Source: Pseudomonas thivervalensis (GTDB lineage: Bacteria > Pseudomonadota > Gammaproteobacteria > Pseudomonadales > Pseudomonadaceae). From it: a DNA stretch of 64,000 nt. Below the pieces are notes generated by a model. It searched no databases. It was given only the letters and a program-made list of their open reading frames with translations, and had not been told where the DNA came from. Made by a program: the position numbers and the translations under genes. This document shows, piece after piece, positions 1-64,000 of this stretch (the stretch's first letter is position 1; the number at the start of each line of letters is the position of its first letter). The stretch is from assembly GCF_001269655.1 (NCBI RefSeq), contig NZ_LHVE01000019.1:1-64000 (forward strand), read 5' to 3'.

Positions 1-2924
1 GGCGTGTAGTCCAGCTGATAGTGTTCGCCGGATTCGTTTTCGATCTCGGTCAGCAACAGCCGCGCCGAATCGTAGCGATACTTCAGCTCGCTGCCGTCGG
101 GGTTCAGGCGACGGCTGACCAGGTGCAGGTCGTCGGCGTATTCGTAGCGGGTGGTCCGGCCTTGCTCGTCGCGCTCGGCGATGACCTTGCCGTAGGCGTT
201 GTAGCTCCAGGCCCGGGTGGCACCGGTGGGCAGGGTCACTTGCAGCAGGCGGCCAACGGCGTCCCATTGATAATGCGTGAGGCCGCCGTGTTCGTCCCGG
301 CGGCTGAGCAAACGTCCCAGGGCGTCGTAGGAAAAAGACCGGCGACCGCCGTCGGGCAAGACCTCTTCGGTCAGTTGGCCCAGGCGACTCCAGGTGAAGC
401 GATGTTCACCGCCGTCCGGGTCGTACCTTGCCAGCAGTTGCCCATGGGCGTCGTAGGCATATTCCGTACGCTGGCCGTCGGGATCGATGCTGGCGATCAC
501 ATCGCCCCGGGCGTTGCGGCGGTAGGTCCACACGGCCTTGCCGCGCTGACGGGTGTGTAGGAAACCGTTGCGGTATTCGTAGGACGTCGGCGCCTCGTCT
601 GGAGGAATCAGCGCCAGCAGCCGTCCGACATCGTCGTAGCGGTATTCGCGGACCGCCCCCAGCGGGTCCTGTTCGGCGATCAACCGGCCTTGTTCGTCAT
701 AGGCCTTGAGGTGCTCGCCGCCGTCGGGCTCGACCTTGCGCACCAGCCGCGCCCGGTCGTCGTGGACATACACTTCCTGGCTGCCATCCAGGTGCTGCAC
801 CGTGACGCTGCCGTCCTCGCCCCAGGTGTAGCGGCTGTCCATCTGCGCAAACGAGGCCCAATGCCGTACGCAACGGGACGCCGGCCCGACGCCTTGCCAC
901 TCCCAGTAGAAACTCGCGCCGCCGGCCAGTTGCCGCTGGAGAATGACGTGCCGGTCGTCGTAGTCGTAGCGTTCGCTTTCACCGGCGGCATTGGTCGCTT
1001 CGATCAGTCGGAAACGTCCGTCGTAGCGGTAGGACACCAGCGTTTGTTCGGTCCGCCAGGCGTCGTCGAGGGTGATGGCCGGGTGGAAGCTCTGGTAGTC
1101 GACGGCGATCAGGTGACGCTGTTGATAGCGCAGGCGCAAGGAACGCCCGGCGCCGTTGTCCAGGCGGCTGATGTCGCCGTGGATGTTGCGTTGAACGCTC
1201 AGGCGGTTGTCGTAGCGGTCGCTGAGGGCGATCAGGTGGCCGTCGCGAAAATGCAGGAACGGCGCGTTTTCGCCGGGTTGGGCGACGATCAGTTCGTCCG
1301 GCTCGGTGCCCAGGTAGATCGCCGCCCGGGCCAGGCTGTTGTGGATCGCCGGGCGCTGGGTGGTGGGCAGTGGAAAGAGCGTGCGACGATTTTCCTGGTC
1401 GACCCAGGTGACCTGCTCGCCGTCGAGTTCCAGGCGATGGGCCAGGGCATGGCTCCAGCCGCGCCCGAGGCCGATGTCCAGGTCCGCGGCACTGGTGCGG
1501 TACAAACGGGTGAAGACGAACGGCAAGCGGCCGTCGAGGGTGCCGTCGTCCAGGGTCAGCAGTTCTTCGCCAGTGACCATCGACACCGGGCAGCCGCTGG
1601 TCTGGGTCTGGGCCGCAGTGTCGGCGCTGTCGCCGTTGGGGTTTTTCGATTGGGCGGGGGCGTCGTCGTGGGGTTCGTATTTGCTCAGCCTCGTAGCAGC
1701 CTGGGATTTTTCCCGCACGATCGGGGCCGGGTTGCTGACCGACAGCGGCGCGGAGTCTCCAGTGCTGATCTGCAACGGTCTGACGGGCGTCGGTCCCACC
1801 GACGGTCCTTGACCGGCGATTACTACCGGCTTCAGTACATCGGCATGTTTGTTGGAGCTGTCGCCACCGAGTTGTCCGAGGCGTTGACTCGATGCCTGTA
1901 GCCACTTCCGGGCGCGTTCCGAACGGACATGGCGCAGCACTTTACCGCTCATGCGCAGTCCCACGCCCAGGCCACCGGTCACGCGCGCCAAGAGGAAATT
2001 GATCAGAATCGAGGCGCGCATTTCCCCCAGGACTTCGGCCATGTACTGGGGCGGCAGCATCCGCAGCCAACTGGTGAACGCCGCGGTGTAAACGAAGAGC
2101 AAGGGCTCATCGCTCAGGATCATCAGTCCTTTGGCAATCGCCTCGGATGACGCCTTCAGCAGTTGCTCAAGCTCGACCTCGGTGAGGTATTCCAACAATT
2201 TTTCACTGTTGGCCTGTAGGTCCGCCAACAGATCGAAGACCTGTGTTACGTCGTCCCATAGCCCAAACAGGGCATTTTCAAAGCCGCGTAGCTGGGCTTC
2301 CTGCAATGCGTTGAAACGCTTTACAAAACCGCTCTCGGAAGACGCCTTCCACAAGGGTTGAAACTCGTCCCACTCCGCTTTCAGCCAACCTTCGAGTTCG
2401 ACGATCTCGTGCTGGTAGGACGCGTACAGCGCCCGGACATGATCGGTCGTGATATTTGGAAAAAAACTGATCCGGTAACGCTGGCCGCGGTCGCATTCGG
2501 ACACTTCCAAAATGCCGCTGGGACCAATGACATGAGGGATCGGATCGCCAAACGTTTCCTTCCCCAGCTCGCCCTTGATGATCGGCTTCAACACCACTGG
2601 CGTGTCGCCGATCGGCACGAAACGCGAGGCCTGGAACATGTGCACCAGTGTCAGCGGGCCTTGTGCCGGACACGTCGCCACCACGGCGCTGACCTGTTTG
2701 CCACCGTCTTTCACGGGTGCGAGCGACACCTCCTTGCCGACTTTAAATACCTGCTGAATGTCCAGTGTCCGACCGGCCCAGAATCTTTCCGCCCAACTGT
2801 CGTAGTCGCCCAGGCAGTGGCGAAAGTCCTGCAGTACTTCCTCGACGTCGGGCGAGTTCATGGCGGCCAGGACCAGCGAACCAATGGCACCGGTTAATGA
2901 CGGGATCTTGTCAGGGAAACGCAT
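1..2924 (-). CDS. RHS-repeat protein, N-terminal part (3' end beyond window)
   Basis: Open frame of about 974 codons from ATG at 2924 with no stop before the left edge. The first 420 or so residues are a non-repetitive N-terminal region (starts MRFPDKIPSLTGAIG). Around residues 430-500 there is a DUF6531-like entry segment (SGCPVSMVTGEELL, then DGRLPFVFTRLYRTS). From about residue 590 on there are many RHS/YD repeats (RYDDVGRLLALI, YAYDAHGQLLARYDPDG, SYNAYGKV). RHS proteins form a hollow shell that encloses a C-terminal toxin, usually delivered by type VI secretion or displayed at the surface; that toxin and any immunity gene lie off the window. I see no PAAR domain at the N-terminus. No strong ribosome site precedes the ATG, so the start is moderately supported. 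Confidence 0.85.
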   Translation of the reverse strand, partial: MRFPDKIPSLTGAIGSLVLAAMNSPDVEEVLQDFRHCLGDYDSWAERFWAGRTLDIQQVFKVGKEVSLAPVKDGGKQVSAVVATCPAQGPLTLVHMFQASRFVPIGDTPVVLKPIIKGELGKETFGDPIPHVIGPSGILEVSECDRGQRYRISFFPNITTDHVRALYASYQHEIVELEGWLKAEWDEFQPLWKASSESGFVKRFNALQEAQLRGFENALFGLWDDVTQVFDLLADLQANSEKLLEYLTEVELEQLLKASSEAIAKGLMILSDEPLLFVYTAAFTSWLRMLPPQYMAEVLGEMRASILINFLLARVTGGLGVGLRMSGKVLRHVRSERARKWLQASSQRLGQLGGDSSNKHADVLKPVVIAGQGPSVGPTPVRPLQISTGDSAPLSVSNPAPIVREKSQAATRLSKYEPHDDAPAQSKNPNGDSADTAAQTQTSGCPVSMVTGEELLTLDDGTLDGRLPFVFTRLYRTSAADLDIGLGRGWSHALAHRLELDGEQVTWVDQENRRTLFPLPTTQRPAIHNSLARAAIYLGTEPDELIVAQPGENAPFLHFRDGHLIALSDRYDNRLSVQRNIHGDISRLDNGAGRSLRLRYQQRHLIAVDYQSFHPAITLDDAWRTEQTLVSYRYDGRFRLIEATNAAGESERYDYDDRHVILQRQLAGGASFYWEWQGVGPASRCVRHWASFAQMDSRYTWGEDGSVTVQHLDGSQEVYVHDDRARLVRKVEPDGGEHLKAYDEQGRLIAEQDPLGAVREYRYDDVGRLLALIPPDEAPTSYEYRNGFLHTRQRGKAVWTYRRNARGDVIASIDPDGQRTEYAYDAHGQLLARYDPDGGEHRFTWSRLGQLTEEVLPDGGRRSFSYDALGRLLSRRDEHGGLTHYQWDAVGRLLQVTLPTGATRAWSYNAYGKVIAERDEQGRTTRYEYADDLHLVSRRLNPDGSELKYRYDSARLLLTEIENESGEHYQLDYT

Positions 2925-3063
2925 GCAGGCAGCTCGCGGCGCAGGAGTGGGCGCGAGACTGTGCCGGGGATGACAGGAGAAATAAGTCAGTGAAAGAAGC
3001 GGGGCGTGTAGGGCAATTCTCTAATTAGGCCAACGTTGCCAGGATTCCGAAAAATCCTTTGGG

Positions 3064-3150
3064 ATGCGGGCTTGCTCGCGAATGCGGTGGGTCAGCTGCT
3101 ATTGATGTTGACTGACACTCCGCTATCGCGAGCAAGCTCGCTCCCACAGG
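3064..3150. repeat. Family-1 REP pair (REPIN-like)
   Basis: Two inverted arms of the type GCTTGCTCGCGA / TCGCGAGCAAGC-TCGCTCCCACA surround a spacer containing TTGACTGACACTCCGCTA. The same layout recurs at 31677, 46197 and 49803, which marks it as a dispersed repeat. Confidence 0.85.
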
Positions 3151-3181
3151 CTCCCCTTAACTTAAGGCGGCGTGAATCATC

Positions 3182-3334
3182 GTGGCGAGGGCGCTTGCTC
3201 CCGCTCGGCGGTGTAGGAGCTGGCGAAGCCTGCGATCTTTTGATCTTGTCGACTCAATGGGCTGCGGAAAGATCGCAGCCTCGCTTCGCTCGACAGCTCC
3301 TACAGGGCCCAGCGGGAGCAAGCTCCCTCGCCAC
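3182..3334. repeat. Composite REP: family 3 enclosing family 2
   Basis: Outer arms GTGGCGAGGGCGCTTGCTCC and its inverse (GGGAGCAAGCTCCCTCGCCAC) enclose a family-2 palindrome running from GTAGGAGCTGGCGAAGC to its inverted end CAGCTCCTAC. Same architecture as 56349-56514. Confidence 0.85.
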
Positions 3335-3500
3335 AGGGTCAGCGTTTTTTTCAGTTTCCTAGGTGTCTGGCGCAGATAAATGCACAAATAGATGCCTACC
3401 CGCCCTCATTCTCAAGAAATACCCGCCAGCAACCCTTCAACCTATCGTAATCTCCCACCTGTATACGCCCAGCCCCGCCACCGGCCGAGATCTCACCCCG

Positions 3501-4124
3501 ATGCCCTCCATCTACCAACTCAAGCCCGCCTTTCAAAACCTGCTGCGCCCCATGGTTCAACGCCTCTACAACAACGGTGTCACCGCCAACCAGGTCACCC
3601 TGCTCGCGGGTATCGTCTCGGTGTTGGTGGGGGCGCTCATTGCCTGGTTCGCCAACCATCCGTGGGTGTTCATCCTGGTGCCGGTGTGGATGTTCCTGCG
3701 CATGGCGCTGAATGCCGTGGACGGGATGCTGGCGCGGGAGTTTGGCCAGCAATCGCATCTGGGCGCCTACCTCAACGAGCTATGCGATATCATCGCCGAC
3801 GCTGCCTTGATCCTGCCCTTTGCCCTGTTTGCCGATACCAGTCTTCTGCTCGTGTTGTTGGTCACGCTGTTGGCGTTGTTCAGCGAATACGCCGGCGTGC
3901 TGGGGGCGATGGTGGGGGCTTCGCGGCGGTATGACGGGCCGATGGGCAAGAGTGATCGCGCCTTTGTGTTTGGCGTGTTGGCGACCGGTATTGCCCTGGG
4001 TTGGCTCGGGGCACTCTGGGTAAATGGTGTGATGGCGGTGGTTGCCGCCCTGCTGGTTTATACCTTGGTCAATCGGGTCCGTCATGGCCTGGGCCAGGTG
4101 ACGGAAAACGCTCCCTCAGCATAA
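3501..4124 (+). CDS. ynbA: YnbA-like CDP-alcohol phosphatidyltransferase
   Basis: A 207-residue integral membrane protein of the CDP-alcohol phosphatidyltransferase family, which transfers a phosphatidyl group from CDP-diacylglycerol to an alcohol. The signature lies at about residues 75-100: NAVDGMLAR, eight residues, then GAYLNELCDIIAD. It matches D-x2-DG-x2-AR-x8-G-x3-D-x3-D except that the first and third aspartates are asparagines. Hydrophobic segments surround it. The frame is open upstream to 3363, but ATG 3501 fits the start of the conserved protein; no good ribosome site is visible. It is followed after 10 bases by the ynbC-like gene, as in an operon. The alcohol substrate is unknown. 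Confidence 0.85.
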   Translation: MPSIYQLKPAFQNLLRPMVQRLYNNGVTANQVTLLAGIVSVLVGALIAWFANHPWVFILVPVWMFLRMALNAVDGMLAREFGQQSHLGAYLNELCDIIADAALILPFALFADTSLLLVLLVTLLALFSEYAGVLGAMVGASRRYDGPMGKSDRAFVFGVLATGIALGWLGALWVNGVMAVVAALLVYTLVNRVRHGLGQVTENAPSA

Positions 4125-4134
4125 GGAAGTTGCA

Positions 4135-5892
4135 ATGCGCGAAGCCCAACACCGGACATTCACCACCCACGATGGCGTGGAACTGTTCTACCAACACTGG
4201 CCGGCTGTCGACGTGGCAGCGGGTGAACCTCGCCAGGCTGTGTTGTTGTTCCATCGCGGTCATGAACACTCCGGGCGCATTGCGCACCTGGTGGATGAAC
4301 TGGGCCTGCCCGGGTTCGACTTCTTTGCCTGGGACGCCCGTGGCCATGGCCAGTCGCCGGGCGAACGGGGCGACAGCCCGAGTTTCGCCACCAGCGCACG
4401 GGACGTGCAGACCTTCTGCGACCACATCGGCGCCGCGCATCAGATCGACGAGTCGAACATTGCCGTGGTCGCCCAAAGCGTCGGCGCGGTGATCGTGTCC
4501 ACCTGGGTTCACGACTACGCACCGCGCATTCGCTCGCTGGTGCTGGCATCGCCGGCCTTCAAGGTCAAGCTCTATGTGCCGTTCGCCCGGCCGGGCCTGG
4601 CGCTGATGCGCAAGTTTCGCGGCAATTTCTTCGTCAACAGCTACGTCAAGGCGAAATTCCTCAGCCATGACCCGGAGCGGGTGGCGTCCTACGACAGCGA
4701 TCCGTTGATCACCAAGGCTATTTCGGTGAACGTGCTGCTGGGCCTGTATGAAGCCGCCGACCGCGTGGTGGCCGATGCCCAGGCGATCCAGGTGCCGACG
4801 CAGTTGCTGATCTCCGGCTCGGACTTCGTCGTGCACCGCAAACCCCAGGAGCAGTTCTTCGAACGCCTGGGCAGCCTGCACAAGGAGAAGCACATCCTGC
4901 CGGGGTTCTTCCACGACACCCTCGGCGAGAAGAACCGTGCGCCAGCCATCGCCAGTGCCCGCCGCTTCATCCTGCAGAACTTCGCCCGTCCGTTGGAGCG
5001 CCCTTCCCTGCTGGACGCCGACCGCCTGGGCGCGACCTGCGCCGAAGCCGAGACCCTGGCCACGCCGCTGCCGCACAACTCGCTGCGTGACCTTTACTGG
5101 CGCATGACCCGCGCCAGCATGCGCTTTGGCAGCAAATTGTCCGCCGGGGTGAAACTGGGCTTCGACACCGGGTTCGATTCCGGCAGTACCCTGGATTACG
5201 TCTACCGCAACCGCCCCACCGGCACCTCGGCGCTGGGCAAGATGATCGACCAGAACTACCTCAACTCCATCGGCTGGCGCGGCATTCGCCAGCGCAAGTT
5301 GCACGTCGAGGAATTGCTGCGCCTGGCGATGGCCGAGTTGCGCGCCCAGGACCGCGAGGTGCGCATCGTCGACATCGCCGCTGGTCATGGCCGCTACATT
5401 CTCGAAGCGCTGCAAGGCGTCAGCCCGTTGCCCGAATCGATCCTGCTGCGCGACTACAGCGACATCAACGTGCGCGACGGCAGTGCGCTGATCGTCGAAA
5501 AAGGCTTGGGCGACATCGCTCGATTCGTCAAAGGCGATGCCTTCGACCGCCAGGACCTGGCGGCGCTGGAACCGAAACCGACCCTCGCCGTGGTGTCCGG
5601 CCTGTACGAGCTGTTTGCCGATAACCAGATGGTCGGCGGCTCCCTCGCCGGCTTGGCCGAAGCCGTGGAGCCTGGCGGTTTCCTGGTCTACACCGGCCAG
5701 CCGTGGCACCCGCAACTGGAACTGATCGCCCGCGCCCTCACCAGCCATCGCGCAGGGCAAGCCTGGGTGATGCGTCGACGTACCCAGGCGGAAATGGACC
5801 AATTGGTTGAAGCGGCGGGCTTCCGCAAGATCACCCTGCGTGTCGATGAATGGGGCATTTTCAGCGTTTCGCTGGCGCAGCGAGTGCAGTAA
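4135..5892 (+). CDS. ynbC: YnbC-like alpha/beta hydrolase fused to methyltransferase
   Basis: A 585-residue two-domain protein. Residues about 1-285 form an alpha/beta hydrolase of the serine-aminopeptidase/monoglyceride-lipase type: nucleophile Ser115 in VVAQSVGA, likely Asp230 (SGSDF) and His260 (PGFFHDTLG). Residues about 385-585 are a class I SAM-dependent methyltransferase with motif I at 411-421 (IVDIAAGHGRY). The length equals the one I recall for E. coli YnbC. Start ATG 4135 has AAGGAAG just upstream; the stop overlaps the next start (TAATG). In this operon it may deacylate and methylate a lipid or its head group; that is inference. Confidence 0.9.
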   Translation: MREAQHRTFTTHDGVELFYQHWPAVDVAAGEPRQAVLLFHRGHEHSGRIAHLVDELGLPGFDFFAWDARGHGQSPGERGDSPSFATSARDVQTFCDHIGAAHQIDESNIAVVAQSVGAVIVSTWVHDYAPRIRSLVLASPAFKVKLYVPFARPGLALMRKFRGNFFVNSYVKAKFLSHDPERVASYDSDPLITKAISVNVLLGLYEAADRVVADAQAIQVPTQLLISGSDFVVHRKPQEQFFERLGSLHKEKHILPGFFHDTLGEKNRAPAIASARRFILQNFARPLERPSLLDADRLGATCAEAETLATPLPHNSLRDLYWRMTRASMRFGSKLSAGVKLGFDTGFDSGSTLDYVYRNRPTGTSALGKMIDQNYLNSIGWRGIRQRKLHVEELLRLAMAELRAQDREVRIVDIAAGHGRYILEALQGVSPLPESILLRDYSDINVRDGSALIVEKGLGDIARFVKGDAFDRQDLAALEPKPTLAVVSGLYELFADNQMVGGSLAGLAEAVEPGGFLVYTGQPWHPQLELIARALTSHRAGQAWVMRRRTQAEMDQLVEAAGFRKITLRVDEWGIFSVSLAQRVQ

Positions 5893-7235
5893 TGAGCGCC
5901 GTCATCGCTCCGGCCCGCGAACCCGCACTGTTGAAACCGGCAGTGCTGTGGCTGCTGTTGTTGGCGCCGCTGTTCTTCACCACCTACGGCTTCGCCACCT
6001 GGGTCACCGCCCAGCGTGACGACGTCGGCACGCTGGTGTTCGCCTGGGAAAGCCACATGCCGTTCATGGCCTGGACCATCGTGCCGTACTGGTCGATCGA
6101 TCTGCTGTACGGCCTGTCCTTGCTGTTGCCCACCAGCCGCGACGAACTCAAGCGCCACGCCTTGCGCCTGCTCACGGCCCAGGTGATTGCGGTCAGTTGT
6201 TTCCTGCTCTGGCCGTTGCGCTTCACCTTCCCCCGGCCAGAAATGGATGGGCTGTTCGGGTGGTTGTTCGAGGTGCTGGCGGGCTTCGACAAGCCGTTCA
6301 ACCAGGCGCCGTCGCTGCACATCGCGTTGCTGGTGGTGCTCTGGGTCTGTTACCAGCGGCATCTGCAGGGTTTCTGGCGCTGGGTGATGCACGGTTGGTT
6401 CGCGTTGATCGGCGTGTCGGTGCTGACCACGTATCAGCATCACTTCATTGACCTGCCAACGGGTGCGTTGGCCGGTTGGTTGTGTGTCTGGTTGTGGCCG
6501 CTGGATCGACCGAGTCCGCTGTTTAGTGCACGTCTGGCAGCGGATCCTGCGCGCCGACGCCTGGCCTTGCGTTATGGCCTGGGCGCGGCGGCGCTGTTCG
6601 TCCCGGCGTTTGCCTGGGGCGGCGCGTGGCTCTGGCTGATCTGGCCGGCGGTGGCGGTGCTCATGGTGGCGCTGAATTACCTGGTGTTCGGTGCCGATGG
6701 CTTCCAGAAACGTGCCGATGGCCGCTTGAGCCCGGCGGTGCGTTGGTTGCTGGCGCCTTACCTGGCGGCGGCGTGGATCAATTCCCGCTGCTGGACGCGC
6801 AAGCATCCGCAGCCGGACCAGGTGGCGGATAATGTCTGGCTGGGGCGAATTCCTACGCCGATGGAACTCAAGGACAGTACGTTTACCGGGGTGCTCGACC
6901 TCTGCGCGGAACTGTCCATGGACAGCACGAATGTCGCCTATCGTTCATTGCCGGTGCTCGACCTGACGGCGCCGACCGCCGAGCAATGCCTGAAAGCGGC
7001 AGAGGCCATCGAAAGCCTGCGCCAGCACGGGCCGGTGCTGGTCTGCTGCGCCCTGGGCTATTCGCGCAGCGCCACGGCGGTAGTCGCCTGGTTGCTGCAC
7101 AGCGGCCGGGCGGCGAGTGTCGATGCGGCTATCGTGCAGATCCAGCGCGTTCGACCGCGTATCGTCTTGCATGCGGCGCACCGTCGGGCACTGGAACAAT
7201 TATCCACAACGCTGGGGAATGCTCATGATCAGTGA
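5892..7235 (+). CDS. ynbD: YnbD-like PAP2-type membrane protein fused to dual-specificity phosphatase
   Basis: A 447-residue fusion. Residues about 15-270 are a multi-pass membrane domain of the PAP2/inositolphosphorylceramide-synthase type, with APSLHIA (about 139-145) and TTYQHHFIDLPTG (179-191) giving the paired histidines and the aspartate of that active site. Residues about 310-440 are a cytosolic dual-specificity phosphatase with the CX5R loop C386-ALGYS-R392. Start ATG 5892 overlaps the ynbC stop by one base. The phosphatase domain recalls lipid-phosphate phosphatases such as PTPMT1, so a job removing phosphate from a newly made phosphatidyl-alcohol phosphate is plausible but unproven. 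Confidence 0.85.
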   Translation: MSAVIAPAREPALLKPAVLWLLLLAPLFFTTYGFATWVTAQRDDVGTLVFAWESHMPFMAWTIVPYWSIDLLYGLSLLLPTSRDELKRHALRLLTAQVIAVSCFLLWPLRFTFPRPEMDGLFGWLFEVLAGFDKPFNQAPSLHIALLVVLWVCYQRHLQGFWRWVMHGWFALIGVSVLTTYQHHFIDLPTGALAGWLCVWLWPLDRPSPLFSARLAADPARRRLALRYGLGAAALFVPAFAWGGAWLWLIWPAVAVLMVALNYLVFGADGFQKRADGRLSPAVRWLLAPYLAAAWINSRCWTRKHPQPDQVADNVWLGRIPTPMELKDSTFTGVLDLCAELSMDSTNVAYRSLPVLDLTAPTAEQCLKAAEAIESLRQHGPVLVCCALGYSRSATAVVAWLLHSGRAASVDAAIVQIQRVRPRIVLHAAHRRALEQLSTTLGNAHDQ

Positions 7236-7680
7236 TATGGAGCTCCACACCGTGGCGAGCCTGTTGCGCCGGGGTCATTCGCTGGACCAACTGTCCACGG
7301 GGCTGACGCTCCTGGCGGCGCTGCTGGGGTTGGGGCAGTGGTTGGCGGGCGTGATCGATCCGTGGTTGCTGCTGTTGAGTGCGGCGCTACTGGTGCTCGG
7401 TGTGCTGGAAAAATACTGGGCGCTGCGCGTGGCATTTGACGCCGATCTGTTCCAGCGCATGGCGGACAGCACCCACTCCCTGGCCGAACGCACCTATGAA
7501 CTGGATCAAGCCCTCACCGCGTTAGGGCTGCAACCCGCCGAACGCGCCGGGCGCCTGTGGACCGAACGGCGGCACGGCGCGTTGTTGCTGCTGCGCCGGC
7601 AATCGCGGTTGCTGGCCGTACAAATTGTCCTGGTGCTGGGCTTCATCCTGGCCAGTCCCTGGTTAGCGTCAGGTCTCTAG
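7225..7680 (+). CDS. Small membrane protein of the ynb-like operon, unknown function
   Basis: A 152-amino-acid protein-coding frame (151 residues plus stop) starting ATG 7225 with GGGGA six bases upstream, overlapping the end of the ynbD-like gene by 11 bases. Two adjoining hydrophobic stretches near residues 20-60 (LLAALLGLGQWLAGV, LLLLSAALLVLGVL) and one at the C-terminus (LAVQIVLVLGFILAS) suggest three membrane helices, with a soluble loop containing charged residues between. I do not recognise a family. Its overlap with ynbD implies translational coupling and membership in the lipid pathway. E. coli ynbABCD has no counterpart that I know of. Confidence 0.75.
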   Translation: MISDMELHTVASLLRRGHSLDQLSTGLTLLAALLGLGQWLAGVIDPWLLLLSAALLVLGVLEKYWALRVAFDADLFQRMADSTHSLAERTYELDQALTALGLQPAERAGRLWTERRHGALLLLRRQSRLLAVQIVLVLGFILASPWLASGL

Positions 7681-7693
7681 ATAGTTTTTGTGT

Positions 7694-7826
7694 GTAGGAG
7701 CTGGCGAAGCCTGCGATCTTTTGATCTTGATCTTTTGCTCTCGACTCAATGGGCAGTGGAAAGATCGCAGCCTCGCTTCGCTCGTCAGCTCCTACAGGGC
7801 CCAGCGGGAGCAAGCTCCCTCGCCAC
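7694..7826. repeat. Composite REP (family 2 plus family-3 half) inside the ynb-like operon
   Basis: GTAGGAGCTGGCGAAGCC at the left pairs with the inverted CAGCTCCTAC at the right, followed by a family-3 arm ending in CTCCCTCGCCAC. It fills the gap between the small membrane protein and the acyltransferase and could attenuate or process the transcript there. Confidence 0.85.
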
Positions 7827-7861
7827 AGTTATGCTTATGTTTCTCAGGACAAGGAATCCTC

Positions 7862-8482
7862 ATGTTCGAACCCGTGGTCGCCAACCTCATCACCTCCGCC
7901 GCCCGCATGGTCACGGGCGCTCGCAGCCTGTGGCTCGGCTGTGCGCCGACGCCGGTGCAGCGGATCTACTTCGCCAACCACAGCAGCCACGGTGACTTCG
8001 TGTTGCTCTGGGCCTCGCTACCGCCGGCGCTGCGCAAGCTCACCCGCCCGGTGGCGGGGGCCGACTATTGGCAAACCAGCCCGGTGCGTCGCTACATCAT
8101 CAACCGGGTGTTCAACGGCGTGCTGGTGGACCGCGAGCGCAAGGACCCCGCGTACAACCCATTGCAGCCGATGCTCGATGCGCTGGAAAACGGCGACTCG
8201 CTGATCATCTTCCCGGAAGGCACGCGCAATCCGGAGGAAGGCCTGTTGCCCTTCAAGAGCGGGATCTATCACTTGATGAAAAACCACCCCGAGGTCGAGG
8301 TGATCCCGGTGTGGATCGCCAACCTCAACCGCGTCATGCCCAAGGGCCGTGTCCTGCCGCTGCCGCTGTTGTGCACCACCAGTTTCGGTGCGCCGCTGTG
8401 CATCGAAGACGGTGAAAGCAAAGAGCAATTCCTTGAACGCAGCCGCGCCGCGCTGCTGGCACTGGCCCCGGAGCACGTCTGA
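7862..8482 (+). CDS. PlsC-type lysophospholipid acyltransferase
   Basis: A 206-residue acyltransferase of the 1-acyl-glycerol-3-phosphate acyltransferase family. The catalytic HX4D motif is H40-SSHG-D45 and the substrate-binding motif FPEGTR lies at 117-122. Start ATG 7862 is preceded by AAGGA at a good distance; open frame further upstream runs through a REP and is not coding. One base separates its stop from the CdsA-like start. Within this operon it would place an acyl chain on a lysolipid, possibly the product of the hydrolase domain of the YnbC-like protein. Confidence 0.88.
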   Translation: MFEPVVANLITSAARMVTGARSLWLGCAPTPVQRIYFANHSSHGDFVLLWASLPPALRKLTRPVAGADYWQTSPVRRYIINRVFNGVLVDRERKDPAYNPLQPMLDALENGDSLIIFPEGTRNPEEGLLPFKSGIYHLMKNHPEVEVIPVWIANLNRVMPKGRVLPLPLLCTTSFGAPLCIEDGESKEQFLERSRAALLALAPEHV

Positions 8483-8483
8483 C

Positions 8484-9416
8484 ATGGATCGATATACCCT
8501 GATGTTGTTTGGCGGGATCGGCGCGATTCTGGTGCTGGCTTCGCTGATTGGTTTCATTCTCAGGCTGCGGACCAAAGGCGCACCGAACTCGGTGATCGAC
8601 AACCTCAACGCTCGGATCAATGCCTGGTGGATCATGGTGTTGGTGATCGGCGTGGCGTTCTGGCTCGGCAACGCGGCGGTCATCCTGTTGTTCTACGCGG
8701 TGTCGTTCTATGCCCTGCGGGAATTCCTGACCCTGACACCGACCCGGCGCAGTGACTACCCGGCCCTGGTCGCGGCGTTCTACCTGGCGCTGCCGCTGCA
8801 ATACCTGTTGATCTATTACGACTGGTACGGGCTGTTTTCGATCTTTATCCCGGTGTACGTGTTCCTGCTGCTGCCGATCCTGGCGTCCCTGGGCGGCGAC
8901 AGCACGCACTTCCTCGAACGTGCTTCGAAGGTCCAGTGGGGCTTGATGATCGCGGTGTTCTGCATCTCTTTCGTCCCCGCGCTCCTGACCTTGGACATCG
9001 CCGGTTTCGAAGGTCGCAACCTGTTGCTGATCGCCTACCTGGTGATCGTGGTGCAGCTGTCGGATGTGTTGCAGTACGTCTGCGGCAAGCTGTTCGGCAA
9101 ACACAAGATCGCACCGAACCTGTCGCCCTCGAAAACCGTGGAAGGCTTTGTCGGCGGCATTTTCCTGGCCTCGTTGATCGGTGGCGCGCTGTGGTGGATC
9201 ACGCCGTTCAATCCCTGGCAGTCGTTCCTCATCGCCTTGCTGATCAACCTGCTGGGCTTTGCCGGCGGCATTGTCATGTCGGCGATCAAGCGCGACCGCG
9301 GCGTCAAGGACTGGGGCCACATGATCGAAGGCCACGGCGGCATGCTCGACCGGCTGGACTCGGTCTGCTTCGCCGCGCCGATCTTCTTCCACCTGGTGCG
9401 GTACTGGTGGACCTGA
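8484..9416 (+). CDS. ynbB: CdsA/YnbB-like phosphatidate cytidylyltransferase
   Basis: A 310-residue multi-pass membrane protein. The CDP-diacylglycerol synthase signature is intact: SPSKTVEGF at about residue 213 and KRDRGVKDWGHMIEGHGGML followed by DRLDS from about residue 265. It makes CDP-diacylglycerol from phosphatidate and CTP, the donor needed by the YnbA-like enzyme encoded first in the operon. This is the operon-specific paralogue; the housekeeping cdsA is expected elsewhere beside dxr. Start ATG 8484 lies just after the acyltransferase stop. Last gene of the operon. Confidence 0.9.
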   Translation: MDRYTLMLFGGIGAILVLASLIGFILRLRTKGAPNSVIDNLNARINAWWIMVLVIGVAFWLGNAAVILLFYAVSFYALREFLTLTPTRRSDYPALVAAFYLALPLQYLLIYYDWYGLFSIFIPVYVFLLLPILASLGGDSTHFLERASKVQWGLMIAVFCISFVPALLTLDIAGFEGRNLLLIAYLVIVVQLSDVLQYVCGKLFGKHKIAPNLSPSKTVEGFVGGIFLASLIGGALWWITPFNPWQSFLIALLINLLGFAGGIVMSAIKRDRGVKDWGHMIEGHGGMLDRLDSVCFAAPIFFHLVRYWWT

Positions 9417-9468
9417 AAAAGCCTGCGGCGAACCCCTGAACCTGTGGGAGTCTGTGGTGAATATCTAA

Positions 9469-9496
9469 CCTGTGGGAGCAAGCTCGCTCCCACAGG
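9469..9496. repeat. Single family-1 REP palindrome, possible terminator hairpin
   Basis: CCTGTGGGAG-CAAGCTCG-CTCCCACAGG is a perfect 10-bp stem. It lies between two converging genes (CdsA-like and metallohydrolase) and has no T-run, so it could act as a bidirectional weak terminator only. Confidence 0.7.
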
Positions 9497-9518
9497 TGTG
9501 TGTGCCCAGACGGGTGGC

Positions 9519-10394
9519 TTAGCGGTGGGTCGACGGCATGGCCGTGGAATCAACACGGACGGCACGAGCCTGACGGGTAGCGTGCTCCCACTCCCTGGCA
9601 TCGTGACTGCAAAAAATCTCGAGATGCCCGTTCTGGCCCAAGGCCAGTTCCCGCAGGCGGTCCTGGTTGCGCATTCGTGCCGGGCGGTCGGTGTCCATCA
9701 TGTACTGATAGAACGTCAACCCCGGCGGGCAATGCCGCTCGGGCTGATGAACTTCATCATGGAAGAAATACGCATCACCGGCATGGAGCATCCAGCCGTC
9801 CGGCGTTCGCAGGGCGATCCCGGCGTGGCCAGCGGTGTGTCCCCGGAGCGGCACCAGGAAAATGTCCTCTTCTTCGGCCCCGACCAACGCGCGCACCGAG
9901 TCAAAACCGAACCAGGTGTCGCCTTCGGTGGTGTAGAACTCCCAGTTGTCGACGCCCTGCCACTGGCGCGCCTGGAATCGTCGGCGACTTATCCAGTTAT
10001 CGGCGCTGCGCGCCATCGCCATCTCGTCGCGCATCACATGCACCCGGGCCTGGGGGAAATCCTGAAGTCCACCGGCGTGATCGAAATCCAGGTGCGTCAG
10101 CAGGATATGGCGCACATCGCTGGTATCGAAGCCCAACCGGCGCACCTGCTCCAGCGCGGTGAGGCGATGTTCGAACTTGATGTTGTTGAACGCCCGGAAG
10201 AATCGGCTGAGCCGTTCGGGCGTCTGAACATCCCGCTGGCCAAAACCGGTGTCCACCAGGACCAGGCCATTGCTGTCGGTTTCGATCAACAGGCAATGGC
10301 ACACCAGGCACGCCGTCAATCCCCGGCTATACCCATCGAACAAGGCCCCGCCCACTGGACACATGCAACCGCAGTTCAGGTGGTGGATATGCAT
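9519..10394 (-). CDS. Metallo-beta-lactamase-fold hydrolase
   Basis: A 291-residue MBL-fold metallohydrolase. The metal motif is TH101-L-D103-F-D105-H106-AGG, i.e. HxDxDH, so the usual second histidine is an aspartate. A downstream RGHTAGHAG supplies the third-site histidine and HAGDAY the bridging aspartate. The N-terminus is cysteine-rich (HHLNCGCMCPVGG). The layout resembles the AHL-lactonase-like branch of the superfamily, but the substrate cannot be named. Start ATG 10394 was chosen because AGGAGG lies just upstream (minus strand); the open frame extends further without support. Stands alone between two convergently placed repeats. Confidence 0.85.
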   Translation of the reverse strand: MHIHHLNCGCMCPVGGALFDGYSRGLTACLVCHCLLIETDSNGLVLVDTGFGQRDVQTPERLSRFFRAFNNIKFEHRLTALEQVRRLGFDTSDVRHILLTHLDFDHAGGLQDFPQARVHVMRDEMAMARSADNWISRRRFQARQWQGVDNWEFYTTEGDTWFGFDSVRALVGAEEEDIFLVPLRGHTAGHAGIALRTPDGWMLHAGDAYFFHDEVHQPERHCPPGLTFYQYMMDTDRPARMRNQDRLRELALGQNGHLEIFCSHDAREWEHATRQARAVRVDSTAMPSTHR

Positions 10395-10544
10395 GGGGCC
10401 TCCTGTTACGAATGGCGTGCCAGTCTGTGGATTTTCATGGACTCTTTGAAAATCGACAGGGAGGTGGCCGGCGCAATTCCGCAAAGGCGACAGGCGGTGG
10501 CCATGCCTGGCCAAGCACATTCACCTTGGGAGCTTGAGCAGACC

Positions 10545-10670
10545 GTAGGAGCTGTCGAGTGAAACGAGGCTGCGATCTTTCCCCAGACACTTGAATCTCA
10601 AGCGAAAGATCAAAAGATCGCAGCCTTCGGCAGCTCCTACACAAGCGCAGCGGGAGCAAGCTCGCTCGCC
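10545..10670. repeat. Family-2 REP with family-3 half
   Basis: GTAGGAGCTGTCGAGTGAAA on the left and the inverted GCAGCTCCTAC on the right enclose GATCTTTCCCCAGACACTTGAATC; a family-3 arm follows. It ends six bases from the yjfC stop. Confidence 0.85.
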
Positions 10671-10676
10671 AGTGTA

Positions 10677-11834
10677 TTAATCAAGAATCAAGTGCGGCAA
10701 AAACCGGCTCGAATCCTTGGTGATCAGGCTGTTGTCTTCCCGCACGCCGATGCCGGCCGCCTGGTCGCCGATGACCCAGGAGCCGATCAGCGTGTAGCTG
10801 TCGTCAAACTTCGGCAGTGGCGCGAATTCCTGGAGGATGAACGGCGCGTCGGTGTAGGGGCCGTCTTCCTTGACGATCAGGCCATCAGCGGTCTGCAGCT
10901 CGATGTTGGCGCCTTCCCGGGAAAAGAACGGCTTGCGCACCCAGCCCTTGGGCACCGCTTTGCTGGTGTCGGTGTCCAGGTGGGCGGCGAGCAGGTTCGG
11001 GTGGCCTTTGTTGAATTCCCACAGCAGCGGCAGGATGCCTTTGTTGGAGATGATCGACTTCCAGGCCGGCTCGAAAAACTGCGTATCGCACCGGGCAATC
11101 GCCTCACCAAATGGCTCGTGGAAGATGAATTCCCAGGCGTGCAGCTTGAACAGGTGCGGGATCCAACGTTCTTCCAAGTCGACGAAACGCCCATCGCTGT
11201 TGAGGCCGATGTCTTCGATATCGATGTGCCGCGATTCAATGCCGACTTTTTCCGCGATCAGGCGCAAGTAATCCGTGGTGCCCTTGTCTTCCACCGAGCC
11301 TTTCATCGAGGCGAAATAGAACGGCTCCTTGAGCTGCAACTGGGCAAAGGCCTGGTGCAGCTTGGTGTCGATGCTGTTGAACTGGTCGGCATGGGCCGGC
11401 AGCACGCCGCGCGCGATGCATTGCTCCAGCCAGCCCCACTGGAACGCCGCCGCTTCGTAGAGGCTGGTCGGCGTGTCGTAGTTGAGTTCCAGCAGCTTGG
11501 CGGGGCCCGTGCCGTTGTAGGAGAAATCCATGCGCCCATACAGGTGCGGGTGGCCTTCCAGCCATGAAGTGCGCACCAGATCGAAGAACGGCGCGGGAAT
11601 GCTCAGGCGCTCCAGCAATTCTTCGCTCTGGACCACGCGCGCCACAAGGTCCATGCACATCTCATGGAGCTCGGTGGTCGGGTCTTCCAGATCGTCCTCG
11701 ATCTGCCTGAGGGTGAACTGGTAGTACGCGCTTTCGTCCCAATAGGGTTCATCGTCGATGGTGTGGAACAGAAAGCCGAGTTGCTCGGCGGTCTGTTTCC
11801 AGTCAGGACGTTCTGCGCAATGGATCTTCTTCAT
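10677..11834 (-). CDS. yjfC: YjfC/YgiC-like glutathionylspermidine-synthase-type ATP-grasp protein
   Basis: A 385-residue protein of the glutathionylspermidine synthase C-terminal (ATP-grasp amide ligase) family; it lacks the amidase domain of E. coli Gss, as do YjfC and YgiC. Recognisable segments are LYGRMDFSYNGTGPAKLLEL (about residues 98-117), LELNYDTPTSLYEAA and RKPFFSREGANIELQ. The true substrate of this subfamily is not established; peptide or lipid-linked amide formation is only a family-level guess. Last gene of the yjf-type operon, 12 bases after the DUF1190 gene. Confidence 0.88.
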   Translation of the reverse strand: MKKIHCAERPDWKQTAEQLGFLFHTIDDEPYWDESAYYQFTLRQIEDDLEDPTTELHEMCMDLVARVVQSEELLERLSIPAPFFDLVRTSWLEGHPHLYGRMDFSYNGTGPAKLLELNYDTPTSLYEAAAFQWGWLEQCIARGVLPAHADQFNSIDTKLHQAFAQLQLKEPFYFASMKGSVEDKGTTDYLRLIAEKVGIESRHIDIEDIGLNSDGRFVDLEERWIPHLFKLHAWEFIFHEPFGEAIARCDTQFFEPAWKSIISNKGILPLLWEFNKGHPNLLAAHLDTDTSKAVPKGWVRKPFFSREGANIELQTADGLIVKEDGPYTDAPFILQEFAPLPKFDDSYTLIGSWVIGDQAAGIGVREDNSLITKDSSRFLPHLILD

Positions 11835-11846
11835 GGCCCTGGTTCC

Positions 11847-12548
11847 TTAGCCGCCGGAGCTGCTCGAACCGCCCCAACCGCTGCGGGCACTGGACTTGCT
11901 GCCGAAGCCACCGCGAGAGGTGGACGACGCGACGGACATCGCCTTGCTGGTTTTGATGGAGTCGGTGTAGCTGCCGTACCGCGCCTGGTTGGACCGGGTA
12001 AAGGTCGAGCCGCTGGAAACCCGCTGGCTGAGCGTCGAGGACCCGAAGTTGCCGCGATCATCGCGGTAACGGTAGACCGGCTCGGAGTAATAGCTGCTGC
12101 GGTTGCCGCTCAGCATGTTGCCGATCAGCATGCCGGTCAGCAGGTTGCCGAAGCCTGAACCACCGACGTTCGCTTCCGAAGCCGGCAACTGGGCCCGGGC
12201 GGCATCGACCTCGGACTGCGTGACTTCACCATCGGCGTTCAGCTCGAAACCACCCAGCTTGGGAAGGAACTTGCCGGCCGAGTCCTGCTGGCACCAATCG
12301 GGCACGAAGTCGGCATCGCAATCGGCCTGGCTATCGTACGTCGGCGCGATGCGACGATGCTCACCCATGGCGGTCATGTAGGCGTTGGCGCAAATGTCCA
12401 CCGGCAGCTTTTCATCGACACATTGCTGGACGGACTCGAAGTTGTACTTCTTCTGCAACTTGTAGGTTTTTTCCGTTGGCCCGCAGCCAGATATCGCCAG
12501 GGCGACCGACGCGGCCAGCGAGAGCTGGACGTACTTGCTTCGTTTCAT
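11847..12548 (-). CDS. yjfM: DUF1190 (YgiB/YjfM-type) lipoprotein
   Basis: A 233-residue DUF1190 protein. Signal peptide with lipobox LAISGC (Cys about 22). The conserved Cys-rich core follows (QQCVDEKLPVDICANAYMTA, YDSQADCDADFVPDWCQQ). The C-terminal third is low complexity, rich in Ser and Gly (ending GGSSSSGG). The family is found beside YjfC/YgiC ligases in Gammaproteobacteria; function unknown. Placed between the DUF350 and ligase genes with short gaps (19 and 12 bases). Confidence 0.88.
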   Translation of the reverse strand: MKRSKYVQLSLAASVALAISGCGPTEKTYKLQKKYNFESVQQCVDEKLPVDICANAYMTAMGEHRRIAPTYDSQADCDADFVPDWCQQDSAGKFLPKLGGFELNADGEVTQSEVDAARAQLPASEANVGGSGFGNLLTGMLIGNMLSGNRSSYYSEPVYRYRDDRGNFGSSTLSQRVSSGSTFTRSNQARYGSYTDSIKTSKAMSVASSTSRGGFGSKSSARSGWGGSSSSGG

Positions 12549-12567
12549 CGGGATCTCCGTGGCGCAA

Positions 12568-12996
12568 TCAGTTTGTGGAAGGCGTCATGCACGCGGCGTT
12601 CAACATGCCGACGCTGATGGCCACGGCGGCGATGTAGATACCCGCGGCGATTTCACCGTTCTTGATGCGCGCGGAAGCACCCTTGAGCACCAGGCTGGTC
12701 ACCAGGAACGCCAGCAACTGGACGACCGCGGCGATCACCGCCCAGACGACGAAGTCGAGCATGCTGATCGAGTAGGCAATCACATTGCTGGCCGGAATGG
12801 CGAAACCGATGACGGCGCCGCCCAGGGCGATGGCGGCGGCCACGTTGCCCGAGCGGATCAGTTCGAATTCCTTGTGCGGCGTGACGCGGGTGTAGATGAA
12901 CTGGAACAGCGCGAACAACACGGCGGCACCGAGGATGTACATGACAAAGCCAAGCACGGCGGCTTTGTTCAGGGAAATGGAGAGTGCTTCAAGCAT
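12568..12996 (-). CDS. yjfL: DUF350 membrane protein (YjfL-type)
   Basis: A 142-residue four-helix inner-membrane protein of the DUF350 family; hydrophobic segments near residues 12-34, 52-72, 80-104 and 115-138. The GNVAAAIALGGAVIGFAIP stretch in the second helix and the later NGEIAAGIYIAAVAISVG stretch look like an internal repeat, typical of DUF350. Function unknown. Spacing to neighbours is 15 and 19 bases, so it is cotranscribed with the PspA-operon genes. Confidence 0.88.
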   Translation of the reverse strand: MLEALSISLNKAAVLGFVMYILGAAVLFALFQFIYTRVTPHKEFELIRSGNVAAAIALGGAVIGFAIPASNVIAYSISMLDFVVWAVIAAVVQLLAFLVTSLVLKGASARIKNGEIAAGIYIAAVAISVGMLNAACMTPSTN

Positions 12997-13011
12997 GGAC
13001 TTCTTCCTTAT

Positions 13012-13674
13012 TCAAAGAGTGTTCAGGTCAGTGGTGTACAGCGAAATACCCAGCGAAGTGCTCAGGCTGACGGTGCCTTCGGCGTCCTCTTCGACGGAGA
13101 ACAGCAGGAACTCCCGGCGATCCGTCAGGCCGGTGTCGCGGGCGTACAACATCGAACGGTGCTCGACACTGTAGGACTCTTCCGGATTGCTCACGCGCTC
13201 GCTCATTCCCACCAGTTCGGTCTGGCCCGCCTCGGTGCCCCATTCGCGGGTGTACTCGACACCGTCGTGGGTGTAGGTCGGCAGGCCGATCAGGCTTTCC
13301 GGGCCGGCGAGGCGACGCAATTCCGCTTCGCTGTTGATCGTGACGTAGCTGAGGTAGTTGAACAGGATCACCGACTCGACCTGCCCGGCGATGTCGCCGC
13401 TGGTGTGCACTTGCAGCCAGTAGTCTTCGTCGTTCATGTAACAGCGCGACAGCCAGTTCGACTGCCCGAGGTCGACGATGCCCAAGCTCCAGATCTGTTG
13501 GTTACCCGGGATGACCACGCTGCTGTTGCCGTCGAGCAACAACTTGAGCGTGGTATCGAACATGACCTGCTTGCCGGAGGCCAGACCCAGCGGCCCAACG
13601 ATGGGCGCGCTATTGCTGGCTGTCGTGTTCGCATTCGGGGCCTCAAGCCCCATCAACTGTTTAAACCACCCCAT
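13012..13674 (-). CDS. yjfK: DUF2491 protein (YjfK-type)
   Basis: A 220-residue DUF2491 family protein (starts MGWFKQLMGLEAPN), matching E. coli YjfK in type and position. Soluble, no signal peptide, no catalytic motif that I can see. ATG 13674 has AAGGAAA nearby and lies 14 bases inside the 3' end of the ion-channel gene, so translation is probably coupled. The open frame continues 32 codons upstream inside the channel gene, which is not the natural start. Confidence 0.85.
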   Translation of the reverse strand: MGWFKQLMGLEAPNANTTASNSAPIVGPLGLASGKQVMFDTTLKLLLDGNSSVVIPGNQQIWSLGIVDLGQSNWLSRCYMNDEDYWLQVHTSGDIAGQVESVILFNYLSYVTINSEAELRRLAGPESLIGLPTYTHDGVEYTREWGTEAGQTELVGMSERVSNPEESYSVEHRSMLYARDTGLTDRREFLLFSVEEDAEGTVSLSTSLGISLYTTDLNTL

Positions 13675-14695
13675 GGGAAATTTCCTTGAGACGCGCCGAG
13701 GCGATATAGAAGAGTTCGCCGCCCACCACACGAGTGGCGCCGGGCGGGTTGATCGATGGGTGTCGGGCACCTTTGGCCCGATAGCCGATCAGCGTAGCGT
13801 TGTGCTGCTCTTTCATCCGGGTGTAAAGATCGCCAAACGTCGCTTCAAACGCCTCGGGCAGCTTCATCAGGTACTGGGTGGCGCCTTCGCCGACACAGAG
13901 CAATTCATTGATGACCACCGACGAGCCCGGGTCCTGGGAAGCACGCACCAGCATTTCGATCGCCATGCTGGAGGTGCATTCCAGGCTCGGCGCATAGGCG
14001 CTGGCGAGGGCGGCAATTTCGCTGTCATTGAAATGGGCGACCACATGTCCGACAGGTCCCAGTCGATTGACCGCCAGCACGGTGGCCAGGGTCAGGTCGT
14101 CGGAATGGGTGCGCACCAGCACGCGTTCGGCACCCGGCACGCCGGCGCGCTGCAACAGGGCGACGGAGGACAGGCTGTCGCCCTTGATGTAGGTGGCCTT
14201 GCCGGGCATGGGATTTTCTTCGAGATCGCAATCGCAGATGACGATCAGGTTGTCATTGGACGTTTCGTCCTGCAGCAGCAGTTCAATGACCCGCTCGCTG
14301 GAGGCACCCTCCCAACCGATGAGCACCGTGTGGCCGGCCTTGCCAGTGAAATCGCCTTTGCCCTTCATGCCTTTTCTCCATACATCGATGACGCTGCTGG
14401 TGGTTTTGCCGATGACCGTCGTCAACAGGGCAATGCCCCCGAGCATGATCCAGGTCGCCACGAAAATTCGTCCGGCGGAGGTCTGTGGCAACAGGTCGCC
14501 ATAGCCGACGGTGAGGGTGGTGGTGAGATAGAAGTAGATAAACGTGGCGGCGGCGATGAGGTGTTGCTCGCCCAAAAGCACCAGGCCGATCCAGGCCGTG
14601 GACAGGTGCACGCCCAACGCAATGGCCAGGCCCGCCCAGCCGAACCGATGGAAGAAGGACGAAGCGTACGTGCGCAACAGAAGGAAAATCGACAT
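13661..14695 (-). CDS. Potassium-channel-like protein with RCK/TrkA-N domain
   Basis: A 344-residue protein with two or three N-terminal membrane helices, a pore loop with selectivity filter T62-VGYGD (62-67), and a C-terminal NAD-binding RCK/TrkA-N domain starting about residue 120 (HTVLIGWEGASSERV, then ICDCDLEENP). A gated potassium channel in the inner membrane is the likely role. ATG 14695 chosen over an upstream ATG because AAGGAAAA precedes it. The gene sits between the pspA and DUF2491 genes; E. coli yjfIJKLMC lacks it, so it is an addition to the module that links PspA with ion flux. Confidence 0.87.
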   Translation of the reverse strand: MSIFLLLRTYASSFFHRFGWAGLAIALGVHLSTAWIGLVLLGEQHLIAAATFIYFYLTTTLTVGYGDLLPQTSAGRIFVATWIMLGGIALLTTVIGKTTSSVIDVWRKGMKGKGDFTGKAGHTVLIGWEGASSERVIELLLQDETSNDNLIVICDCDLEENPMPGKATYIKGDSLSSVALLQRAGVPGAERVLVRTHSDDLTLATVLAVNRLGPVGHVVAHFNDSEIAALASAYAPSLECTSSMAIEMLVRASQDPGSSVVINELLCVGEGATQYLMKLPEAFEATFGDLYTRMKEQHNATLIGYRAKGARHPSINPPGATRVVGGELFYIASARLKEISHGVV

Positions 14696-15004
14696 TTCGT
14701 CCCTGACTCCGTGGGGCTTGGTTCCTGGCGGGATCATCGCTCGGGCGCCAGGGGGCGCGAGCGTAGTGGCCGGACAGCATTAAACCTGTTGCGCGGCTTG
14801 GATAAAAGTACCTGCCTCACAATTAAATCCATGACGTGCCGAACACTATTGTGGCGAGGGAGCTATGTAGGAGCTGTCGAGTGCAACGAGGCTGCGATCT
14901 TTCCCCAGACACTTGAATCTCAAGCGAAAGATCAAAAGATCGCAGGCTTCGCCAGCTCCTACAAAGTCCAGCACGAGCAAGTCCCTCGCTACGAGCTTGA
15001 CCGA
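14696..15004. other. Intergenic region inside the yjf-type operon, repeat only
   Basis: This 309-bp gap between the pspA and ion-channel genes holds the REP at 14851-14992 and about 150 bp with no recognised feature. A second promoter for the distal genes could lie here, but I found no clear one. Confidence 0.5.
14851..14992. repeat. Composite REP (families 3/2/3), degenerate outer arms
   Basis: GTGGCGAGGGAGCTA joins GTAGGAGCTGTCGAGTGCAA; the inverted CCAGCTCCTAC and GTCCCTCGCTAC close it. The outer arm has mutated (TATGT instead of TGCTCC). Confidence 0.85.
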
Positions 15005-15703
15005 TTACTCAGCCGATTTTTTCTTCAAGCGCTCCAGGATCGCATTGGCGCTGCCTTCGTTCGGCGTGATGCCGGCATCGCGCAGCTTGCGCTCCAGGTC
15101 GGAGCCGGTCGAAGCCTCGGCCAGTTCGTCCTGGGCTTGCAGCTCAGCGGCGCGTTGCTGTTGCTTGGCTTGCAGGCGATTGAGCGTACCGACGGCGGTT
15201 TCCAACTTGCCATTGGCGCCGCCACTGGCGATCGAAGCGCTGACCTGGGCCTTCTGCACGCTTTCGCGGGCCTTGGCCATGTCCACTTGCTGACGCAGGC
15301 TCTTGATGCGGCTTTCGGCCTTGGTGATGTCTTTGCGCATGTTGTCCGCGTAGCCGCCGAATTCGGTCGCGTGCTTTTGCTCGGCGTCCAGTTCGGTGGT
15401 CAGGGTCGAAATGGCTTCGGCCACTTCCAGTGCCAGGTCTTCGAGGTTGGCCTGGATCGCGGCCAGGGCCTTGGCTTCCAGGTCCTTGATCTTGGCGTTG
15501 TATTCGCCAACACGATCGGTTGCCAGCTTGTGCTTGGCCATGATGGTGACCAGCTCACGCTTGGCATTGGCCAGCGCGCTGTCGGCATCGCGGATTTCCT
15601 GGTCGAGGATGCGCAGGGCCTGTTGATCGACGATCGATTCGCCGACTTCGCTGGCACCGCCACGCAGTGCGGTGAACAACTTGCTCCAGATGGACTGAGT
15701 CAT
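15005..15703 (-). CDS. yjfJ: PspA/IM30-family protein (YjfJ-type)
   Basis: A 232-residue PspA/IM30 (ESCRT-III-like) protein, almost entirely coiled coil, with an N-terminal amphipathic helix (MTQSIWSKLFTALRGG) and long Glu/Ala/Lys-rich heptads. PspA proteins bind and stabilise damaged inner membrane. The sequence is not the pspABC-operon PspA; its neighbours (DUF2170 upstream, DUF2491/DUF350/DUF1190/ligase downstream) mark it as the YjfJ branch. Start ATG 15703 has TAGGAACC upstream. It lies 22 bases after the DUF2170 gene. Confidence 0.9.
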   Translation of the reverse strand: MTQSIWSKLFTALRGGASEVGESIVDQQALRILDQEIRDADSALANAKRELVTIMAKHKLATDRVGEYNAKIKDLEAKALAAIQANLEDLALEVAEAISTLTTELDAEQKHATEFGGYADNMRKDITKAESRIKSLRQQVDMAKARESVQKAQVSASIASGGANGKLETAVGTLNRLQAKQQQRAAELQAQDELAEASTGSDLERKLRDAGITPNEGSANAILERLKKKSAE

Positions 15704-15725
15704 TGGATGGTTCCTATTCGGCGAA

Positions 15726-16415
15726 TTAGATGAAGAAGCGTTCGAACGCTTCGCTGGCGCGCTGGACGTTGTCGACGAGGGTTTTGACCTCGGTGACGAC
15801 GTTGGTCAGGCTGGAGTCGGAGCTCAGCGCGCCGAACATGTTGTAGACGACCTGTCCGTTGGGCATGGTCTCGATGCCGATGGACGACAGCGGGAACATT
15901 TCCCGGCTGCGCAGCACGGCGTCGTTGAATGCCGCCACGTCGCTGATCGACTCGACGTCCACCAGGACGGTATCGACGATGATCTGGTCGCCGACCACGG
16001 CGATGTAGATCGGCAAGCCACCGAAGTCATTCATTTCCAGCTTGATGCTGGACTCGGAGCCTTGGACGAGGGAGAGGGTGATGTCGTTCGCGACCACTTC
16101 GTCCAGGGCCTGAAGGGCGCTGTAGAGGCGATCGATGTTCCAGTTATTACCTGCGCTCATGTAATCCTCCGACATGAATGAGCCAGCCAGAATCGGTTGG
16201 CGTAGCTGTTTCTCCATTTGCTTGAGCAGGCTTCGGTTTTCAGGAAGCACCCAAGTCTCGTGTTTCACATACCCGGCGGCACTCAGGCCCGCGCGCATCT
16301 GCTTCATGTAGAAGCTCGACGGTTTTTTCGCCGAGGGTTTGGCGCGCTCTCCCGTGCGGCTCGCTGAATCGGTTACAGACCCGTCTGGCGGATCTGATGG
16401 AGAGCTGGTTGACAT
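15726..16415 (-). CDS. yjfI: DUF2170 protein (YjfI-type) with probable N-terminal DNA-binding region
   Basis: A 229-residue protein and first gene of the yjf-type operon. Residues about 86-229 match DUF2170 (NNWNIDRLYSALQALDEVV onward, ending SEAFERFF). Residues about 33-75 (SSFYMKQMRAGLSAAGY, HETWVLPENRSLLKQMEKQL) look like the ribbon-helix-helix type seen in MazE-like antitoxins: a short strand-like WVLP after a basic helix. Residues 1-32 are disordered. Two identical CTCACGCGTGAG palindromes lie 24-80 bases upstream of the ATG, so autoregulation is an attractive inference. A shorter product starting at Met86 is possible but would discard this region. Confidence 0.8.
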   Translation of the reverse strand: MSTSSPSDPPDGSVTDSASRTGERAKPSAKKPSSFYMKQMRAGLSAAGYVKHETWVLPENRSLLKQMEKQLRQPILAGSFMSEDYMSAGNNWNIDRLYSALQALDEVVANDITLSLVQGSESSIKLEMNDFGGLPIYIAVVGDQIIVDTVLVDVESISDVAAFNDAVLRSREMFPLSSIGIETMPNGQVVYNMFGALSSDSSLTNVVTEVKTLVDNVQRASEAFERFFI

Positions 16416-16438
16416 GCTACTGACCCCACTGTGAAAAA

Positions 16439-16450
16439 CTCACGCGTGAG
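16439..16450. promoter_or_regulatory. Palindromic operator, promoter-proximal copy
   Basis: CTCACGCGTGAG, a perfect 12-bp palindrome, lies 24 bases upstream of the yjfI-type ATG (minus strand) and just downstream of the proposed -10. An identical copy is at 16485-16496, 46 bp away. Confidence 0.7.
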
Positions 16451-16452
16451 AA

Positions 16453-16481
16453 ACACTACAGGTACTTTCCAAACCTCACAA
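16453..16481 (-). promoter_or_regulatory. Candidate sigma-70 promoter of the yjf-type operon
   Basis: On the minus strand TTGTGA (16481-16476) and TAGTGT (16458-16453) are 17 bases apart. Matches to consensus are modest (4 of 6 and 3 of 6), but the pair sits exactly between the two identical palindromes. Confidence 0.4.
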
Positions 16482-16484
16482 TAG

Positions 16485-16496
16485 CTCACGCGTGAG
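16485..16496. promoter_or_regulatory. Palindromic operator, upstream copy
   Basis: Second perfect CTCACGCGTGAG. Center-to-center distance to the first copy is 46 bp, a little over four helical turns, which would place bound dimers on nearly the same face. A further half-site CTCACA lies between them at 16475-16480. Confidence 0.7.
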
Positions 16497-16532
16497 ATTT
16501 TTTGTCACAAATGCTCCCACAGAAAACACGCC

Positions 16533-16660
16533 GTAGGAGCTGTCGAGTGCAACGAGGCTGCGATCTTTCTCCAGACACTTGAGTCTCAAGCGAAAGATCA
16601 AAAGATCGCAGCCTGCGGCAGCTCCTACACAAGCCCAGCGGGAGCAAGCTCCCTCTCCAC
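16533..16660. repeat. Family-2 REP with family-3 half
   Basis: GTAGGAGCTGTCGAGTGCAA to inverted GGCAGCTCCTAC, then a family-3 arm ending CTCCCTCTCCAC. It lies ten bases beyond the stop of the downstream yfaP gene and separates the yfa-type operon from the yjf promoter region. Confidence 0.85.
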
Positions 16661-16669
16661 AAGGGTTGC

Positions 16670-17503
16670 TTACGGATAGCTAAAGCTTTTGACCAACGTC
16701 AGCTCGCCCACCGCCCGCATCGGCACGACGAAGGTTTCCATCTTCTCGTTCGGTGTGCCTTCTTCGGTGATCACGGTGACTTGTGCGGTGGTCAGGGCTT
16801 GTTGCGCTTGTTCTCCACCGCCCTCACCTTCCTCGCCGTCGTCCTGATAGCGATAACCGCCGCCGTAGTAGTTCACATACACCAGGTATTGGCCTTTGAT
16901 CGGCGCGGGCATGGCGAAGATTTCCGGGCCGTAGCCGGTGGTGACGTCGACGTCGAGGGCGGCGCCGTTGGCGGCGGCGCGGTCGCCGTACCAGATGTGG
17001 GCACCGTCAGGGGTGACCAGGTGCAGGTCCAGGTCGGTGCCGTCGCTGTCCCAGGTCAGCAATACACGCAGCTTGGCCGGTGTGGCGCCGCCGCTGGTGT
17101 TGAGGAATTGCGTGCGGTGGCGCTGCTGGCCATCGGCGCTGCGCACTTCAACGCTGTTGCTGCCGTTGGGGAACGAGAACGGCCGGTCGAATCGGCCTTC
17201 TTCATCCAGTTTCAGCGGCAGGCTCACACCGTTGACGATCAACTGACCCGGCGCGTTGCTGTCCTTGGACGCGCCCTTGATCTGGCCGGTGATGCGCGCG
17301 GTGTTGGCCTGGCCCGGGGGCGTGTTGACCGACGAGGCCGGGTAGTTGACGGTCTGGCTGAAGCTTTCGCCTTCACCGCCCGGCGCACCGCTGCGCCAGC
17401 CGCCAATAGGGGTGTCGAGCTTGATGGAGTCGGCGGCGGTGGCCAGAGGCAACGCGGTCAGGGCGCAGAGCAACAGCAAGACCTGTGGATAACGGAGTGT
17501 CAT
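16670..17503 (-). CDS. yfaP: YfaP-like DUF2135 periplasmic protein (distal copy)
   Basis: A 277-residue secreted protein: signal peptide ending near ALPLATAADS, then an Ig-like region (NGSNSVEVRSADGQQ) and a DUF2135 domain with the family hallmark LLTWDSDGTDLDLHLVTPDG near residues 150-169 and YLVYVNYYGGGY. An acidic Gly/Glu insert (DDGEEGEGGGEQ) follows. Acidic clusters may bind Ca2+ but this is untested. Starts three bases after the yfaQ stop and is the last gene of the operon. Paralogous to the gene at 26082-26870 at the operon's start. Confidence 0.85.
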   Translation of the reverse strand: MTLRYPQVLLLLCALTALPLATAADSIKLDTPIGGWRSGAPGGEGESFSQTVNYPASSVNTPPGQANTARITGQIKGASKDSNAPGQLIVNGVSLPLKLDEEGRFDRPFSFPNGSNSVEVRSADGQQRHRTQFLNTSGGATPAKLRVLLTWDSDGTDLDLHLVTPDGAHIWYGDRAAANGAALDVDVTTGYGPEIFAMPAPIKGQYLVYVNYYGGGYRYQDDGEEGEGGGEQAQQALTTAQVTVITEEGTPNEKMETFVVPMRAVGELTLVKSFSYP

Positions 17504-17506
17504 GGT

Positions 17507-19126
17507 CTATTCCAGCAAGAGGTGACGGGCAAGCCCTTCGATATAGGTTTCGTCCTGGCCGTTGGGGTGAGCTTCGAAGGCCAGGTGCAAATATTCATGC
17601 GTCAGGTCGAGACGATCCTGCAGCGACAGCACGCCGCGCACATAGATGCGCTGGCGTTCACGGTCGACATAAGGCCGGCCGAAAGCGACGCGGCAGACGG
17701 CGAAAGCGCTGATTTCGTTGTAGCCCACTTCACGTTCCAGCCGCTCACGCCAGCCCCGGCGCTGCTTCAGCAGCCAGTCCTGGGCGGCGGGCAGCGCTTC
17801 GCAGGACGCCACCGGGTTGTCCCAACGGCTGAGGCTGGCGCGCGGGTAGGCGTGCAGCAGGATGGCGTCGTAGCGTTGGCCGGCGTTGGCTTGCTCCACG
17901 GCTTGCGCCCAGGACAATTTGTCCGGACCTGGCTGGTCGGAGTGGTAGGTGACATCCGTGCCGGCCAGGACCAGGTCGCTGGTCCAGGCGGCAATGGCGC
18001 GAGTTTCAGGCGCCGCCGGACGGGGCGCGACGCGCTGGCGGTGACTGCTGTCGTCGATGCTCAGGCAATCGCCGTTGCGCTGGGCGTTTTGCAGCAGGTA
18101 GGTGCGGATCGCCACCGCCAGGGCCTTGGCCGCTTCAGCGGGCTCGGCCTTGGCTTCGCGTTGCAGGACCCGGGCGACGTACTCCTCGCGGTCCAGGCGC
18201 GCCACCAACTTGCCGGGCATCAGGAACAATTCGCCGTCGCTGTGGATATCCAGTTGGTTGCCATTGGTGAATTCGACGCGGTAGTCACCGCGCAGTTGAC
18301 CCGGCGTGGCCGGGCGCTCGCCGGCCATCACCCGTTGCAAGGGATAGCGGGCAAACAGGCCGACTTCCACGCAACGCCCGGTTTCCGCCGGCCAGCGCGA
18401 CGGCAATGCCGCCGCCAGACCTTCGCCGTAGACCTTGAGGACCTGCTGGCTGGTGCCGCGACCACCGGCCCACACCGGCGTGCCATCGGCCAGCCACCCG
18501 GCAAAACCGCCCTGTCGCGAGGAAGGCCCCTGGTCACCCAGCCAGCTCCAGGTCTTGACCCGCAAGCGACTGCCTAATTCGCCAACCAGTCGCCCGTCCG
18601 CCGCATTAAGCACCACATCCAACAGCACTCGTCGGGCCTGGTCCTGGGCCGGCAGCATGGCCAGGGCCTTGAGCAGTTCCGCGACCGGCACCTGCGTCTG
18701 GGGTTGCAAGGTCGGCAGGTCCAACAACCAGGCCGGCGCCTGGCGGGCCTGCCAGTAATCGCGCCAGTTCGAGGCCGACAGCCCGAGCCGCTGCGGCTCG
18801 AAATACAAGCCACAGGATTTCACCAGCGCCTGGTCACGACCGATGCTCTGCCCGGCAGTGCAGCAATAGACTTCTTCCTTCGACTCGCCGCGGCACTCAT
18901 AGACCGGCTCGCGAGCGTCGGTGTCCACCAGCCAGGCGTAGACAAACAGCTTCCACAGGCTGCCCAACGGTGCCTGCAACGTGTCGGGCAACGGCTGGCG
19001 ATCCAGCACCTGGGTTTGATTGACGCGCAGCAACTGACCGTCGAAGGCCAGGCGCAACGGCTCGTCCTGCGCTATCGCCAGCGCAGGAATCAAGCACAAC
19101 AACCACCAGCTCCAAGGCCTGCGCAT
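17507..19126 (-). CDS. yfaQ: YfaQ-like DUF2300 protein with PBP-like, SpoIID-like and HExxH regions
   Basis: A 539-residue exported protein (signal peptide ending near ALAIAQ). Three regions recall cell-wall enzymes. First, a penicillin-binding-protein pattern: S56-LW-K59 (SxxK) in PLGSLWKLFVYAWL, S104-C-G in VKSCGLYF in the place of SxN, and K191-T-W then GGFAGWLADGTPVWAGG in the place of KTG. Second, residues about 311-349 (YVARVLQREAKAEPAEAAKA, AVAIRTYLL) resemble SpoIID/LytB lytic-transglycosylase signatures, with Glu324 at the catalytic position. Third, a zincin-like H510-EYLH and later YIEGLARH. It starts one base after the macroglobulin stop. ATG 19126 was chosen for its signal peptide. 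The domain assignments are by eye. Confidence 0.8.
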   Translation of the reverse strand: MRRPWSWWLLCLIPALAIAQDEPLRLAFDGQLLRVNQTQVLDRQPLPDTLQAPLGSLWKLFVYAWLVDTDAREPVYECRGESKEEVYCCTAGQSIGRDQALVKSCGLYFEPQRLGLSASNWRDYWQARQAPAWLLDLPTLQPQTQVPVAELLKALAMLPAQDQARRVLLDVVLNAADGRLVGELGSRLRVKTWSWLGDQGPSSRQGGFAGWLADGTPVWAGGRGTSQQVLKVYGEGLAAALPSRWPAETGRCVEVGLFARYPLQRVMAGERPATPGQLRGDYRVEFTNGNQLDIHSDGELFLMPGKLVARLDREEYVARVLQREAKAEPAEAAKALAVAIRTYLLQNAQRNGDCLSIDDSSHRQRVAPRPAAPETRAIAAWTSDLVLAGTDVTYHSDQPGPDKLSWAQAVEQANAGQRYDAILLHAYPRASLSRWDNPVASCEALPAAQDWLLKQRRGWRERLEREVGYNEISAFAVCRVAFGRPYVDRERQRIYVRGVLSLQDRLDLTHEYLHLAFEAHPNGQDETYIEGLARHLLLE

Positions 19127-19127
19127 G

Positions 19128-22100
19128 TCAGTTGACCGTGATCTGACCGAGCGCCGGTTTCTGTTCGCGAGCCTGATTCTGTGGCGCGTAGACCTGGGTG
19201 AAGCGCACCGGCGGCAAGTTGAACTGGCCTTTTTGGGAGAAGCGCACCAGGTGCCGCAGGCGCAGCTCGCCACTGAGGGCGTCCAGCGGTACCGCGTAGG
19301 CCATCTGGCCGGGCTCGAAACGGGCCTTTTCCAGGGACGTTGGTTCGCTGTCGGCTTTGCCCAGCAACTGGATGCCCCACGTGGTGCGTTCCACATCGGC
19401 GCCCGGCGGCAGCGGCACTTCAAGCATGCCGTAGCGCAGTGGCGTCGGGGCCTTGCTGTTGATGATCACCTCATCCAGGTAGAGGCTGTCGCTGGACAAC
19501 GGTTTGTTGCCCACGGCTTCGAGCTTGAAGGTGAAGGCCTCGTCGCCCGGCACCAGGCGCGACAGGCGCCGGGTGATCGACACGGCCATCGGAGCCACCG
19601 GCGCTTGCTGGCTCTGGAAGCTCAGTGCCGCTTGCAGTGGACGCTCCTCGGCACCGGTCAGGGTCAGCATCGTTGGAAGCTGCGTGCCCTGCCACTGCCA
19701 GTAGGTCTCACCAGTCGCACCCTGCTTGGCCGCCCAACCTTCGCCCGGCGCCAGCGCCACGGCCGGCGCCGCCTGTTCGATGCTGCGCTGCAACCAGGTC
19801 AGGGCCAGGGCCCGTTCCAAGGTGGACTGTTGCGGCAGTACACGCTCCAGCAATGCAGTGGCGCGAGCCTGATCGAAGCTCTGCAACGACAACACCAGAG
19901 CCTCTACGAACGGTTGCGAGCTGAGCTCCAGTTGCTGCTGCGCCGCCTCGGCTTGACGGCTGAAGGCCGCCGGCAACGGCACTTTGGCCTGTTTCGCCAG
20001 GGACGCGGTCAGGACACGGGCGCTGGCCAGGCCAAGGGCCGAATCCGGCGCGTACATGACCAGGCTGTCCTCGCCGCTGTCCAGTACGCTCTCGGTGCTG
20101 TCTTCACTGGCTTTCGCCAGATCATCCATCAAGCCACTGAGCAAGGTGTTCACCGGCAATTGCATCTGCTTGGCGAACGACAGGATCAGCGCACGTTGCA
20201 GCAGCGGCGTATCACCGGCCTGCTTGGCATAGACCTCCAGCACCCGCTGCCAGTGTTCCGGCGGCAGGCTCAGGTCCAAGGCCTTGCTGGCGTGCCAGTC
20301 GGCGTAATAGGCATAGGCGGTAAGGAAGGCATCCGGCTCACCGTCCTGGCCCCACCAGGTGAAGCTCGCCGACGGTCCGGCCATCTGCACCAGGCGCAAG
20401 CGGCTGTTTTGCATGATCAACCGCAAGCGGTCGCGGATCTGCGGGTTCGACGCCAGGGTCGGATAGGCAATGCTCAACGGCAACAGACGACTGGCGGTCT
20501 GCTCGACGCCACCGTAGGGGTAACTCAGCAGGTCGTCCAGGGCCGACCGGAACAACGCTTGCGGGCTGTCATCCAGGCGCAGGCGAATATCGCTGGCGTC
20601 GGCCGGCAGGGTCAGCGGGGTGTCGCCGCTGGCTACGTCAAGGCGCTGGCTCTGGGTGACTTGCCAACCGTTGCCGCTGGCGTTCAAGTGCATGGCCAGG
20701 GCGTCCTGGGTTTCGCCGTTCAATTGCAACTGTACGGTCAAGTCGCCGTTGCTCAATTCCAGGGCCGGCAGCGCCACGTAGTTGATGCCGTTCTTCAGGT
20801 CCGCCACCACGCGCTGTTCGGTGCCGGCGTAACGGATCAGCAGCTCGGCCTTCAATGGTTTTTCCGATTGGCTGAAGGCGAACAGGCCCAGTTGCGGCTT
20901 GTCGCCCGTGCGGAAGCGGGTCGGGCCGCTCCACTTCAGGTACAACGGTTTTTCCGAGGCGATGAATTGTTTCTTCTGGCCCACTTGGCCGTCGTCGGCA
21001 ATGGCCTTGGCGGTGATGCGCCAGCGCGTCAGCGAGTCCGGCATCTTGAAGGTGAAGCGGACCTTGCCGTTGGCGTCGGTGACCAACTCTGGCTGCCAGG
21101 CAGCGGTGTCGACGTCTTCACGCCGCGGCCGCTCCAGCACCTTCACGCCACGCTCGCTACGGTTGGCCTTGCCCGGCGCGCCGGGGCTGCCTGGCAACGC
21201 CACGTCGTAGCTGATGAACGACAGGCTGGCGCTGGTGCGCACGTTGTTGCGACGCGGGTGATAGAAGAACTGGTCGATGGTCGGCGCCACTTCCGGTTGC
21301 AGCGCATAGACCATCTCATCGACCACGCTGACGGTCAGGTGCGCCGGAATCGCCTTGCCAGCGAACTGGGTGCTCAGGTCCACGGTCACCGTATCGCCAG
21401 GGCGGTAGGTGGCTTTGTCGGTGACGACGGCCACGTCGATCTGCGGCGTGATCACCTTGATGCCGGCGTTCTGGAAGCTGTACTGGCCGCCCTTGGTGTA
21501 CAGCACCGAGAAGGTCAGGTTGGGCGCAAAGTTATCCTTCACGGCAATGCGCGCGCGGTACTGGGTGTCGCTGAGCTTTTCCATCTTCAGCCAGTCGCCA
21601 CCCTTGGACAGCAGCGCCGTGGCCTCGACCTTGTCCCGCTCAAGCGACAGCAGCGCATCGCTGACCGGTTCGGGGAAGGTGATCAGCGCCAGCGCTTCGT
21701 CACCGGTCTTGTATTCAGGCTTGTCGAAGACGATCTCGACCGTGCCCGGCACAGCCTTGATGCCTTCACCGGTCACCGCATGGGCGGCGGCGCCAATGAC
21801 CCGGCCGTGGTCGTCCTTGAGCGTCAGGTTGTAGGTGCCGGGGCGGTCGAAGGTCAGGCTGAAGCCCTTGTCCTTGGCCGCCAGCTTGCCTTCGCCGGTG
21901 CTCTGGTCTTCCAGGCGCACCCAGGCATAGCTGCCTGGCGTCACGGCTTTGGCTTGTTCGTTGCCGCCTTCGTTGGCGTAGCTGAACGACACTTTCTGGC
22001 CGGCGGCGCTGAACCGCTGGGGGGCGCTCAGGCGGAAATTCGCCGCGCCACGGTCGATGAGGATTTCCTTGGTGGTCTTGACCCGATACGCCGCGCCATC

Positions 22101-23696
22101 GCTGGCGAACACGGTGAGCGTATAGCGACTCGGCTTGTCGGCGGCCGGCAGGTCGAGTGTCGCGTTGCCCTTGGCATCGGTGGTCACTTCGCTGCTGGTC
22201 AGCTCCACCGGGAATTGCCCCAGGTATTGCAGCTCGTTATCGACCATCGACAATTGCTGGGCGCGCAGGCTCAGGCTGACCTTGGCATTCACCACCGGCT
22301 TGCCGTCGGGGTAGAGCAGCACGAGATTGCCCTTGACCGGCTCGCCGGTGCGGTAATCCTGCTTGGCCAGGTTCAGGGCGATCTCGAAATGCGGCTTGAT
22401 GTATTCGGCTACGCGAAAGGCGCTGCTGTAGAGCTGGTCCTTGTAGCTGAAGCGCAGTTCATAACCACCGGCCACGGCGTTTTCCGGCAGTTGGAAACGA
22501 CCTTGTGTACCGGCCTTGGAATCGAGCTTCAGGGCCAGGGTTTGCAGCGCGGTGCCGGTGGCGTCGAGCACGCTGACATTGACGTCGGCGGCGGTCGGCT
22601 GCACCGAGTCACGGGCGTTCTTGAACTCGCGACCGACGATTTTCAGCGACACCCAATCCCCCGGCCGGTACAGCGGCCGGTCGGTGAAGGCATAGAGCTT
22701 GGTGTCGTAGATTTCGCTGTCGTAATAGAAGTTTTCCGAGACGAATACGCCGCCCTCCTCGTCTTCACCGATGACGAACGAACGCTCCGGGCTGACGTGC
22801 TTGAGGCGCAGCAAGCCATCTTCATCGGTGGCACCGCTGCTCATCACGCCCAGGCCGTCAGTCCACAGTACATTGACCTTGGGCACCGAGCGCCCTTCAT
22901 GCTTGCGTGCGGCCCAGACCAGCAATTCGTCGCCGGCAATCTTGCTCACGGCCACGGTGTTGGAGACGAAGACCATGGTCGTCGCGCGATATTTGCCAAT
23001 CAGCGCTTCCACCAGATACAGGCCTGGCTTCAACTGGCCCAGCGGCACATAGACGTTGCCCGGGGCGACGCTGACAAACTCACTGGACGAACCGGCCAGA
23101 TTGACCCCGGCCGGCGGCTGGATCGGTTTGGCCTGCCACAGTGGATAACGGAACTGGCTGACCACTGGCAAACCCGGGATCAAGGCGAATTGGGCCGGTG
23201 CCTCGTACGGCGTCGGCGCGACCAGGGCGTCGCCGATCCTCAGTTCCGGCACTTCCTCGGTGACTTGCTGGCGCGATTCGTAGGAGAACGCCCGCTGCAT
23301 CACTCGACGCGACTTGCGGTACCAGTTGTCCCACAGGTACGCGAGGGTATTGGACAGGCCTTCGCCCTTGAACTGGCCGTCACTGACCACGCGGTGCAGG
23401 TTCTTCTGGCGCTTGAGGAAGTCCAGCGGCTTGTCGATGCGATAAACACGGATATCGGCACCACCGTAGGGTTCCATGCGGTACCGACGGTAGTCGCGGC
23501 CCGGCGCTTCGAGGCGGACCATGGCCTGCTCGTCGCTGGCGAAGCTGCTGTCGGCCAGCAGGAAGAAGCTTTCACCGGACACCGGCGTGTAGCCGCTGGG
23601 CTCCACCGTGTCTTCGGCATTCACGACAGGTGCCAGCAACAGGGCAAACAGCAGGGGCAATTTTGAACACAAGCGCAGCATGCGGGCACCGGTCAT
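19128..23696 (-). CDS. yfaS: YfaS-like bacterial alpha-2-macroglobulin
   Basis: A 1522-residue exported alpha-2-macroglobulin. Signal peptide at the N-terminus ([17 protein letters not shown]), then repeated MG (macroglobulin) beta domains (e.g. [49 protein letters not shown]), the bait/MG7 part, and a thioester-type domain near residue 1060. There the CxEQ thioester motif reads Y-P-Y-G-G1063-V-E-Q: the cysteine is replaced by Gly, so no thioester forms. Bacterial macroglobulins trap proteases in the periplasm; the thioester-free type is known for E. coli YfaS. ATG 23696 overlaps the yfaT stop (ATGA); Met at 23681 is an alternative without a basic N-region. No lipobox seen. Confidence 0.9.
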
Positions 23697-24352
23697 TGGG
23701 AGAGAAAGTTGAGTCGATAGACGCCGATGAAGTTGGGGTTGGCTGCGTCGGGTATCCATCGGGTGTCCTTCCAGTTCATGAGTTGTTGCAGGCTTGCGGA
23801 GCGCATGCCGTTGTCGGTAGGGGTTGTGGTGCCGGTGTGATAGGCGATGTAGCGGCCCATCCAGATCATCAGGTGCTGGTCATCGCCCTGATCGAAGAAC
23901 ATCAGGTCGCCAGGACGGGCCTGGGCGACATCGCGGCCCACCAGGCGACTGTTGAACTGGATCAGCTTGATCGCGTTGACGTAGGGCCCGACCTTGCCGC
24001 CGCCCTGCTGCCATTGCTGGGCGAGGCGCCGTTGCGCATCGCTGAGGGGCAGTTCCGGCGGCAGGTAGCGATTGGACAGGCCATTGCTGCGCAGCCATTT
24101 TTCATCGTGGACCTTGAGCGCCTCGTTGGCGGCGAAACGCACCAGCCCGGCGCAGTCCTGCTGGTACCAGCGCGGGCTCGGGCCTTTGGTCAACTGCTCC
24201 TGGGCGATGCGCACGAACCAGGCGCGAAAGACCTGGGATTGCTGCACATCCAGCGCCGGCGCCTCGATGGCATGCGCAGGTCCGCCGAGCAGCAGCGCCA
24301 GCAGCAGCGTCAACGCCGGGTTGCGGATCCGTGCGGTCACAGCGCTTTCCAT
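23693..24352 (-). CDS. yfaT: YfaT-like DUF1175 protein, NlpC/P60-like
   Basis: A 219-residue exported protein of DUF1175. Signal peptide [19 protein letters not shown]. The core resembles an NlpC/P60 cysteine peptidase: [17 protein letters not shown] with the putative nucleophile Cys, [11 protein letters not shown], and [10 protein letters not shown] with the partner His. A role in peptidoglycan or bound-peptide cleavage is inferred. ATG 24352 overlaps the upstream gene's end by 16 bases; further in-frame ATGs lie upstream inside that gene. Overlaps yfaS by four bases. Confidence 0.85.
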
Positions 24353-26052
24353 TCCAGCGGCAGCCATTGCCAATGGCCATCCGGCTCGCTGCCTTCCGGC
24401 AAGGTCAGGGCATATTTGCCGTAGCCACCGAGGGTGCGCAGTTTCGGAATCAGGTAGGTTTGCGCGGCGTTGTAGAACACCGGTTCCATGTCCTGAGGCA
24501 AGCTGTCGAGGGTTTCACGCTGCATCAGTTGCGCCATGGAATCGGGGCCGAAGTAGACCGGCATCAGCAGGTCCTTGGGTACCACGTCGGCCATGGGCGG
24601 GAAGCGTTTGTCGAGGGTGCCGAGGGCCTTGTCCACCAACTTGTCATCGAGGGAAAACAGCAAGGTCGAACCATGGCGCGCCAGGCTGACCCGTAGGAAC
24701 GCCTTGCCGGTGATCGCTTCGGGCTGCTCGGCTTCCTTGGCCGGGTAAGGCCCGAAGTTGGAGCTGACCTGACGCAGCCACTGGTGCGTCGAACCTTGTT
24801 GCTTCTCGACCACCGGAAAGGCATGTTCGGCGACGTTGTTTTCATAGGCGCCCACCATCGAACCGAACAGGTTGCCCAGGTCGGCGTCGAGCTTGCCATC
24901 GTCTTCATTCAGGCTCGCCACCAACAGCGGCGTATACAGGCGCGAATCGGCGTACCAGCACAGGCCGGCGGCACCGGCCACATGGTCGACCATAGCCTGG
25001 GCGGCTTTTTCGTCGGCGCCGAGTTTTACCAGCAACGGTTTCTGTTGCTCGGCGGCCAGCGGCAAGGCCACGCAGGCACTGGCGCCCATGGGCATGGCTT
25101 GCCAGATCGGCTTGAAGTCAAAGTCCGGCTGGTTTTCCAGCTCGTCCATCGCCAGGAAGCTGTGCCAGCCCTTGTCGTCCATGTCGAAACGCAAGCCGGC
25201 GAAGTTCGGAATGAACCGCTGGTAGCCCATGGCGAGCACGCTGGCGTTGACCGAGATGCGTTGCTTGACCTCAGGCGCCTTGGGCGGCAGGCCGAAAGCT
25301 TCGGGGAACAGTTTGTCGCCGTTGAGCAAGGCGGCCAGGGCGGTCGTCGAAACGCTGCCCGGCTCAACCGCCGACCCGCTGGCCGGGTCGTACAGTTTGG
25401 TCGGGTTGGACAGCACGACCAGTTTGTCGCCATGGGAGGCAAAGGCCAGGGATTTGCTGGCGTTGTAGCTGAGCTGGTAGAGCGCGACGTCGTCACCGCC
25501 GACCTTCAGGTCGCTGAGCTTGCTCAGTTGCGTATCATCCAGTGCGACTTTCGCCAACGGTTCCAGGACCTTGGCCAGGCCGCCGCGATCCATCACCAAC
25601 AGAAAATCCTTGAGCCGACCGTCCGCCCCGCGCCACAGCGCGACATCGGCCGGCTGGTCGAAGAGTTCTTCGATCAGGCTGTCCTGCAGCTTGAGGTCAT
25701 GCTCGTAGACGATCCGGCGCAGGCTGCCGATCAACCCGAGGCGGTCGGCATGAGCCTCGTAATAGAAGACGAAGTCCTCGGTGAGCGTGGCCTTGAGGAA
25801 CGGCACCGCCAACAGGTCCTTGGGCAACTGGCTCAGGGAATGGGCCTCGAGCAAGCCGTCGGGACGGCTCACGCCAAGCTTTTCCAACGCCAACTCCATG
25901 GGCGGCGCCTTGGGCTTGTTGATGAACCAGCCCAGCCCGGCGGCCACACCGGCGACCAGGCACAGCCCGATCAGTATCGCCGGCCAGCGGCGCACAGGTT
26001 TGGCGACAGGTGTCGGCGTGGTCGGGGAAGCAGTGTTGTCGCTCATATTCAC
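24337..26052 (-). CDS. yfaA: YfaA-like DUF2138 protein
   Basis: A 571-residue DUF2138 protein anchored by one N-terminal membrane helix ([20 protein letters not shown], about residues 24-43) after a Pro/Thr-rich cytosolic tail, leaving about 525 residues in the periplasm. The rest is a mixed alpha/beta region with no catalytic motif that I recognise. Start is ATG 26052 or the second ATG two codons later. It lies 29 bases after the first yfaP-type gene and overlaps yfaT, so it belongs to the macroglobulin operon. Function unknown. Confidence 0.85.
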
Positions 26053-26081
26053 AAGGGCCTGTTCATCCGTGGAGCGGATAC

Positions 26082-26870
26082 TTAGTAGTTGAAAGTCTTG
26101 ACCAGCAACAGATCGCCAATGGCGCGCAGCGGCACGACAAAGGTCTCGCGTTTTTCATCGACGGTGTTTTCGTTGAGCACCAGGTTGATCTGCGAGGTGA
26201 TCACCTCGTTCTGGTTGCTGGCCTCATCGAAGTTGTAGCCGCCGCTGCCGTAGTTGCCCCAATAGTTCACGTAGACCAGGTAGGTGCCGTGCATCGGCGC
26301 AGTCATGGTGAACATTTCAGGGCCGGGGCCGTCGACGCCATCCGGGTCGAGGCCGCCACCGTTGCTCAGCGCCGGCTGGCCGAAGTACGCATGTTGGCCG
26401 TCGGGTGTGACGATATGCAGGTCGAGTTCGGCCTTGGGGTCGTCCCAGCCCAGCACCACGCGGATCTGCGCCGGGGTCCGCAGGTTGTTGGCTTCATAGA
26501 ATTGCACGCGCTTGAGGGACTGGCCTTCGGAGCTGCGCACCTCGACGCTGTTGGAACCGGCGCCAAACGCATACGGCCGGGCGAAACGCCCCTCGTCGTC
26601 GGTGTAGAGATTCAGTGGATTGCCGTTGACCGCCAGGCTATGGGGTTGGCGAGCCGTGCCCATGTCTTTGATCCGGCCCTCGATCATCGTGCGGTTGCGC
26701 TGCACGCCCCGGTCGATCGGCGGTGTGGGGTAGGCGACTTGCGGGTTTTCCGTGCGATCGAGCAAGCCGCTGTAGCGCCAGCCCCCGACCGGCTCCGACA
26801 TTTCAGCCGAAGGCGCAGCCCACGCCAACGGCGCGCCGAGCAACACGATCAATAAAGAAAGAAAACGCAC
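26082..26870 (-). CDS. YfaP-like DUF2135 periplasmic protein (proximal copy)
   Basis: A 262-residue exported DUF2135 protein, first gene of the macroglobulin operon. Signal peptide FLSLLIVLLGAPLAWA, then GSNSVEVRSSEGQ and the DUF2135 hallmark VVLGWDDPKAELDLHIVTPD and TYLVYVNYWGNYGSGGYN. GTG 26870 is preferred because AGGAGG (26876-26881) lies five bases upstream; an in-frame ATG at 26897 would add nine residues that break the signal peptide and lie upstream of the ribosome site. Roughly alignable along its length with the product of 16670-17503, so the two are paralogues. Confidence 0.83.
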   Translation of the reverse strand: MRFLSLLIVLLGAPLAWAAPSAEMSEPVGGWRYSGLLDRTENPQVAYPTPPIDRGVQRNRTMIEGRIKDMGTARQPHSLAVNGNPLNLYTDDEGRFARPYAFGAGSNSVEVRSSEGQSLKRVQFYEANNLRTPAQIRVVLGWDDPKAELDLHIVTPDGQHAYFGQPALSNGGGLDPDGVDGPGPEMFTMTAPMHGTYLVYVNYWGNYGSGGYNFDEASNQNEVITSQINLVLNENTVDEKRETFVVPLRAIGDLLLVKTFNY

Positions 26871-27056
26871 GTATGCCTCCTGCCATGCACGACGCAACCC
26901 GGCACCCTTCCCGGGCGCTGCTTGTGATTATTCGGGTTTCGTCTGAAGGCCCCGTCGCAAGGGGGCCGTAGATGGCGCGAAGAGTAGCCATTTGACGGAT
27001 TTTTCACAATCGGGGAACACGCGATTCTGTGTGGGAAATCACGTACTGAGAGGGGC

Positions 27057-27087
27057 GTGAGCCGAATAGAGGATTTATTCGGCTCAC
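27057..27087. promoter_or_regulatory. Upstream 31-bp palindrome before fic
   Basis: Perfect 12-base arms GTGAGCCGAATA / TATTCGGCTCAC around a 7-base spacer. Shares its core GAGCCGAATA with the next palindrome, which begins after three bases. No T-run follows, so it reads as an operator, not a terminator. Confidence 0.7.
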
Positions 27088-27090
27088 GAA

Positions 27091-27121
27091 ATGAGCCGAA
27101 TAGCGCTATTATTCGGCTCAT
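27091..27121. promoter_or_regulatory. Second 31-bp palindrome before fic, overlapping a -10 candidate
   Basis: Perfect arms ATGAGCCGAATA / TATTCGGCTCAT around a 7-base spacer; same length and geometry as 27057-27087. TATTAT at 27107-27112 is a good -10 lying inside it, so a bound regulator would block the promoter. It ends 18 bases before the fic ATG. Confidence 0.7.
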
Positions 27122-27139
27122 TCATCTCTGGACAGGCTC

Positions 27140-28276
27140 ATGGCACCTCATTGGATGTGGCAACGGCCCGACTGGCCCGACTTCCACTGGCAAGCTGAAG
27201 CATTGGCACCACTGCTGCGAGAATGCGTGCAGGCCCAAGGTCAATTGCTCGGAATGACGGGCGCGGTCACGGCTTCGCTCAGCGCCCAGAACGAACTGGA
27301 TGCCTTGCTGCAAAATATCGTGACCTCCTCGGCCATCGAAGGAGAGCAATTGAATGTCGGCTCGGTGCGCTCGTCCTTGGCTCGCCGACTGGGCCTGGAG
27401 CCCGTCGACGATAATCCCGCCAGCCCACGCAGCGAGGGCTTGGCGAACCTGTTGCTGGACGCAACCCGGCATTTCAACCAGCCGCTGACTGTCGAGCGCT
27501 TGCTGGATTGGCACGAGTGGCTTTTTCCTGATCAAACCAGCGATCTGGCTCATCGGCAGACCCGCGTCGGCACGCTACGCGGCGATGAACCGATGCAAGT
27601 GGTCTCGGGCAGGCTGGACCGACCTACCGTTCACTTCGAGGCCCCCCCGCGCCAGGGTCTTGAAGAGCAGTTGCAGCGGTTTGTCGACTGGTTCGAGGCC
27701 AGCCGTCATCAGGTCGATCTCGACCCGTTGCTGCGAGCCGGCATCGCTCATTTCTGGTTTGTCACCCTGCACCCATTCGACGATGGCAATGGTCGCCTGA
27801 CCCGCACCCTGACCGACCTGGCATTGGCCCAGGGCGAGGCCCAGGCGATCCGCTTCTACGCCATGTCCGTAAGCATCCTGGATGACCGCGCCGGTTATTA
27901 CCGAATCCTTGAAAACAGCCAGAAGGCCACGCTTGATATCACCGCCTGGCTGACCTGGTTTCTGCAAACGCTGTTGCGCAGCCTGCACACAGCGATGACG
28001 CAGATTGAAAGCGTCCTGGGCAAGACGCGGTTCTGGCAGCTTCATCGTGCTTCGGCTCTCACAGTTGAACAGACCAAGGTGCTGAACCGGTTGCTTGATG
28101 GCGGTGAAAAGGGTTTCGAACAGGGGATCAGCGCCGCTCAATATCAAGCCGTGGCCAAGGTCTCCAAGGCGACAGCCACGCGACACTTGGCGGAGCTGCT
28201 TGAAAAAGGCTGCCTGGAGCGGATGCCCGGTGGCGGGCGCAGCACCCGGTACCGAATCAACTATCCAGCCGACTGA
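27140..28276 (+). CDS. Fic-family AMP transferase with C-terminal winged helix
   Basis: A 378-residue Fic protein. The catalytic loop H211-PFDDGNGRLTR (211-222) is complete, so transfer of AMP (or another nucleotide) to a hydroxyl side chain is expected. The inhibitory helix lies N-terminal: S63-SAI-E67-G68 matches [S/T]xxxE[G/N], making this a class II, self-inhibited Fic. The first 40 residues (HWMWQRPDWPDFHW) resemble DUF4172. The C-terminal 90 residues are a winged-helix type DNA-binding region (SAAQYQAVAKVSKATATRHL). The two palindromes just upstream fit autoregulation by that domain. A weak GGACAGG precedes the ATG. No partner antitoxin gene is adjacent. Single-gene unit. Confidence 0.9.
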   Translation: MAPHWMWQRPDWPDFHWQAEALAPLLRECVQAQGQLLGMTGAVTASLSAQNELDALLQNIVTSSAIEGEQLNVGSVRSSLARRLGLEPVDDNPASPRSEGLANLLLDATRHFNQPLTVERLLDWHEWLFPDQTSDLAHRQTRVGTLRGDEPMQVVSGRLDRPTVHFEAPPRQGLEEQLQRFVDWFEASRHQVDLDPLLRAGIAHFWFVTLHPFDDGNGRLTRTLTDLALAQGEAQAIRFYAMSVSILDDRAGYYRILENSQKATLDITAWLTWFLQTLLRSLHTAMTQIESVLGKTRFWQLHRASALTVEQTKVLNRLLDGGEKGFEQGISAAQYQAVAKVSKATATRHLAELLEKGCLERMPGGGRSTRYRINYPAD

Positions 28277-28303
28277 ACACCCGATAAGCCGACGGGACAT
28301 CTT

Positions 28304-28411
28304 GTGGCGAGGGAGCTTGCTCCCGTTGGACCGGTCCGACGCTTCGGGCGAAGCAGGCCCCAAGCATTTGCGACCGCTGCGCGCTCGAGCGGGAGCAAGC
28401 TCCCTCGCCAC
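28304..28411. repeat. Family-3 REP palindrome
   Basis: GTGGCGAGGGAGCTTGCTCC and its inverse (ending GCAAGCTCCCTCGCCAC) flank a spacer with GACCGGTCCGACGCTTCGGG. Lies between fic and xseB. Confidence 0.85.
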
Positions 28412-28451
28412 AAAAGCAAAGGATTACGGCAGGCGTTTACCCCACCCTGAT

Positions 28452-28480
28452 TTGCCCGAACACCCCATGTCTGCTAGTGT
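28452..28480 (+). promoter_or_regulatory. Candidate sigma-70 promoter for xseB-ispA
   Basis: TTGCCC (28452-28457), 17 bases, TAGTGT (28475-28480), about 35 bases before the xseB ATG. Moderate match only. Confidence 0.35.
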
Positions 28481-28514
28481 CGCGCCGGTTTAACAGTCAA
28501 CCGGAATAGCCGCC

Positions 28515-28757
28515 ATGGCCCGCAAAAAAGCTGCACTGGATTTCGAACAATCTCTGGCCGACCTGCAAACGCTGGTCGAACGGCTGGAGAACGGCGAATT
28601 GTCGCTGGAAGACTCGCTGACCGCCTTCGAGCAGGGTATCGGCTTGACTCGCGACTGCCAGGCGGCGCTGGCCCAGGCCGAGCAGAAGGTGCAATTGCTG
28701 CTCGAGCGCGACGGTGAGCTGACCGAAGAGCCTTTCGACGCGGAACAACCTGAATGA
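28515..28757 (+). CDS. xseB: Exodeoxyribonuclease VII small subunit
   Basis: An 80-residue XseB, normal length, with the family core [20 protein letters not shown] and [20 protein letters not shown]. It pairs with XseA (encoded elsewhere) to degrade single-stranded DNA into oligonucleotides in the cytosol. Its stop overlaps the ispA start (ATGA), the usual xseB-ispA-dxs order in Gammaproteobacteria. Confidence 0.97.
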
Positions 28758-29641
28758 TCGGCGCCTATCAGGCCAGCAGCCAGGCCCGGGTCAATGCTGC
28801 ACTGGATACCTTGTTCAGCGCCCCGAGCCCGGAACTGGCGCGCCTGTACGAAGCCATGCGCTACAGCGTGATGAACGGCGGCAAACGTGTACGGCCGCTG
28901 CTGGCCTACGCCGCGTGCGAAGCCTTGGGCGGCCAGGCCGAACAGGCCAACGGCGCGGCCTGCGCGGTGGAATTGATCCACGCGTATTCGCTGGTGCACG
29001 ACGATTTGCCGGCCATGGACGATGACGACTTGCGTCGCGGCCAGCCGACCACCCACAAGCAATTCGACGAAGCCTGCGCGATCCTGGCCGGCGACGGCTT
29101 GCAGAGCCTGGCCTTCAGCGCGCTGCTGGACCCGGCCTTGAGCGATTGCCCGGCGCAGGTTCGCCTGGACATGGTCAGCGCCCTGGCCTTGGCGGCAGGC
29201 CCTGCCGGAATGGTCGGCGGCCAGGCCATCGACTTGGGTTCGGTGGGTCTGAAGCTCGATCAGGACGCCCTGGAATACATGCACCGGCACAAGACCGGCG
29301 CCTTGATCGAGGCCAGCGTCAAACTTGGCGCCCTGGCCAGCGGTCGGGCCACGCTCGCCCAGTTGCAAGCCTTGCAGGTCTATGCCCGGGCCATCGGCCT
29401 GGCATTTCAAGTGCAGGACGATATTCTCGACGTCGAAAGCGATACCCAGACCTTGGGCAAGCGCCAAGGCGCCGACATCGCGCGGGACAAGCCGACCTAC
29501 CCGGCCCTGCTCGGCCTCGACGCGGCCAAGGCCTATGCCTTGGAATTGCGTGACCAGGCCCTGGCCGCGCTGCGACCCTTTGACGCGGCGGCCGAGCCGT
29601 TGCGCGACTTGGCGCGTTATATCGTCGAACGACGCAGCTGA
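28754..29641 (+). CDS. ispA: Farnesyl diphosphate synthase
   Basis: A 295-residue short-chain polyprenyl synthase. First Asp-rich motif [10 protein letters not shown] with the upstream LIHAYSLVH, second motif QVQDDILD, plus GGKRVRP near residue 38. It condenses IPP with DMAPP and GPP to give farnesyl diphosphate for quinones and undecaprenyl carriers. Translationally coupled to xseB by a four-base overlap; dxs follows after 113 bases. Confidence 0.97.
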
Positions 29642-29754
29642 TACAGGGTCAACCCTTAAGATTGCGTATCGGCCAAGTTCCGGCCTACGCGTGGGCAGCT
29701 TGCGATGCATAAGGTAAACTGCCGCCTCTTTCTATACCTATAACGATTCGCCTG

Positions 29755-31653
29755 ATGCCCACGACGTTTCAAGAGATTCCCCGCAAGCGCCCGACCACGC
29801 CCCTGCTGGACCGCGCCAACACGCCGGACGGCCTGCGTCGCCTGGGTGAAGCCGAGCTGGAAACCCTGGCCGATGAGTTGCGCCTGGAATTGCTCTACAC
29901 GGTCGGCCAGACCGGTGGGCACTTCGGCGCAGGCCTGGGCGTCATCGAGCTGACGATCGCGCTGCATTACGTGTTCGACACCCCGGACGACCGGCTGGTG
30001 TGGGACGTCGGGCACCAGGCCTACCCGCATAAAATCCTCACCGGTCGTCGTGATCGCATGGGCACGCTGCGCCAGAAGGACGGCATCGCCGCCTTCCCAC
30101 GCCGCTCCGAGAGCGAATACGACACCTTTGGCGTCGGCCACTCCAGTACGTCCATCAGCGCCGCCTTGGGCATGGCGATTGCCGCCCGCCTGCAAAACAG
30201 CGAGCGCAAGGCCATTGCCGTGATTGGCGACGGTGCACTGACCGCGGGCATGGCCTTCGAGGCGCTGAACCACGCGCCGGAAGTCGACGCCAACATGCTG
30301 GTGATCCTCAACGACAACGACATGTCGATCTCGCGCAATGTCGGTGGCTTGTCCAACTACCTGGCGAAGATCCTTTCCAGCCGCACCTACGCCAGCATGC
30401 GCGAAGGCAGCAAGAAGGTCCTCTCGCGCCTGCCCGGCGCCTGGGAAATCGCCCGCCGTACCGAAGAATATGCCAAGGGCATGCTGGTCCCCGGCACGCT
30501 GTTCGAAGAACTGGGCTGGAACTACATCGGCCCCATCGACGGCCATGACCTGCCCACGCTGATCGCCACCCTGCGCAACATGCGCGATCTCAAGGGCCCG
30601 CAGTTCCTGCACGTGGTCACCAAGAAAGGCAAAGGCTTCGCGCCGGCGGAAGTCGACCCGATCGGCTACCACGCCATCACCAAGCTCGAACCCCTGGACG
30701 CCCCGGCCGCCGCGCCGAAAAAGGCCGGCGGACCGAAGTATTCCGGTGTGTTCGGCCAATGGCTGTGCGACATGGCCGCCGCCGACCCGCGCCTGGTGGG
30801 CATCACCCCGGCGATGAAGGAAGGCTCGGACCTGGTGGCGTTCAGCGAACGTTACCCACAACGCTATTTCGACGTGGCGATTGCCGAGCAGCACGCCGTG
30901 ACCCTCGCCGCCGGCATGGCCTGCGAAGGCGCCAAGCCGGTGGTGGCGATCTATTCGACCTTTCTGCAACGTGGCTACGACCAGTTGATTCATGATGTTG
31001 CGGTGCAGAACCTCGACGTGCTGTTCGCCATCGACCGTGCCGGCCTGGTGGGCGAAGACGGCCCGACGCATGCTGGCAGCTTCGACCTGTCGTTCCTGCG
31101 CTGCATTCCCGGCATGCTGGTGATGACCCCGAGCGATGAAAACGAACTGCGCAAGATGCTCACCACCGGCCACCTGTTCAACGGCCCGGCGGCGGTGCGC
31201 TACCCGCGTGGCACTGGCCCGAACGCGACGATCGAGGCCGACCTCGAGCCCATCGAGATCGGCAAGGGCGTGATCCGACGCTGGGGCAAGCAGACCGCCT
31301 TGCTGGTGTTCGGCGTGCAACTGGCCGAAGCCCTGAAAGTCGCCGAAAAACTCGATGCCACCGTGGTGGACATGCGTTTCGTCAAACCCCTGGACGAAGC
31401 CTTGGTGCGCGAAATGGCCGACAGCCATGACCTGCTGGTAACCGTCGAGGAAAACGCCATCATGGGCGGCGCCGGCGCGGCGATCAGCGAATTCCTGGCG
31501 CGGGAAAACATCCTCAAGTCCGTGCTGCACCTGGGTCTGCCGGATACCTACGTCGAACATGCCAAGCCGGCGCAGATGCTGGCCGAATGCGGGCTGGACG
31601 AGGTGGGGATCGAAGCGGCGGTGCGGCTGCGGTTGCAACTGCTGGGCCTGTAG
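29755..31653 (+). CDS. dxs: 1-Deoxy-D-xylulose-5-phosphate synthase
   Basis: A 632-residue DXS, full length. The thiamine diphosphate site [17 protein letters not shown] and NDNDMSIS motif, the [15 protein letters not shown] segment, and the transketolase domain [12 protein letters not shown] are all present. It joins pyruvate and glyceraldehyde 3-phosphate in the first step of the MEP pathway, supplying ispA upstream. The 113-bp gap contains TATACCTATAACG, a possible -10 of its own, but no clear -35. Confidence 0.97.
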
Positions 31654-31676
31654 TTCTCAGACCGCATAGAACCCTT

Positions 31677-31764
31677 GTGGGAGCGAGCCTGCTCGCGATA
31701 GCAATGCAACAGTCGACGATGATGTTGACTGACCCACCGCTATCGCGAGCAGGCTCGCTCCCAC
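31677..31764. repeat. Family-1 REP pair (REPIN-like)
   Basis: GTGGGAGCGAGCCTGCTCGC on the left, inverted copy on the right, spacer with GATGTTGACTGACCCACCGC. Occupies most of the dxs-btuB gap. Confidence 0.9.
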
Positions 31765-31802
31765 ATTGGTTTTTGTGTGGACCACAAAATCACGGAACAC
31801 CC

Positions 31803-33683
31803 ATGAAACTCCGCCTCACCCTAGCCCTCACCCTGTTACCCACCCCGCACCTGCTGGCCGACACCTTCGAACGCGACCAGGCCCTGAAGCTGCCCGATAT
31901 CGTCATCAGCGCCAATCGCCAGGTCGAGGCCCGCAACGACAGCAGTGCCGCCAATACCGTGTTCACCCGCGACGACATCGACCGCTTGCAACCGGCCAGT
32001 GTCACCGACCTGCTCAGCCGCGTGCCGGGCGTGCAAGTGGCGCCGCTGGGTGGGCGCGGCAGCCTGCCAGGGATTTACATCCGCGGCACCAAATCGGCCC
32101 AAAGCCTGGTGCTGGTGGACGGCCAGCGCATCGGCAACGCCACCTCCGGCGACAGCAACCTGCAGCGCCTGAACATCAACCAGATCGAGCGCGTGGAAGT
32201 GCTGCGCGGTTCGCGTTCGGTGATCTACGGTGCCGACGCGGTGGGCGGGGTGATCCAGATTTTCACCCGGCGCGGCAGCGAGCGAGGCCTGCAACCGCGC
32301 CTGCATGTGGGTGTCGGCAACCACCAGACCTGGGAGCGCAGCCTGGGCCTGTCCGGCGGCGACGACCAGACCCGTTTCAACCTCGGCGCCAGCCTCGACG
32401 ACAGTGCCGGGAGCAATCGAACCCACGAGTCCTACGCCAGCGACCGCGACGACGATGCCAACCGCAACCAGTCCTTCAGCCTGAGCCTGAGTCATGCCCC
32501 CAGCGATGACCTGGAAGTCGGCCTGAACCTGCTGGATAACCGTGGCAAGAGCGAATACGACAACCCGTTCGGCCGCTTCGACCCGACCACCTTCGAATCC
32601 CTGCCCCAGCAACCCTACAGCGAGTTCGCGGTGAGCAGCTTCAGCACCTACGTGGACGGACGAATCAACGACGCCTGGACATCACGCCTGGAACTGGGCC
32701 ACAGCGAGAACCGCGAAAAAACCTTCGACAAGCTCAGCGACGTCCGCGAAGTCTTCAACACCTACCGCGATTCCGTGACCTGGCAGAACGACGTGACCCT
32801 GGACGAACGCAACAGCCTGATCGTGGGTGGCGACTGGTATCAGGACCGGGTCAACAGCAGCACGCCGTTCGACGAAGACAGCCGCTGGAACCGTGCCGCG
32901 TTCATCCAGCACCGCTTCCAGGCCGAAACGTTCTCCACCGAACTGGGCCTGCGTCGCGACCAGAACCAGCAATTTGGCGGCCAGAACAGTTGGAGCGGCA
33001 CCCTCACCTTACCGATCAACCCGGACAACGACCTGTTGCTGACCTACAGCGAGAGCTTCCGCGCACCGACGTTCAACGATCTGTATTACCCGGACTACAG
33101 CAACCCGGACCTGACACCCGAGAAAGCCAAGGGCTACGAGCTGCAATGGCGCAGCCAACTGAGCGACAGCGCCCGCCTGGAGACCTCGCTGTACCGCACC
33201 GACCTGGAAGACGCGATCATCTTTGGCCGTGACTCTCGCCCACAGAACGTCGCCTCGGCGCGGATCAACGGCTTTGAAATGGCCTACCTGCAGGATGTGT
33301 TCGGCTGGCAGGGCAATCTGGGCCTGGCCATCATCGACCCACGGGACCGTGACAGCGGCCACACTCTGGCCCGCCGCGCCCGGCGAACTTTGAGCCTGGA
33401 CCTGGACCGGCAATTCGACCGCCTCGGCCTGGGCGCCACCTGGCAAGCGGTGAGCGGCAGCTACGACGACGAAGACAACCGCAATGCCCTGGGTGGCTAT
33501 GCCCTGCTCGGGTTGCGCGGCAGTTGGGCGTTGACCCCGGAGGTGAAGCTGGAGATGAAGGTGGATAACCTGCTGGACAAGGGGTACAGCCGGGCGCTGT
33601 ATAGCCATGAGGGTGGACAGTATGGGTATCGGGAGGAAGGTCGGAGCTGGTTGTTTGGGGTGACTTGGACTCCGGAATTCTGA
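31803..33683 (+). CDS. btuB: BtuB-like TonB-dependent cobalamin receptor
   Basis: A 626-residue outer-membrane TonB-dependent receptor of the BtuB type: signal peptide, TonB box LPDIVISANR at the mature N-terminus, plug domain (VTDLLSRVPGVQV, RGTKSAQSLVLVDGQRI, EVLRGSRSVIYGADAVGGVI), then a 22-strand barrel ending in a C-terminal aromatic (GVTWTPEF). It would import vitamin B12 using TonB energy; the BtuF-like binding protein is encoded in the opposite direction just downstream. ATG 31803 begins the signal peptide. I found no cobalamin riboswitch in the 149 bases upstream. Confidence 0.88.
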   Translation: MKLRLTLALTLLPTPHLLADTFERDQALKLPDIVISANRQVEARNDSSAANTVFTRDDIDRLQPASVTDLLSRVPGVQVAPLGGRGSLPGIYIRGTKSAQSLVLVDGQRIGNATSGDSNLQRLNINQIERVEVLRGSRSVIYGADAVGGVIQIFTRRGSERGLQPRLHVGVGNHQTWERSLGLSGGDDQTRFNLGASLDDSAGSNRTHESYASDRDDDANRNQSFSLSLSHAPSDDLEVGLNLLDNRGKSEYDNPFGRFDPTTFESLPQQPYSEFAVSSFSTYVDGRINDAWTSRLELGHSENREKTFDKLSDVREVFNTYRDSVTWQNDVTLDERNSLIVGGDWYQDRVNSSTPFDEDSRWNRAAFIQHRFQAETFSTELGLRRDQNQQFGGQNSWSGTLTLPINPDNDLLLTYSESFRAPTFNDLYYPDYSNPDLTPEKAKGYELQWRSQLSDSARLETSLYRTDLEDAIIFGRDSRPQNVASARINGFEMAYLQDVFGWQGNLGLAIIDPRDRDSGHTLARRARRTLSLDLDRQFDRLGLGATWQAVSGSYDDEDNRNALGGYALLGLRGSWALTPEVKLEMKVDNLLDKGYSRALYSHEGGQYGYREEGRSWLFGVTWTPEF

Positions 33684-33713
33684 TCCAAAATCTTTGGTGT
33701 TTGGGCTGGCCTC

Positions 33714-33804
33714 ATCGCGAGCAGGCTCGCTCCTACAGTTAACCTGTGGTGGATACAAAATCGGCGTTCACCACACACCCTGTGGGAGCGAGCTTGCTCG
33801 CGAT
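33714..33804. repeat. Family-1 REP pair
   Basis: TCGCGAGCAGGCTCGCTCCTACAG and a GTGGGAGCGAGCTTGCTCGC copy in opposite order, between two convergent genes (btuB and btuF). Confidence 0.85.
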
Positions 33805-33819
33805 TGCAGGCGCCGCGGT

Positions 33820-34605
33820 CTACCTGTCTGGCGCAATCAACTCACACAACCGCGCCGTCGCCTCGATCATCTGCCCACTGGGCCGCTCCAGCCCCTTGTC
33901 GTTGACCAACAACAACCGCCCCTGCGCCACCGGCCAGGTTTTCCAGGCATCGAGCTGTGCCTGTTCCGTAGCCAGGATGACCTGCGGATTGCGTTGCAGC
34001 ACCGCCTCCACACTCACTTGCGGCGCCGGCACATTCAGGTCGGCAAAGACATTGCGCGCCCCGCATACCGCCAGCGCATCACTGATAATCTGACCACCTC
34101 CCACGGTGTACAGCGGCCGGTCCCAGACCTGATAAAACACCGACAACAGCGGGTCCCGCCGGTAACGCTGGCGTAACGCCTCAAGACGCATGCGCAACTG
34201 CGCCGCTCGCTGCACGCCGCGCTCCGGGCGGCCGAGCTGGTTGGCGATGGTTTCGATTTGCGCGATGAGTTGGTCGAGGCTACGGGGCTCGGCGACATGG
34301 ATGGGGATGCCCAGCCCCTTGAGCTGCTCACGCTGGGCCGGGCCGACGCTGCCAGGCCAGAGCAGGAGCAGGTCGGGCTTGAGGCTGAGCAAACGCTCCA
34401 TGTCCAATTGCCCGTAACGGCCGACCGAGGGCACGTCCTTGAGCGCCGGCGGACGATCACCGCCATCCAGGACGCCCACCAACAGGTCGGCGGATCCCAG
34501 TTCAACGACGATTTCCGACAGCGACGGCGCGAGACTGACGACCCGCGTAGCCGCCATCGTCGAGGCGCTGGCGGCCAGCAACAAGACCGCCAGCCAGCGG
34601 TTCAT
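33820..34605 (-). CDS. btuF: BtuF-like periplasmic cobalamin-binding protein
   Basis: A 261-residue type III periplasmic binding protein with a signal peptide (LAVLLLAASASTMAA) and the typical RVVSLAPSLSEIVVELG start and SVGRYGQLDMERLLSLKPDL segment. It would carry cobalamin from BtuB to a BtuCD permease, which is not encoded here. Its ATG overlaps the stop of the next upstream gene by one base. Adjacency to btuB supports the cobalamin assignment over haem or iron-siderophore. Confidence 0.82.
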   Translation of the reverse strand: MNRWLAVLLLAASASTMAATRVVSLAPSLSEIVVELGSADLLVGVLDGGDRPPALKDVPSVGRYGQLDMERLLSLKPDLLLLWPGSVGPAQREQLKGLGIPIHVAEPRSLDQLIAQIETIANQLGRPERGVQRAAQLRMRLEALRQRYRRDPLLSVFYQVWDRPLYTVGGGQIISDALAVCGARNVFADLNVPAPQVSVEAVLQRNPQVILATEQAQLDAWKTWPVAQGRLLLVNDKGLERPSGQMIEATARLCELIAPDR

Positions 34606-35024
34606 CAGCCGAGTTGACGCGGGATGCGGTACAGGTAGAACAACACGGCGGTCGACAAGGCCAGCAGCATCAACGGCACCGCTTCCAGGCCCACGAACAC
34701 GGCAAGGGCGCCTACCCAGGCCGGTAGCCCGGCCACCAGGAAAGCGGCGCGGCGACGGGCCGCCAGGTCAATCCAGGCCTGGGGCTCTTCGGGCGTGTCG
34801 AGGGCTTTCTGGGTGGCGATCAGGGCTTGTTTATACGGCCCGAAGAATCGCAGGCTGACAAACATCGACGCCACGCCAGCAATGAACAGCGGCATCGCCA
34901 GCACTGGAAGAATCGCTTCGCCCTGGCCGAACACCGCGTTGATCACGAACAGTGGCAGCAAGGCCAGGGCCAGGTATTGCCACCAACTGACCGACAGACG
35001 CCGCCGAACCTGACCGCGCGTCAC
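34605..35024 (-). CDS. Small membrane protein, unknown
   Basis: A 139-residue protein with four hydrophobic segments (about 13-31, 38-58, 92-109, 113-131) joined by a polar loop ([21 protein letters not shown]). No family recognised. GTG 35024 overlaps the ribA stop by four bases (GTGA), and the stop overlaps the btuF-like start, so the ribA-unknown-btuF genes are probably cotranscribed. The protein could assist transport but nothing shows it. Confidence 0.75.
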
Positions 35025-35638
35025 GCCCGGTCAACCTCACCTTGGTGCTCGTTGCCCATCATGTGGTCGAGCTTGCTGGCCTTGGTCGCCAGGTAGAGTT
35101 TGTTGTGGGGGTTGTGGCCGGTGTGCAGAGGCACGCGCTCAGCCACCACGATGCCCATGTCGGTCAATGCCTTGACCTTGCGCGGGTTGTTGGTCATCAA
35201 GCGCAACGACTTCACGCCCAGGTGCTCCAGCATCGGCAGGCAGATGCTGTAGTCACGCAGGTCGGCGGCAAAGCCCAGGCGTTCGTTGGCTTCCACGGTA
35301 TCGGCGCCGCCATCTTGCAGCTCATAGGCGCGGATCTTGTTCAACAGGCCAATGCCACGGCCTTCCTGGCGCAGGTACAGCAACACGCCACGACCTTCCC
35401 GGGCGATGGCCTGCAGCGCGGCCTCGAGTTGCGAGCCACAATCGCAGCGCTGGCTGAACAAGGCGTCGCCGGTCAGGCATTCGGAATGCAGGCGGCCCAG
35501 CACCGGAGAACCGTCAGCGAAATCACCCAGGCTCAGCACGACGTGCTCGCGGCCGGTGGCTTCATCGAGAAAACCATGCATGGTGAATTGCGCAAAGGGC
35601 GTTGGCAGCTTGGAAGCGGCAACAAAAACGACAGGCAC
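35021..35638 (-). CDS. ribA: GTP cyclohydrolase II
   Basis: A 205-residue GTP cyclohydrolase II that opens GTP to 2,5-diamino-6-ribosylamino-pyrimidinone phosphate, first step of riboflavin synthesis. The zinc site is intact: [10 protein letters not shown] then [21 protein letters not shown] and the C-terminal RLMTNNP complete the active site. Start is GTG 35638 with AGGAG upstream (plus-strand CTCCT at 35645-35649). This stand-alone enzyme complements the degenerate cyclohydrolase half of the fused protein at 39300-40391. Confidence 0.95.
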
Positions 35639-35747
35639 CGGTGTGCTCCTGATCTAGTACTGGAGATTCGCAGAGGCGGGCATTGTAACAGCAGGATCCG
35701 GCAGACGCTTAGGCTGAATTATCCACCATCATTATCGAAAAGTTCGA

Positions 35748-36506
35748 TCAAGGCTTCGGTGGCTTGCCGTGCTCGTCGAAGGGATAGGGTTGCTTCCAAC
35801 GTTCGAAAATCGGCTTGAGCTGGCCGGTTTTCACCAGCACTTCCATCCGCTTGTCGAACAGTCCCATCAATGCCTTTCCGTTGGCGTTGTTGGCAAAGCC
35901 CAGGTAGAGCGGCAAGTTGATCAGCGGAGAGAGTTTGAACTGCTTCGGATTATCGGCCTTGGCCAGCACTTCTTCGATTTCCATCGACGCATCGATGTAG
36001 AAATCCGCTCGCTCATGAATCAGCATCGGCAAGATACCCACCGCCCGGTGGATCTCATTGAAACGCCGGATGTTGGGCAGGTAGTTGTTGTATTCGTACC
36101 CGCGCATCCATACCAGCCGGTAGTTGCCAATCGTCGCCAGGGTGGGCGTCGGCTTGGAGGCCAACCCCAGGGCATAGATATGATCGACGTCGTAGTGCCA
36201 CTCCGGGTAAAGCACGCCTTCGGACTCATCCCGATAGGCGCCGACCTGCACGTCGACCTCGCCGCGCTGCACCAACCCGATCGAGCGGGTGTAGGGCACG
36301 CTGCGGATTTCCAGCCTGATGCCTTCAGGCTCGAACACCGCGCGCAAAATGTCCCAGCCCATGCCCTGGCCATCGGCCTGGGTGTAGTCGGCCCACTCCT
36401 CGCTGGCCGCGCGGACCCTGTCGGGCAGTGGCGCCGGCTCGGCCGCCCCCGCCCCCACACAGGCTCCCAAACACAGCAACAGCAGTAGTGCGCGGCTTAC
36501 GCCCAT
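35748..36506 (-). CDS. Periplasmic family-3 solute-binding protein
   Basis: A 252-residue exported protein of the bacterial extracellular solute-binding family 3: signal peptide ALLLLLCLGACVGAGA, then EWADYTQADGQGMGWDILRA, RGEVDVQVGAYRDESE and a C-terminal TGQLKPIFERW. The binding-pocket Arg/Asp of amino-acid binders are not obvious, so the ligand is unknown; many such proteins serve as sensors. ATG 36506 has AAGGAG. Eleven bases after pgpA, so likely the last gene of the nrdR-rib-pgpA transcript. Confidence 0.8.
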   Translation of the reverse strand: MGVSRALLLLLCLGACVGAGAAEPAPLPDRVRAASEEWADYTQADGQGMGWDILRAVFEPEGIRLEIRSVPYTRSIGLVQRGEVDVQVGAYRDESEGVLYPEWHYDVDHIYALGLASKPTPTLATIGNYRLVWMRGYEYNNYLPNIRRFNEIHRAVGILPMLIHERADFYIDASMEIEEVLAKADNPKQFKLSPLINLPLYLGFANNANGKALMGLFDKRMEVLVKTGQLKPIFERWKQPYPFDEHGKPPKP

Positions 36507-36517
36507 GCCTGGCTCCT

Positions 36518-37021
36518 TCAGGTGAAACACCACACCAATCCTTGCATTGCCAGCCAGGCGAAAACCCCGGCCAATACATCGTCGAGCATAATCCCGACAC
36601 CTCCGTGCACATGCCGGTCGATCCAGCGGATCGGCCACGGCTTGAGGATATCGAAGAAGCGAAACACCAGAAATCCCGTCAGCAACCAATACCAGCCTTC
36701 CGGAACCAGCCACAAGGTGATCCACATGCCGACCATTTCGTCCCAGACGATGCCTTCATGATCGTGCACCCGCAGGTCGTCCGCCACTTTGCCACACAGC
36801 CAGAAGCCAAACAGCATGGTGATGCCCAGCATCAACCAATACCCCCAGTCCGGCAACATCTGCCATAACGGTATGAAGGGTAGCGCAACCAGCGAGCCCC
36901 AGGTGCCCGGTGCTTTAGGTAAAGTGCCCGAACCGAAGCCAAATGCCAGGAAATGCCAGGGATTGCGCCAGACCGAAGGCGGAACGAACTCTGCCGGGAC
37001 CTGGTTGGGATGATCTGTCAC
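36518..37021 (-). CDS. pgpA: Phosphatidylglycerophosphatase A
   Basis: A 167-residue PgpA, normal length. Conserved motifs GTLPKAPGTWGSL, DEMVGMW, FDILKPWPI and MLDDVLAGVFAW are present, with three or four membrane helices. It removes phosphate from phosphatidylglycerol phosphate at the inner membrane. GTG 37021 overlaps the thiL stop by four bases. Confidence 0.95.
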   Translation of the reverse strand: MTDHPNQVPAEFVPPSVWRNPWHFLAFGFGSGTLPKAPGTWGSLVALPFIPLWQMLPDWGYWLMLGITMLFGFWLCGKVADDLRVHDHEGIVWDEMVGMWITLWLVPEGWYWLLTGFLVFRFFDILKPWPIRWIDRHVHGGVGIMLDDVLAGVFAWLAMQGLVWCFT

Positions 37022-37983
37022 GGTGTCTCCCGAAAATGTTGATAGCCCCGTATTTGCGGGGTGATGTCGTGCCCGACGTCGTCGACCAGCGTGACGCCCT
37101 GCCCGGCCAGTACGCTGCCGATCACGTGGATCGGCCAGCCTTCGGCCTGCAACGCCGGCAGTCGGCTCGGTGGCACCGCGAACAACAGCACATAGTCGTC
37201 ACCGCCGCTCAGGGCAACCTGCGTGGCATCCGCCCCGCCAAGAAACGCTACCAGAGCGTTGGACAGCGGCAGCCGGTCCCGTTCAACCTGCAAGGCCACC
37301 CCGGACGCCAGGGCGATATGCCCGCAATCGGCCAGCAGGCCGTCGGAAATATCCATCGCCGCGCTGGCCTTGCCCCGCAACGCGAGTCCCAGGGCGACTT
37401 GCGGTCGTGGCGACCAATAATGAGCCAGCAGTGGCTCGGCGATGGCGGGTTCGGCGTGACGCTGGCCGAGCACCAACGCCAACGCGCCGGCAGCATTGCC
37501 CAACTCGCCGCCGACACACAGCAGGTCACCGGGCTGCGCGCCGCCACGGGTCAAGGCCTGACTGCCAGGCACATGGCCGAACACTGTCATGGTCAAGCTC
37601 AGCGGCCCACGTGTAGTGTCGCCCCCCACCAGTGCCACGCCACAGGCCTGGGCCATCTGGTTCAAACCACGGGCATAGGCTTGCAGCCAATCGGCGGTCA
37701 CCGTCGGCAAGGTCAGGGCAAGGGTAAAGGCAAAAGGCTTGGCGCCCATGGCGGCCAGGTCGCTGACCGCCGCGGCCAGCGAACGCTGGCCGAGCAGGAA
37801 CGGGTCGCAAGGGTCTGGAAAATGCACACCGGCCACAAGCGTGTCGGTGGACACCGCCAGTTGTTCCCCGGGAGGAACGGCCAGCAAGGCGCAGTCGTCG
37901 CCGATCCCCAGCGCAACGCCCTCGCCGCCCTGCGCGCAAGGCGCGGCGGCGAAGTAATTACGGATCAGCTCGAACTCACCCAT
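37018..37983 (-). CDS. thiL: Thiamine-monophosphate kinase
   Basis: A 321-residue ThiL. GIGDDCALL at the N-terminus, STDTLVAGVHFP, and AMDISDGLLADCGH give the metal and ATP sites. It phosphorylates thiamine monophosphate to thiamine diphosphate, the cofactor of the Dxs enzyme nearby. It starts 22 bases after nusB and overlaps pgpA. Confidence 0.96.
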   Translation of the reverse strand: MGEFELIRNYFAAAPCAQGGEGVALGIGDDCALLAVPPGEQLAVSTDTLVAGVHFPDPCDPFLLGQRSLAAAVSDLAAMGAKPFAFTLALTLPTVTADWLQAYARGLNQMAQACGVALVGGDTTRGPLSLTMTVFGHVPGSQALTRGGAQPGDLLCVGGELGNAAGALALVLGQRHAEPAIAEPLLAHYWSPRPQVALGLALRGKASAAMDISDGLLADCGHIALASGVALQVERDRLPLSNALVAFLGGADATQVALSGGDDYVLLFAVPPSRLPALQAEGWPIHVIGSVLAGQGVTLVDDVGHDITPQIRGYQHFRETP

Positions 37984-38005
37984 AGTCAGTCGTTACAAGC
38001 GCCAA

Positions 38006-38506
38006 TCAGCGCTTGAACGCCTTCACTTCAGCTTCACGCAGGCGTGGGGCGAGCTTGTCGAGTACACCGTTGACGAATTTGTGACCATCGGTGGAACCGA
38101 AGACTTTCGCCAGTTCGATCCCTTCGTTGATCACCACGCGGTACGGTACGTCGACGCGCTTGAGCAGTTCCCAGGTAGACAGGCGCAGAACCGCCAGTTC
38201 AACCGGGTCCAGCTCGTCGATGGTCAGGTCCAGGCAAGGCGTGAGCGCGGTGTCGATTTCGGTCTTGAACTGCGGGACCCCGTGCAGGATCTCGCGGAAG
38301 TAAGCACCGTCGACATCGCTGAAATCGTTATCGACCCGAAACTGCGCTTCGATCTCGTTCAGCGATTGCTTGGCCATGTGCCATTGGTACAGCGCTTGGG
38401 TCGCGAGCTGACGGGCTTCGCGACGCTTGGCGCTTTTCGACGGCTTGCCGGCATCCGCAGGCTTTGGATCGCGCGGGTTGAAACGATCGCTTTCGTCGCT
38501 AATCAC
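38006..38506 (-). CDS. nusB: Transcription antitermination factor NusB
   Basis: A 166-residue NusB with a basic N-terminal extension ([20 protein letters not shown]), the standard QALYQWH region and the C-terminal [20 protein letters not shown] and [11 protein letters not shown]. It binds boxA RNA with NusE for rRNA antitermination. GTG 38506 overlaps the ribH stop by four bases, the usual ribH-nusB coupling. Confidence 0.96.
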
Positions 38507-38979
38507 TTGGCCTCCAACTGCGCCAGCAGGCTGACCATTTCCAGGGCGGACAGGGCAGCTTCGGCACCTTTGTTACCGGCCTTGGTGCCGGAACGTTCGA
38601 TGGCTTGCTCGATGGAATCAACGGTCAGTACGCCGAAAGCGACCGGTACGCCGAATTCCATGGACACCTGGGCCAGGCCCTTGGTGCATTCGCCGGCCAC
38701 GTATTCGAAGTGCGGAGTACCGCCACGAATGACCGCGCCCAGGGCGATGATCGCCGCATATTCGCCCTTTTGAGCGACTTTCTGCGCAACCAGCGGAATT
38801 TCGAAGGCGCCAGGGGCGCGGATGATGGTGATGTCGCTTTCGCTCACGCCGTGGCGAACCAGGGCATCGACCGCACCGCCAACCAGGCTCTCGACCACGA
38901 AACTGTTGAAACGGCCCACTACCAGAGCGTAGCGGCCTTTGGGGGCGATGAAGGTACCTTCGATGGTCTTCAGGGTCAT
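38503..38979 (-). CDS. ribH: 6,7-Dimethyl-8-ribityllumazine synthase
   Basis: A 158-residue lumazine synthase of normal length: [15 protein letters not shown], the [14 protein letters not shown] active-site loop, [20 protein letters not shown] with its catalytic His, and VPVAFGVLT. It condenses the pyrimidine and the butanone phosphate in riboflavin synthesis. A 320-bp gap with a REP separates it from ribBA upstream. Confidence 0.96.
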
Positions 38980-39299
38980 TCGTCAGATCTCTTAAAGAGC
39001 CAGAGCGCGTTCTATACGCGCTCCTTCAGTGATATTAGCCACGAATACAGGGCCGTGGATCCCGCCATCTCGTTCACTTGCATACCTTCTGTGGCGAGGA
39101 CACTTACTCCCGCCGAACCACGTCGTAGGAGCTGTCGAGTGCAACGAGGCTGCGATCTTTCCCCAGACACTTGAGTCCCAAGCGAAAGATCAAAATCAAA
39201 AGATCGCAGCCTTCGGCAGCTCCTACACCCGTTGGGAGCAAACTCCCTCACCACATAAAATCAGCAAGCCTTAACGATAATGCCGGAATTCGCGGGTCA
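38980..39299. other. Gap between ribBA and ribH, repeat only
   Basis: This 320-bp gap contains the composite REP at 39091-39254; the remaining AT-rich 110 bases next to ribH may hold a promoter or processing site, but I see no FMN riboswitch or clear -35/-10 pair. Confidence 0.5.
39091..39254. repeat. Composite REP (families 3/2/3), degenerate
   Basis: Outer arms GTGGCGAGGACACTTACTCC and AACTCCCTCACCAC have diverged, the inner GTAGGAGCTGTCGAGTGCAA to GGCAGCTCCTAC is intact. An ATCAAA duplication (GATCAAAATCAAAAGATCG) is seen inside. Confidence 0.85.
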
Positions 39300-40391
39300 T
39301 TATTCGGAGGGCACGTATTCTACAACTTCCAGATCGAAACCGGATATCGCATTAAATTTCATCGGCGCGCTCATCAGGCGCATTTTACGCACGCCCAGGT
39401 CCCGAAGGATCTGCGAACCGGCGCCGACGATGCTGTAGGTGGTCGGTTTTTTCGGCGCCGCCTGGTCGGCGGTTTCGCGGATGTGCGCCAGCAGCACGTC
39501 GCCATCGAGCGGGTGCCCGAGCAGCAACACCACACCGCTGCCGGCCTCGGCCACCGCGGCCATGGCGGCCCGCAGGCTCCAGCGGCCGGGTTGCTTGACC
39601 ATCAGCAGGTCGCGCAGCGGGTCCATGTTGTGCACGCGCACCAGGGTCGGCTCTTCGGCGCATACGGTGCCGAGGGTCAGCGCCATGTGCACGTCGCCTT
39701 CCACCGAGTCGCGGTAGGTCACCAGGTTGAACTGGCCCAGTTCGCTGTCCAGCGGCTGCTCGGCAATCCGCTGAACGGTACGTTCGTGGATCATCCGGTA
39801 GTGGATCAGGTCGGCGATGGTGCCGATCTTGATGTTGTGTTCGGCGGCGAAGGTTTCCAGTTCCGCGCGACGGGACATGGTGCCGTCGTCGTTCATCACT
39901 TCGCAGATCACGCCGCTGGGTTCGAAACCGGCCATGCGCGCCAGGTCGCAAGCCGCTTCGGTGTGGCCGGCGCGGGCCAGGGTGCCACCGGCCTGGGCCA
40001 TCAGCGGGAAGATGTGGCCGGGGCTGACGATGTCTTCGGCCTTGGCGTCCCGGGCGGCAGCCGCCTGCACGGTGCGCGCGCGGTCAGCGGCGGAGATCCC
40101 GGTGGTCACGCCTTCGGCGGCCTCGATGGACACGGTGAACTTGGTGCCGAAGCCCGAGCCGTTGCGCGGCGCCATCAACGGCAGCTTCAACAGCTCGCAG
40201 CGCTCGCGGGTCATCGGCATGCAGATCAACCCACGGGCATGCTTGGCCATGAAATTGATGTGTTCGGCCTTGCAGCATTCGGCGGCCATGATCAGGTCGC
40301 CTTCGTTCTCGCGGTCTTCGTCATCCATGAGGATGACCATCTTGCCTTGGCGGATGTCTTCAACCAGTTCTTCGATGCTATTGAGCGCCAC
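39300..40391 (-). CDS. ribBA: RibBA-type 3,4-dihydroxy-2-butanone-4-phosphate synthase with degenerate GTP cyclohydrolase II half
   Basis: A 363-residue fusion. Residues about 1-200 are an intact DHBP synthase (MDDEDRENEGDLIMAAE, then RAGHTEAACDLARMAG), which makes the butanone phosphate for lumazine. The C-terminal half matches the GTP cyclohydrolase II fold but reads RVHNMDPLRDLLMV where the active enzyme has the three zinc cysteines (SEC, CDC); the cyclohydrolase activity should be lost. Start is GTG 40391. The intact ribA at 35021-35638 covers that step. This arrangement is normal for Pseudomonas. Confidence 0.93.
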   Translation of the reverse strand: MALNSIEELVEDIRQGKMVILMDDEDRENEGDLIMAAECCKAEHINFMAKHARGLICMPMTRERCELLKLPLMAPRNGSGFGTKFTVSIEAAEGVTTGISAADRARTVQAAAARDAKAEDIVSPGHIFPLMAQAGGTLARAGHTEAACDLARMAGFEPSGVICEVMNDDGTMSRRAELETFAAEHNIKIGTIADLIHYRMIHERTVQRIAEQPLDSELGQFNLVTYRDSVEGDVHMALTLGTVCAEEPTLVRVHNMDPLRDLLMVKQPGRWSLRAAMAAVAEAGSGVVLLLGHPLDGDVLLAHIRETADQAAPKKPTTYSIVGAGSQILRDLGVRKMRLMSAPMKFNAISGFDLEVVEYVPSE

Positions 40392-40407
40392 GCGGCACCC
40401 CCTTGGG

Positions 40408-41070
40408 TCAGGATTTGAGGTAGCCGTTGGCGGCCAGAAAACTTTCAGTGATGTTACCTGCAGCAGGCTCTGCGGCCTTGTCGCCCAACAGCAGGCGCTC
40501 CAGGTAACGGGCCAGCAAGTCGACTTCCAGGTTGACCCGGCGACCTGGCCGGTACGAAGCCATGATGGTTTCGCTCAACGTGTGGGGAATGATCGTCAGC
40601 AGGAATTCGGCGCCATCCACCGCGTTGACCGTCAGGCTGGTGCCGTCGACGGTGATCGAGCCTTTATGGGCGATGTACTTGGCCAATTCCTTCGGCGCGC
40701 GAATGCGAAACTCCACGGCGCGGGCGTTATCCGTGCGCGAGACCACCTCGCCGACGCCGTCCACGTGGCCGCTGACCAGGTGCCCGCCCAGGCGAGTGGT
40801 GGGGGTCAGGGCTTTTTCCAGGTTCACCGGGCTGCCGCTCTTGAGGTCGTTCATGGCCGTGCAGTCGAGGGTTTCGCGGCTGACGTCCGCCAGGAAACCG
40901 TTGCCGGGCAGTTCAACGGCGGTCAGGCAGACGCCGTTTACCGCGATGCTGTCGCCCAACTTGACGTCGCTCAGGTCGAGCTTGCCGGTTTCGACGTAGA
41001 CCCGCACATCGCCGCCCTTGGGGGTGAGTGCACGGATGCTGCCGATGGATTCGATGATGCCGGTAAACAT
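40408..41070 (-). CDS. ribE: Riboflavin synthase alpha subunit
   Basis: A 220-residue riboflavin synthase with the two lumazine-binding repeats (MFTGIIESIG start, GDSIAVNGVCLTAVEL; GGHLVSGHVDGVGEV, GSITVDGTSLTVNAV). It dismutates two lumazines to riboflavin. ATG 41070 with GAGGAGGAC upstream; the longer frame to 41163 lacks conservation. Sixteen bases before ribBA. Called ribC in some Pseudomonas annotations. Confidence 0.95.
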   Translation of the reverse strand: MFTGIIESIGSIRALTPKGGDVRVYVETGKLDLSDVKLGDSIAVNGVCLTAVELPGNGFLADVSRETLDCTAMNDLKSGSPVNLEKALTPTTRLGGHLVSGHVDGVGEVVSRTDNARAVEFRIRAPKELAKYIAHKGSITVDGTSLTVNAVDGAEFLLTIIPHTLSETIMASYRPGRRVNLEVDLLARYLERLLLGDKAAEPAAGNITESFLAANGYLKS

Positions 41071-41116
41071 GGAGTCCTCCTCGAGAACAGGCCGCCGCTT
41101 GAGCGAAAGCCGGGAA

Positions 41117-42250
41117 TTATACGCTGGCCGGTGGAACGGGAACGGCGATGACTCGCCAGTCATCGCCCACGGCGCGGATTTCGGTGATTTTCAGCTGTGG
41201 GGCGTCCTTCATCTGCGCCAGCGGCCAGTCCAGCAGTGGCCGCGCCGAAGAACCGAGGAACTTGCCGGCGATGAAGATCTGGAATTCGTCCACCAGTCCC
41301 TGCCGGGCGAAAGCCCCCGCCAGGCGCGGACCGGCCTCCACCAGCACCTCGTTGACGCCACGGTTCGCCAGTTCCACCAGCAGGCGATGCAGGTCGACCT
41401 GACCGTCATCGCCCGCCACGATCATGCATTCGGGACCGTTGGCGTATTGTTCTTCCACCGCCATGCAGGTAGCGACCAGCGCCGGACCGGCCTTGAAAAA
41501 CGCCGCATCCAGCGGCACCCGCAGGCGCCCGTCCACCAGCACCCGCAGCGGCGGACGGCTCATGACCAACGCGGTCTGCTCGGCATCGAGCCCCAGCTCA
41601 TCGGCGCGCACGGTCAGCCGGGCGTTGTCCGCCAGCACCGTGTCGGCGCCGGTCAGCACCACGCTGGCCTGGGCGCGCAGGCGTTGCACCGCCGAGCGTG
41701 CGGCGGGGCCGGTGATCCATTGGCTTTCGCCGCTTTCCATGGCGGTACGGCCATCGAGGCTCATGGCGAGCTTGACCCGCACGAACGGCAGGCCGTGCTC
41801 CATGCGTTTGAGGAAACCTTCATTGAGCGTGCGCGCTTCGCCTTCCAGCACGCCGCTTTCGGTGGCGATGCCGGCCTGGGCCAGGCGTTGCAGGCCGCGT
41901 CCGGCGACTTCCGGGTTGGGGTCCTGCATCGCTGCCACCACCCGCGCCACACCGGCATTGACCAGCGCATCGGCACACGGCGGCGTACGCCCGTGGTGGC
42001 TGCACGGTTCGAGGGTCACGTAAGCCGTGGCGCCCCGGGCGTTGTCGCCGGCGGCACGCAGCGCATGGACTTCGGCATGAGGCTCGCCAGCGCGGATGTG
42101 CCAGCCTTCGCCGACAATCTGTCCGTCCCGCACGATCACGCAACCGACCCGGGGGTTGGGGTGGGTGGTGTAGTGACCGCGCCGCGCCAACTCCAGGGCA
42201 CGAGCCATATAGTGCGCGTCGAGAACGGCCTGCTGCGCCGAGGCGGTCAT
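41117..42250 (-). CDS. ribD: Bifunctional riboflavin deaminase/reductase RibD
   Basis: A 377-residue RibD. N-terminal deaminase zinc site HAEVHAL and [11 protein letters not shown] (residues about 51-90), C-terminal reductase beginning near [11 protein letters not shown] and ending with [11 protein letters not shown]. It deaminates and reduces the pyrimidine intermediate. ATG 42250 overlaps the nrdR stop (ATGA). Confidence 0.96.
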
Positions 42251-42711
42251 TGTTTCACCGGTTCGCGGGCCAGGCGGTCGATTTCTTCGCGAAACTCGTT
42301 CAGGTCCTGGAAACGCCGGTACACCGAGGCGAAACGGATGTAGGCGACTTCGTCGAGCTTCTGCAGCTCGGTCATCACCAGCTCTCCGACCACCAGGGAC
42401 TTGACCTCGCGCTCGCCGGTCGCCCGCAGCTTGTGCTTGATGTGCACCAGCGCCGCTTCCAGGCGCTCGACGCTCACCGGGCGTTTTTCCAGGGCGCGCT
42501 GCATGCCGGCACGCAGTTTTTCTTCGTCGAACGGCTGGCGACTGCCGTCGGTTTTGATCAGGCGCGGCAACACCAGTTCAGCGGTCTCGAACGTCGTGAA
42601 ACGTTCGCCGCAAGCCAGGCATTCGCGACGGCGGCGGACTTGTTCGCCCTCGGCGACCAGTCGCGAGTCGATGACCTTGGTGTCGTTGGCACCGCAGAAG
42701 GGACAGTGCAT
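42247..42711 (-). CDS. nrdR: Transcriptional repressor NrdR
   Basis: A 154-residue NrdR, the family's normal size: N-terminal zinc ribbon [18 protein letters not shown] and [16 protein letters not shown], then the ATP-cone ([20 protein letters not shown]). It represses ribonucleotide reductase genes according to the dATP/ATP state. ATG 42711 fits the family; the longer open frame up to 42915 runs across the promoter region. First gene of the nrdR-ribD-ribE-ribBA-ribH-nusB-thiL-pgpA cluster. Confidence 0.97.
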
Positions 42712-42838
42712 GGTGGCAGGCAACAAAAAAAGGGAGGGCCATGGTAGCGCATCCCACTGGCAAGACAAGCCATAGGGTTTACGGTATACAGACGGGCTTA
42801 CCGTCAGATCCATGGAATTCACCTTGCTGGAGCCACAC

Positions 42839-43303
42839 ATGCCGCTACGATCGCTCGTTTTGCTCAGTCTTTTCAGCCTGCTGATGGCGTGCAGCAGCGA
42901 CGCCCCCAAGCCCACCCCGCCCGCCCCGGCCCCCGCGCCGAAACAGGCCCAGGAAAAGGCCCGGCAGGCGGCCGATTTGGGGCCGCTGCCGGCGTATCAG
43001 CGCGAATTGAGCGGCACCTTGCAAGGCGTACCGGCCGGGGCCGAGGTCGAATTGGCGCTGCTGGTGATCGACGAAAAAGACCGGCCGCAGCAATTGCTGG
43101 CCAGTTCCAGCCTGATCGGCACCAACCAGGCCCTGCCCTTCCGCCTGCGTTTCAATCCCGATGCGTTCCCGGCCGGTGCCCGCGTGGAACTGCGTGGCCG
43201 CGCCAGCCAGTCCGGCCAGTTGATCCTGCATCTGCCGGAGCAACGCATCAACCAACCGACCACCCAGGCATTGGGCGCCCTGCAATTCGTCAAAGCGCCA
43301 TGA
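42839..43303 (+). CDS. YbaY-like lipoprotein
   Basis: A 154-residue lipoprotein: signal with lipobox LLMACSS (Cys about 18), a Pro/Ala linker ([16 protein letters not shown]), then a beta-sandwich YbaY-type domain ([37 protein letters not shown]). ATG 42839 has GGAG before it; an earlier in-frame ATG at 42812 would spoil the lipoprotein signal. Its TGA overlaps the methyltransferase start. Confidence 0.82.
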
Positions 43304-43956
43304 GTGCACCGCAGGACCTGCAACGGGCGTTGAGCGAGTTGCTGGGCGACGCGCGTCTGGTGGCTTGTCCGCTACCCGACGCCGACTTGACGTTGTGGCT
43401 GATCGACGGCGACAACATGGACCGCGCCTTCAGCCCGGAGGAAACCCGCCGCATCCTCCACGAACCACCCTACTGGAGCTTTTGCTGGGCCAGTGGCCTG
43501 GCGATGGCCCGCTACCTGGCCGAACAACCGCAGTGGGTCGCGGGCAAGCGGGTGCTGGATTTTGGCGCCGGCTCCGGCGTGGCGGGGATCGCGGCGGTCA
43601 AGGCCGGGGCATTGGAAGTGGTCGCCTGCGACCTGGACCCGCTGGCGATTGCCGCGTGCCAGGCCAATGCCGCGCTCAATGGCGTGGCGCTGGGTTATTC
43701 GACGGATTTTTTCGCCGAGACCGATCGCTTCGAGCTGATCCTGGTCGCCGACGTGCTCTACGACCGGGCCAACCTACCGCTGCTCGACCAGTTTCTCAGC
43801 CGTGGTCGCGAGGCGCTGGTGGCCGACTCCCGGGTGCGGGACTTCCAGCATCCGCAGTATCGACGCATCGAAATGCTCCAGGCCATGACCTTGCCCGATC
43901 TGGCCGAGCCGGAAGAGTTTCGGCACGTGAGCCTGTACCACGCGCGGCGCGGCTAA
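43300..43956 (+). CDS. Class I SAM-dependent protein methyltransferase (ETFB-lysine/Nnt1-like)
   Basis: A 218-residue methyltransferase. Motif I VLDFGAGSGVAGIAAVKAG, VVACDLDPLAIAACQANA, and LVADVLYDRAN typical of the METTL20/PrmA-like protein methyltransferases. The substrate is probably a protein lysine, from family membership only. ATG 43300 overlaps the lipoprotein stop (ATGA). A family-1 REP follows. Confidence 0.83.
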   Translation: MSAPQDLQRALSELLGDARLVACPLPDADLTLWLIDGDNMDRAFSPEETRRILHEPPYWSFCWASGLAMARYLAEQPQWVAGKRVLDFGAGSGVAGIAAVKAGALEVVACDLDPLAIAACQANAALNGVALGYSTDFFAETDRFELILVADVLYDRANLPLLDQFLSRGREALVADSRVRDFQHPQYRRIEMLQAMTLPDLAEPEEFRHVSLYHARRG

Positions 43957-43961
43957 AAGCT

Positions 43962-44052
43962 TCGCGAGCAGGCTCGCTCCCACAAGGGACTTTGTTCAGT
44001 TCACAGAAAGTGCAGGCACCACAAAACACTGTGGGAGCGAGCCTGCTCGCGA
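43962..44052. repeat. Family-1 REP pair
   Basis: TCGCGAGCAGGCTCGCTCCC and GTGGGAGCGAGCCTGCTCGC in inverted order around a 43-base spacer between the methyltransferase and cnoX-like genes. Confidence 0.9.
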
Positions 44053-44144
44053 AAGCGGCTTATCAGGCGCCGCAAGGCCCCGCTTTCAGCCACCCCCCAC
44101 CAAGCCGTATAGTTGCCCCATTCAAGCGCTCTACGAGATTGCCC

Positions 44145-45017
44145 ATGACTCAGGAAACGCCCTACATCTTCGACGCCACCACGGTCGATTTCGACCAATC
44201 GGTGATCGCCAACTCTTTTCATAAACCGGTGCTGGTGGATTTCTGGGCCGAGTGGTGTGCACCGTGCAAGGCGCTGATGCCAATGCTGCAAACCATTGCC
44301 GAGAGCTATCAGGGTGAACTGCTGCTGGCCAAGGTCAACTGCGACATCGAGCAGGACATTGTCGCCCGCTTCGGCATTCGCAGCCTGCCGACGGTGGTGC
44401 TGTTCAAGGACGGCCAGCCCGTCGACGGCTTTGCCGGCGCCCAGCCGGAGTCGGCGGTGCGGGCGATGCTCGAACCTCATGTGCAGATGCCGCCGCCGGC
44501 TGCGGCCGATCCGTTCGAACAGGCTCAGGCGCTGTTCGACGACGGTCGTTTCGCCGACGCCGAAGCCGTGCTCACCGTGTTGCTGGGTGAAGACAACACC
44601 AACGCCAAGGCGCTGATCCTGTATGCCCGCTGCCTGACCGAGCGCGGCGAACTGGACGAAGCGCAGACCGTGCTCGACGCAGTAAAAAGCGACGAGCACA
44701 AGGCCGCCCTCGCTGGCGCCAAGGCGCAGATCCAGTTCCTCGGCCTGGCCAAGCACCTGCCGGACGCCGCCGACCTCAAGGCCCGCCTGGCAAAAGACCC
44801 GCAAGACGATGAAGCGGTGTACCAACTGGCGATCCAGCAACTGGCGCGCCAGCAATACGAAGCGGCCCTCGATGCGTTGCTCAAGCTGTTCGTGCGTAAC
44901 CGCAGCTACAGCGAAGGCCTGCCCCACAAGACCTTGCTGCAAGTGTTCGAACTGCTGGGCAACGACCATCCGCTGGTGACGACCTATCGCCGCAAGCTGT
45001 TCGCGGCGTTGTATTGA
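44145..45017 (+). CDS. CnoX/YbbN-like thioredoxin-TPR co-chaperone
   Basis: A 290-residue protein with an N-terminal thioredoxin domain (WAEWCAPCKALM with CxxC intact, IRSLPTVVLFKDGQ) and a C-terminal TPR-like helical domain (LFDDGRFADAEAVLTVLL, YQLAIQQLARQQYEAALDAL). CnoX (YbbN) protects and hands proteins to GroEL under oxidative stress; E. coli YbbN lacks the second cysteine, whereas here WCAPC is complete, so redox activity is expected. ATG 44145 chosen at the domain start. Confidence 0.9.
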   Translation: MTQETPYIFDATTVDFDQSVIANSFHKPVLVDFWAEWCAPCKALMPMLQTIAESYQGELLLAKVNCDIEQDIVARFGIRSLPTVVLFKDGQPVDGFAGAQPESAVRAMLEPHVQMPPPAAADPFEQAQALFDDGRFADAEAVLTVLLGEDNTNAKALILYARCLTERGELDEAQTVLDAVKSDEHKAALAGAKAQIQFLGLAKHLPDAADLKARLAKDPQDDEAVYQLAIQQLARQQYEAALDALLKLFVRNRSYSEGLPHKTLLQVFELLGNDHPLVTTYRRKLFAALY

Positions 45018-45024
45018 TTCCCCT

Positions 45025-45129
45025 GTAGGAGCTGTCGAGCGAAGCGAGGCTGCGATCTTTTGATATTTCGCTCGAGACTCAAGCGTTAGGGGTAAAGATC
45101 GCAGCCTCGCTTCGCTCCTCAGCTCCTAC
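45025..45129. repeat. Family-2 REP whose end supplies a stop codon
   Basis: GTAGGAGCTGTCGAGCGAAG to inverted CTCAGCTCCTAC. The last bases CTA of the right arm (45126-45128) are the TAG stop of the small gene on the minus strand. Confidence 0.85.
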
Positions 45130-45476
45130 GCGGTTTCGTGCCAGCTGTAGAGCGGTGTATCGCCACCGCTAATGACTTTTACATCCGGGCTATGACGCAA
45201 GCGCACCAACAAGCGCTTGCCCGCCGAGGCGCTACCGGTCAGGCCTTCGAGCTGTTCCAGCAGGTCCGGGCCGCTCAGTTGCCCGGCCTTGCGCAGCAGT
45301 TCCTTGGCGATCTGCCACTGGGCATCATCTTGATTCGCCGGTTTGGCCGCAGGCGCCACTACGCTCTCGGACTTGGCCACTTGCAACTGCGCGCCGAGCT
45401 GCGCCCAATCGCCCTCATCCATTTCAATCGTCAAGTCCACCGGCCACTCGCCGACGGTTCCGCGTATCCGCAACAT
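45126..45476 (-). CDS. Hypothetical 116-residue protein
   Basis: A small soluble protein, start ATG 45476 with AGGAG. N-terminal beta-rich part (MLRIRGTVGEWPVDLTIEMD), an Ala/Pro linker and a helical C-terminal region (QWQIAKELLRKAGQLSGPDL) ending LLVRLRHSPDVKVISGGDTP. No family recognised. It lies between cnoX and the zinc operon; in PAO1 a short unknown gene occupies the same place as I recall. Its stop codon lies inside a REP. Confidence 0.7.
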   Translation of the reverse strand: MLRIRGTVGEWPVDLTIEMDEGDWAQLGAQLQVAKSESVVAPAAKPANQDDAQWQIAKELLRKAGQLSGPDLLEQLEGLTGSASAGKRLLVRLRHSPDVKVISGGDTPLYSWHETA

Positions 45477-45561
45477 CACTGTGCTCCTGAATATTTCATG
45501 TACGCATGCTCCCATGGCCCTTGCGCGACGCCAAGCAGACGGTCAAACTCTCCGCACTTTC

Positions 45562-45579
45562 GTTATAAGATTACATAAC
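45562..45579 (+). promoter_or_regulatory. Candidate Zur-type box
   Basis: GTTATAAGATTACATAAC. The first 13 bases match the Zur pattern GTTATAnTATAAC at 10 of 12 defined positions, and GTTAT/ATAAC arms close the whole 18 bases. It lies 18-35 bases before the start of the DUF2796 gene. Confidence 0.45.
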
Positions 45580-45596
45580 CTTTTCGGAGACTCGCC

Positions 45597-46187
45597 ATGC
45601 GTCGTCTGCTTCTCGCTTTGCCGTTCGCCCTGCTGCCATTGGCTGTCGCTCATGCGGCGGTGGAGCATGACCACGATCATGATCACGAACATGGCAGCCT
45701 CGGCGCCCATGAACACGGCGTCGCTCGACTGAACGCTGCCCTGGATGGCCAGACCCTGGAACTGGAGCTGGAAAGCCCGGCGATGAACCTGGTGGGTTTC
45801 GAACACGCCGCCACCAGCGATGCCGACAAGGCCAAGGTCGCCGCCGTACGCGCGCAGTTGGACAAGCCACTGGCGCTGTTCAACCTGCCCGCCGCCGCCC
45901 AATGCACCGTGGCCCAGCAAGAACTGGAAAGTCCATTGTTCGGCGATGAACCGGACCACGAAGACCATGACGAAGACGCCGATGGTGACGAGCACCACGG
46001 CGAGCACAGTGAGATCCATGCTCACTACCAATTCACCTGCGCCATCCCAGGTGCGTTGAAGAACCTGGACCTGGCGACACTGTTCAAAACCTTCCCGGCC
46101 ACCCAGAAAATTCAGGTACAACTGATCAGCCCGAGCGGCCAGCAAGGCGTGGAAGTGACGGCCAAGGCGCCAGCCCTGAAATTCTGA
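45597..46187 (+). CDS. DUF2796 (ZrgA-like) His-rich zinc-binding periplasmic protein
   Basis: A 196-residue DUF2796 protein. Signal peptide LLLALPFALLPLAVAHAA, then two histidine/aspartate clusters, VEHDHDHDHEHGSLGAHEHG after cleavage and DEPDHEDHDEDADGDEHHGE about residue 120, which should bind Zn2+. First gene of an operon with a MacB-like ABC pair and DUF3299, the composition I recall for PAO1 PA4063-PA4066, induced by zinc limitation. GGAGA precedes ATG 45597. Confidence 0.87.
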   Translation: MRRLLLALPFALLPLAVAHAAVEHDHDHDHEHGSLGAHEHGVARLNAALDGQTLELELESPAMNLVGFEHAATSDADKAKVAAVRAQLDKPLALFNLPAAAQCTVAQQELESPLFGDEPDHEDHDEDADGDEHHGEHSEIHAHYQFTCAIPGALKNLDLATLFKTFPATQKIQVQLISPSGQQGVEVTAKAPALKF

Positions 46188-46196
46188 ATACACAAT

Positions 46197-46283
46197 GTGG
46201 GAGCGAGCCTGCTCGCGATGGGGTCGGCACATTCAGCCCAGTGTCGCCTGACACACCGCTTCGCGAGCAGGCTCGCTCCCACA
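46197..46283. repeat. Family-1 REP pair
   Basis: GTGGGAGCGAGCCTGCTCGC and its inverted copy with a 40-base spacer (GTCGCCTGACACACCGCTTC), inside the zinc operon between the DUF2796 and ABC genes. Confidence 0.9.
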
Positions 46284-46311
46284 GGTGTTCCCTTACCTTG
46301 AAATCACAACC

Positions 46312-47022
46312 ATGACCCAAGCACTCATCGAACTGTCCGACCTGGGCTTCAGTTGGCCCGGGCACCCGCCCTTGCTGGATATCCCGGCGTTTCGCCTGGA
46401 AGCCGGCGAAACCTTGTTCCTCAAGGGCCCGAGCGGCAGCGGCAAGACCACACTGCTGGGGCTTCTGGGCGGCGTGCAAACGCCGGATCGCGGCAGCATC
46501 CGCCTGCTCGGCCAAGAACTCAGCGAGCTGGGCGCCGGCCGCCGCGACCGCTTTCGTGTGGACCACACCGGCTACATCTTCCAGCAGTTCAACCTGCTGC
46601 CGTTTCTCTCGGTGCGCGAGAATGTCGAACTGCCCTGCCACTTCTCCAAGCTGCGTGCGCAACGGGCCATCCAGCGCCACGGCAGTGTCGATCAAGCCGC
46701 CGCCACGCTGCTGGCCCATCTGGGTTTGACCGATGCGAACCTGCTGGAGCGCCGCGCCGACTCGCTGTCCATCGGCCAGCAACAACGGGTCGCCGCCGCA
46801 CGGGCGTTGATCGGCCAACCGGAACTGGTGATCGCCGACGAACCGACTTCAGCCCTGGACTACGACGCCCGGGAAAACTTCCTGCGGCTGTTGTTCGCTG
46901 AATGCCGCGAGGCCGGGTCGAGCCTGTTGTTCGTCAGTCATGACCAGAGCCTGGCGCCGCTGTTCGACCGCCACCTCTCGCTGGCCGATCTCAATCGCGC
47001 CGCCACGCCACTCGAGGTCTGA
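46312..47022 (+). CDS. ABC transporter ATP-binding protein (LolD/MacB type)
   Basis: A 236-residue ATPase: Walker A GPSGSGKTT, signature LSIGQQQRVAAARAL, Walker B LVIADEPTSALD, H-loop FVSHDQSL. It pairs with the FtsX-type permease two bases downstream. Such pairs move substrates or transmit mechanical force across the periplasm; with the DUF2796 and DUF3299 proteins it should serve zinc uptake or rescue. ATG 46312 begins the conserved region. Confidence 0.92.
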   Translation: MTQALIELSDLGFSWPGHPPLLDIPAFRLEAGETLFLKGPSGSGKTTLLGLLGGVQTPDRGSIRLLGQELSELGAGRRDRFRVDHTGYIFQQFNLLPFLSVRENVELPCHFSKLRAQRAIQRHGSVDQAAATLLAHLGLTDANLLERRADSLSIGQQQRVAAARALIGQPELVIADEPTSALDYDARENFLRLLFAECREAGSSLLFVSHDQSLAPLFDRHLSLADLNRAATPLEV

Positions 47023-47023
47023 G

Positions 47024-48289
47024 ATGTATTTGTTCCGTCTAGCCATGGCCAGCCTGGCGAACCGCCGCTTCACTGCGATCCTTACCGCGTTTGCCATTGC
47101 GCTGTCGGTGTGCCTGCTGCTGGCGGTGGAGCGCGTGCGCACCGAGGCCAGGGCCAGTTTCGCCAGCACCATCAGCGGCACCGACCTGATCGTCGGTGCC
47201 CGCTCCGGTTCCGTGAACCTGCTGTTGTACTCGGTGTTTCGCATCGGCAACGCCACCAACAACATCCGTTGGGACAGCTTTGAGCAATTCGCCAATAACC
47301 CGAAGGTGAAGTGGGCGATTCCCATGTCCCTCGGCGATTCCCATCGCGGTTATCGGGTGATGGGCACCACCGAAGCCTACTTCGAGCATTATCAGTACGG
47401 TCGCCAGCAACACCTGGAACTGGCCGATGGTCGGGCGTTCGCCACCGATCCGTTCGAAGTGGTGCTCGGCGCCGAAGTGGCCGAGGCGCTGCATTACAAA
47501 CTCGGCGACAAACTGGTGCTGGCCCACGGCGTGGCAGCGATCAGCCTGGTCAAGCATGACGACAAGCCCTTCACCGTGGTCGGGATTCTCAAGCGCACCG
47601 GCACCCCGGTGGACCGCACGCTGCACATCAGCCTCGGCGGCATGGAGGCGATCCACATTGACTGGAAGAACGGCGTACCGGCCCAGGGCAATGGGCGTAT
47701 CAGCGCCGACCAGGCCCGCAACATGGACCTCACGCCCCAGGCGATTACCGCGTTCATGCTTGGCCTCAACAGCAAGATTTCGACCTTTGCCTTGCAGCGC
47801 GAGATCAATGAGTTCCGCGGTGAGCCGCTGCTGGCGATCCTGCCCGGCGTGGCGCTGCAGGAGTTATGGAGCCTGATGGGCACAGCGGAGAAAGCCCTGT
47901 TCGTGATTTCGCTGTTCGTGGTCCTGACCGGGTTGATCGGCATGCTCACGGCGATCCTCACCAGCCTCAACGAACGCCGCCGGGAAATGGCGATCCTGCG
48001 GTCGGTGGGGGCGCGGCCGTGGCACATCGCGACCCTGCTGGTGCTCGAAGCCTTTGCCCTGGCGCTGGCCGGGGTCACCGCCGGACTGGCGTTGCTGTAC
48101 ATCGGCATCGCCGCCGCCCAGGGTTACGTGCAGTCGGCCTACGGCTTGTACTTGCCGCTGGGCTGGCCGAGCGAATATGAATGGACGCTGCTGGCTGGCA
48201 TCCTGGTCGCCGCCCTGTTGATGGGCAGCGTGCCGGCCTGGCGCGCCTATCGCCAATCGTTGGCCGACGGCCTGTCGATCCGTCTATGA
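47024..48289 (+). CDS. FtsX/MacB-type ABC transporter permease
   Basis: A 421-residue permease: N-terminal helix (FRLAMASLANRRFTAILTAF), a large periplasmic domain with LIVGARSGSVNLLLYSVFRI, and three C-terminal helices with LNERRREMAILRSVGARPWH (the coupling helix region). ATG 47024 directly after the ATPase stop. Overlaps the DUF3299 gene's earliest possible start by four bases. Confidence 0.92.
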   Translation: MYLFRLAMASLANRRFTAILTAFAIALSVCLLLAVERVRTEARASFASTISGTDLIVGARSGSVNLLLYSVFRIGNATNNIRWDSFEQFANNPKVKWAIPMSLGDSHRGYRVMGTTEAYFEHYQYGRQQHLELADGRAFATDPFEVVLGAEVAEALHYKLGDKLVLAHGVAAISLVKHDDKPFTVVGILKRTGTPVDRTLHISLGGMEAIHIDWKNGVPAQGNGRISADQARNMDLTPQAITAFMLGLNSKISTFALQREINEFRGEPLLAILPGVALQELWSLMGTAEKALFVISLFVVLTGLIGMLTAILTSLNERRREMAILRSVGARPWHIATLLVLEAFALALAGVTAGLALLYIGIAAAQGYVQSAYGLYLPLGWPSEYEWTLLAGILVAALLMGSVPAWRAYRQSLADGLSIRL

Positions 48290-48300
48290 GGACCTTGAAG

Positions 48301-48819
48301 ATGCCCCGCGCCCTGCTAGCGCTGTTGATGATGGTCGCCCTGCCGCTGTGGGCGGCCGAGCCGAGGGACCTGGCCTGGTCGGAAATGATCCCGCCGGACG
48401 CGCCGCCGGAAGTGCCGAACATGACACCGCTGCATGACCTGTCGAAAATGAGCGACGCCCTCGCGGCCGAGTCCGCGCCAGCGGCCAAGCAGGACCTGCC
48501 CAACGCCCCGGTGGTCAAGGCCCTCGACGGCCAGCAGATTCGCTTGCCGGGCTACATCGTGCCCTTGGAAGTCAGCGAGGAAGGTCGCACCACGGACTTC
48601 CTGCTGGTGCCGTATTTCGGCGCTTGCATCCATGTGCCGCCACCGCCGTCGAACCAGATCGTGCATGTGAAAAGCGAAGTCGGGGTCAAGCTCGACGAGC
48701 TGTACCAACCGTACTGGGTCGAAGGGCCGATGCAGGTCAAGCCGTCCACCAGTGAACTGGCCGATGCCGGGTATCAGATGGAGGCTGAGAAGATTTATGT
48801 GTATGAGCTGCCGGAGTGA
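48301..48819 (+). CDS. DUF3299 periplasmic protein
   Basis: A 172-residue DUF3299 protein with signal peptide LALLMMVALPLWAAEP; the core contains IRLPGYIVPLEVSEEG and YFGACIHVPPPPSNQIVHV, whose Cys-x-His pair could bind metal. ATG 48301 is preceded by GAGGA at about nine bases; ATG 48286 (overlapping the permease stop) would add five residues. Last gene of the zinc operon. Confidence 0.85.
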   Translation: MPRALLALLMMVALPLWAAEPRDLAWSEMIPPDAPPEVPNMTPLHDLSKMSDALAAESAPAAKQDLPNAPVVKALDGQQIRLPGYIVPLEVSEEGRTTDFLLVPYFGACIHVPPPPSNQIVHVKSEVGVKLDELYQPYWVEGPMQVKPSTSELADAGYQMEAEKIYVYELPE

Positions 48820-48851
48820 ACCTGGTGGTGAAGTGTTGTTGATGAGATAGC

Positions 48852-48935
48852 TATCGCGAGCAGGCTCGCTCCCACAGTTGATCGGGTTTCTTCAGAGGGA
48901 ATGCGGTCTAATGTGGGAGCGAGCCTGCTCGCGAT
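48852..48935. repeat. Family-1 REP pair
   Basis: TCGCGAGCAGGCTCGCTCCC then GTGGGAGCGAGCCTGCTCGC, 36-base spacer, between the zinc operon and oprG. Confidence 0.9.
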
Positions 48936-48967
48936 GGGGCCCTCAAGGTTTGCTCATCATCATTTCA

Positions 48968-48981
48968 TTGAGCTGAGTCAA
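48968..48981 (+). promoter_or_regulatory. ANR/FNR-type box, upstream copy
   Basis: TTGAGCTGAGTCAA fits TTGA-N6-TCAA, the core of the FNR/ANR site TTGATN4ATCAA. It is preceded by TCA, as is the second copy 33 bases downstream. Confidence 0.65.
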
Positions 48982-49000
48982 TTAAACACCCGCTGACTCA

Positions 49001-49014
49001 TTGAGCTGTGTCAA
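49001..49014 (+). promoter_or_regulatory. ANR/FNR-type box, promoter-proximal copy
   Basis: TTGAGCTGTGTCAA, one base different from the upstream box. If TACCAT (49037-49042) is the -10, the box is centred near -41.5, the class II activator position. Confidence 0.7.
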
Positions 49015-49036
49015 AAGACCGGTCCAGACGGCTTCG

Positions 49037-49042
49037 TACCAT
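49037..49042 (+). promoter_or_regulatory. Candidate -10 of oprG
   Basis: TACCAT, four of six consensus bases, 35 bases before the ATG and placed correctly relative to the ANR box at 49001-49014. Confidence 0.4.
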
Positions 49043-49076
49043 GGGACATCAATTTTAGATGCCTTCTGGAGCCCCC

Positions 49077-49775
49077 ATGAACAAGTCCTTGCTCAGCGCT
49101 TCCCTCGTTGCCCTCGCCCTCGCTGCCCCGCTCGCCCAGGCCCATACCGCCGGCGACATCATCGTTCGCGCCGGTGCCATCACCGTCAACCCGGACGCCG
49201 ACAGCTCCAGCGTCAAGGTCGATCGTGGCCCGCTGGCCGGCGCCGACCTGGGTGGCAAGGCGACCATGAGCAGCGACACGCAACTGGGCCTGAACTTCGC
49301 CTACATGCTGACCAACAATTGGGGTATCGAACTGCTGGCGGCCTCGCCGTTCGAGCACGACGTGAAACTCAAGGGCACCGCCCTCGGCGCGGCCAATGGC
49401 AAGCTCGGCACCCTCAAGCACCTGCCGCCGACCCTGAGCCTGGTCTACTACCCGCTCGACGCCAAATCGGCCTTCCAACCTTATGTCGGCGCGGGCATCA
49501 ACTACACCTGGATCTACGACGAACACGTCGGCAGCGAAGCCAGCGCCAATGGCTTCAGCAACTTCCGGGCGAAAAACAGCTGGGGCATGGCCTGGCAAGT
49601 CGGTGCCGACTACATGTTGACCGACAACATCATGATCAACGGTCAGATCCGCTACATCGACATCGACACCACCGCCTATGTCGACAACAACGCCGTGGCC
49701 GGTGGCACCCGGGCCAAGGTGGATGTCGATGTGGATCCGTTCGTCTACATGGTGGGGTTGGGTTACAAGTTCTGA
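49077..49775 (+). CDS. oprG: OprG/OmpW-family outer-membrane protein
   Basis: A 232-residue OmpW family eight-stranded barrel: signal peptide LLSASLVALALAAPLAQAH, first strand DIIVRAGAITVNP, FAYMLTNNWGIELLAASPF, and C-terminal DPFVYMVGLGYKF with the terminal Phe. It forms a channel for hydrophobic small molecules in the outer membrane. In P. aeruginosa oprG is induced by iron and low oxygen through ANR, which agrees with the two boxes upstream. ATG 49077 follows TGGAG. Confidence 0.93.
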   Translation: MNKSLLSASLVALALAAPLAQAHTAGDIIVRAGAITVNPDADSSSVKVDRGPLAGADLGGKATMSSDTQLGLNFAYMLTNNWGIELLAASPFEHDVKLKGTALGAANGKLGTLKHLPPTLSLVYYPLDAKSAFQPYVGAGINYTWIYDEHVGSEASANGFSNFRAKNSWGMAWQVGADYMLTDNIMINGQIRYIDIDTTAYVDNNAVAGGTRAKVDVDVDPFVYMVGLGYKF

Positions 49776-49802
49776 CCCAAACTTGAAGGTACAAACATCC
49801 CT

Positions 49803-49890
49803 GTGGGAGCGAGCCTGCTCGCGATAACGGTGGATCAGTCAGCAACACTGTTGACTGACACTCCGCTATCGCGAGCAGGCTCGCTCCCAC
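49803..49890. repeat. Family-1 REP pair
   Basis: GTGGGAGCGAGCCTGCTCGC with inverted copy; spacer has CACTGTTGACTGACACTCCG. Between convergent oprG and the epimerase gene, so it may end both transcripts. Confidence 0.9.
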
Positions 49891-49914
49891 ATTAGGTTAA
49901 TGGTTGCTGAGAAC

Positions 49915-50844
49915 TCAGCGCCCCAACAACCTCGCCAGCCCCACGCTCATTGGTGTTTGCGGTGGAAAGCTGAAGCGCTGCAACAACCGCTGGTTGTCCG
50001 CCCGGGAGTGGCGGATGTCGCCGGAGCGCGCCGGGCCGTAGCTGATTGGCGGCAGGTCGCCCACCACGGCGGCCAGGGCCTGGAGCATCTGCTTGAGGGT
50101 CGTGGCCTGGTTCCAGCCGACGTTCACCGCGCCCACTTCCACCTCGGGCTTTTCGATGGCCTGCACCAGCACGTCCACCAAGTCTTCGACATAGACAAAA
50201 TCCCGGGTCTGCTCGCCGTCGCCGAACACGGTGATCGGCAGGCCTTTCTGCGCCCGTTCGCTGAAGATGCTGATGACCCCGGAATACGGCGAGGACGGGT
50301 CCTGGCGCGGGCCGTAGATGTTGAAGAAGCGGAACACCACCGGCTCCAGGTCGTGCTGACGGCGATAGAAGTCGAAGTAGAACTCGCTGGCCAGTTTGTC
50401 GGAGGCATAGGGTGTGAGCGGCGCCTTGGGGGTGTCTTCGTCGATGGATTGACCTTCGCCGTTGTTGCCGTAGACCGCTGCGCTGGAGGCAAACAGCACC
50501 CGCTTCACACCGCTCTGGCGCATGGCTTCGCAGACATTCAAGGTGCCGATGAAGTTGCTCTGGTGGGTGCGCACGGGGTCGTCCACCGAAGCCTGCACCG
50601 AGGCCACCGCCGCCAGGTGCGCCACGGCGCTGCAGCCGGTCATGGCCCGGGCCACCAAGGCCGCATCGGCGACGTCGCCTTCGATCAGTTCGACCGCTGG
50701 GTTGTCCAGTGGCAGGTTGCTGCGCTTGCCGGTGGACAAGTCATCGAGGATGCGCACCGCATGCCCCTTGGCGAGCAGGGCGTCAGTCAGGTGTGAACCA
50801 ATGAAACCCGCGCCGCCGGTGATTAAAACAGGGCCTTTAGCCAT
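49915..50844 (-). CDS. NAD-dependent epimerase/dehydratase (extended SDR)
   Basis: A 309-residue extended short-chain dehydrogenase: NAD motif ITGGAGFIGSHL, active-site SSAAVYGN and Y-ASDK (TPYASDKLASE), RFFNIYGPRQD, DFVYVEDLVDVL. It acts on a nucleotide sugar (epimerase or dehydratase); the exact product cannot be read. ATG 50844 lies at the NAD motif; its first eight bases overlap the preceding gene's end. Confidence 0.9.
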   Translation of the reverse strand: MAKGPVLITGGAGFIGSHLTDALLAKGHAVRILDDLSTGKRSNLPLDNPAVELIEGDVADAALVARAMTGCSAVAHLAAVASVQASVDDPVRTHQSNFIGTLNVCEAMRQSGVKRVLFASSAAVYGNNGEGQSIDEDTPKAPLTPYASDKLASEFYFDFYRRQHDLEPVVFRFFNIYGPRQDPSSPYSGVISIFSERAQKGLPITVFGDGEQTRDFVYVEDLVDVLVQAIEKPEVEVGAVNVGWNQATTLKQMLQALAAVVGDLPPISYGPARSGDIRHSRADNQRLLQRFSFPPQTPMSVGLARLLGR

Positions 50845-51721
50845 GGCGATAAAACCTATCCAGTAAACCCGGGAGTGCTGCGCGCCAGGCGCGGGGCTTG
50901 ATCCCGAAAGTGTGCAAAATTTTCTTGCAGGCCAATACCGCATGCTGCGGTTCTTCCGCGGCGTCCGGTCGTGCGGCATGGGCCTGGGCGGTAGGCGACT
51001 CGATGGCCAGCGGATGCAGGGCACGGGCTTCGGTGAGGATCGCCTGGCCCAGCGCCAGCGGCGTGGTCGCCTCGTGCCCGGCGTAATGATAAGTGCCCCA
51101 CAACGGCGCCGCGCAATCGAGTTGCTTGAGCACCGAAATGATCACCCGCGCGGCATCGTCCACAGGCGTCGGATTGCCCCGCCGGTCGTCGGCCAGCAAC
51201 AACTCTTCGGGCTGCTCGGCCCGAGTCAGGAAACGACCGAGGATGCCATCGGCGCTGTCGTCCAGCAGCCAGCCGAACCGTAGCAGCACATGTTGCGGGC
51301 AGGTGGCACGCACGCTTTGTTCGATCCGCCACAGCGCCTGGCCCCGCACGCCCAGGGGCACCGGTTCATCCTTTTCGCTGTAGGCCGTGGCGCGGGAACC
51401 GTCGAACACCCGATAGCTCGACGGTTGCAACAAGACGATGTTGTGATGCTGGCACAGCTCGGCCAGCCGCTCGACAGCGCGCTCCTGGCTGGCCAGGCGC
51501 TGTTCGCTGACGGCCTCGGCCTGGAACCAGTCGAAGTAGTACGCCAGGTTGATCAAGGCGTCCGGACGGGTGTCGTCGAGCAGTTGCGTCAGGCTCGCGG
51601 CATCCCAGCCGTCTTCGGGCGGGCGGGGGGCAAGAAAACCGATGTCTTCTTCTGCACCGAGGCGAATCAGCGCCTGCCCAAGGGCATTTCCGCCGCCCAG
51701 TAACATAAGGCGCATTCGCAT
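50837..51721 (-). CDS. RmlD-like NAD(P)-binding sugar-nucleotide reductase
   Basis: A 294-residue protein of the RmlD-like SDR group, with a Rossmann start LMLLGGGNALGQALIRLG (GGxxxLG), LINLAYYFDWFQAE, and LLQPSSYRVFDG. The Y-x3-K of active enzymes is not evident (reads SYRVFDG then EKDEP), so activity is uncertain. It precedes the epimerase gene in an overlapping pair; PAO1 has the same pair after oprG as I recall. Confidence 0.82.
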   Translation of the reverse strand: MRMRLMLLGGGNALGQALIRLGAEEDIGFLAPRPPEDGWDAASLTQLLDDTRPDALINLAYYFDWFQAEAVSEQRLASQERAVERLAELCQHHNIVLLQPSSYRVFDGSRATAYSEKDEPVPLGVRGQALWRIEQSVRATCPQHVLLRFGWLLDDSADGILGRFLTRAEQPEELLLADDRRGNPTPVDDAARVIISVLKQLDCAAPLWGTYHYAGHEATTPLALGQAILTEARALHPLAIESPTAQAHAARPDAAEEPQHAVLACKKILHTFGIKPRAWRAALPGLLDRFYRHG

Positions 51722-52016
51722 AAAGTCAGCAGGCCCAGTCTATTGGCACAAGAATTTGGTCGATAACGCCCGCAGGCGTTGTCGGAATCGTTGCATTTTG
51801 CGGGTTTAGTGCGCAACCGTCATCCGCAATGTGCAGATCGCCGGGTTTGGGTAGGCCTTGAGGCCGCTATCGCGAGCAAGCTCGCTCCCACAGGGATCGC
51901 ATGTACACTGGAGATCCCCTGTGGGAGCGAGCTCGCTCGCGATGGGGCCGGAACAGGCAATAGAGGTCCCGGACGGTACTTGCATCCTCCCCACCCCACC
52001 CGCCTAAACTGCCCCC
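51722..52016. other. Divergent intergenic region of sugar-nucleotide and lhr genes
   Basis: A 295-bp divergent gap containing the REP at 51869-51943; both promoters should lie here but I saw no strong pair. CACCCCACCCGCC precedes lhr directly, without a clear ribosome site. Confidence 0.5.
51869..51943. repeat. Family-1 REP pair
   Basis: TCGCGAGCAAGCTCGCTCCC then GTGGGAGCGAGCTCGCTCGC with a short 27-base spacer. Confidence 0.9.
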
Positions 52017-55000
52017 ATGAATCTGCCCCTTGCAGCCGACCACGCCATGGCAGGCTTTCACCCCGCCGTTCGCGCCTGGTTCAGCCAGACCTTCCCGGCG
52101 GTCACGGCCGCCCAGGCCCGGGCGTGGCCGTTGATCGGCCAGCGTCGTTCGACCCTGGTGGCGGCGCCTACCGGCTCGGGCAAGACCCTGACGGCTTTTC
52201 TCGCGGTACTCGATAACCTGGTGCACCGCGGCCTGGAACAAGGCGGCCTGCCGGACCAGACCCTGGTGGTCTACGTCTCGCCGCTCAAGGCCCTGAGCAA
52301 CGATATCCAGATCAACCTGCAGAATCCCCTGGCCGGCATCACTGAACAGCTGCAACAAATGGGCTTGCCACCCTTGTCGATCACCACCGCCGTGCGCACC
52401 GGCGACACGCCGCAGAAAGACCGCTCGGCGATGCGCAAGATCGCGCCGCACATCCTCGTGACCACGCCCGAATCACTCTACGTGTTGCTCGGCTCCGATT
52501 CCGGCCGGCAGATGCTCGCCAGCACGCGCACGGTGATCGTCGACGAAATCCATGCCATCGCCGCCAGCAAGCGCGGCAGCCACCTGGCCTTGAGCCTGGA
52601 ACGCCTGCAAGCCCTGTGCGCCGAACCGCTGATGCGCATCGGCCTGTCCGCCACGCAAAAGCCCATCGAAGCGGTCTCGCGCTTTCTCGTCGGCGAAGGA
52701 CGCACCTGTGACATCGTCGACATCGGCCACGCCCGTCCCCGCGATCTGGACATCGAGGTGCCGCCGGTGCCCCTGTCGTCGGTGATGGCCAATGACGTCT
52801 GGGAATTGGTCTACAACCGCCTCGCCGACCTGGCCCGGGAACATCGCACCACCTTGGTGTTCGTCAACACCCGGCGCCTGGCCGAACGCCTCAGCCGCCA
52901 TCTGAGCGAACGCCTGGGCAAGGACGCCGTGGCCGCCCACCACGGCAGCCTGGCGAAGGAATTTCGCCTCGACGCCGAACAACGCCTCAAACGCGGCGAG
53001 TTGAAGGTGCTGATCGCCACCGCGTCCCTGGAGCTGGGCATCGATATCGGCGATGTCGACCTGGTCTGCCAGATCGCCTCGCCCCGCTCGATCTCGGCGT
53101 TTCTGCAAAGAGTCGGTCGCTCCGGCCACCAGGTCGGCGGCACGCCCAAGGGGCGTCTGTTCGCCACCACCCGCGACGACTTGATCGAATGCGCAGCCCT
53201 GCTCGACTGCGTGCGCCGAGGCGAACTGGACGTCCTGCACATTCCCAAGGCACCGCTGGACGTGCTGGCCCAGCAGATCGTCGCCGAAGTCAGTTGCCAG
53301 GAATGGTCGGAACAGGCGCTGCTGGAGACCTTCCGCCGCGCCTCGCCCTACGCCGAGCTGGACGAAGAGCATTACCAGGCGCTGTTGCAGATGCTTGCCG
53401 AAGGCCTCAATGGCCGCCAGGGCGTGCGCAGCGCCTACCTGCACCGCGATGCCGTGACCCGGACCTTGCGCGGGCGCCGGGGCAGCAAGCTGACGGCGGT
53501 GACCAGCGGCGGCACGATTCCGGACAACGCCGACTACAGCGTGCTGCTCGAACCCCAGGGCTTGAACATCGGCAGCGTCAACGAAGACTTCGCGGTGGAG
53601 AGCATTGCCGGCGATGTATTCCAACTGGGTAATACGTCCTACCGCATCATCCGCGTCGAGACCGGCCGCGTGCGGGTCGAAGACGCCCAGGGCCAACCGC
53701 CGACCATTCCGTTCTGGCTCGGCGAAGCCCCAGGGCGCAGCGCCGAGCTGTCTTTCGCCGTGGCGCGCCTGCAAACCCAACTCGACCGACTGCTCGGTGC
53801 CACGCCGGGCGACCTGCAACCGGCCCTCGACTGGCTGACCGGCACCTTGCACCTGAACCTTGCCAGCGCCGAACAACTGATCGATTACCTGGCCCCGGCG
53901 CGCCTGGCCTTCGGCGCCCTGCCGTCCCAGGACACGCTGTTGATGGAGCGTTTTTTCGACGAGTCCGGCGGCACGCAACTGATCATCCACACGCCCTTCG
54001 GCAGCCGCATCAACCGCGCCTGGGGCCTGGCCTTGCGCAAGCGCTTCTGCCGCACCTTCAACTTCGAATTGCAGGCCGCCGCCAGCGAAGACGCTATCGT
54101 GCTCTCGCTGTCCACCAGCCACAGCTTCGAATTGGACGAGGTCTGGCGCTACCTCAACAGCCACAGCGCCGAACAGATCCTGGTCCAGGCAGTGCTGGAT
54201 GCACCTCTGTTCGGCGTGCGCTGGCGCTGGAACGCTGGCGTGGCCCTCGCGTTGCCGCGCTACACCGGCGGGCGCAAGGTCGCCCCGCAGATCCAACGCA
54301 TGAAGAGCGAAGACTTGATCGCCAGCGTGTTCCCGGACCAGATCGCCTGCCTGGAAAACCTCGCCGGTGAGCGGGAGATCCCCGACCACCCGCTCGTGGA
54401 GCAGACCCTCGACGATTGCCTGCACGAAGCCATGGACAGCGAAGGCTGGCTGGCGTTGTTGCGGCGCATGGAGGCGGGTGAGGTTCGCCTGATCAGCCGC
54501 GACCTGCCGGCACCTTCGCCATTGGCGGCAGAAATCCTCAGTGCCCGCCCCTACACCTTTCTCGACGACGCACCGCTGGAAGAACGGCGGACCCAGGCGG
54601 TGATCAACCGGCGCTGGAGCGATCCACAGGCCACCGACGACCTTGGCGCGCTGGACGCCGAGGCCATCCAATCGGTTCGGGATGAGGCCTGGCCGACGCC
54701 GGCCAATCTCGATGAGATGCACGAAGCCTTGATGAGCCTGGCCGGCATCGCCGACAGCGAAGCCGAGGCCCACGCGCCGTGGCTGGATTGGTTGCAGGCA
54801 CTGGCCGCGAGTGGGCGCGCCAGCCATCTGCAGATCAGCGCCGAGCGTGGTATCTGGGTGCCCCTGGAACGCCTGACTTGCTGGCAAGCCGTTTATCCAC
54901 AGGCCCATTGGCAACCGGCACTGGCCCCGCTGGCCGGCTTCGATGAAACCTGGGACAGCGACGAAGCCCTGGTGGAAGTGCTCCGCGCCCGGCTCAGTGC

Positions 55001-56330
55001 CTTTGGCCCGCTGCCGTTGAAGGCCATTGCCTACCCGCTGGGATTGTCGACACCGCAGGTCACCCAGGCCCTGGCGCATCTTGAGCAGCAAGGCTACGTA
55101 CTGCGGGGGCGGTTCACGCCGGGCACCGGGCAGGAGGAATGGTGCGAACGGCATTTATTGGCGCGGATCCATCGCTACACGGTCAAGCGCCTGCGCCGGG
55201 AAATCGAGCCGGTGATGCTGCAGGACTTCATGCGGTTCCTGTTCGACTGGCAGCACCTGTCGACATCCAGCCAAGGCCGGGGCAATGCCGTGCTGCCGTC
55301 GATCCTCGGCCAGTTCGAGGGCTACCCGGCCGCCGCGTCAGCCTGGGACAGCGACCTGTTGCCCGGGCGGATCAAGGATTATTCGCCCGCTTGGCTCGAT
55401 GAGTTGTGCCGCAGCGGCAAGTGGATCTGGACACGCCTGAGTGCACGCCAGAAACCTTCCGCCAGCGCATTGCGCAGTACGCCGGTGGTGTTGCTACCGC
55501 GCAGTCAGGTGGCGTTGTGGAGCAGCCTGGCCGGACCGACAGCCCTCGAGGAACTGTCACCCAAGGCGCAAAAGGTCCATCAGGCCCTCTGCGAACACGG
55601 CGCGCTGTTTTTCGATGAGCTGGTCCACGAAGCCCACCTGTTGCGCAGCGAACTGGAGATCGCCTTGCAGGAGCTGGTGGGTGCCGGCTTGGTCAATGCC
55701 GACAGCTTCGCCGGTTTGCGCGCCCTGATCACTCCGGCCAGCAAACGTCAGGCCCGCAGCAGCCGGCGCGGGCGCGGCGCGTTTATCGGCGGCATGGACG
55801 ACGCCGGTCGCTGGGCCTTGTTGCGCCGCAGCCAACCCGCTCCCGTGGAAGGCAACCGCCCCGCGCCCACCGCCCCGGAAACCCTGGAACACATCGCCAT
55901 GACCCTGCTGCGCCGTTACGGCGTGGTGTTCTGGCGCTTGTTGGAACGGGAGGCCGACTGGCTGCCGAGTTGGCGCGAGCTGCTGCGCACTTTTCATCGC
56001 CTGGAGGCGCGGGGCGAGATTCGCGGCGGGCGTTTTGTCAGCGGCCTGGCGGGCGAACAATTCGCCCTGCCCGAGGCCATCGCGCTGCTGCGCGAAACCC
56101 GCCGCCGCCCTGCTGACGGCAGTCTGGTGGCGGTGTGCGGCGTCGATCCGCTGAACCTGGCCGGCACCTTGCTGCCGGGGGCAAAAGTGCCGGCGTTGGC
56201 GAGTAATCGGCTGGTGTATCGGGATGGGTTGCCGGTAGCGGCGCAGATTGCCGGCAAGCAGCAGCTTTGGGTGGAGTTGGATGCTCAAGGCATGGCTGAA
56301 ATTCGCACTAAGCTGAGTCAATACCTTTAG
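52017..56330 (+). CDS. lhr: Lhr-family DEAD/DEAH-box helicase
   Basis: A 1437-residue Lhr, close to full-length bacterial Lhr. Motif I APTGSGKTLTAF, motif II VDEIHAI (DEIH), SATQKP, then RecA2 with ASLELGIDIGDVDLVCQ and QRVGRSGHQ. Long winged-helix and C-terminal domains follow (HPLVEQTLDDCLHEA; later SSRRGRGAFIGGMDDAGRW). Lhr is a 3'-5' DNA translocase involved in DNA repair. ATG 52017 fits the family; no ribosome site is clear. Stands alone. Confidence 0.93.
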   Translation: MNLPLAADHAMAGFHPAVRAWFSQTFPAVTAAQARAWPLIGQRRSTLVAAPTGSGKTLTAFLAVLDNLVHRGLEQGGLPDQTLVVYVSPLKALSNDIQINLQNPLAGITEQLQQMGLPPLSITTAVRTGDTPQKDRSAMRKIAPHILVTTPESLYVLLGSDSGRQMLASTRTVIVDEIHAIAASKRGSHLALSLERLQALCAEPLMRIGLSATQKPIEAVSRFLVGEGRTCDIVDIGHARPRDLDIEVPPVPLSSVMANDVWELVYNRLADLAREHRTTLVFVNTRRLAERLSRHLSERLGKDAVAAHHGSLAKEFRLDAEQRLKRGELKVLIATASLELGIDIGDVDLVCQIASPRSISAFLQRVGRSGHQVGGTPKGRLFATTRDDLIECAALLDCVRRGELDVLHIPKAPLDVLAQQIVAEVSCQEWSEQALLETFRRASPYAELDEEHYQALLQMLAEGLNGRQGVRSAYLHRDAVTRTLRGRRGSKLTAVTSGGTIPDNADYSVLLEPQGLNIGSVNEDFAVESIAGDVFQLGNTSYRIIRVETGRVRVEDAQGQPPTIPFWLGEAPGRSAELSFAVARLQTQLDRLLGATPGDLQPALDWLTGTLHLNLASAEQLIDYLAPARLAFGALPSQDTLLMERFFDESGGTQLIIHTPFGSRINRAWGLALRKRFCRTFNFELQAAASEDAIVLSLSTSHSFELDEVWRYLNSHSAEQILVQAVLDAPLFGVRWRWNAGVALALPRYTGGRKVAPQIQRMKSEDLIASVFPDQIACLENLAGEREIPDHPLVEQTLDDCLHEAMDSEGWLALLRRMEAGEVRLISRDLPAPSPLAAEILSARPYTFLDDAPLEERRTQAVINRRWSDPQATDDLGALDAEAIQSVRDEAWPTPANLDEMHEALMSLAGIADSEAEAHAPWLDWLQALAASGRASHLQISAERGIWVPLERLTCWQAVYPQAHWQPALAPLAGFDETWDSDEALVEVLRARLSAFGPLPLKAIAYPLGLSTPQVTQALAHLEQQGYVLRGRFTPGTGQEEWCERHLLARIHRYTVKRLRREIEPVMLQDFMRFLFDWQHLSTSSQGRGNAVLPSILGQFEGYPAAASAWDSDLLPGRIKDYSPAWLDELCRSGKWIWTRLSARQKPSASALRSTPVVLLPRSQVALWSSLAGPTALEELSPKAQKVHQALCEHGALFFDELVHEAHLLRSELEIALQELVGAGLVNADSFAGLRALITPASKRQARSSRRGRGAFIGGMDDAGRWALLRRSQPAPVEGNRPAPTAPETLEHIAMTLLRRYGVVFWRLLEREADWLPSWRELLRTFHRLEARGEIRGGRFVSGLAGEQFALPEAIALLRETRRRPADGSLVAVCGVDPLNLAGTLLPGAKVPALASNRLVYRDGLPVAAQIAGKQQLWVELDAQGMAEIRTKLSQYL

Positions 56331-56348
56331 CCAGACACCCGAGAAACT

Positions 56349-56514
56349 GTGGCGAGGGAGCTTGCTCCCGCTGGGCCTGTAGGAGCTGTCGAGTGCAACG
56401 AGGCTGCGATCTTTCCGCTGCAAATTGAGTCGAGAGTGAAATATCAAGATCAAAAGATCGCAGCCTTCGGCAGCTCCTACAGCGCAGCCGAGCGGGAGCA
56501 AGCTCCCTCGCCAC
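56349..56514. repeat. Composite REP: family 3 enclosing family 2
   Basis: GTGGCGAGGGAGCTTGCTCC, then GTAGGAGCTGTCGAGTGCAA to inverted GGCAGCTCCTAC, then a closing CTCCCTCGCCAC. Between convergent lhr and the MscS-type gene, so it may terminate both. Confidence 0.9.
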
Positions 56515-56517
56515 GGG

Positions 56518-58629
56518 TTATCGGGCAAGCTGGTCGGACGGCTTCGATGGTGCCTCCGTCGAATGCGCTGAATTTTCGACTTGCGTATCCAACCGCTGGG
56601 GCATCACCACCTGCTGTGGATAAGTCTGCGCAAAGTGCACCGCCGGGTGGTTATCCACAAGCTTCTTCAGCCGCTGGTTGAACGCCCGGCTCACCGCATA
56701 CTGCCCGCCCGACACGGTGCGGAACTGCGCGGTGAGCACCACGCCGTTGAGGTCCATCTTGTCCACGCCGAACACATCCAGCGGCCCTTGCAGGTTGAAC
56801 TTGAGGAATGGGTCTTCGCTAATCGAACGACCGGCTTCGCGAATCAATTCGATGGCCTCGTCCACGTCGCTGTCATAAGTGAACTGCACGGAGAAGAACG
56901 CAAAGGCAAATTGCCGGGACTGGTTGGTCACGGCCTTGATCTGGCCGAACGGCACCGAATGCACGAACCCCTTGCCGTCGCGCAAGCGCAGGGTGCGGAT
57001 GGTCAGGCCTTCGACGGTGCCGGCGTGGCCGGAGCTGAGCACCACCCAGTCGCCGATGGACAGCGTGTCTTCGATGATGATGAACAGCCCGGTGATGACG
57101 TCCTGCACCAGTTGCTGCGAACCGAAACCGATCGCCAGCCCCACCACGCCGGCACCGGCCAGCAACGGCGCAACGTTGATACCCAGGTTGGCCATGGTGG
57201 TGATTGCGCAGATCACCACCAGGATGATTTTCGCGGCGTTGCGCAACAGCGGCAGGATGGTCTTGATCCGGGTGCTGGGCTGACGGGCCCCGCGCTTGTT
57301 CAGTGGCGGCTTCAAGGCTTCCTGGATCGCCGTGTCGAGTACCACCCAGGTGAGCCAGGTCATCAGGAAAATCAGGCCGATGCGGCTCAGCGAGTCGCTG
57401 ATCGCCCGGCCGACGGCATTGCGCGAGGCGAATTCGAACAGGGAAATCCCCCAGATCCGCCCGAGGATTTCAATGAATGCCACCGCCATGACGATCCGCA
57501 GCAACGCATGCAACAAGCTCAACAATCGCCCCTTGTAGGCGCTGTTGCGCTGGATGGCTTCGGCCTTGGGCGACTTGAAGACATGTTGGAACACGGTGCT
57601 GAGAAACACCGTCGCGATCAGCAGGATCGTGGTGAACAAGGCGCAACGCAGGGCTTTCTGGTTGTCCTCGCCGACGCCGATCAGGCTCACCGCCGACACC
57701 AGCACCATCAGCAGGATCGGCCAATACCAGAGCCCGGAGAAAATCCGCAGCGACTCCTGCAAGGCCGGTTGTTTCAAGCGTTGGGCCAGCGGGCGGTTGC
57801 GGATCAGGTGCGCCACCGGCCGGCGCATGTGAATCACCAGCCAGCCAAAGATCATCGACGCCGACAACCCGGTGAACACCGCGACGCTGCTGGTAATGTT
57901 ACTGCCCAGTTGCCGAGCGATCTGCGGGCTGGTCAGGGCGTCGCTGAGGGCGGCGAGAAAGCCGATCAGGAACAACGGCCGCGGGCTGAAATGCCGAATG
58001 ATCGCCACTGCCCGGCGTTTGTGCCCGGCGTTGAACATCACGATCACGCAGAGCAACACCGAAGTGGAGAAAATGCCGCTGCTGGTGGCGTAGGCGAAGC
58101 ACAGCGCCAGGGCGCGACCGACCGAGACTTGCAGAAAGTGGCTGACATAAAGGGTCAACGGCAGGCAGGCCACCGCCGGCAGGGTATAGGGCAACAGATA
58201 ACCGAGCAGGTCGTGCACGCGCTGGCGAGTACGCAACCAACGGCGCCGACCGAGACGTCGCACCAGCAGTCGCGCGCCGGCCCACAGCAGCGCAAACGTC
58301 CCCAGCCACACGCCAGAGAGCAACAGGAAATCCCCCGCCACGCGCCAGGAAGACCGGGCGGTCTGGTCCACCAGCCGGTCCACCTCATCCGCCGCCCGAT
58401 CCGCCCGCAGGCGCCAGGCGTCCACCAGGCTCTGGTTGAGGTCGAGCTTGTCCTGGACGTCGTCGATGCTCGAACTGATGGCCCCCAACAAACCGCCCTG
58501 CACCAGAGGCGCGGGTTCGGCGGGCGGTTCATCGGGCTTGGCGGTGCCGGGGACCGCGGCGGTCCCGTAGGCGCTGGTGCCGGTCAGCGCCAGCAGGAAC
58601 AGCAGCAATACAGTGCTCAATCGAGACAA
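56518..58629 (-). CDS. Large MscS-family mechanosensitive channel (YbiO-like)
   Basis: A 703-residue channel: signal peptide (LLLFLLALTGTSAYG), a periplasmic coiled region, multiple membrane helices, then the MscS core at about residues 470-600 with GLAIGFGSQQLVQDVITGLF, EDTLSIGDWVVL and IRTLRLRDGKG. The size and layout match E. coli YbiO. It should open on membrane tension to release solutes in osmotic downshock. The C-terminal tail after about residue 670 is hydrophilic. Confidence 0.88.
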   Translation of the reverse strand: MSRLSTVLLLFLLALTGTSAYGTAAVPGTAKPDEPPAEPAPLVQGGLLGAISSSIDDVQDKLDLNQSLVDAWRLRADRAADEVDRLVDQTARSSWRVAGDFLLLSGVWLGTFALLWAGARLLVRRLGRRRWLRTRQRVHDLLGYLLPYTLPAVACLPLTLYVSHFLQVSVGRALALCFAYATSSGIFSTSVLLCVIVMFNAGHKRRAVAIIRHFSPRPLFLIGFLAALSDALTSPQIARQLGSNITSSVAVFTGLSASMIFGWLVIHMRRPVAHLIRNRPLAQRLKQPALQESLRIFSGLWYWPILLMVLVSAVSLIGVGEDNQKALRCALFTTILLIATVFLSTVFQHVFKSPKAEAIQRNSAYKGRLLSLLHALLRIVMAVAFIEILGRIWGISLFEFASRNAVGRAISDSLSRIGLIFLMTWLTWVVLDTAIQEALKPPLNKRGARQPSTRIKTILPLLRNAAKIILVVICAITTMANLGINVAPLLAGAGVVGLAIGFGSQQLVQDVITGLFIIIEDTLSIGDWVVLSSGHAGTVEGLTIRTLRLRDGKGFVHSVPFGQIKAVTNQSRQFAFAFFSVQFTYDSDVDEAIELIREAGRSISEDPFLKFNLQGPLDVFGVDKMDLNGVVLTAQFRTVSGGQYAVSRAFNQRLKKLVDNHPAVHFAQTYPQQVVMPQRLDTQVENSAHSTEAPSKPSDQLAR

Positions 58630-58714
58630 AACGCGAGGCTCCTTTGCACGGGGTCGGTAAGGAACTGATCAATATCGGGCCGGCAAGTTCGCCCGGAAGA
58701 TCAATGCAACCCCT

Positions 58715-58806
58715 GTGGCGAGGGAGCTTGCTCCCGCTGGGGCGCGTAGCGGCCCTGTTTTTTGGGGGCTGCTGCGCAGCCCAACGGGAGCAAGCTCCCT
58801 CGCCAC
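58715..58806. repeat. Family-3 REP palindrome
   Basis: GTGGCGAGGGAGCTTGCTCC and inverse GCAAGCTCCCTCGCCAC around GCGTAGCGGCCCTGTTTTTTGG. In the divergent gap upstream of the DUF72 gene. Confidence 0.85.
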
Positions 58807-58916
58807 AGAATCCGCGTCCCCCTCTTCCGTCGGTAAGACCATCGAAACTTTCCGGGCCGCGCGACAGTCATCAAAAGACACAGGCGGTACGAGGTCATTG
58901 GCACGGGGAGGGATAC

Positions 58917-59843
58917 ATGACGGCGATCCACATTGGTATTTCCGGCTGGCGCTACACGCCATGGCGGGGGGATTTCTACCCCAAGGGGCTGACCCAGAAA
59001 CGGGAATTGCAATTCGCCTCGCGAGCGGTCAACAGTATCGAAATCAATGGATCGTTCTACGCCCTGCAACGCCCCGAACGGTATGCCCAGTGGTATGCCG
59101 AGACCCCGCCCGGCTTCGTGTTCAGCGTCAAGGCTCCGCGCTTCATCACCCATATCAAACGCCTGCGGGACATCCACAAGCCTTTGGCCAACTTCTTCGC
59201 CTCCGGCGTGCTGGAACTCAAGGAGAAACTGGGGGCGATCCTCTGGCAGTTCCCGCCCAGTTTCAAATTCGACCCCGATCTGTTCGAAGACTTCCTCAAG
59301 CAACTGCCCCACGACACTGAAGGCGCCGCTGCCCTGGCCCGGGAGCACGAGCCGCGCCTGGACGGCCACGCCAGCACCGAGACCGATAAGAAACGCCCGC
59401 TGCGCCACGCCGTGGAAATCCGCCATGAGAGCTTCATCGACCCGCACTTCGTCACGCTGCTCAAGCGCTACGACGTGGCGCTGGTGATCGCCGACACCGC
59501 CGGCAAATGGCCCTATCGCGAAGACGTCACCAGCGATTTCGTCTACCTGCGCCTGCACGGCGCCGAAGAGCTGTACGCCAGCGGCTACACCGACGCGGCG
59601 TTGAAGCGCTGGGGCGACCGGATCGAGGCCTGGAGCCACGGCAAGCAGCCGAGCGACGCGCACCTGATCGACCCGGACAAGAAACCCCGGGCACGCAAGA
59701 GCCGGGAAGTGTTCTGCTATTTCGACAACGACATCAAAGTCCGCGCGCCCTACGACGCACGTCATTTGCTGGAACGCTTCCATCTGGACAAGGAGCTCGC
59801 CACCGCACCCGGCGAGCGCCCGGCCGAAGGGGTGTTGCCATGA
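58917..59843 (+). CDS. DUF72 protein (YecE-like)
   Basis: A 308-residue DUF72 TIM-barrel: [18 protein letters not shown] start, [30 protein letters not shown], and later [17 protein letters not shown]. The function of the family is unknown. ATG 58917 with GGGGAGGG. Its stop overlaps the ybhP-like start (ATGA), linking it to the following lipid genes. Confidence 0.87.
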
Positions 59844-60652
59844 ACCGTCCAGAACACAGCGAAGCGACCCACGAGCCGACCCAACAACGCCCCCAGGATC
59901 TCGACCGGGTCAGCCGTTTCACCGTACTGACGGTCAACACCCACAAGGGCTTCACCGCCCTGAACCGGCGCTTCATCCTGCCGGAGCTGCGCGAAGCGGT
60001 GCGCAGTGTGTCCGCCGACGTGGTGTTCCTGCAGGAGGTGCATGGCACCCACGAACACCATCCCCAGCGCTACAGCAATTGGCCAAGCATGCCGCAATAC
60101 GAATTCCTCGCCGACACCCTCTGGCCACAGTTCGCCTACGGGCGCAATGCGGTGTACCCGGCGGGCGACCATGGCAATGCGCTGCTGTCGAAATTCCAGA
60201 TCATCCGCCACGAGAACCTCGACGTGTCCATCAGCGGCCATGAAAGCCGCGGCATGCTCCACAGCGTGCTGCGCCTGCCGGGCGGCGAAGGCCAGGACGT
60301 CCATGCCATTTGTGTGCACCTGGGGTTGCGCGAAGGCCATCGCGTCGAGCAACTGAAGCTGCTTTGCCAGCGCCTGAGCGAGTTGCCGCCGGACGCGCCG
60401 GTGATTGTCGCCGGCGACTTCAACGATTGGCTCGGCAAGGCCAACGACCTGCTCGAACCCTGCGGCCTGCGAGAAGTGTTCGCCGAACAGTGGGGCAAAC
60501 CGGCCCGCAGCTTTCCGGCACGCCTGCCGATCCTGCGCCTGGACCGCATCTACGTGCGCAACCTCAAGGCCCATCACGCCAAGGTATTGAATGTACGCCC
60601 CTGGTCGCACCTTTCCGACCATGCACCGCTGTCGGTGGAGATCGAATTATGA
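59840..60652 (+). CDS. ybhP: YbhP-like endonuclease/exonuclease/phosphatase-family protein
   Basis: A 270-residue EEP-fold protein: [45 protein letters not shown] and the final SDHAPL give the full catalytic set (Asn, Glu, His, Asp-x-Asn, Asp-His). EEP enzymes cleave phosphodiesters in nucleic acids or phospholipids; being next to a cardiolipin synthase hints at a lipid substrate. Start and stop both overlap neighbours by four bases. Confidence 0.88.
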
Positions 60653-61947
60653 GTGCGACGATGGACAAGGCAACGGTGGAAAAAGTCGAGGTGCCGCCGA
60701 CCGAACGCGACCCGGCGCTGGCCGATATCGAATACGGCTGGCACGGGAACAACCGCGTCACTCTGCTGGAAAATGGCGAGGAATATTTCCCACGGGTATT
60801 TGAGGCGATTCGTCGCGCCCAGGAAGAAATCCTGCTTGAGACCTTCATTCTCTTCGAAGACAAGGTCGGCGTTGAACTGCGGGATCTGCTGGTGGATGCG
60901 GCCCGACGCGGCGTGCGGATCACCGTCAACCTCGACGGCTTCGGCTGTGGCGAGCTGACCACCGAGTTCCTGGCATCGTTGAGCGACGCCGGGGTGCGCT
61001 TGCAGATGTTCGACCCGGCGCCCCGGCACCTGGGGATCCGCACCAACTGGTTCCGCCGCCTGCACCGCAAGATCGTGGTGGTGGACGGGGTGATCGCGTT
61101 CATCGGCGGGATCAATTTTTCCGCCGACCACCTGGGCGATTTCGGCCCCGAGGCCAAGCAGGATTATTCCGTGGAGGTCAAAGGCCCGGCGGTGGTGGAT
61201 ATCCATCACTTCGCGCTGTTGCAGAGCGGCCGGCCTGCCCGGGCCAAATACTGGTGGCAACGCCGCCGCAGCCGGCGCAACGAGCTGGCGTTCAGCGACC
61301 ATGACGGCCAGGTGCGCCTGGTCTACCGGGATAACCACGAGCATCAGACCGACATCGAAGAGGTCTACCAGCAAGTGCTGCGCAGCGCCAAACGGCGGGT
61401 GGTGATCGCCAATGCCTATTTCTTCCCCGGCTACCGGTTACTGCGCGAGATCCGCAACGCCGCCCGGCGTGGGGTGGAAGTGCGGCTGATCCTGCAAGGG
61501 CAACCGGACATGATGATCGCCAAACTCGCGGCGCGGATGCTCTACGACTATCTGCTCAAGGCTGGCGTGACGATCTACGAATATTGCGAGCGACCACTGC
61601 ACGGCAAGGTCGCCCTGGTGGACGAGGACTGGAGCACCGTCGGTTCGAGCAATCTTGACCCGTTGAGCCTGTCGCTGAACCTGGAAGCCAACGTGCTGAT
61701 CCGCGACCGAGCGTTCAACCGCGAGCTGTTCGAGCGCCTCGACCATCTGAGCCGCGAACACTGCACCGCCATGCCCGAAAACCACGCGCCGCGGGGCCTG
61801 CTATGGCGCATGACCATCGGCTTCATGGTGTTCCACTTCTTGCGTCATTTCCCGGCCTGGGCCGGCTGGTTGCCGGCTCATAAACCGCGTCTGAAACCTT
61901 TTTCGCCGCCAACGGCGGTCCGGAGCGAACCCCATGAACCACTCTGA
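60649..61947 (+). CDS. clsB: Cardiolipin synthase B (YbhO-like)
   Basis: A 432-residue phospholipase-D family synthase with two HKD motifs: [20 protein letters not shown] (about residues 138-157) and [19 protein letters not shown] (about 315-333). It transfers phosphatidyl groups to make cardiolipin or related lipids. ATG 60649 overlaps the ybhP stop; its last 14 bases overlap the ybhN gene. Middle gene of a ybhPON-type operon. Confidence 0.92.
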
Positions 61948-62935
61948 AGCGCACACCGCGCCGAGAGATGCCCATGCGCCGGAACAGGCCAAGCCAAAAT
62001 CGCGCTGGAGTCGCTGGAAACGCCCGCTGACCCTGGCTTTTTTCCTGCTGCTGATCGTGCTGTTCACGGCCCTGGCCCGGCGCATCGACTGGTCCGAAGT
62101 GTTCGCCACCCTGGCCGACTTCAAGGTGCGCACCTTGATCATCGCCGCCGCGCTGACCATCACCAGTTTCATCACCTATGCCTGCTTCGACCTGATCGGC
62201 CGCACCTACATCCGCCAGAAACTCGGTTGGCGGCAGATCTTGCCGGTGGGGGTGATCAGCTACGCCTTCAACCTCAACCTCAGCGCCTGGGTCGGCGGTA
62301 TCGCCATGCGTTATCGGCTGTATTCGCGGCTGGGGGTCAGCACCGGGAACATCGCCAAGATCCTCGGCCTGAGCCTGGCCACCAACTGGTTCGGCTACAT
62401 GACCCTGGCCGGGGTGGTGTTCAGCAGCGGCCTGGTGACGATGCCGCCGGGCTGGAAACTCAGCAGCGATGCACTGCAAGGCGTGGGCGTGCTGTTGTTG
62501 CTGGCGAGTGCCGGGTACCTGGCGGCCTGCCGGTTTTCCAAGCGTCGGGCCTGGACCGTTCGCGGCATGGAAATCAACCTGCCGTCGCCACGCATGGCGG
62601 TGCTGCAACTGGCGTTGGGCGCGCTGAACTGGTCATTGATGGCGGCGGTGATCTTCACGTTGCTGCCCAGCAAGCTGGATTACCCGGTGGTGCTCGGGGT
62701 GTTGCTGATCAGCAGCATTGCCGGGGTCATCACCCACATTCCGGCGGGGCTGGGGGTGTTGGAGGCGGTGTTCATTGCCCTGCTGCAACATGAGGTGTCG
62801 CGGGGCAGCCTGCTGGCGGGGTTGATTGCTTACCGGGCGATCTACTTCATCTTGCCGTTGCTGATTACCGTGGTGATGTACCTGGTGATCGAAGCGAAGG
62901 CCAAGGCGTTGCGGGTCAGGCCTGGGCTCAAGTGA
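61934..62935 (+). CDS. ybhN: YbhN-like lysylphosphatidylglycerol-synthase-type membrane protein
   Basis: A 333-residue multi-pass protein of the LPG-synthase/YbhN membrane family (UPF0104): AALTITSFITYACFDLIGR, YAFNLNLSAWVGGIAMRYRL with the family-typical RYRLYSRLG, THIPAGLGVLEAVFIALL, and a last helix LPLLITVVMYLVI. Such proteins flip or transport lipids; here likely linked to the cardiolipin-type product. Starts 14 bases inside clsB. Last gene of the operon. Confidence 0.9.
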   Translation: MNHSEAHTAPRDAHAPEQAKPKSRWSRWKRPLTLAFFLLLIVLFTALARRIDWSEVFATLADFKVRTLIIAAALTITSFITYACFDLIGRTYIRQKLGWRQILPVGVISYAFNLNLSAWVGGIAMRYRLYSRLGVSTGNIAKILGLSLATNWFGYMTLAGVVFSSGLVTMPPGWKLSSDALQGVGVLLLLASAGYLAACRFSKRRAWTVRGMEINLPSPRMAVLQLALGALNWSLMAAVIFTLLPSKLDYPVVLGVLLISSIAGVITHIPAGLGVLEAVFIALLQHEVSRGSLLAGLIAYRAIYFILPLLITVVMYLVIEAKAKALRVRPGLK

Positions 62936-62955
62936 TGGGTTTCCCGTGGCGGCCT

Positions 62956-63050
62956 CATCGCGAGCAGGCTCGCTCCCACAGAGGATGTGTAGCGGTCGAG
63001 ATATGTGTGTTCACAACAGATCCAATGTGGGAGCGAGCCTGCTCGCGATA
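62956..63050. repeat. Family-1 REP pair
   Basis: TCATCGCGAGCAGGCTCGCT then GTGGGAGCGAGCCTGCTCGC, 46-base spacer, between convergent ybhN and hydrolase genes. Confidence 0.9.
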
Positions 63051-63073
63051 GGGACCGCCTGGACACTACACTT

Positions 63074-63832
63074 CTACCGCTCCTGGATAATGCTCAACCG
63101 CTCTCCCACCACCATTTCCGTGATCCAGTCCACCAGGATCGAGGTGTAAGCCTGTTGTGACACGGGGTCGCTCAGGGCATGGTCGGCGCCGTCGATGATC
63201 CGGTGCGTCAACGAATGGGTCTGCTGGCAGGCCGCGCGGTAGCTCATGATCGTGGCATGGGGCACATAGGTATCGGTCTCGGACTCCACCAGCAACACAT
63301 CGCCGGTGAACTGCGAACACGCGTGCAAGGCGCGATTGGTGCTGGCGTGCACCAGGGTGCTGCGGTAATCCAGCAGGTCGGTCTTGTCCAGGTCGCGCTT
63401 GGGCGTGTGCCATTGCTCGTCGCGGTACAACGCCGGCACCCGCAGGGCCAGCCAGCGCACCGGGCGCAGCGAGGTCAGGATCGACGCCAGGTAACCGCCA
63501 TAACTGGTGCCCACCACGGCAATCGCCGAGGTATCCAAGGCGGGGTGGGCGAGCAAGCGGTCGTATGCCGCCAACAGATCCCGCAGGTTGTCCTCGCGGG
63601 TAACCCGGGACAACGGAATCCCCGCCCCGCCGGTGTGCCCGCGCAGGTCGAAGGTCAGGCACACGCAGCCGAGGCCGGCGATGCCTTTGGCCCGTTCCAG
63701 GTCCCGCTCCTGGCTGCCGCCCCAGCCGTGCACAAATAAAACACCAGGGACCTTCGATTTGGGGCTGAGGAAGGTCCCGTTCATATGCTCGTCATCAATT
63801 GCTATCTGGATCGTTTCGCTTCTAGCCGTCAT
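63074..63832 (-). CDS. Alpha/beta hydrolase (dienelactone-hydrolase-like)
   Basis: A 252-residue alpha/beta hydrolase: VLFVHGWGGSQERD oxyanion region, nucleophile Ser in VVGTSYGGYLAS (GxSxG), LLVESETDTYVPH with the acid Asp, and DGADHALSD with the His. Substrate unknown. ATG 63832 overlaps the preceding frame's end by 11 bases, implying coupling. Confidence 0.88.
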   Translation of the reverse strand: MTARSETIQIAIDDEHMNGTFLSPKSKVPGVLFVHGWGGSQERDLERAKGIAGLGCVCLTFDLRGHTGGAGIPLSRVTREDNLRDLLAAYDRLLAHPALDTSAIAVVGTSYGGYLASILTSLRPVRWLALRVPALYRDEQWHTPKRDLDKTDLLDYRSTLVHASTNRALHACSQFTGDVLLVESETDTYVPHATIMSYRAACQQTHSLTHRIIDGADHALSDPVSQQAYTSILVDWITEMVVGERLSIIQER

Positions 63833-63998
63833 AGGATTGAACCGTTACGTATTTGAGTAGGAAATCACCATTTTCCGCCGCGCCGCGATACACCTCCCTG
63901 GCGCCGGCTGGCAGCGGTTGGTCGAGGTAGGTTTCCACCGAGGACACTCGCACCGCGCTGGTTTCAGGCGTTTCGACGAACACCTGCAATGCCGCCAT
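63822..63998 (-). CDS. Short frame of unknown function at right edge (possibly partial)
   Basis: A 58-residue frame from ATG 63998 (MAALQVFVETPETSAVRVSS) to TAG 63822-63824. It is open to the right edge, so ATG 63998 may be internal and the protein longer. No family recognised. It ends inside the hydrolase start, as expected for an upstream operon gene. Confidence 0.5.
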   Translation of the reverse strand: MAALQVFVETPETSAVRVSSVETYLDQPLPAGAREVYRGAAENGDFLLKYVTVQSYDG

Positions 63999-64000
63999 TT

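Follow-up and report, generated by a model that had tools for sequence, protein, structure and literature searches.

The six co-directional genes at positions 3501–9416 of the window (the whole 64,000-nucleotide stretch of Pseudomonas thivervalensis DNA that we analysed) are the ortholog, in the same gene order, of the P. aeruginosa arc1A-F genes (PA2541-PA2536), and within them a CdsA-type enzyme, a PlsC-type acyltransferase and a CDP-alcohol phosphotransferase of an 'N-type' likely form the core, with genes C, D and S as accessories. The six genes as an operon have been described before; the N-type enzyme with its triad is the variant. That the likely core of this arc1 (ynb-type) operon is a private three-step lipid line run by the N-type enzyme A is, in our estimate, close to an even call, falling just short of one. 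The initial annotation had described six co-directional ORFs with the domains given below, and both the ORFs and the Pfam matches bear this out; its boundaries, 3501 and 9416, are the natural ends of the cluster. The features are as follows.

3401..3500, + strand: leader of A, with neither ACANGGA nor a clear Shine-Dalgarno sequence (comparison with 79 relatives)
3501..4124, + strand: A, YnbA/Arc1A-type CDP-alcohol phosphotransferase with N-type signature, 207 aa (PF01066; YnbA identity; PA2541 primer)
3711..3800, + strand: signature of A, N71-x2-D74-G-x2-A-R-x8-G88-x3-N92-x3-D96-x3-D100 (N71 and N92 in 39/39 arc1/ynb copies)
4135..5892, + strand: C, fusion of a monoacylglycerol-lipase-like hydrolase and a Methyltransf_20 methyltransferase, 585 aa (Pfam, residues, fold)
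5892..7235, + strand: D, fusion of a PAP2-like membrane half and a DSP phosphatase, 447 aa (Pfam, residues, model)
7225..7680, + strand: S, small membrane protein without a known family, 151 aa (genome co-occurrence)
7681..7861, no strand assigned: REP-like hairpin element between S and plsC (length against relatives; fold energy)
7862..8482, + strand: P, PlsC-like acyltransferase, 206 aa (PF01553; conserved motifs)
8484..9416, + strand: B, YnbB/Arc1F-type CdsA paralogue, 310 aa (PF01148; YnbB alignment)

All of the genes had been thought to overlap, but overlaps are confined to C/D (1 nt) and D/S (11 nt); the intergenic gaps are 10 nt for A/C, 1 nt for P/B and 181 nt for S/PlsC. The identity with arc1 was established through strain PA7 (L169), in which the published start primers for PA2541 and PA2536 have no mismatches at the A and B starts and the gene order is alike; the C proteins of the window and PA7 share 82% identity. 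The antagonism resistance cluster 1 of P. aeruginosa is induced and controlled by Gac/Rsm, it protects against type VI attack, and its mutants have a defence defect; its authors have already proposed a role in phospholipids, pointing out that four of its products are homologous to enzymes of phosphatidylglycerol (PG) synthesis (PMC8926400). Among the papers listed in a search for later arc1 work (after 2022), only the original study was relevant. The four matches to E. coli ynbABCD that had been noted earlier also hold: the domains are shared with the K-12 proteins, with identities of 45% for A (194 columns), 40% for B, 56% for C and 40% for D. The E. coli genes differ in their order, A-B-C-D, and in that a 12 kb stretch around them has no PlsC-like and no S-type gene. 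The statement that this operon has no settled function is outdated, as both the arc1 phenotype (PMC8926400) and YnbB biochemistry have been published.

The window differs from arc1A-F in its leader and in a REP-like insertion before plsC. Of the 79 named relatives, 43, PA7 included, have ACANGGA, an RsmA-type site, no further than 30 nt from the A start; the window has none there, and 12 of the 79 lack ANGGA of any kind. PA2541 figures among the single-site targets listed for RsmA. ANGGA taken without the preceding AC is no mark by which the A leader could be told from ordinary Shine-Dalgarno sites (67/79 at A, 75/80 at C). Presentation of ACANGGA in a hairpin was considered and rejected: 38 of the 43 leaders place GGA in a loop, but this says little, since it is also found in ∼64% with shuffled flanks. 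The S/PlsC gap of the window compares with a median of 9 nt in 77 relatives, and the element that fills it has a fold energy of −66.3 kcal/mol. ACAAGGA occurs at 7849-7855, ahead of plsC; only L105, L108 and the window have ACANGGA within 30 nt upstream of this gene. The translations of the neighbouring region, 10677-16415, look like what we take to be a yjfIJKLMC set. This region was considered as arc2 and rejected; arc2 includes a MoxR ATPase together with a VWF protein (PMC8926400).

The distribution of the genes points to a core smaller than six. Six of 149 Pseudomonas genomes carry A-P-B without the rest, and three carry A-C-S-P-B without D. Co-occurrence, which the initial annotation had put forward as a check, thus gives a divided answer: 77 of the 80 named Pseudomonas loci share the gene order A-C-D-S-P-B, which is not chance, but the genes are separate in these six and three genomes and at L170, where only C-D-S is found, with no A, P or B within 19.7 kb. 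We therefore rejected the idea that the six genes are always together. In two of the three loci without the full order (L104 and L137), the cluster is cut by a contig end. S and a strong match to PF12147 occur in exactly the same 80 of the 149 genomes. CdsA and PlsC are both nearby in 34 of 37 C-bearing loci, a set apart from the 80 named ones, and among C-less loci in a sample of 398 genomes of the phylum, 18 of 20 N-type enzymes have a CdsA-like and a PlsC-like gene nearby (19 of 21 with genome G227 added). None of seven canonical homologues has both partners (Fisher P = 4e-5 against 18/20, uncorrected for kinship, with a canonical set made up of distant, weak matches, two of them on short stretches, L224 and L225).

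A rule that the triad is always together was likewise rejected: A and C are present at L091, L092 and L097 with no CdsA or PlsC within 19 kb, L199 is a decayed locus, the N-type enzyme of L209 has neither partner nearby, and E. coli has B with no PlsC in the 12 kb stretch. Nevertheless, the triad-only genomes, and the private CdsA and PlsC beside N-type enzymes, make a core of CdsA, PlsC and transferase likely, and a six-gene pathway that is 'complete' in the sense first suggested is not supported: the phosphatase is missing from the triads and from three near-full clusters. In 20 ORFs picked mechanically from the triad flanks at 15 loci, there was no common partner except DUF2931 in two (L195 and L210).

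The most unusual member of the core is A. It exceeds the gathering cut-off of PF01066 (CDP-OH_P_transf; 31.8 against 22 bits), but it does not fit the family signature, PROSITE PS00379, D-x2-D-G-x2-A-R-x7,8-G-x3-D-x3-D, as quoted in PMC9385802: the first and third Asp, both metal ligands, are Asn in all 39 arc1/ynb copies. The host's own PgsA and PssA have the canonical signature. Neither the N-type signature nor the triad was found among the open-licence papers listed or in the passages of PMC9385802 that were consulted. Since all arc1/ynb copies have two of the three metal ligands replaced, A might be catalytically dead and serve as a scaffold or as a CDP-DAG carrier for CdsA and PlsC. We regard this as highly improbable, because D74 (the second Asp), D96, D100, K150, R153 and R192, the presumed base among them, do not vary in any of the 39 N-type rows, which come from two subclades, and because two orphan copies without partners do have altered signature positions. 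Divergent matches to A numbered 17.

The nearest models for A are archaetidylinositol-phosphate synthase (73.4 bits) and phosphatidylinositol-phosphate (PIP) synthase (NCBIfam PIPSynth, 52.9 bits against a cut-off of 170), both under their cut-offs, and A has a full-length profile match (hhalign, 96.6%) to the PIP synthase structure 6h53, presumably a mycobacterial protein. A retains the second Asp, the presumed base and, by hhalign, R153 and R192 opposite R155 and R195, the two residues with which PIP synthase holds its acceptor phosphate (PMC4634129); HMMER sets R153 one place off R155, but hhalign and MAFFT pair them. Arg also occupies these places in 4/9 and 7/9 canonical rows, so that neither is specific to the N-type. 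These nearest solved relatives and models, with both phosphate-binding Arg, are what speaks for phosphatidylinositol made via PIP, but we give this reading hardly any credence: A has Asn for the metal-site Asp and does not reach the curated cut-offs, and just 2 of the 38 genomes with the cluster contain the Inos-1-P_synth domain PF01658, the window's own genome not among them, which makes inositol phosphate unlikely as the acceptor and an inositol lipid unlikely as the product.

The partners of A in the core are B and P. With the ORF starts of B, P and D set mechanically, the Pfam scores are 248 bits for CTP_transf_1 (PF01148) in B, 67.9 bits for Acyltransferase (PF01553) in P, and, in D, 46.2 bits for DSPc (cut-off 33.5) and 23.7 bits for PAP2, below the cut-off of 27.2. 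PlsC-type enzymes have the motifs HX4D and FPEGTR, and both are conserved in P, as H40-x4-D45 and F117-R122. B is a YnbB-type CdsA paralogue by its alignments: it matches E. coli YnbB over nearly its full length (40% over 297 columns), but its alignment with E. coli CdsA is confined to the C-terminal 119 columns. In vitro, YnbB forms CDP-DAG, and its overproduction raises the glycolipid MPIase without replacing CdsA for bulk phospholipid. Thus, CDP-DAG from B might go elsewhere than to A, and the operon could instead feed a sugar-diphosphate lipid such as MPIase, in which YnbB would form CDP-DAG and then GlcNAc-PP-DAG and A would help to join a phosphorylated sugar. We consider this quite unlikely, even with an alignment to YnbB that runs nearly throughout B: the ynbB knockout has no MPIase defect, which implies that CdsA normally serves, and neither PlsC nor A fits into the published scheme as we understand it.

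Among the accessory proteins, C matches Hydrolase_4 (245.7 bits) and Methyltransf_20 (515 bits), and its S115, D230, H260, D413 and G417 are conserved. In fold searches, residues 1-283 resemble monoacylglycerol lipase (7ozm and 8ptc, Z 30.3 and 30.2 over 275 and 272 residues), with which they share an S/D/H triad, and residues 316-585 resemble 3ocj (Z 23.4); C differs from the lipase in its A-x-S-x-G elbow and fused methyltransferase. S (residues 2-151) has no Pfam or NCBIfam match up to E 0.01. In D, for which the structure model has a pLDDT of 89.4, the CX5R motif lies at C386/R392, and both residues are invariant, as is D357, the general-acid Asp by its position. The top fold match of the DSP domain is PTPMT1 with PI(5)P (3rgq; Z 18.7, rmsd 1.8 over 140 residues, 23% identity, CX5R shared), tied with several other DSPs within 1 Z unit; PTPMT1 is the mitochondrial PGP phosphatase, and D differs from it in carrying a PAP2-like membrane half.

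This half scores under the Pfam cut-off for PAP2 but keeps the H/H/D catalytic triad, H143, H183 and D187, invariant in 37 rows. Each of the fold searches with D and C was filled by one domain. For D, where a resemblance of the membrane half to Aur1/SMS-type transferases was of interest, the matches listed fall on the DSP half, with no PAP2 structure among them, and by sequence the membrane half matches phospholipid phosphatase 1 weakly (E 0.008). PAP2 phosphatases have the motif KX6RP...PSGH...SRX5HX3D, which D does not fit: the Lys is Pro in 37 of 37 rows, PSGH is PS(L/M)H and the Arg of SR is mainly Val. Retention of H/H/D with loss of the phosphate-binding Lys and Arg makes a role other than that of a simple phosphatase plausible, and in this respect the earlier suggestion that the PAP2 part passes on a head group gains some ground, but D lacks the motif of an ordinary PAP2 phosphatase.

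The operon enzymes look active to judge from their residues, and a dedicated line from PlsC to CdsA to the transferase is the best reading of the sequences. The arc1 identity, residue conservation, modular make-up and N-type grouping were observed, and the reactions, their order, the acceptor and the product are inferred. Arc1E/PlsC would make or restore a two-chain lipid acid, which Arc1F/YnbB would convert to CDP-diacylglycerol, and Arc1A/YnbA would attach the phosphatidyl moiety to a small alcohol that carries a phosphate. Where all six genes are present, the terminal phosphate may next be stripped by the DSP domain of D, the PAP2-like half may act on the phosphodiester head group by transfer or release, and the lipase-methyltransferase C may trim the product, or a by-product, and methylate it, with S as a putative membrane partner. 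The lipid pathway of the initial annotation, in which the CdsA-like protein makes CDP-DAG for a YnbA-like transferase, is retained as the best reading, and its phosphatase step on the transferase product fits both the acceptor-phosphate Arg pair of A and the resemblance, shared with other DSPs, of the DSP domain to PTPMT1. As the triads have no phosphatase gene, removal of the phosphate may lie outside the core reaction.

The initial annotation put the product outside the PE/PG/CL set, but these enzymes could also constitute a specialised, inducible PG line, in which PlsC and CdsA act first, glycerol 3-phosphate enters at a PgsA-like step, and a phosphatase like PTPMT1 follows. The homologies to PG-synthesis enzymes reported by the arc1 authors (PMC8926400), the universality of glycerol 3-phosphate and the place of PTPMT1, tied with others, at the top of the fold list all agree with such a line. 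We find it unlikely, as A is nearest to archaetidylinositol-phosphate and PIP synthase models, albeit below cut-off, and has no match to the pgsA model up to E 0.01 (one triad A copy reaches 21.2 bits), the Asn signature is absent from the host's own PgsA, and the triads have no phosphatase.

Returning to the dedicated lipid line, a broader reading, which we hold as a doubtful possibility, is that the N-type CDP-alcohol phosphotransferases are an enzyme class of their own in which the metal site has been rebuilt, and that with a private CdsA and PlsC they form a stand-alone module, patchy across the Pseudomonadota, for an undescribed envelope-defence phospholipid; arc1 and ynb would then be elaborations that finish or recycle the lipid. 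With arc1 a defence locus and ynb a long-standing puzzle in E. coli, the likely three-gene core provides a small, testable unit. If real, the N-type group would indicate that the signature, at two metal ligands, is not required in the CDP-alcohol phosphotransferase family, and it may reveal a different use of metal or a different acceptor. If the product is new, it would be a lipid class tied to protection against other bacteria.

The initial annotation had read positions 3501-9416 of the window as a six-gene operon, resembling E. coli ynbABCD and encoding a private lipid pathway. The claimed domains and the outer coordinates are borne out by the ORFs and Pfam matches. All six ORFs are co-directional as described, but overlap is limited to C/D and D/S; the spacings are +10 (A/C), -1 (C/D), -11 (D/S), +181 (S/P) and +1 nt (P/B).

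Features of the operon and copies of the REP-like motif
3501-4124, plus strand: A, CDP-alcohol phosphotransferase (Pfam CDP-OH_P_transf)
4135-5892, plus strand: C, hydrolase-methyltransferase (Pfam Hydrolase_4 and Methyltransf_20)
5892-7235, plus strand: D, PAP2-DSP phosphatase (Pfam DSPc, PAP2 below threshold)
7225-7680, plus strand: S, small membrane protein (no Pfam match)
7681-7861: REP-like hairpin element that separates S from plsC within the operon
7862-8482, plus strand: P, PlsC-like acyltransferase (Pfam Acyltransferase)
8484-9416, plus strand: B, CdsA paralogue (Pfam CTP_transf_1)
3213 and 7694, plus strand; 10640, 14962, 39226 and 56480, minus strand: copies of the REP-like motif GTAGGAGCTG[CG]CGAAG

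The operon in this 6.58 Mb genome is, judged by primer matches and gene order, the antagonism resistance cluster arc1A-F (PA2541-36) of P. aeruginosa, named in PMC8926400. When the published arc1 primers were mapped onto the locus of P. aeruginosa PA7, the PA2541 start primer fell on the start of A with 0/21 mismatches and the PA2536 start primer on the start of B with 0/19, and the gene order between them was A-C-D-S-P-B. Of the seven remaining primer pieces, six had at most one mismatch, and primer PA2536_R2 had no good match in the PA7 stretch examined. Among named species, the genome is closest at the arc1 locus to P. agronomica, P. kilonensis and P. brassicacearum, with 98% in protein C.

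As reported in the arc1 paper, the cluster was discovered by Tn-seq under Burkholderia thailandensis attack, is induced through Gac/Rsm, and is not needed for wild-type survival of the four general stresses described there; the defect was not explained by any single B. thailandensis effector tested, and loss of Arc1 modestly raised competitor survival (PMC8926400). Its authors tie five of the six products to phospholipid metabolism and liken four to phosphatidylglycerol-synthesis enzymes (PMC8926400). The lipid-pathway idea is plausible but not new, its outline being already in print. Reports on single genes include a PA2537 (plsC) transposon mutant that was pale on Congo red and survived less well in a murine airway screen (PMC2246019), and YnbB, which made CDP-DAG in vitro and supported MPIase, but not bulk phospholipid (PMC6362211, PMC7018664). 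The reaction behind YnbA's former annotation as a cholinephosphotransferase is described as withdrawn from EcoCyc (PMC3781023).

The six genes are kept together in the order A-C-D-S-P-B in 77 of 80 named Pseudomonas loci (tblastn), but the set is not indivisible, as six genomes have A-P-B only, three lack D, and one locus has C-D-S. Among the 80 loci, L104 and L137 run off the contig end, and L170 (P. oryzagri MAHUQ-58) carries C-D-S at 9001-12513 without A, P or B in its full 19.7 kb, the mirror image of the genomes with A-P-B only. Across 149 genus genomes, C (a strong PF12147 match; 81 matches at E 0.001, one weak and left out) is found in 80, S in exactly the same 80, and D in 77 of these, with two weak PAP2-only matches in other genomes left out; the three without D have A-C-S-P-B. 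A scores strongly in 87 genomes, including all 80 with C; six of the other seven have A-P-B in a row without C, D or S, and the seventh has an orphan A with altered signature residues. In this sample D is apparently lost or disrupted more often than any other gene of the set, being fragmented in five genomes (G435, G481, G510, G485 and G487, each with at least two pieces; in G487 ~2 kb separates the pieces, the first of which contains a stop).

The accessory proteins C and D gave confident models (pLDDT 90.1 and 89.4). The first half of C resembles monoacylglycerol lipases (Z 30.3 in a structure search of the model) and the second the Bordetella protein 3ocj, titled possible exported protein (Z 23.4). 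Its S115/D230/H260 and D413-x3-G417 are conserved, and from family knowledge we take these to be a catalytic triad and a SAM loop. For the DSP half of D, PTPMT1 with PI(5)P is the top match (Z 18.7, others within 1). The membrane half retains H143, H183 and D187, while the PAP2-motif Lys position is Pro in 37/37 rows and the third-motif Arg is mainly Val; from these residues we infer that this half would act on a phosphodiester, not a phosphomonoester.

The transferase A is of a distinct type, which we call N-type: the signature N-x2-D-G-x2-A-R-x8-G-x3-N-x3-D, with Asn at the first and third Asp positions, is present in 39/39 arc1/ynb copies (the window and 38 loci), while PgsA and PssA of the same genome are canonical, with all four Asp. 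We aligned 39 N-type rows (15 arc1/ynb and 24 C-less, the latter including L209, which has no partner genes) against nine canonical rows; the Asn/Asp contrast between these sets is by choice, because rows were sorted on those residues. In columns outside the sorting, D100, R67 and K150 are invariant in N-type rows and occur in 1, 0 and 2 of the nine canonical rows; R153 and R192 are likewise invariant, with Arg in 4 and 7 canonical rows, and R79 varies among N-type rows. A maximum-likelihood tree, in which the bootstrap is unsettled and some branches are long, places the N-type rows and two orphans on one side of a branch (support 97/86).

The closest solved relatives of A are PIP synthases (E 3.5e-10). 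Of the four signature Asp in PIP synthase, the first three are reported as metal ligands and the last as the probable base, with the acceptor phosphate held by R155 and R195 (PMC4634129). These arginines correspond to R153 and R192 of A by hhalign; HMMER displaces R153 by one residue. No inositol-1-phosphate synthase domain was found in 36/38 cluster genomes, and therefore a phosphorylated alcohol other than inositol phosphate is the more likely acceptor; G160 and G311, of one genus, are the only cluster-bearing genomes with the domain.

Control of the operon may differ in the window's lineage. PA2541 is described as an RsmA target with a single site around the Shine-Dalgarno, and PA4492 is listed alongside it as another single-site target (PMC4066749). 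In 43/79 named relatives, an ACANGGA motif occurs no more than 30 nt from the start of A; the corresponding counts for the other genes are 4/80 (C), 0/80 (D), 0/79 (S), 2/77 (P) and 0/77 (B), and 1/473 for other ORFs, whose starts are merely guessed. The window has no ACANGGA at this distance from A, and no ANGGA was found there in 12/79 relatives (L104-L108, L116, L136, L139, L141, L143, L151 and L173). The genome has three CsrA/RsmA matches and one DUF2339 (arc3A-type) gene. From the motif pattern, the first gene in this lineage may have escaped Rsm control. The S/P gap is atypically long (median 9 nt across 77 named relatives), exceeding 25 nt only in L105 and L108, the only relatives with a gap comparable to that of the window; in the window and these two, ACAAGGA precedes plsC, adjoining the insertion. 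The element at 7681-7861 seems to alter the S C-terminus and coincides with that site. Adjoining arc1, 10677-16415 (minus strand) presumably resembles E. coli yjfIJKLMC, and we take 16670-26897 (minus strand) to resemble the yfa/macroglobulin operon, with PA4492 presumably a member. Two Rsm targets may therefore sit ~7 kb apart in the window.

In the phylum sample, PF12147 matched in 27/398 genomes. P and B are both near C in 34/37 further fetched loci, within the stretch examined; in those stretches L091, L092 and L097 have C with neither, and the E. coli locus has B without P. The A profile matched 57 places in 56/398 genomes at E 1e-8, and 27 of the 56 have C. Among 29 fetched C-less places (a thirtieth, G227, read separately, is A-P-B), 20 are N-type, and in 18 of these both partner genes lie within ~6 kb; L199 holds nothing but decayed remnants of A and B, and L209 lacks both partners. 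Seven are canonical, and in none of them are both partner genes present (in L221 a weak CdsA-like match lies ~5 kb away; L224 and L225 are short stretches), and two, the orphan L206 and L226, have neither motif. Fisher's exact test for 18/20 versus 0/7 gives p = 4e-5, a guide only, given the relatedness of the loci and the remoteness of the canonical matches. Orphan A-type proteins with altered signature residues and no CdsA/PlsC neighbours occur at L188 and L206. The genes flanking the triads share no kinship, except a DUF2931 gene just upstream in L195 and, in another family, L210. A second version of A, about one-third identical, gave 17 matches, scoring 61-72 bits, in C-less genomes of the genus; the four loci examined (L194-L197) have their own adjoining P and B (B in two pieces in L196) and the same two Asn, forming another A-P-B triad, divergent from the first, within Pseudomonas. 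The six-gene operon is already known; what is new is the N-type enzyme, which together with a private CdsA and PlsC is the likely core.
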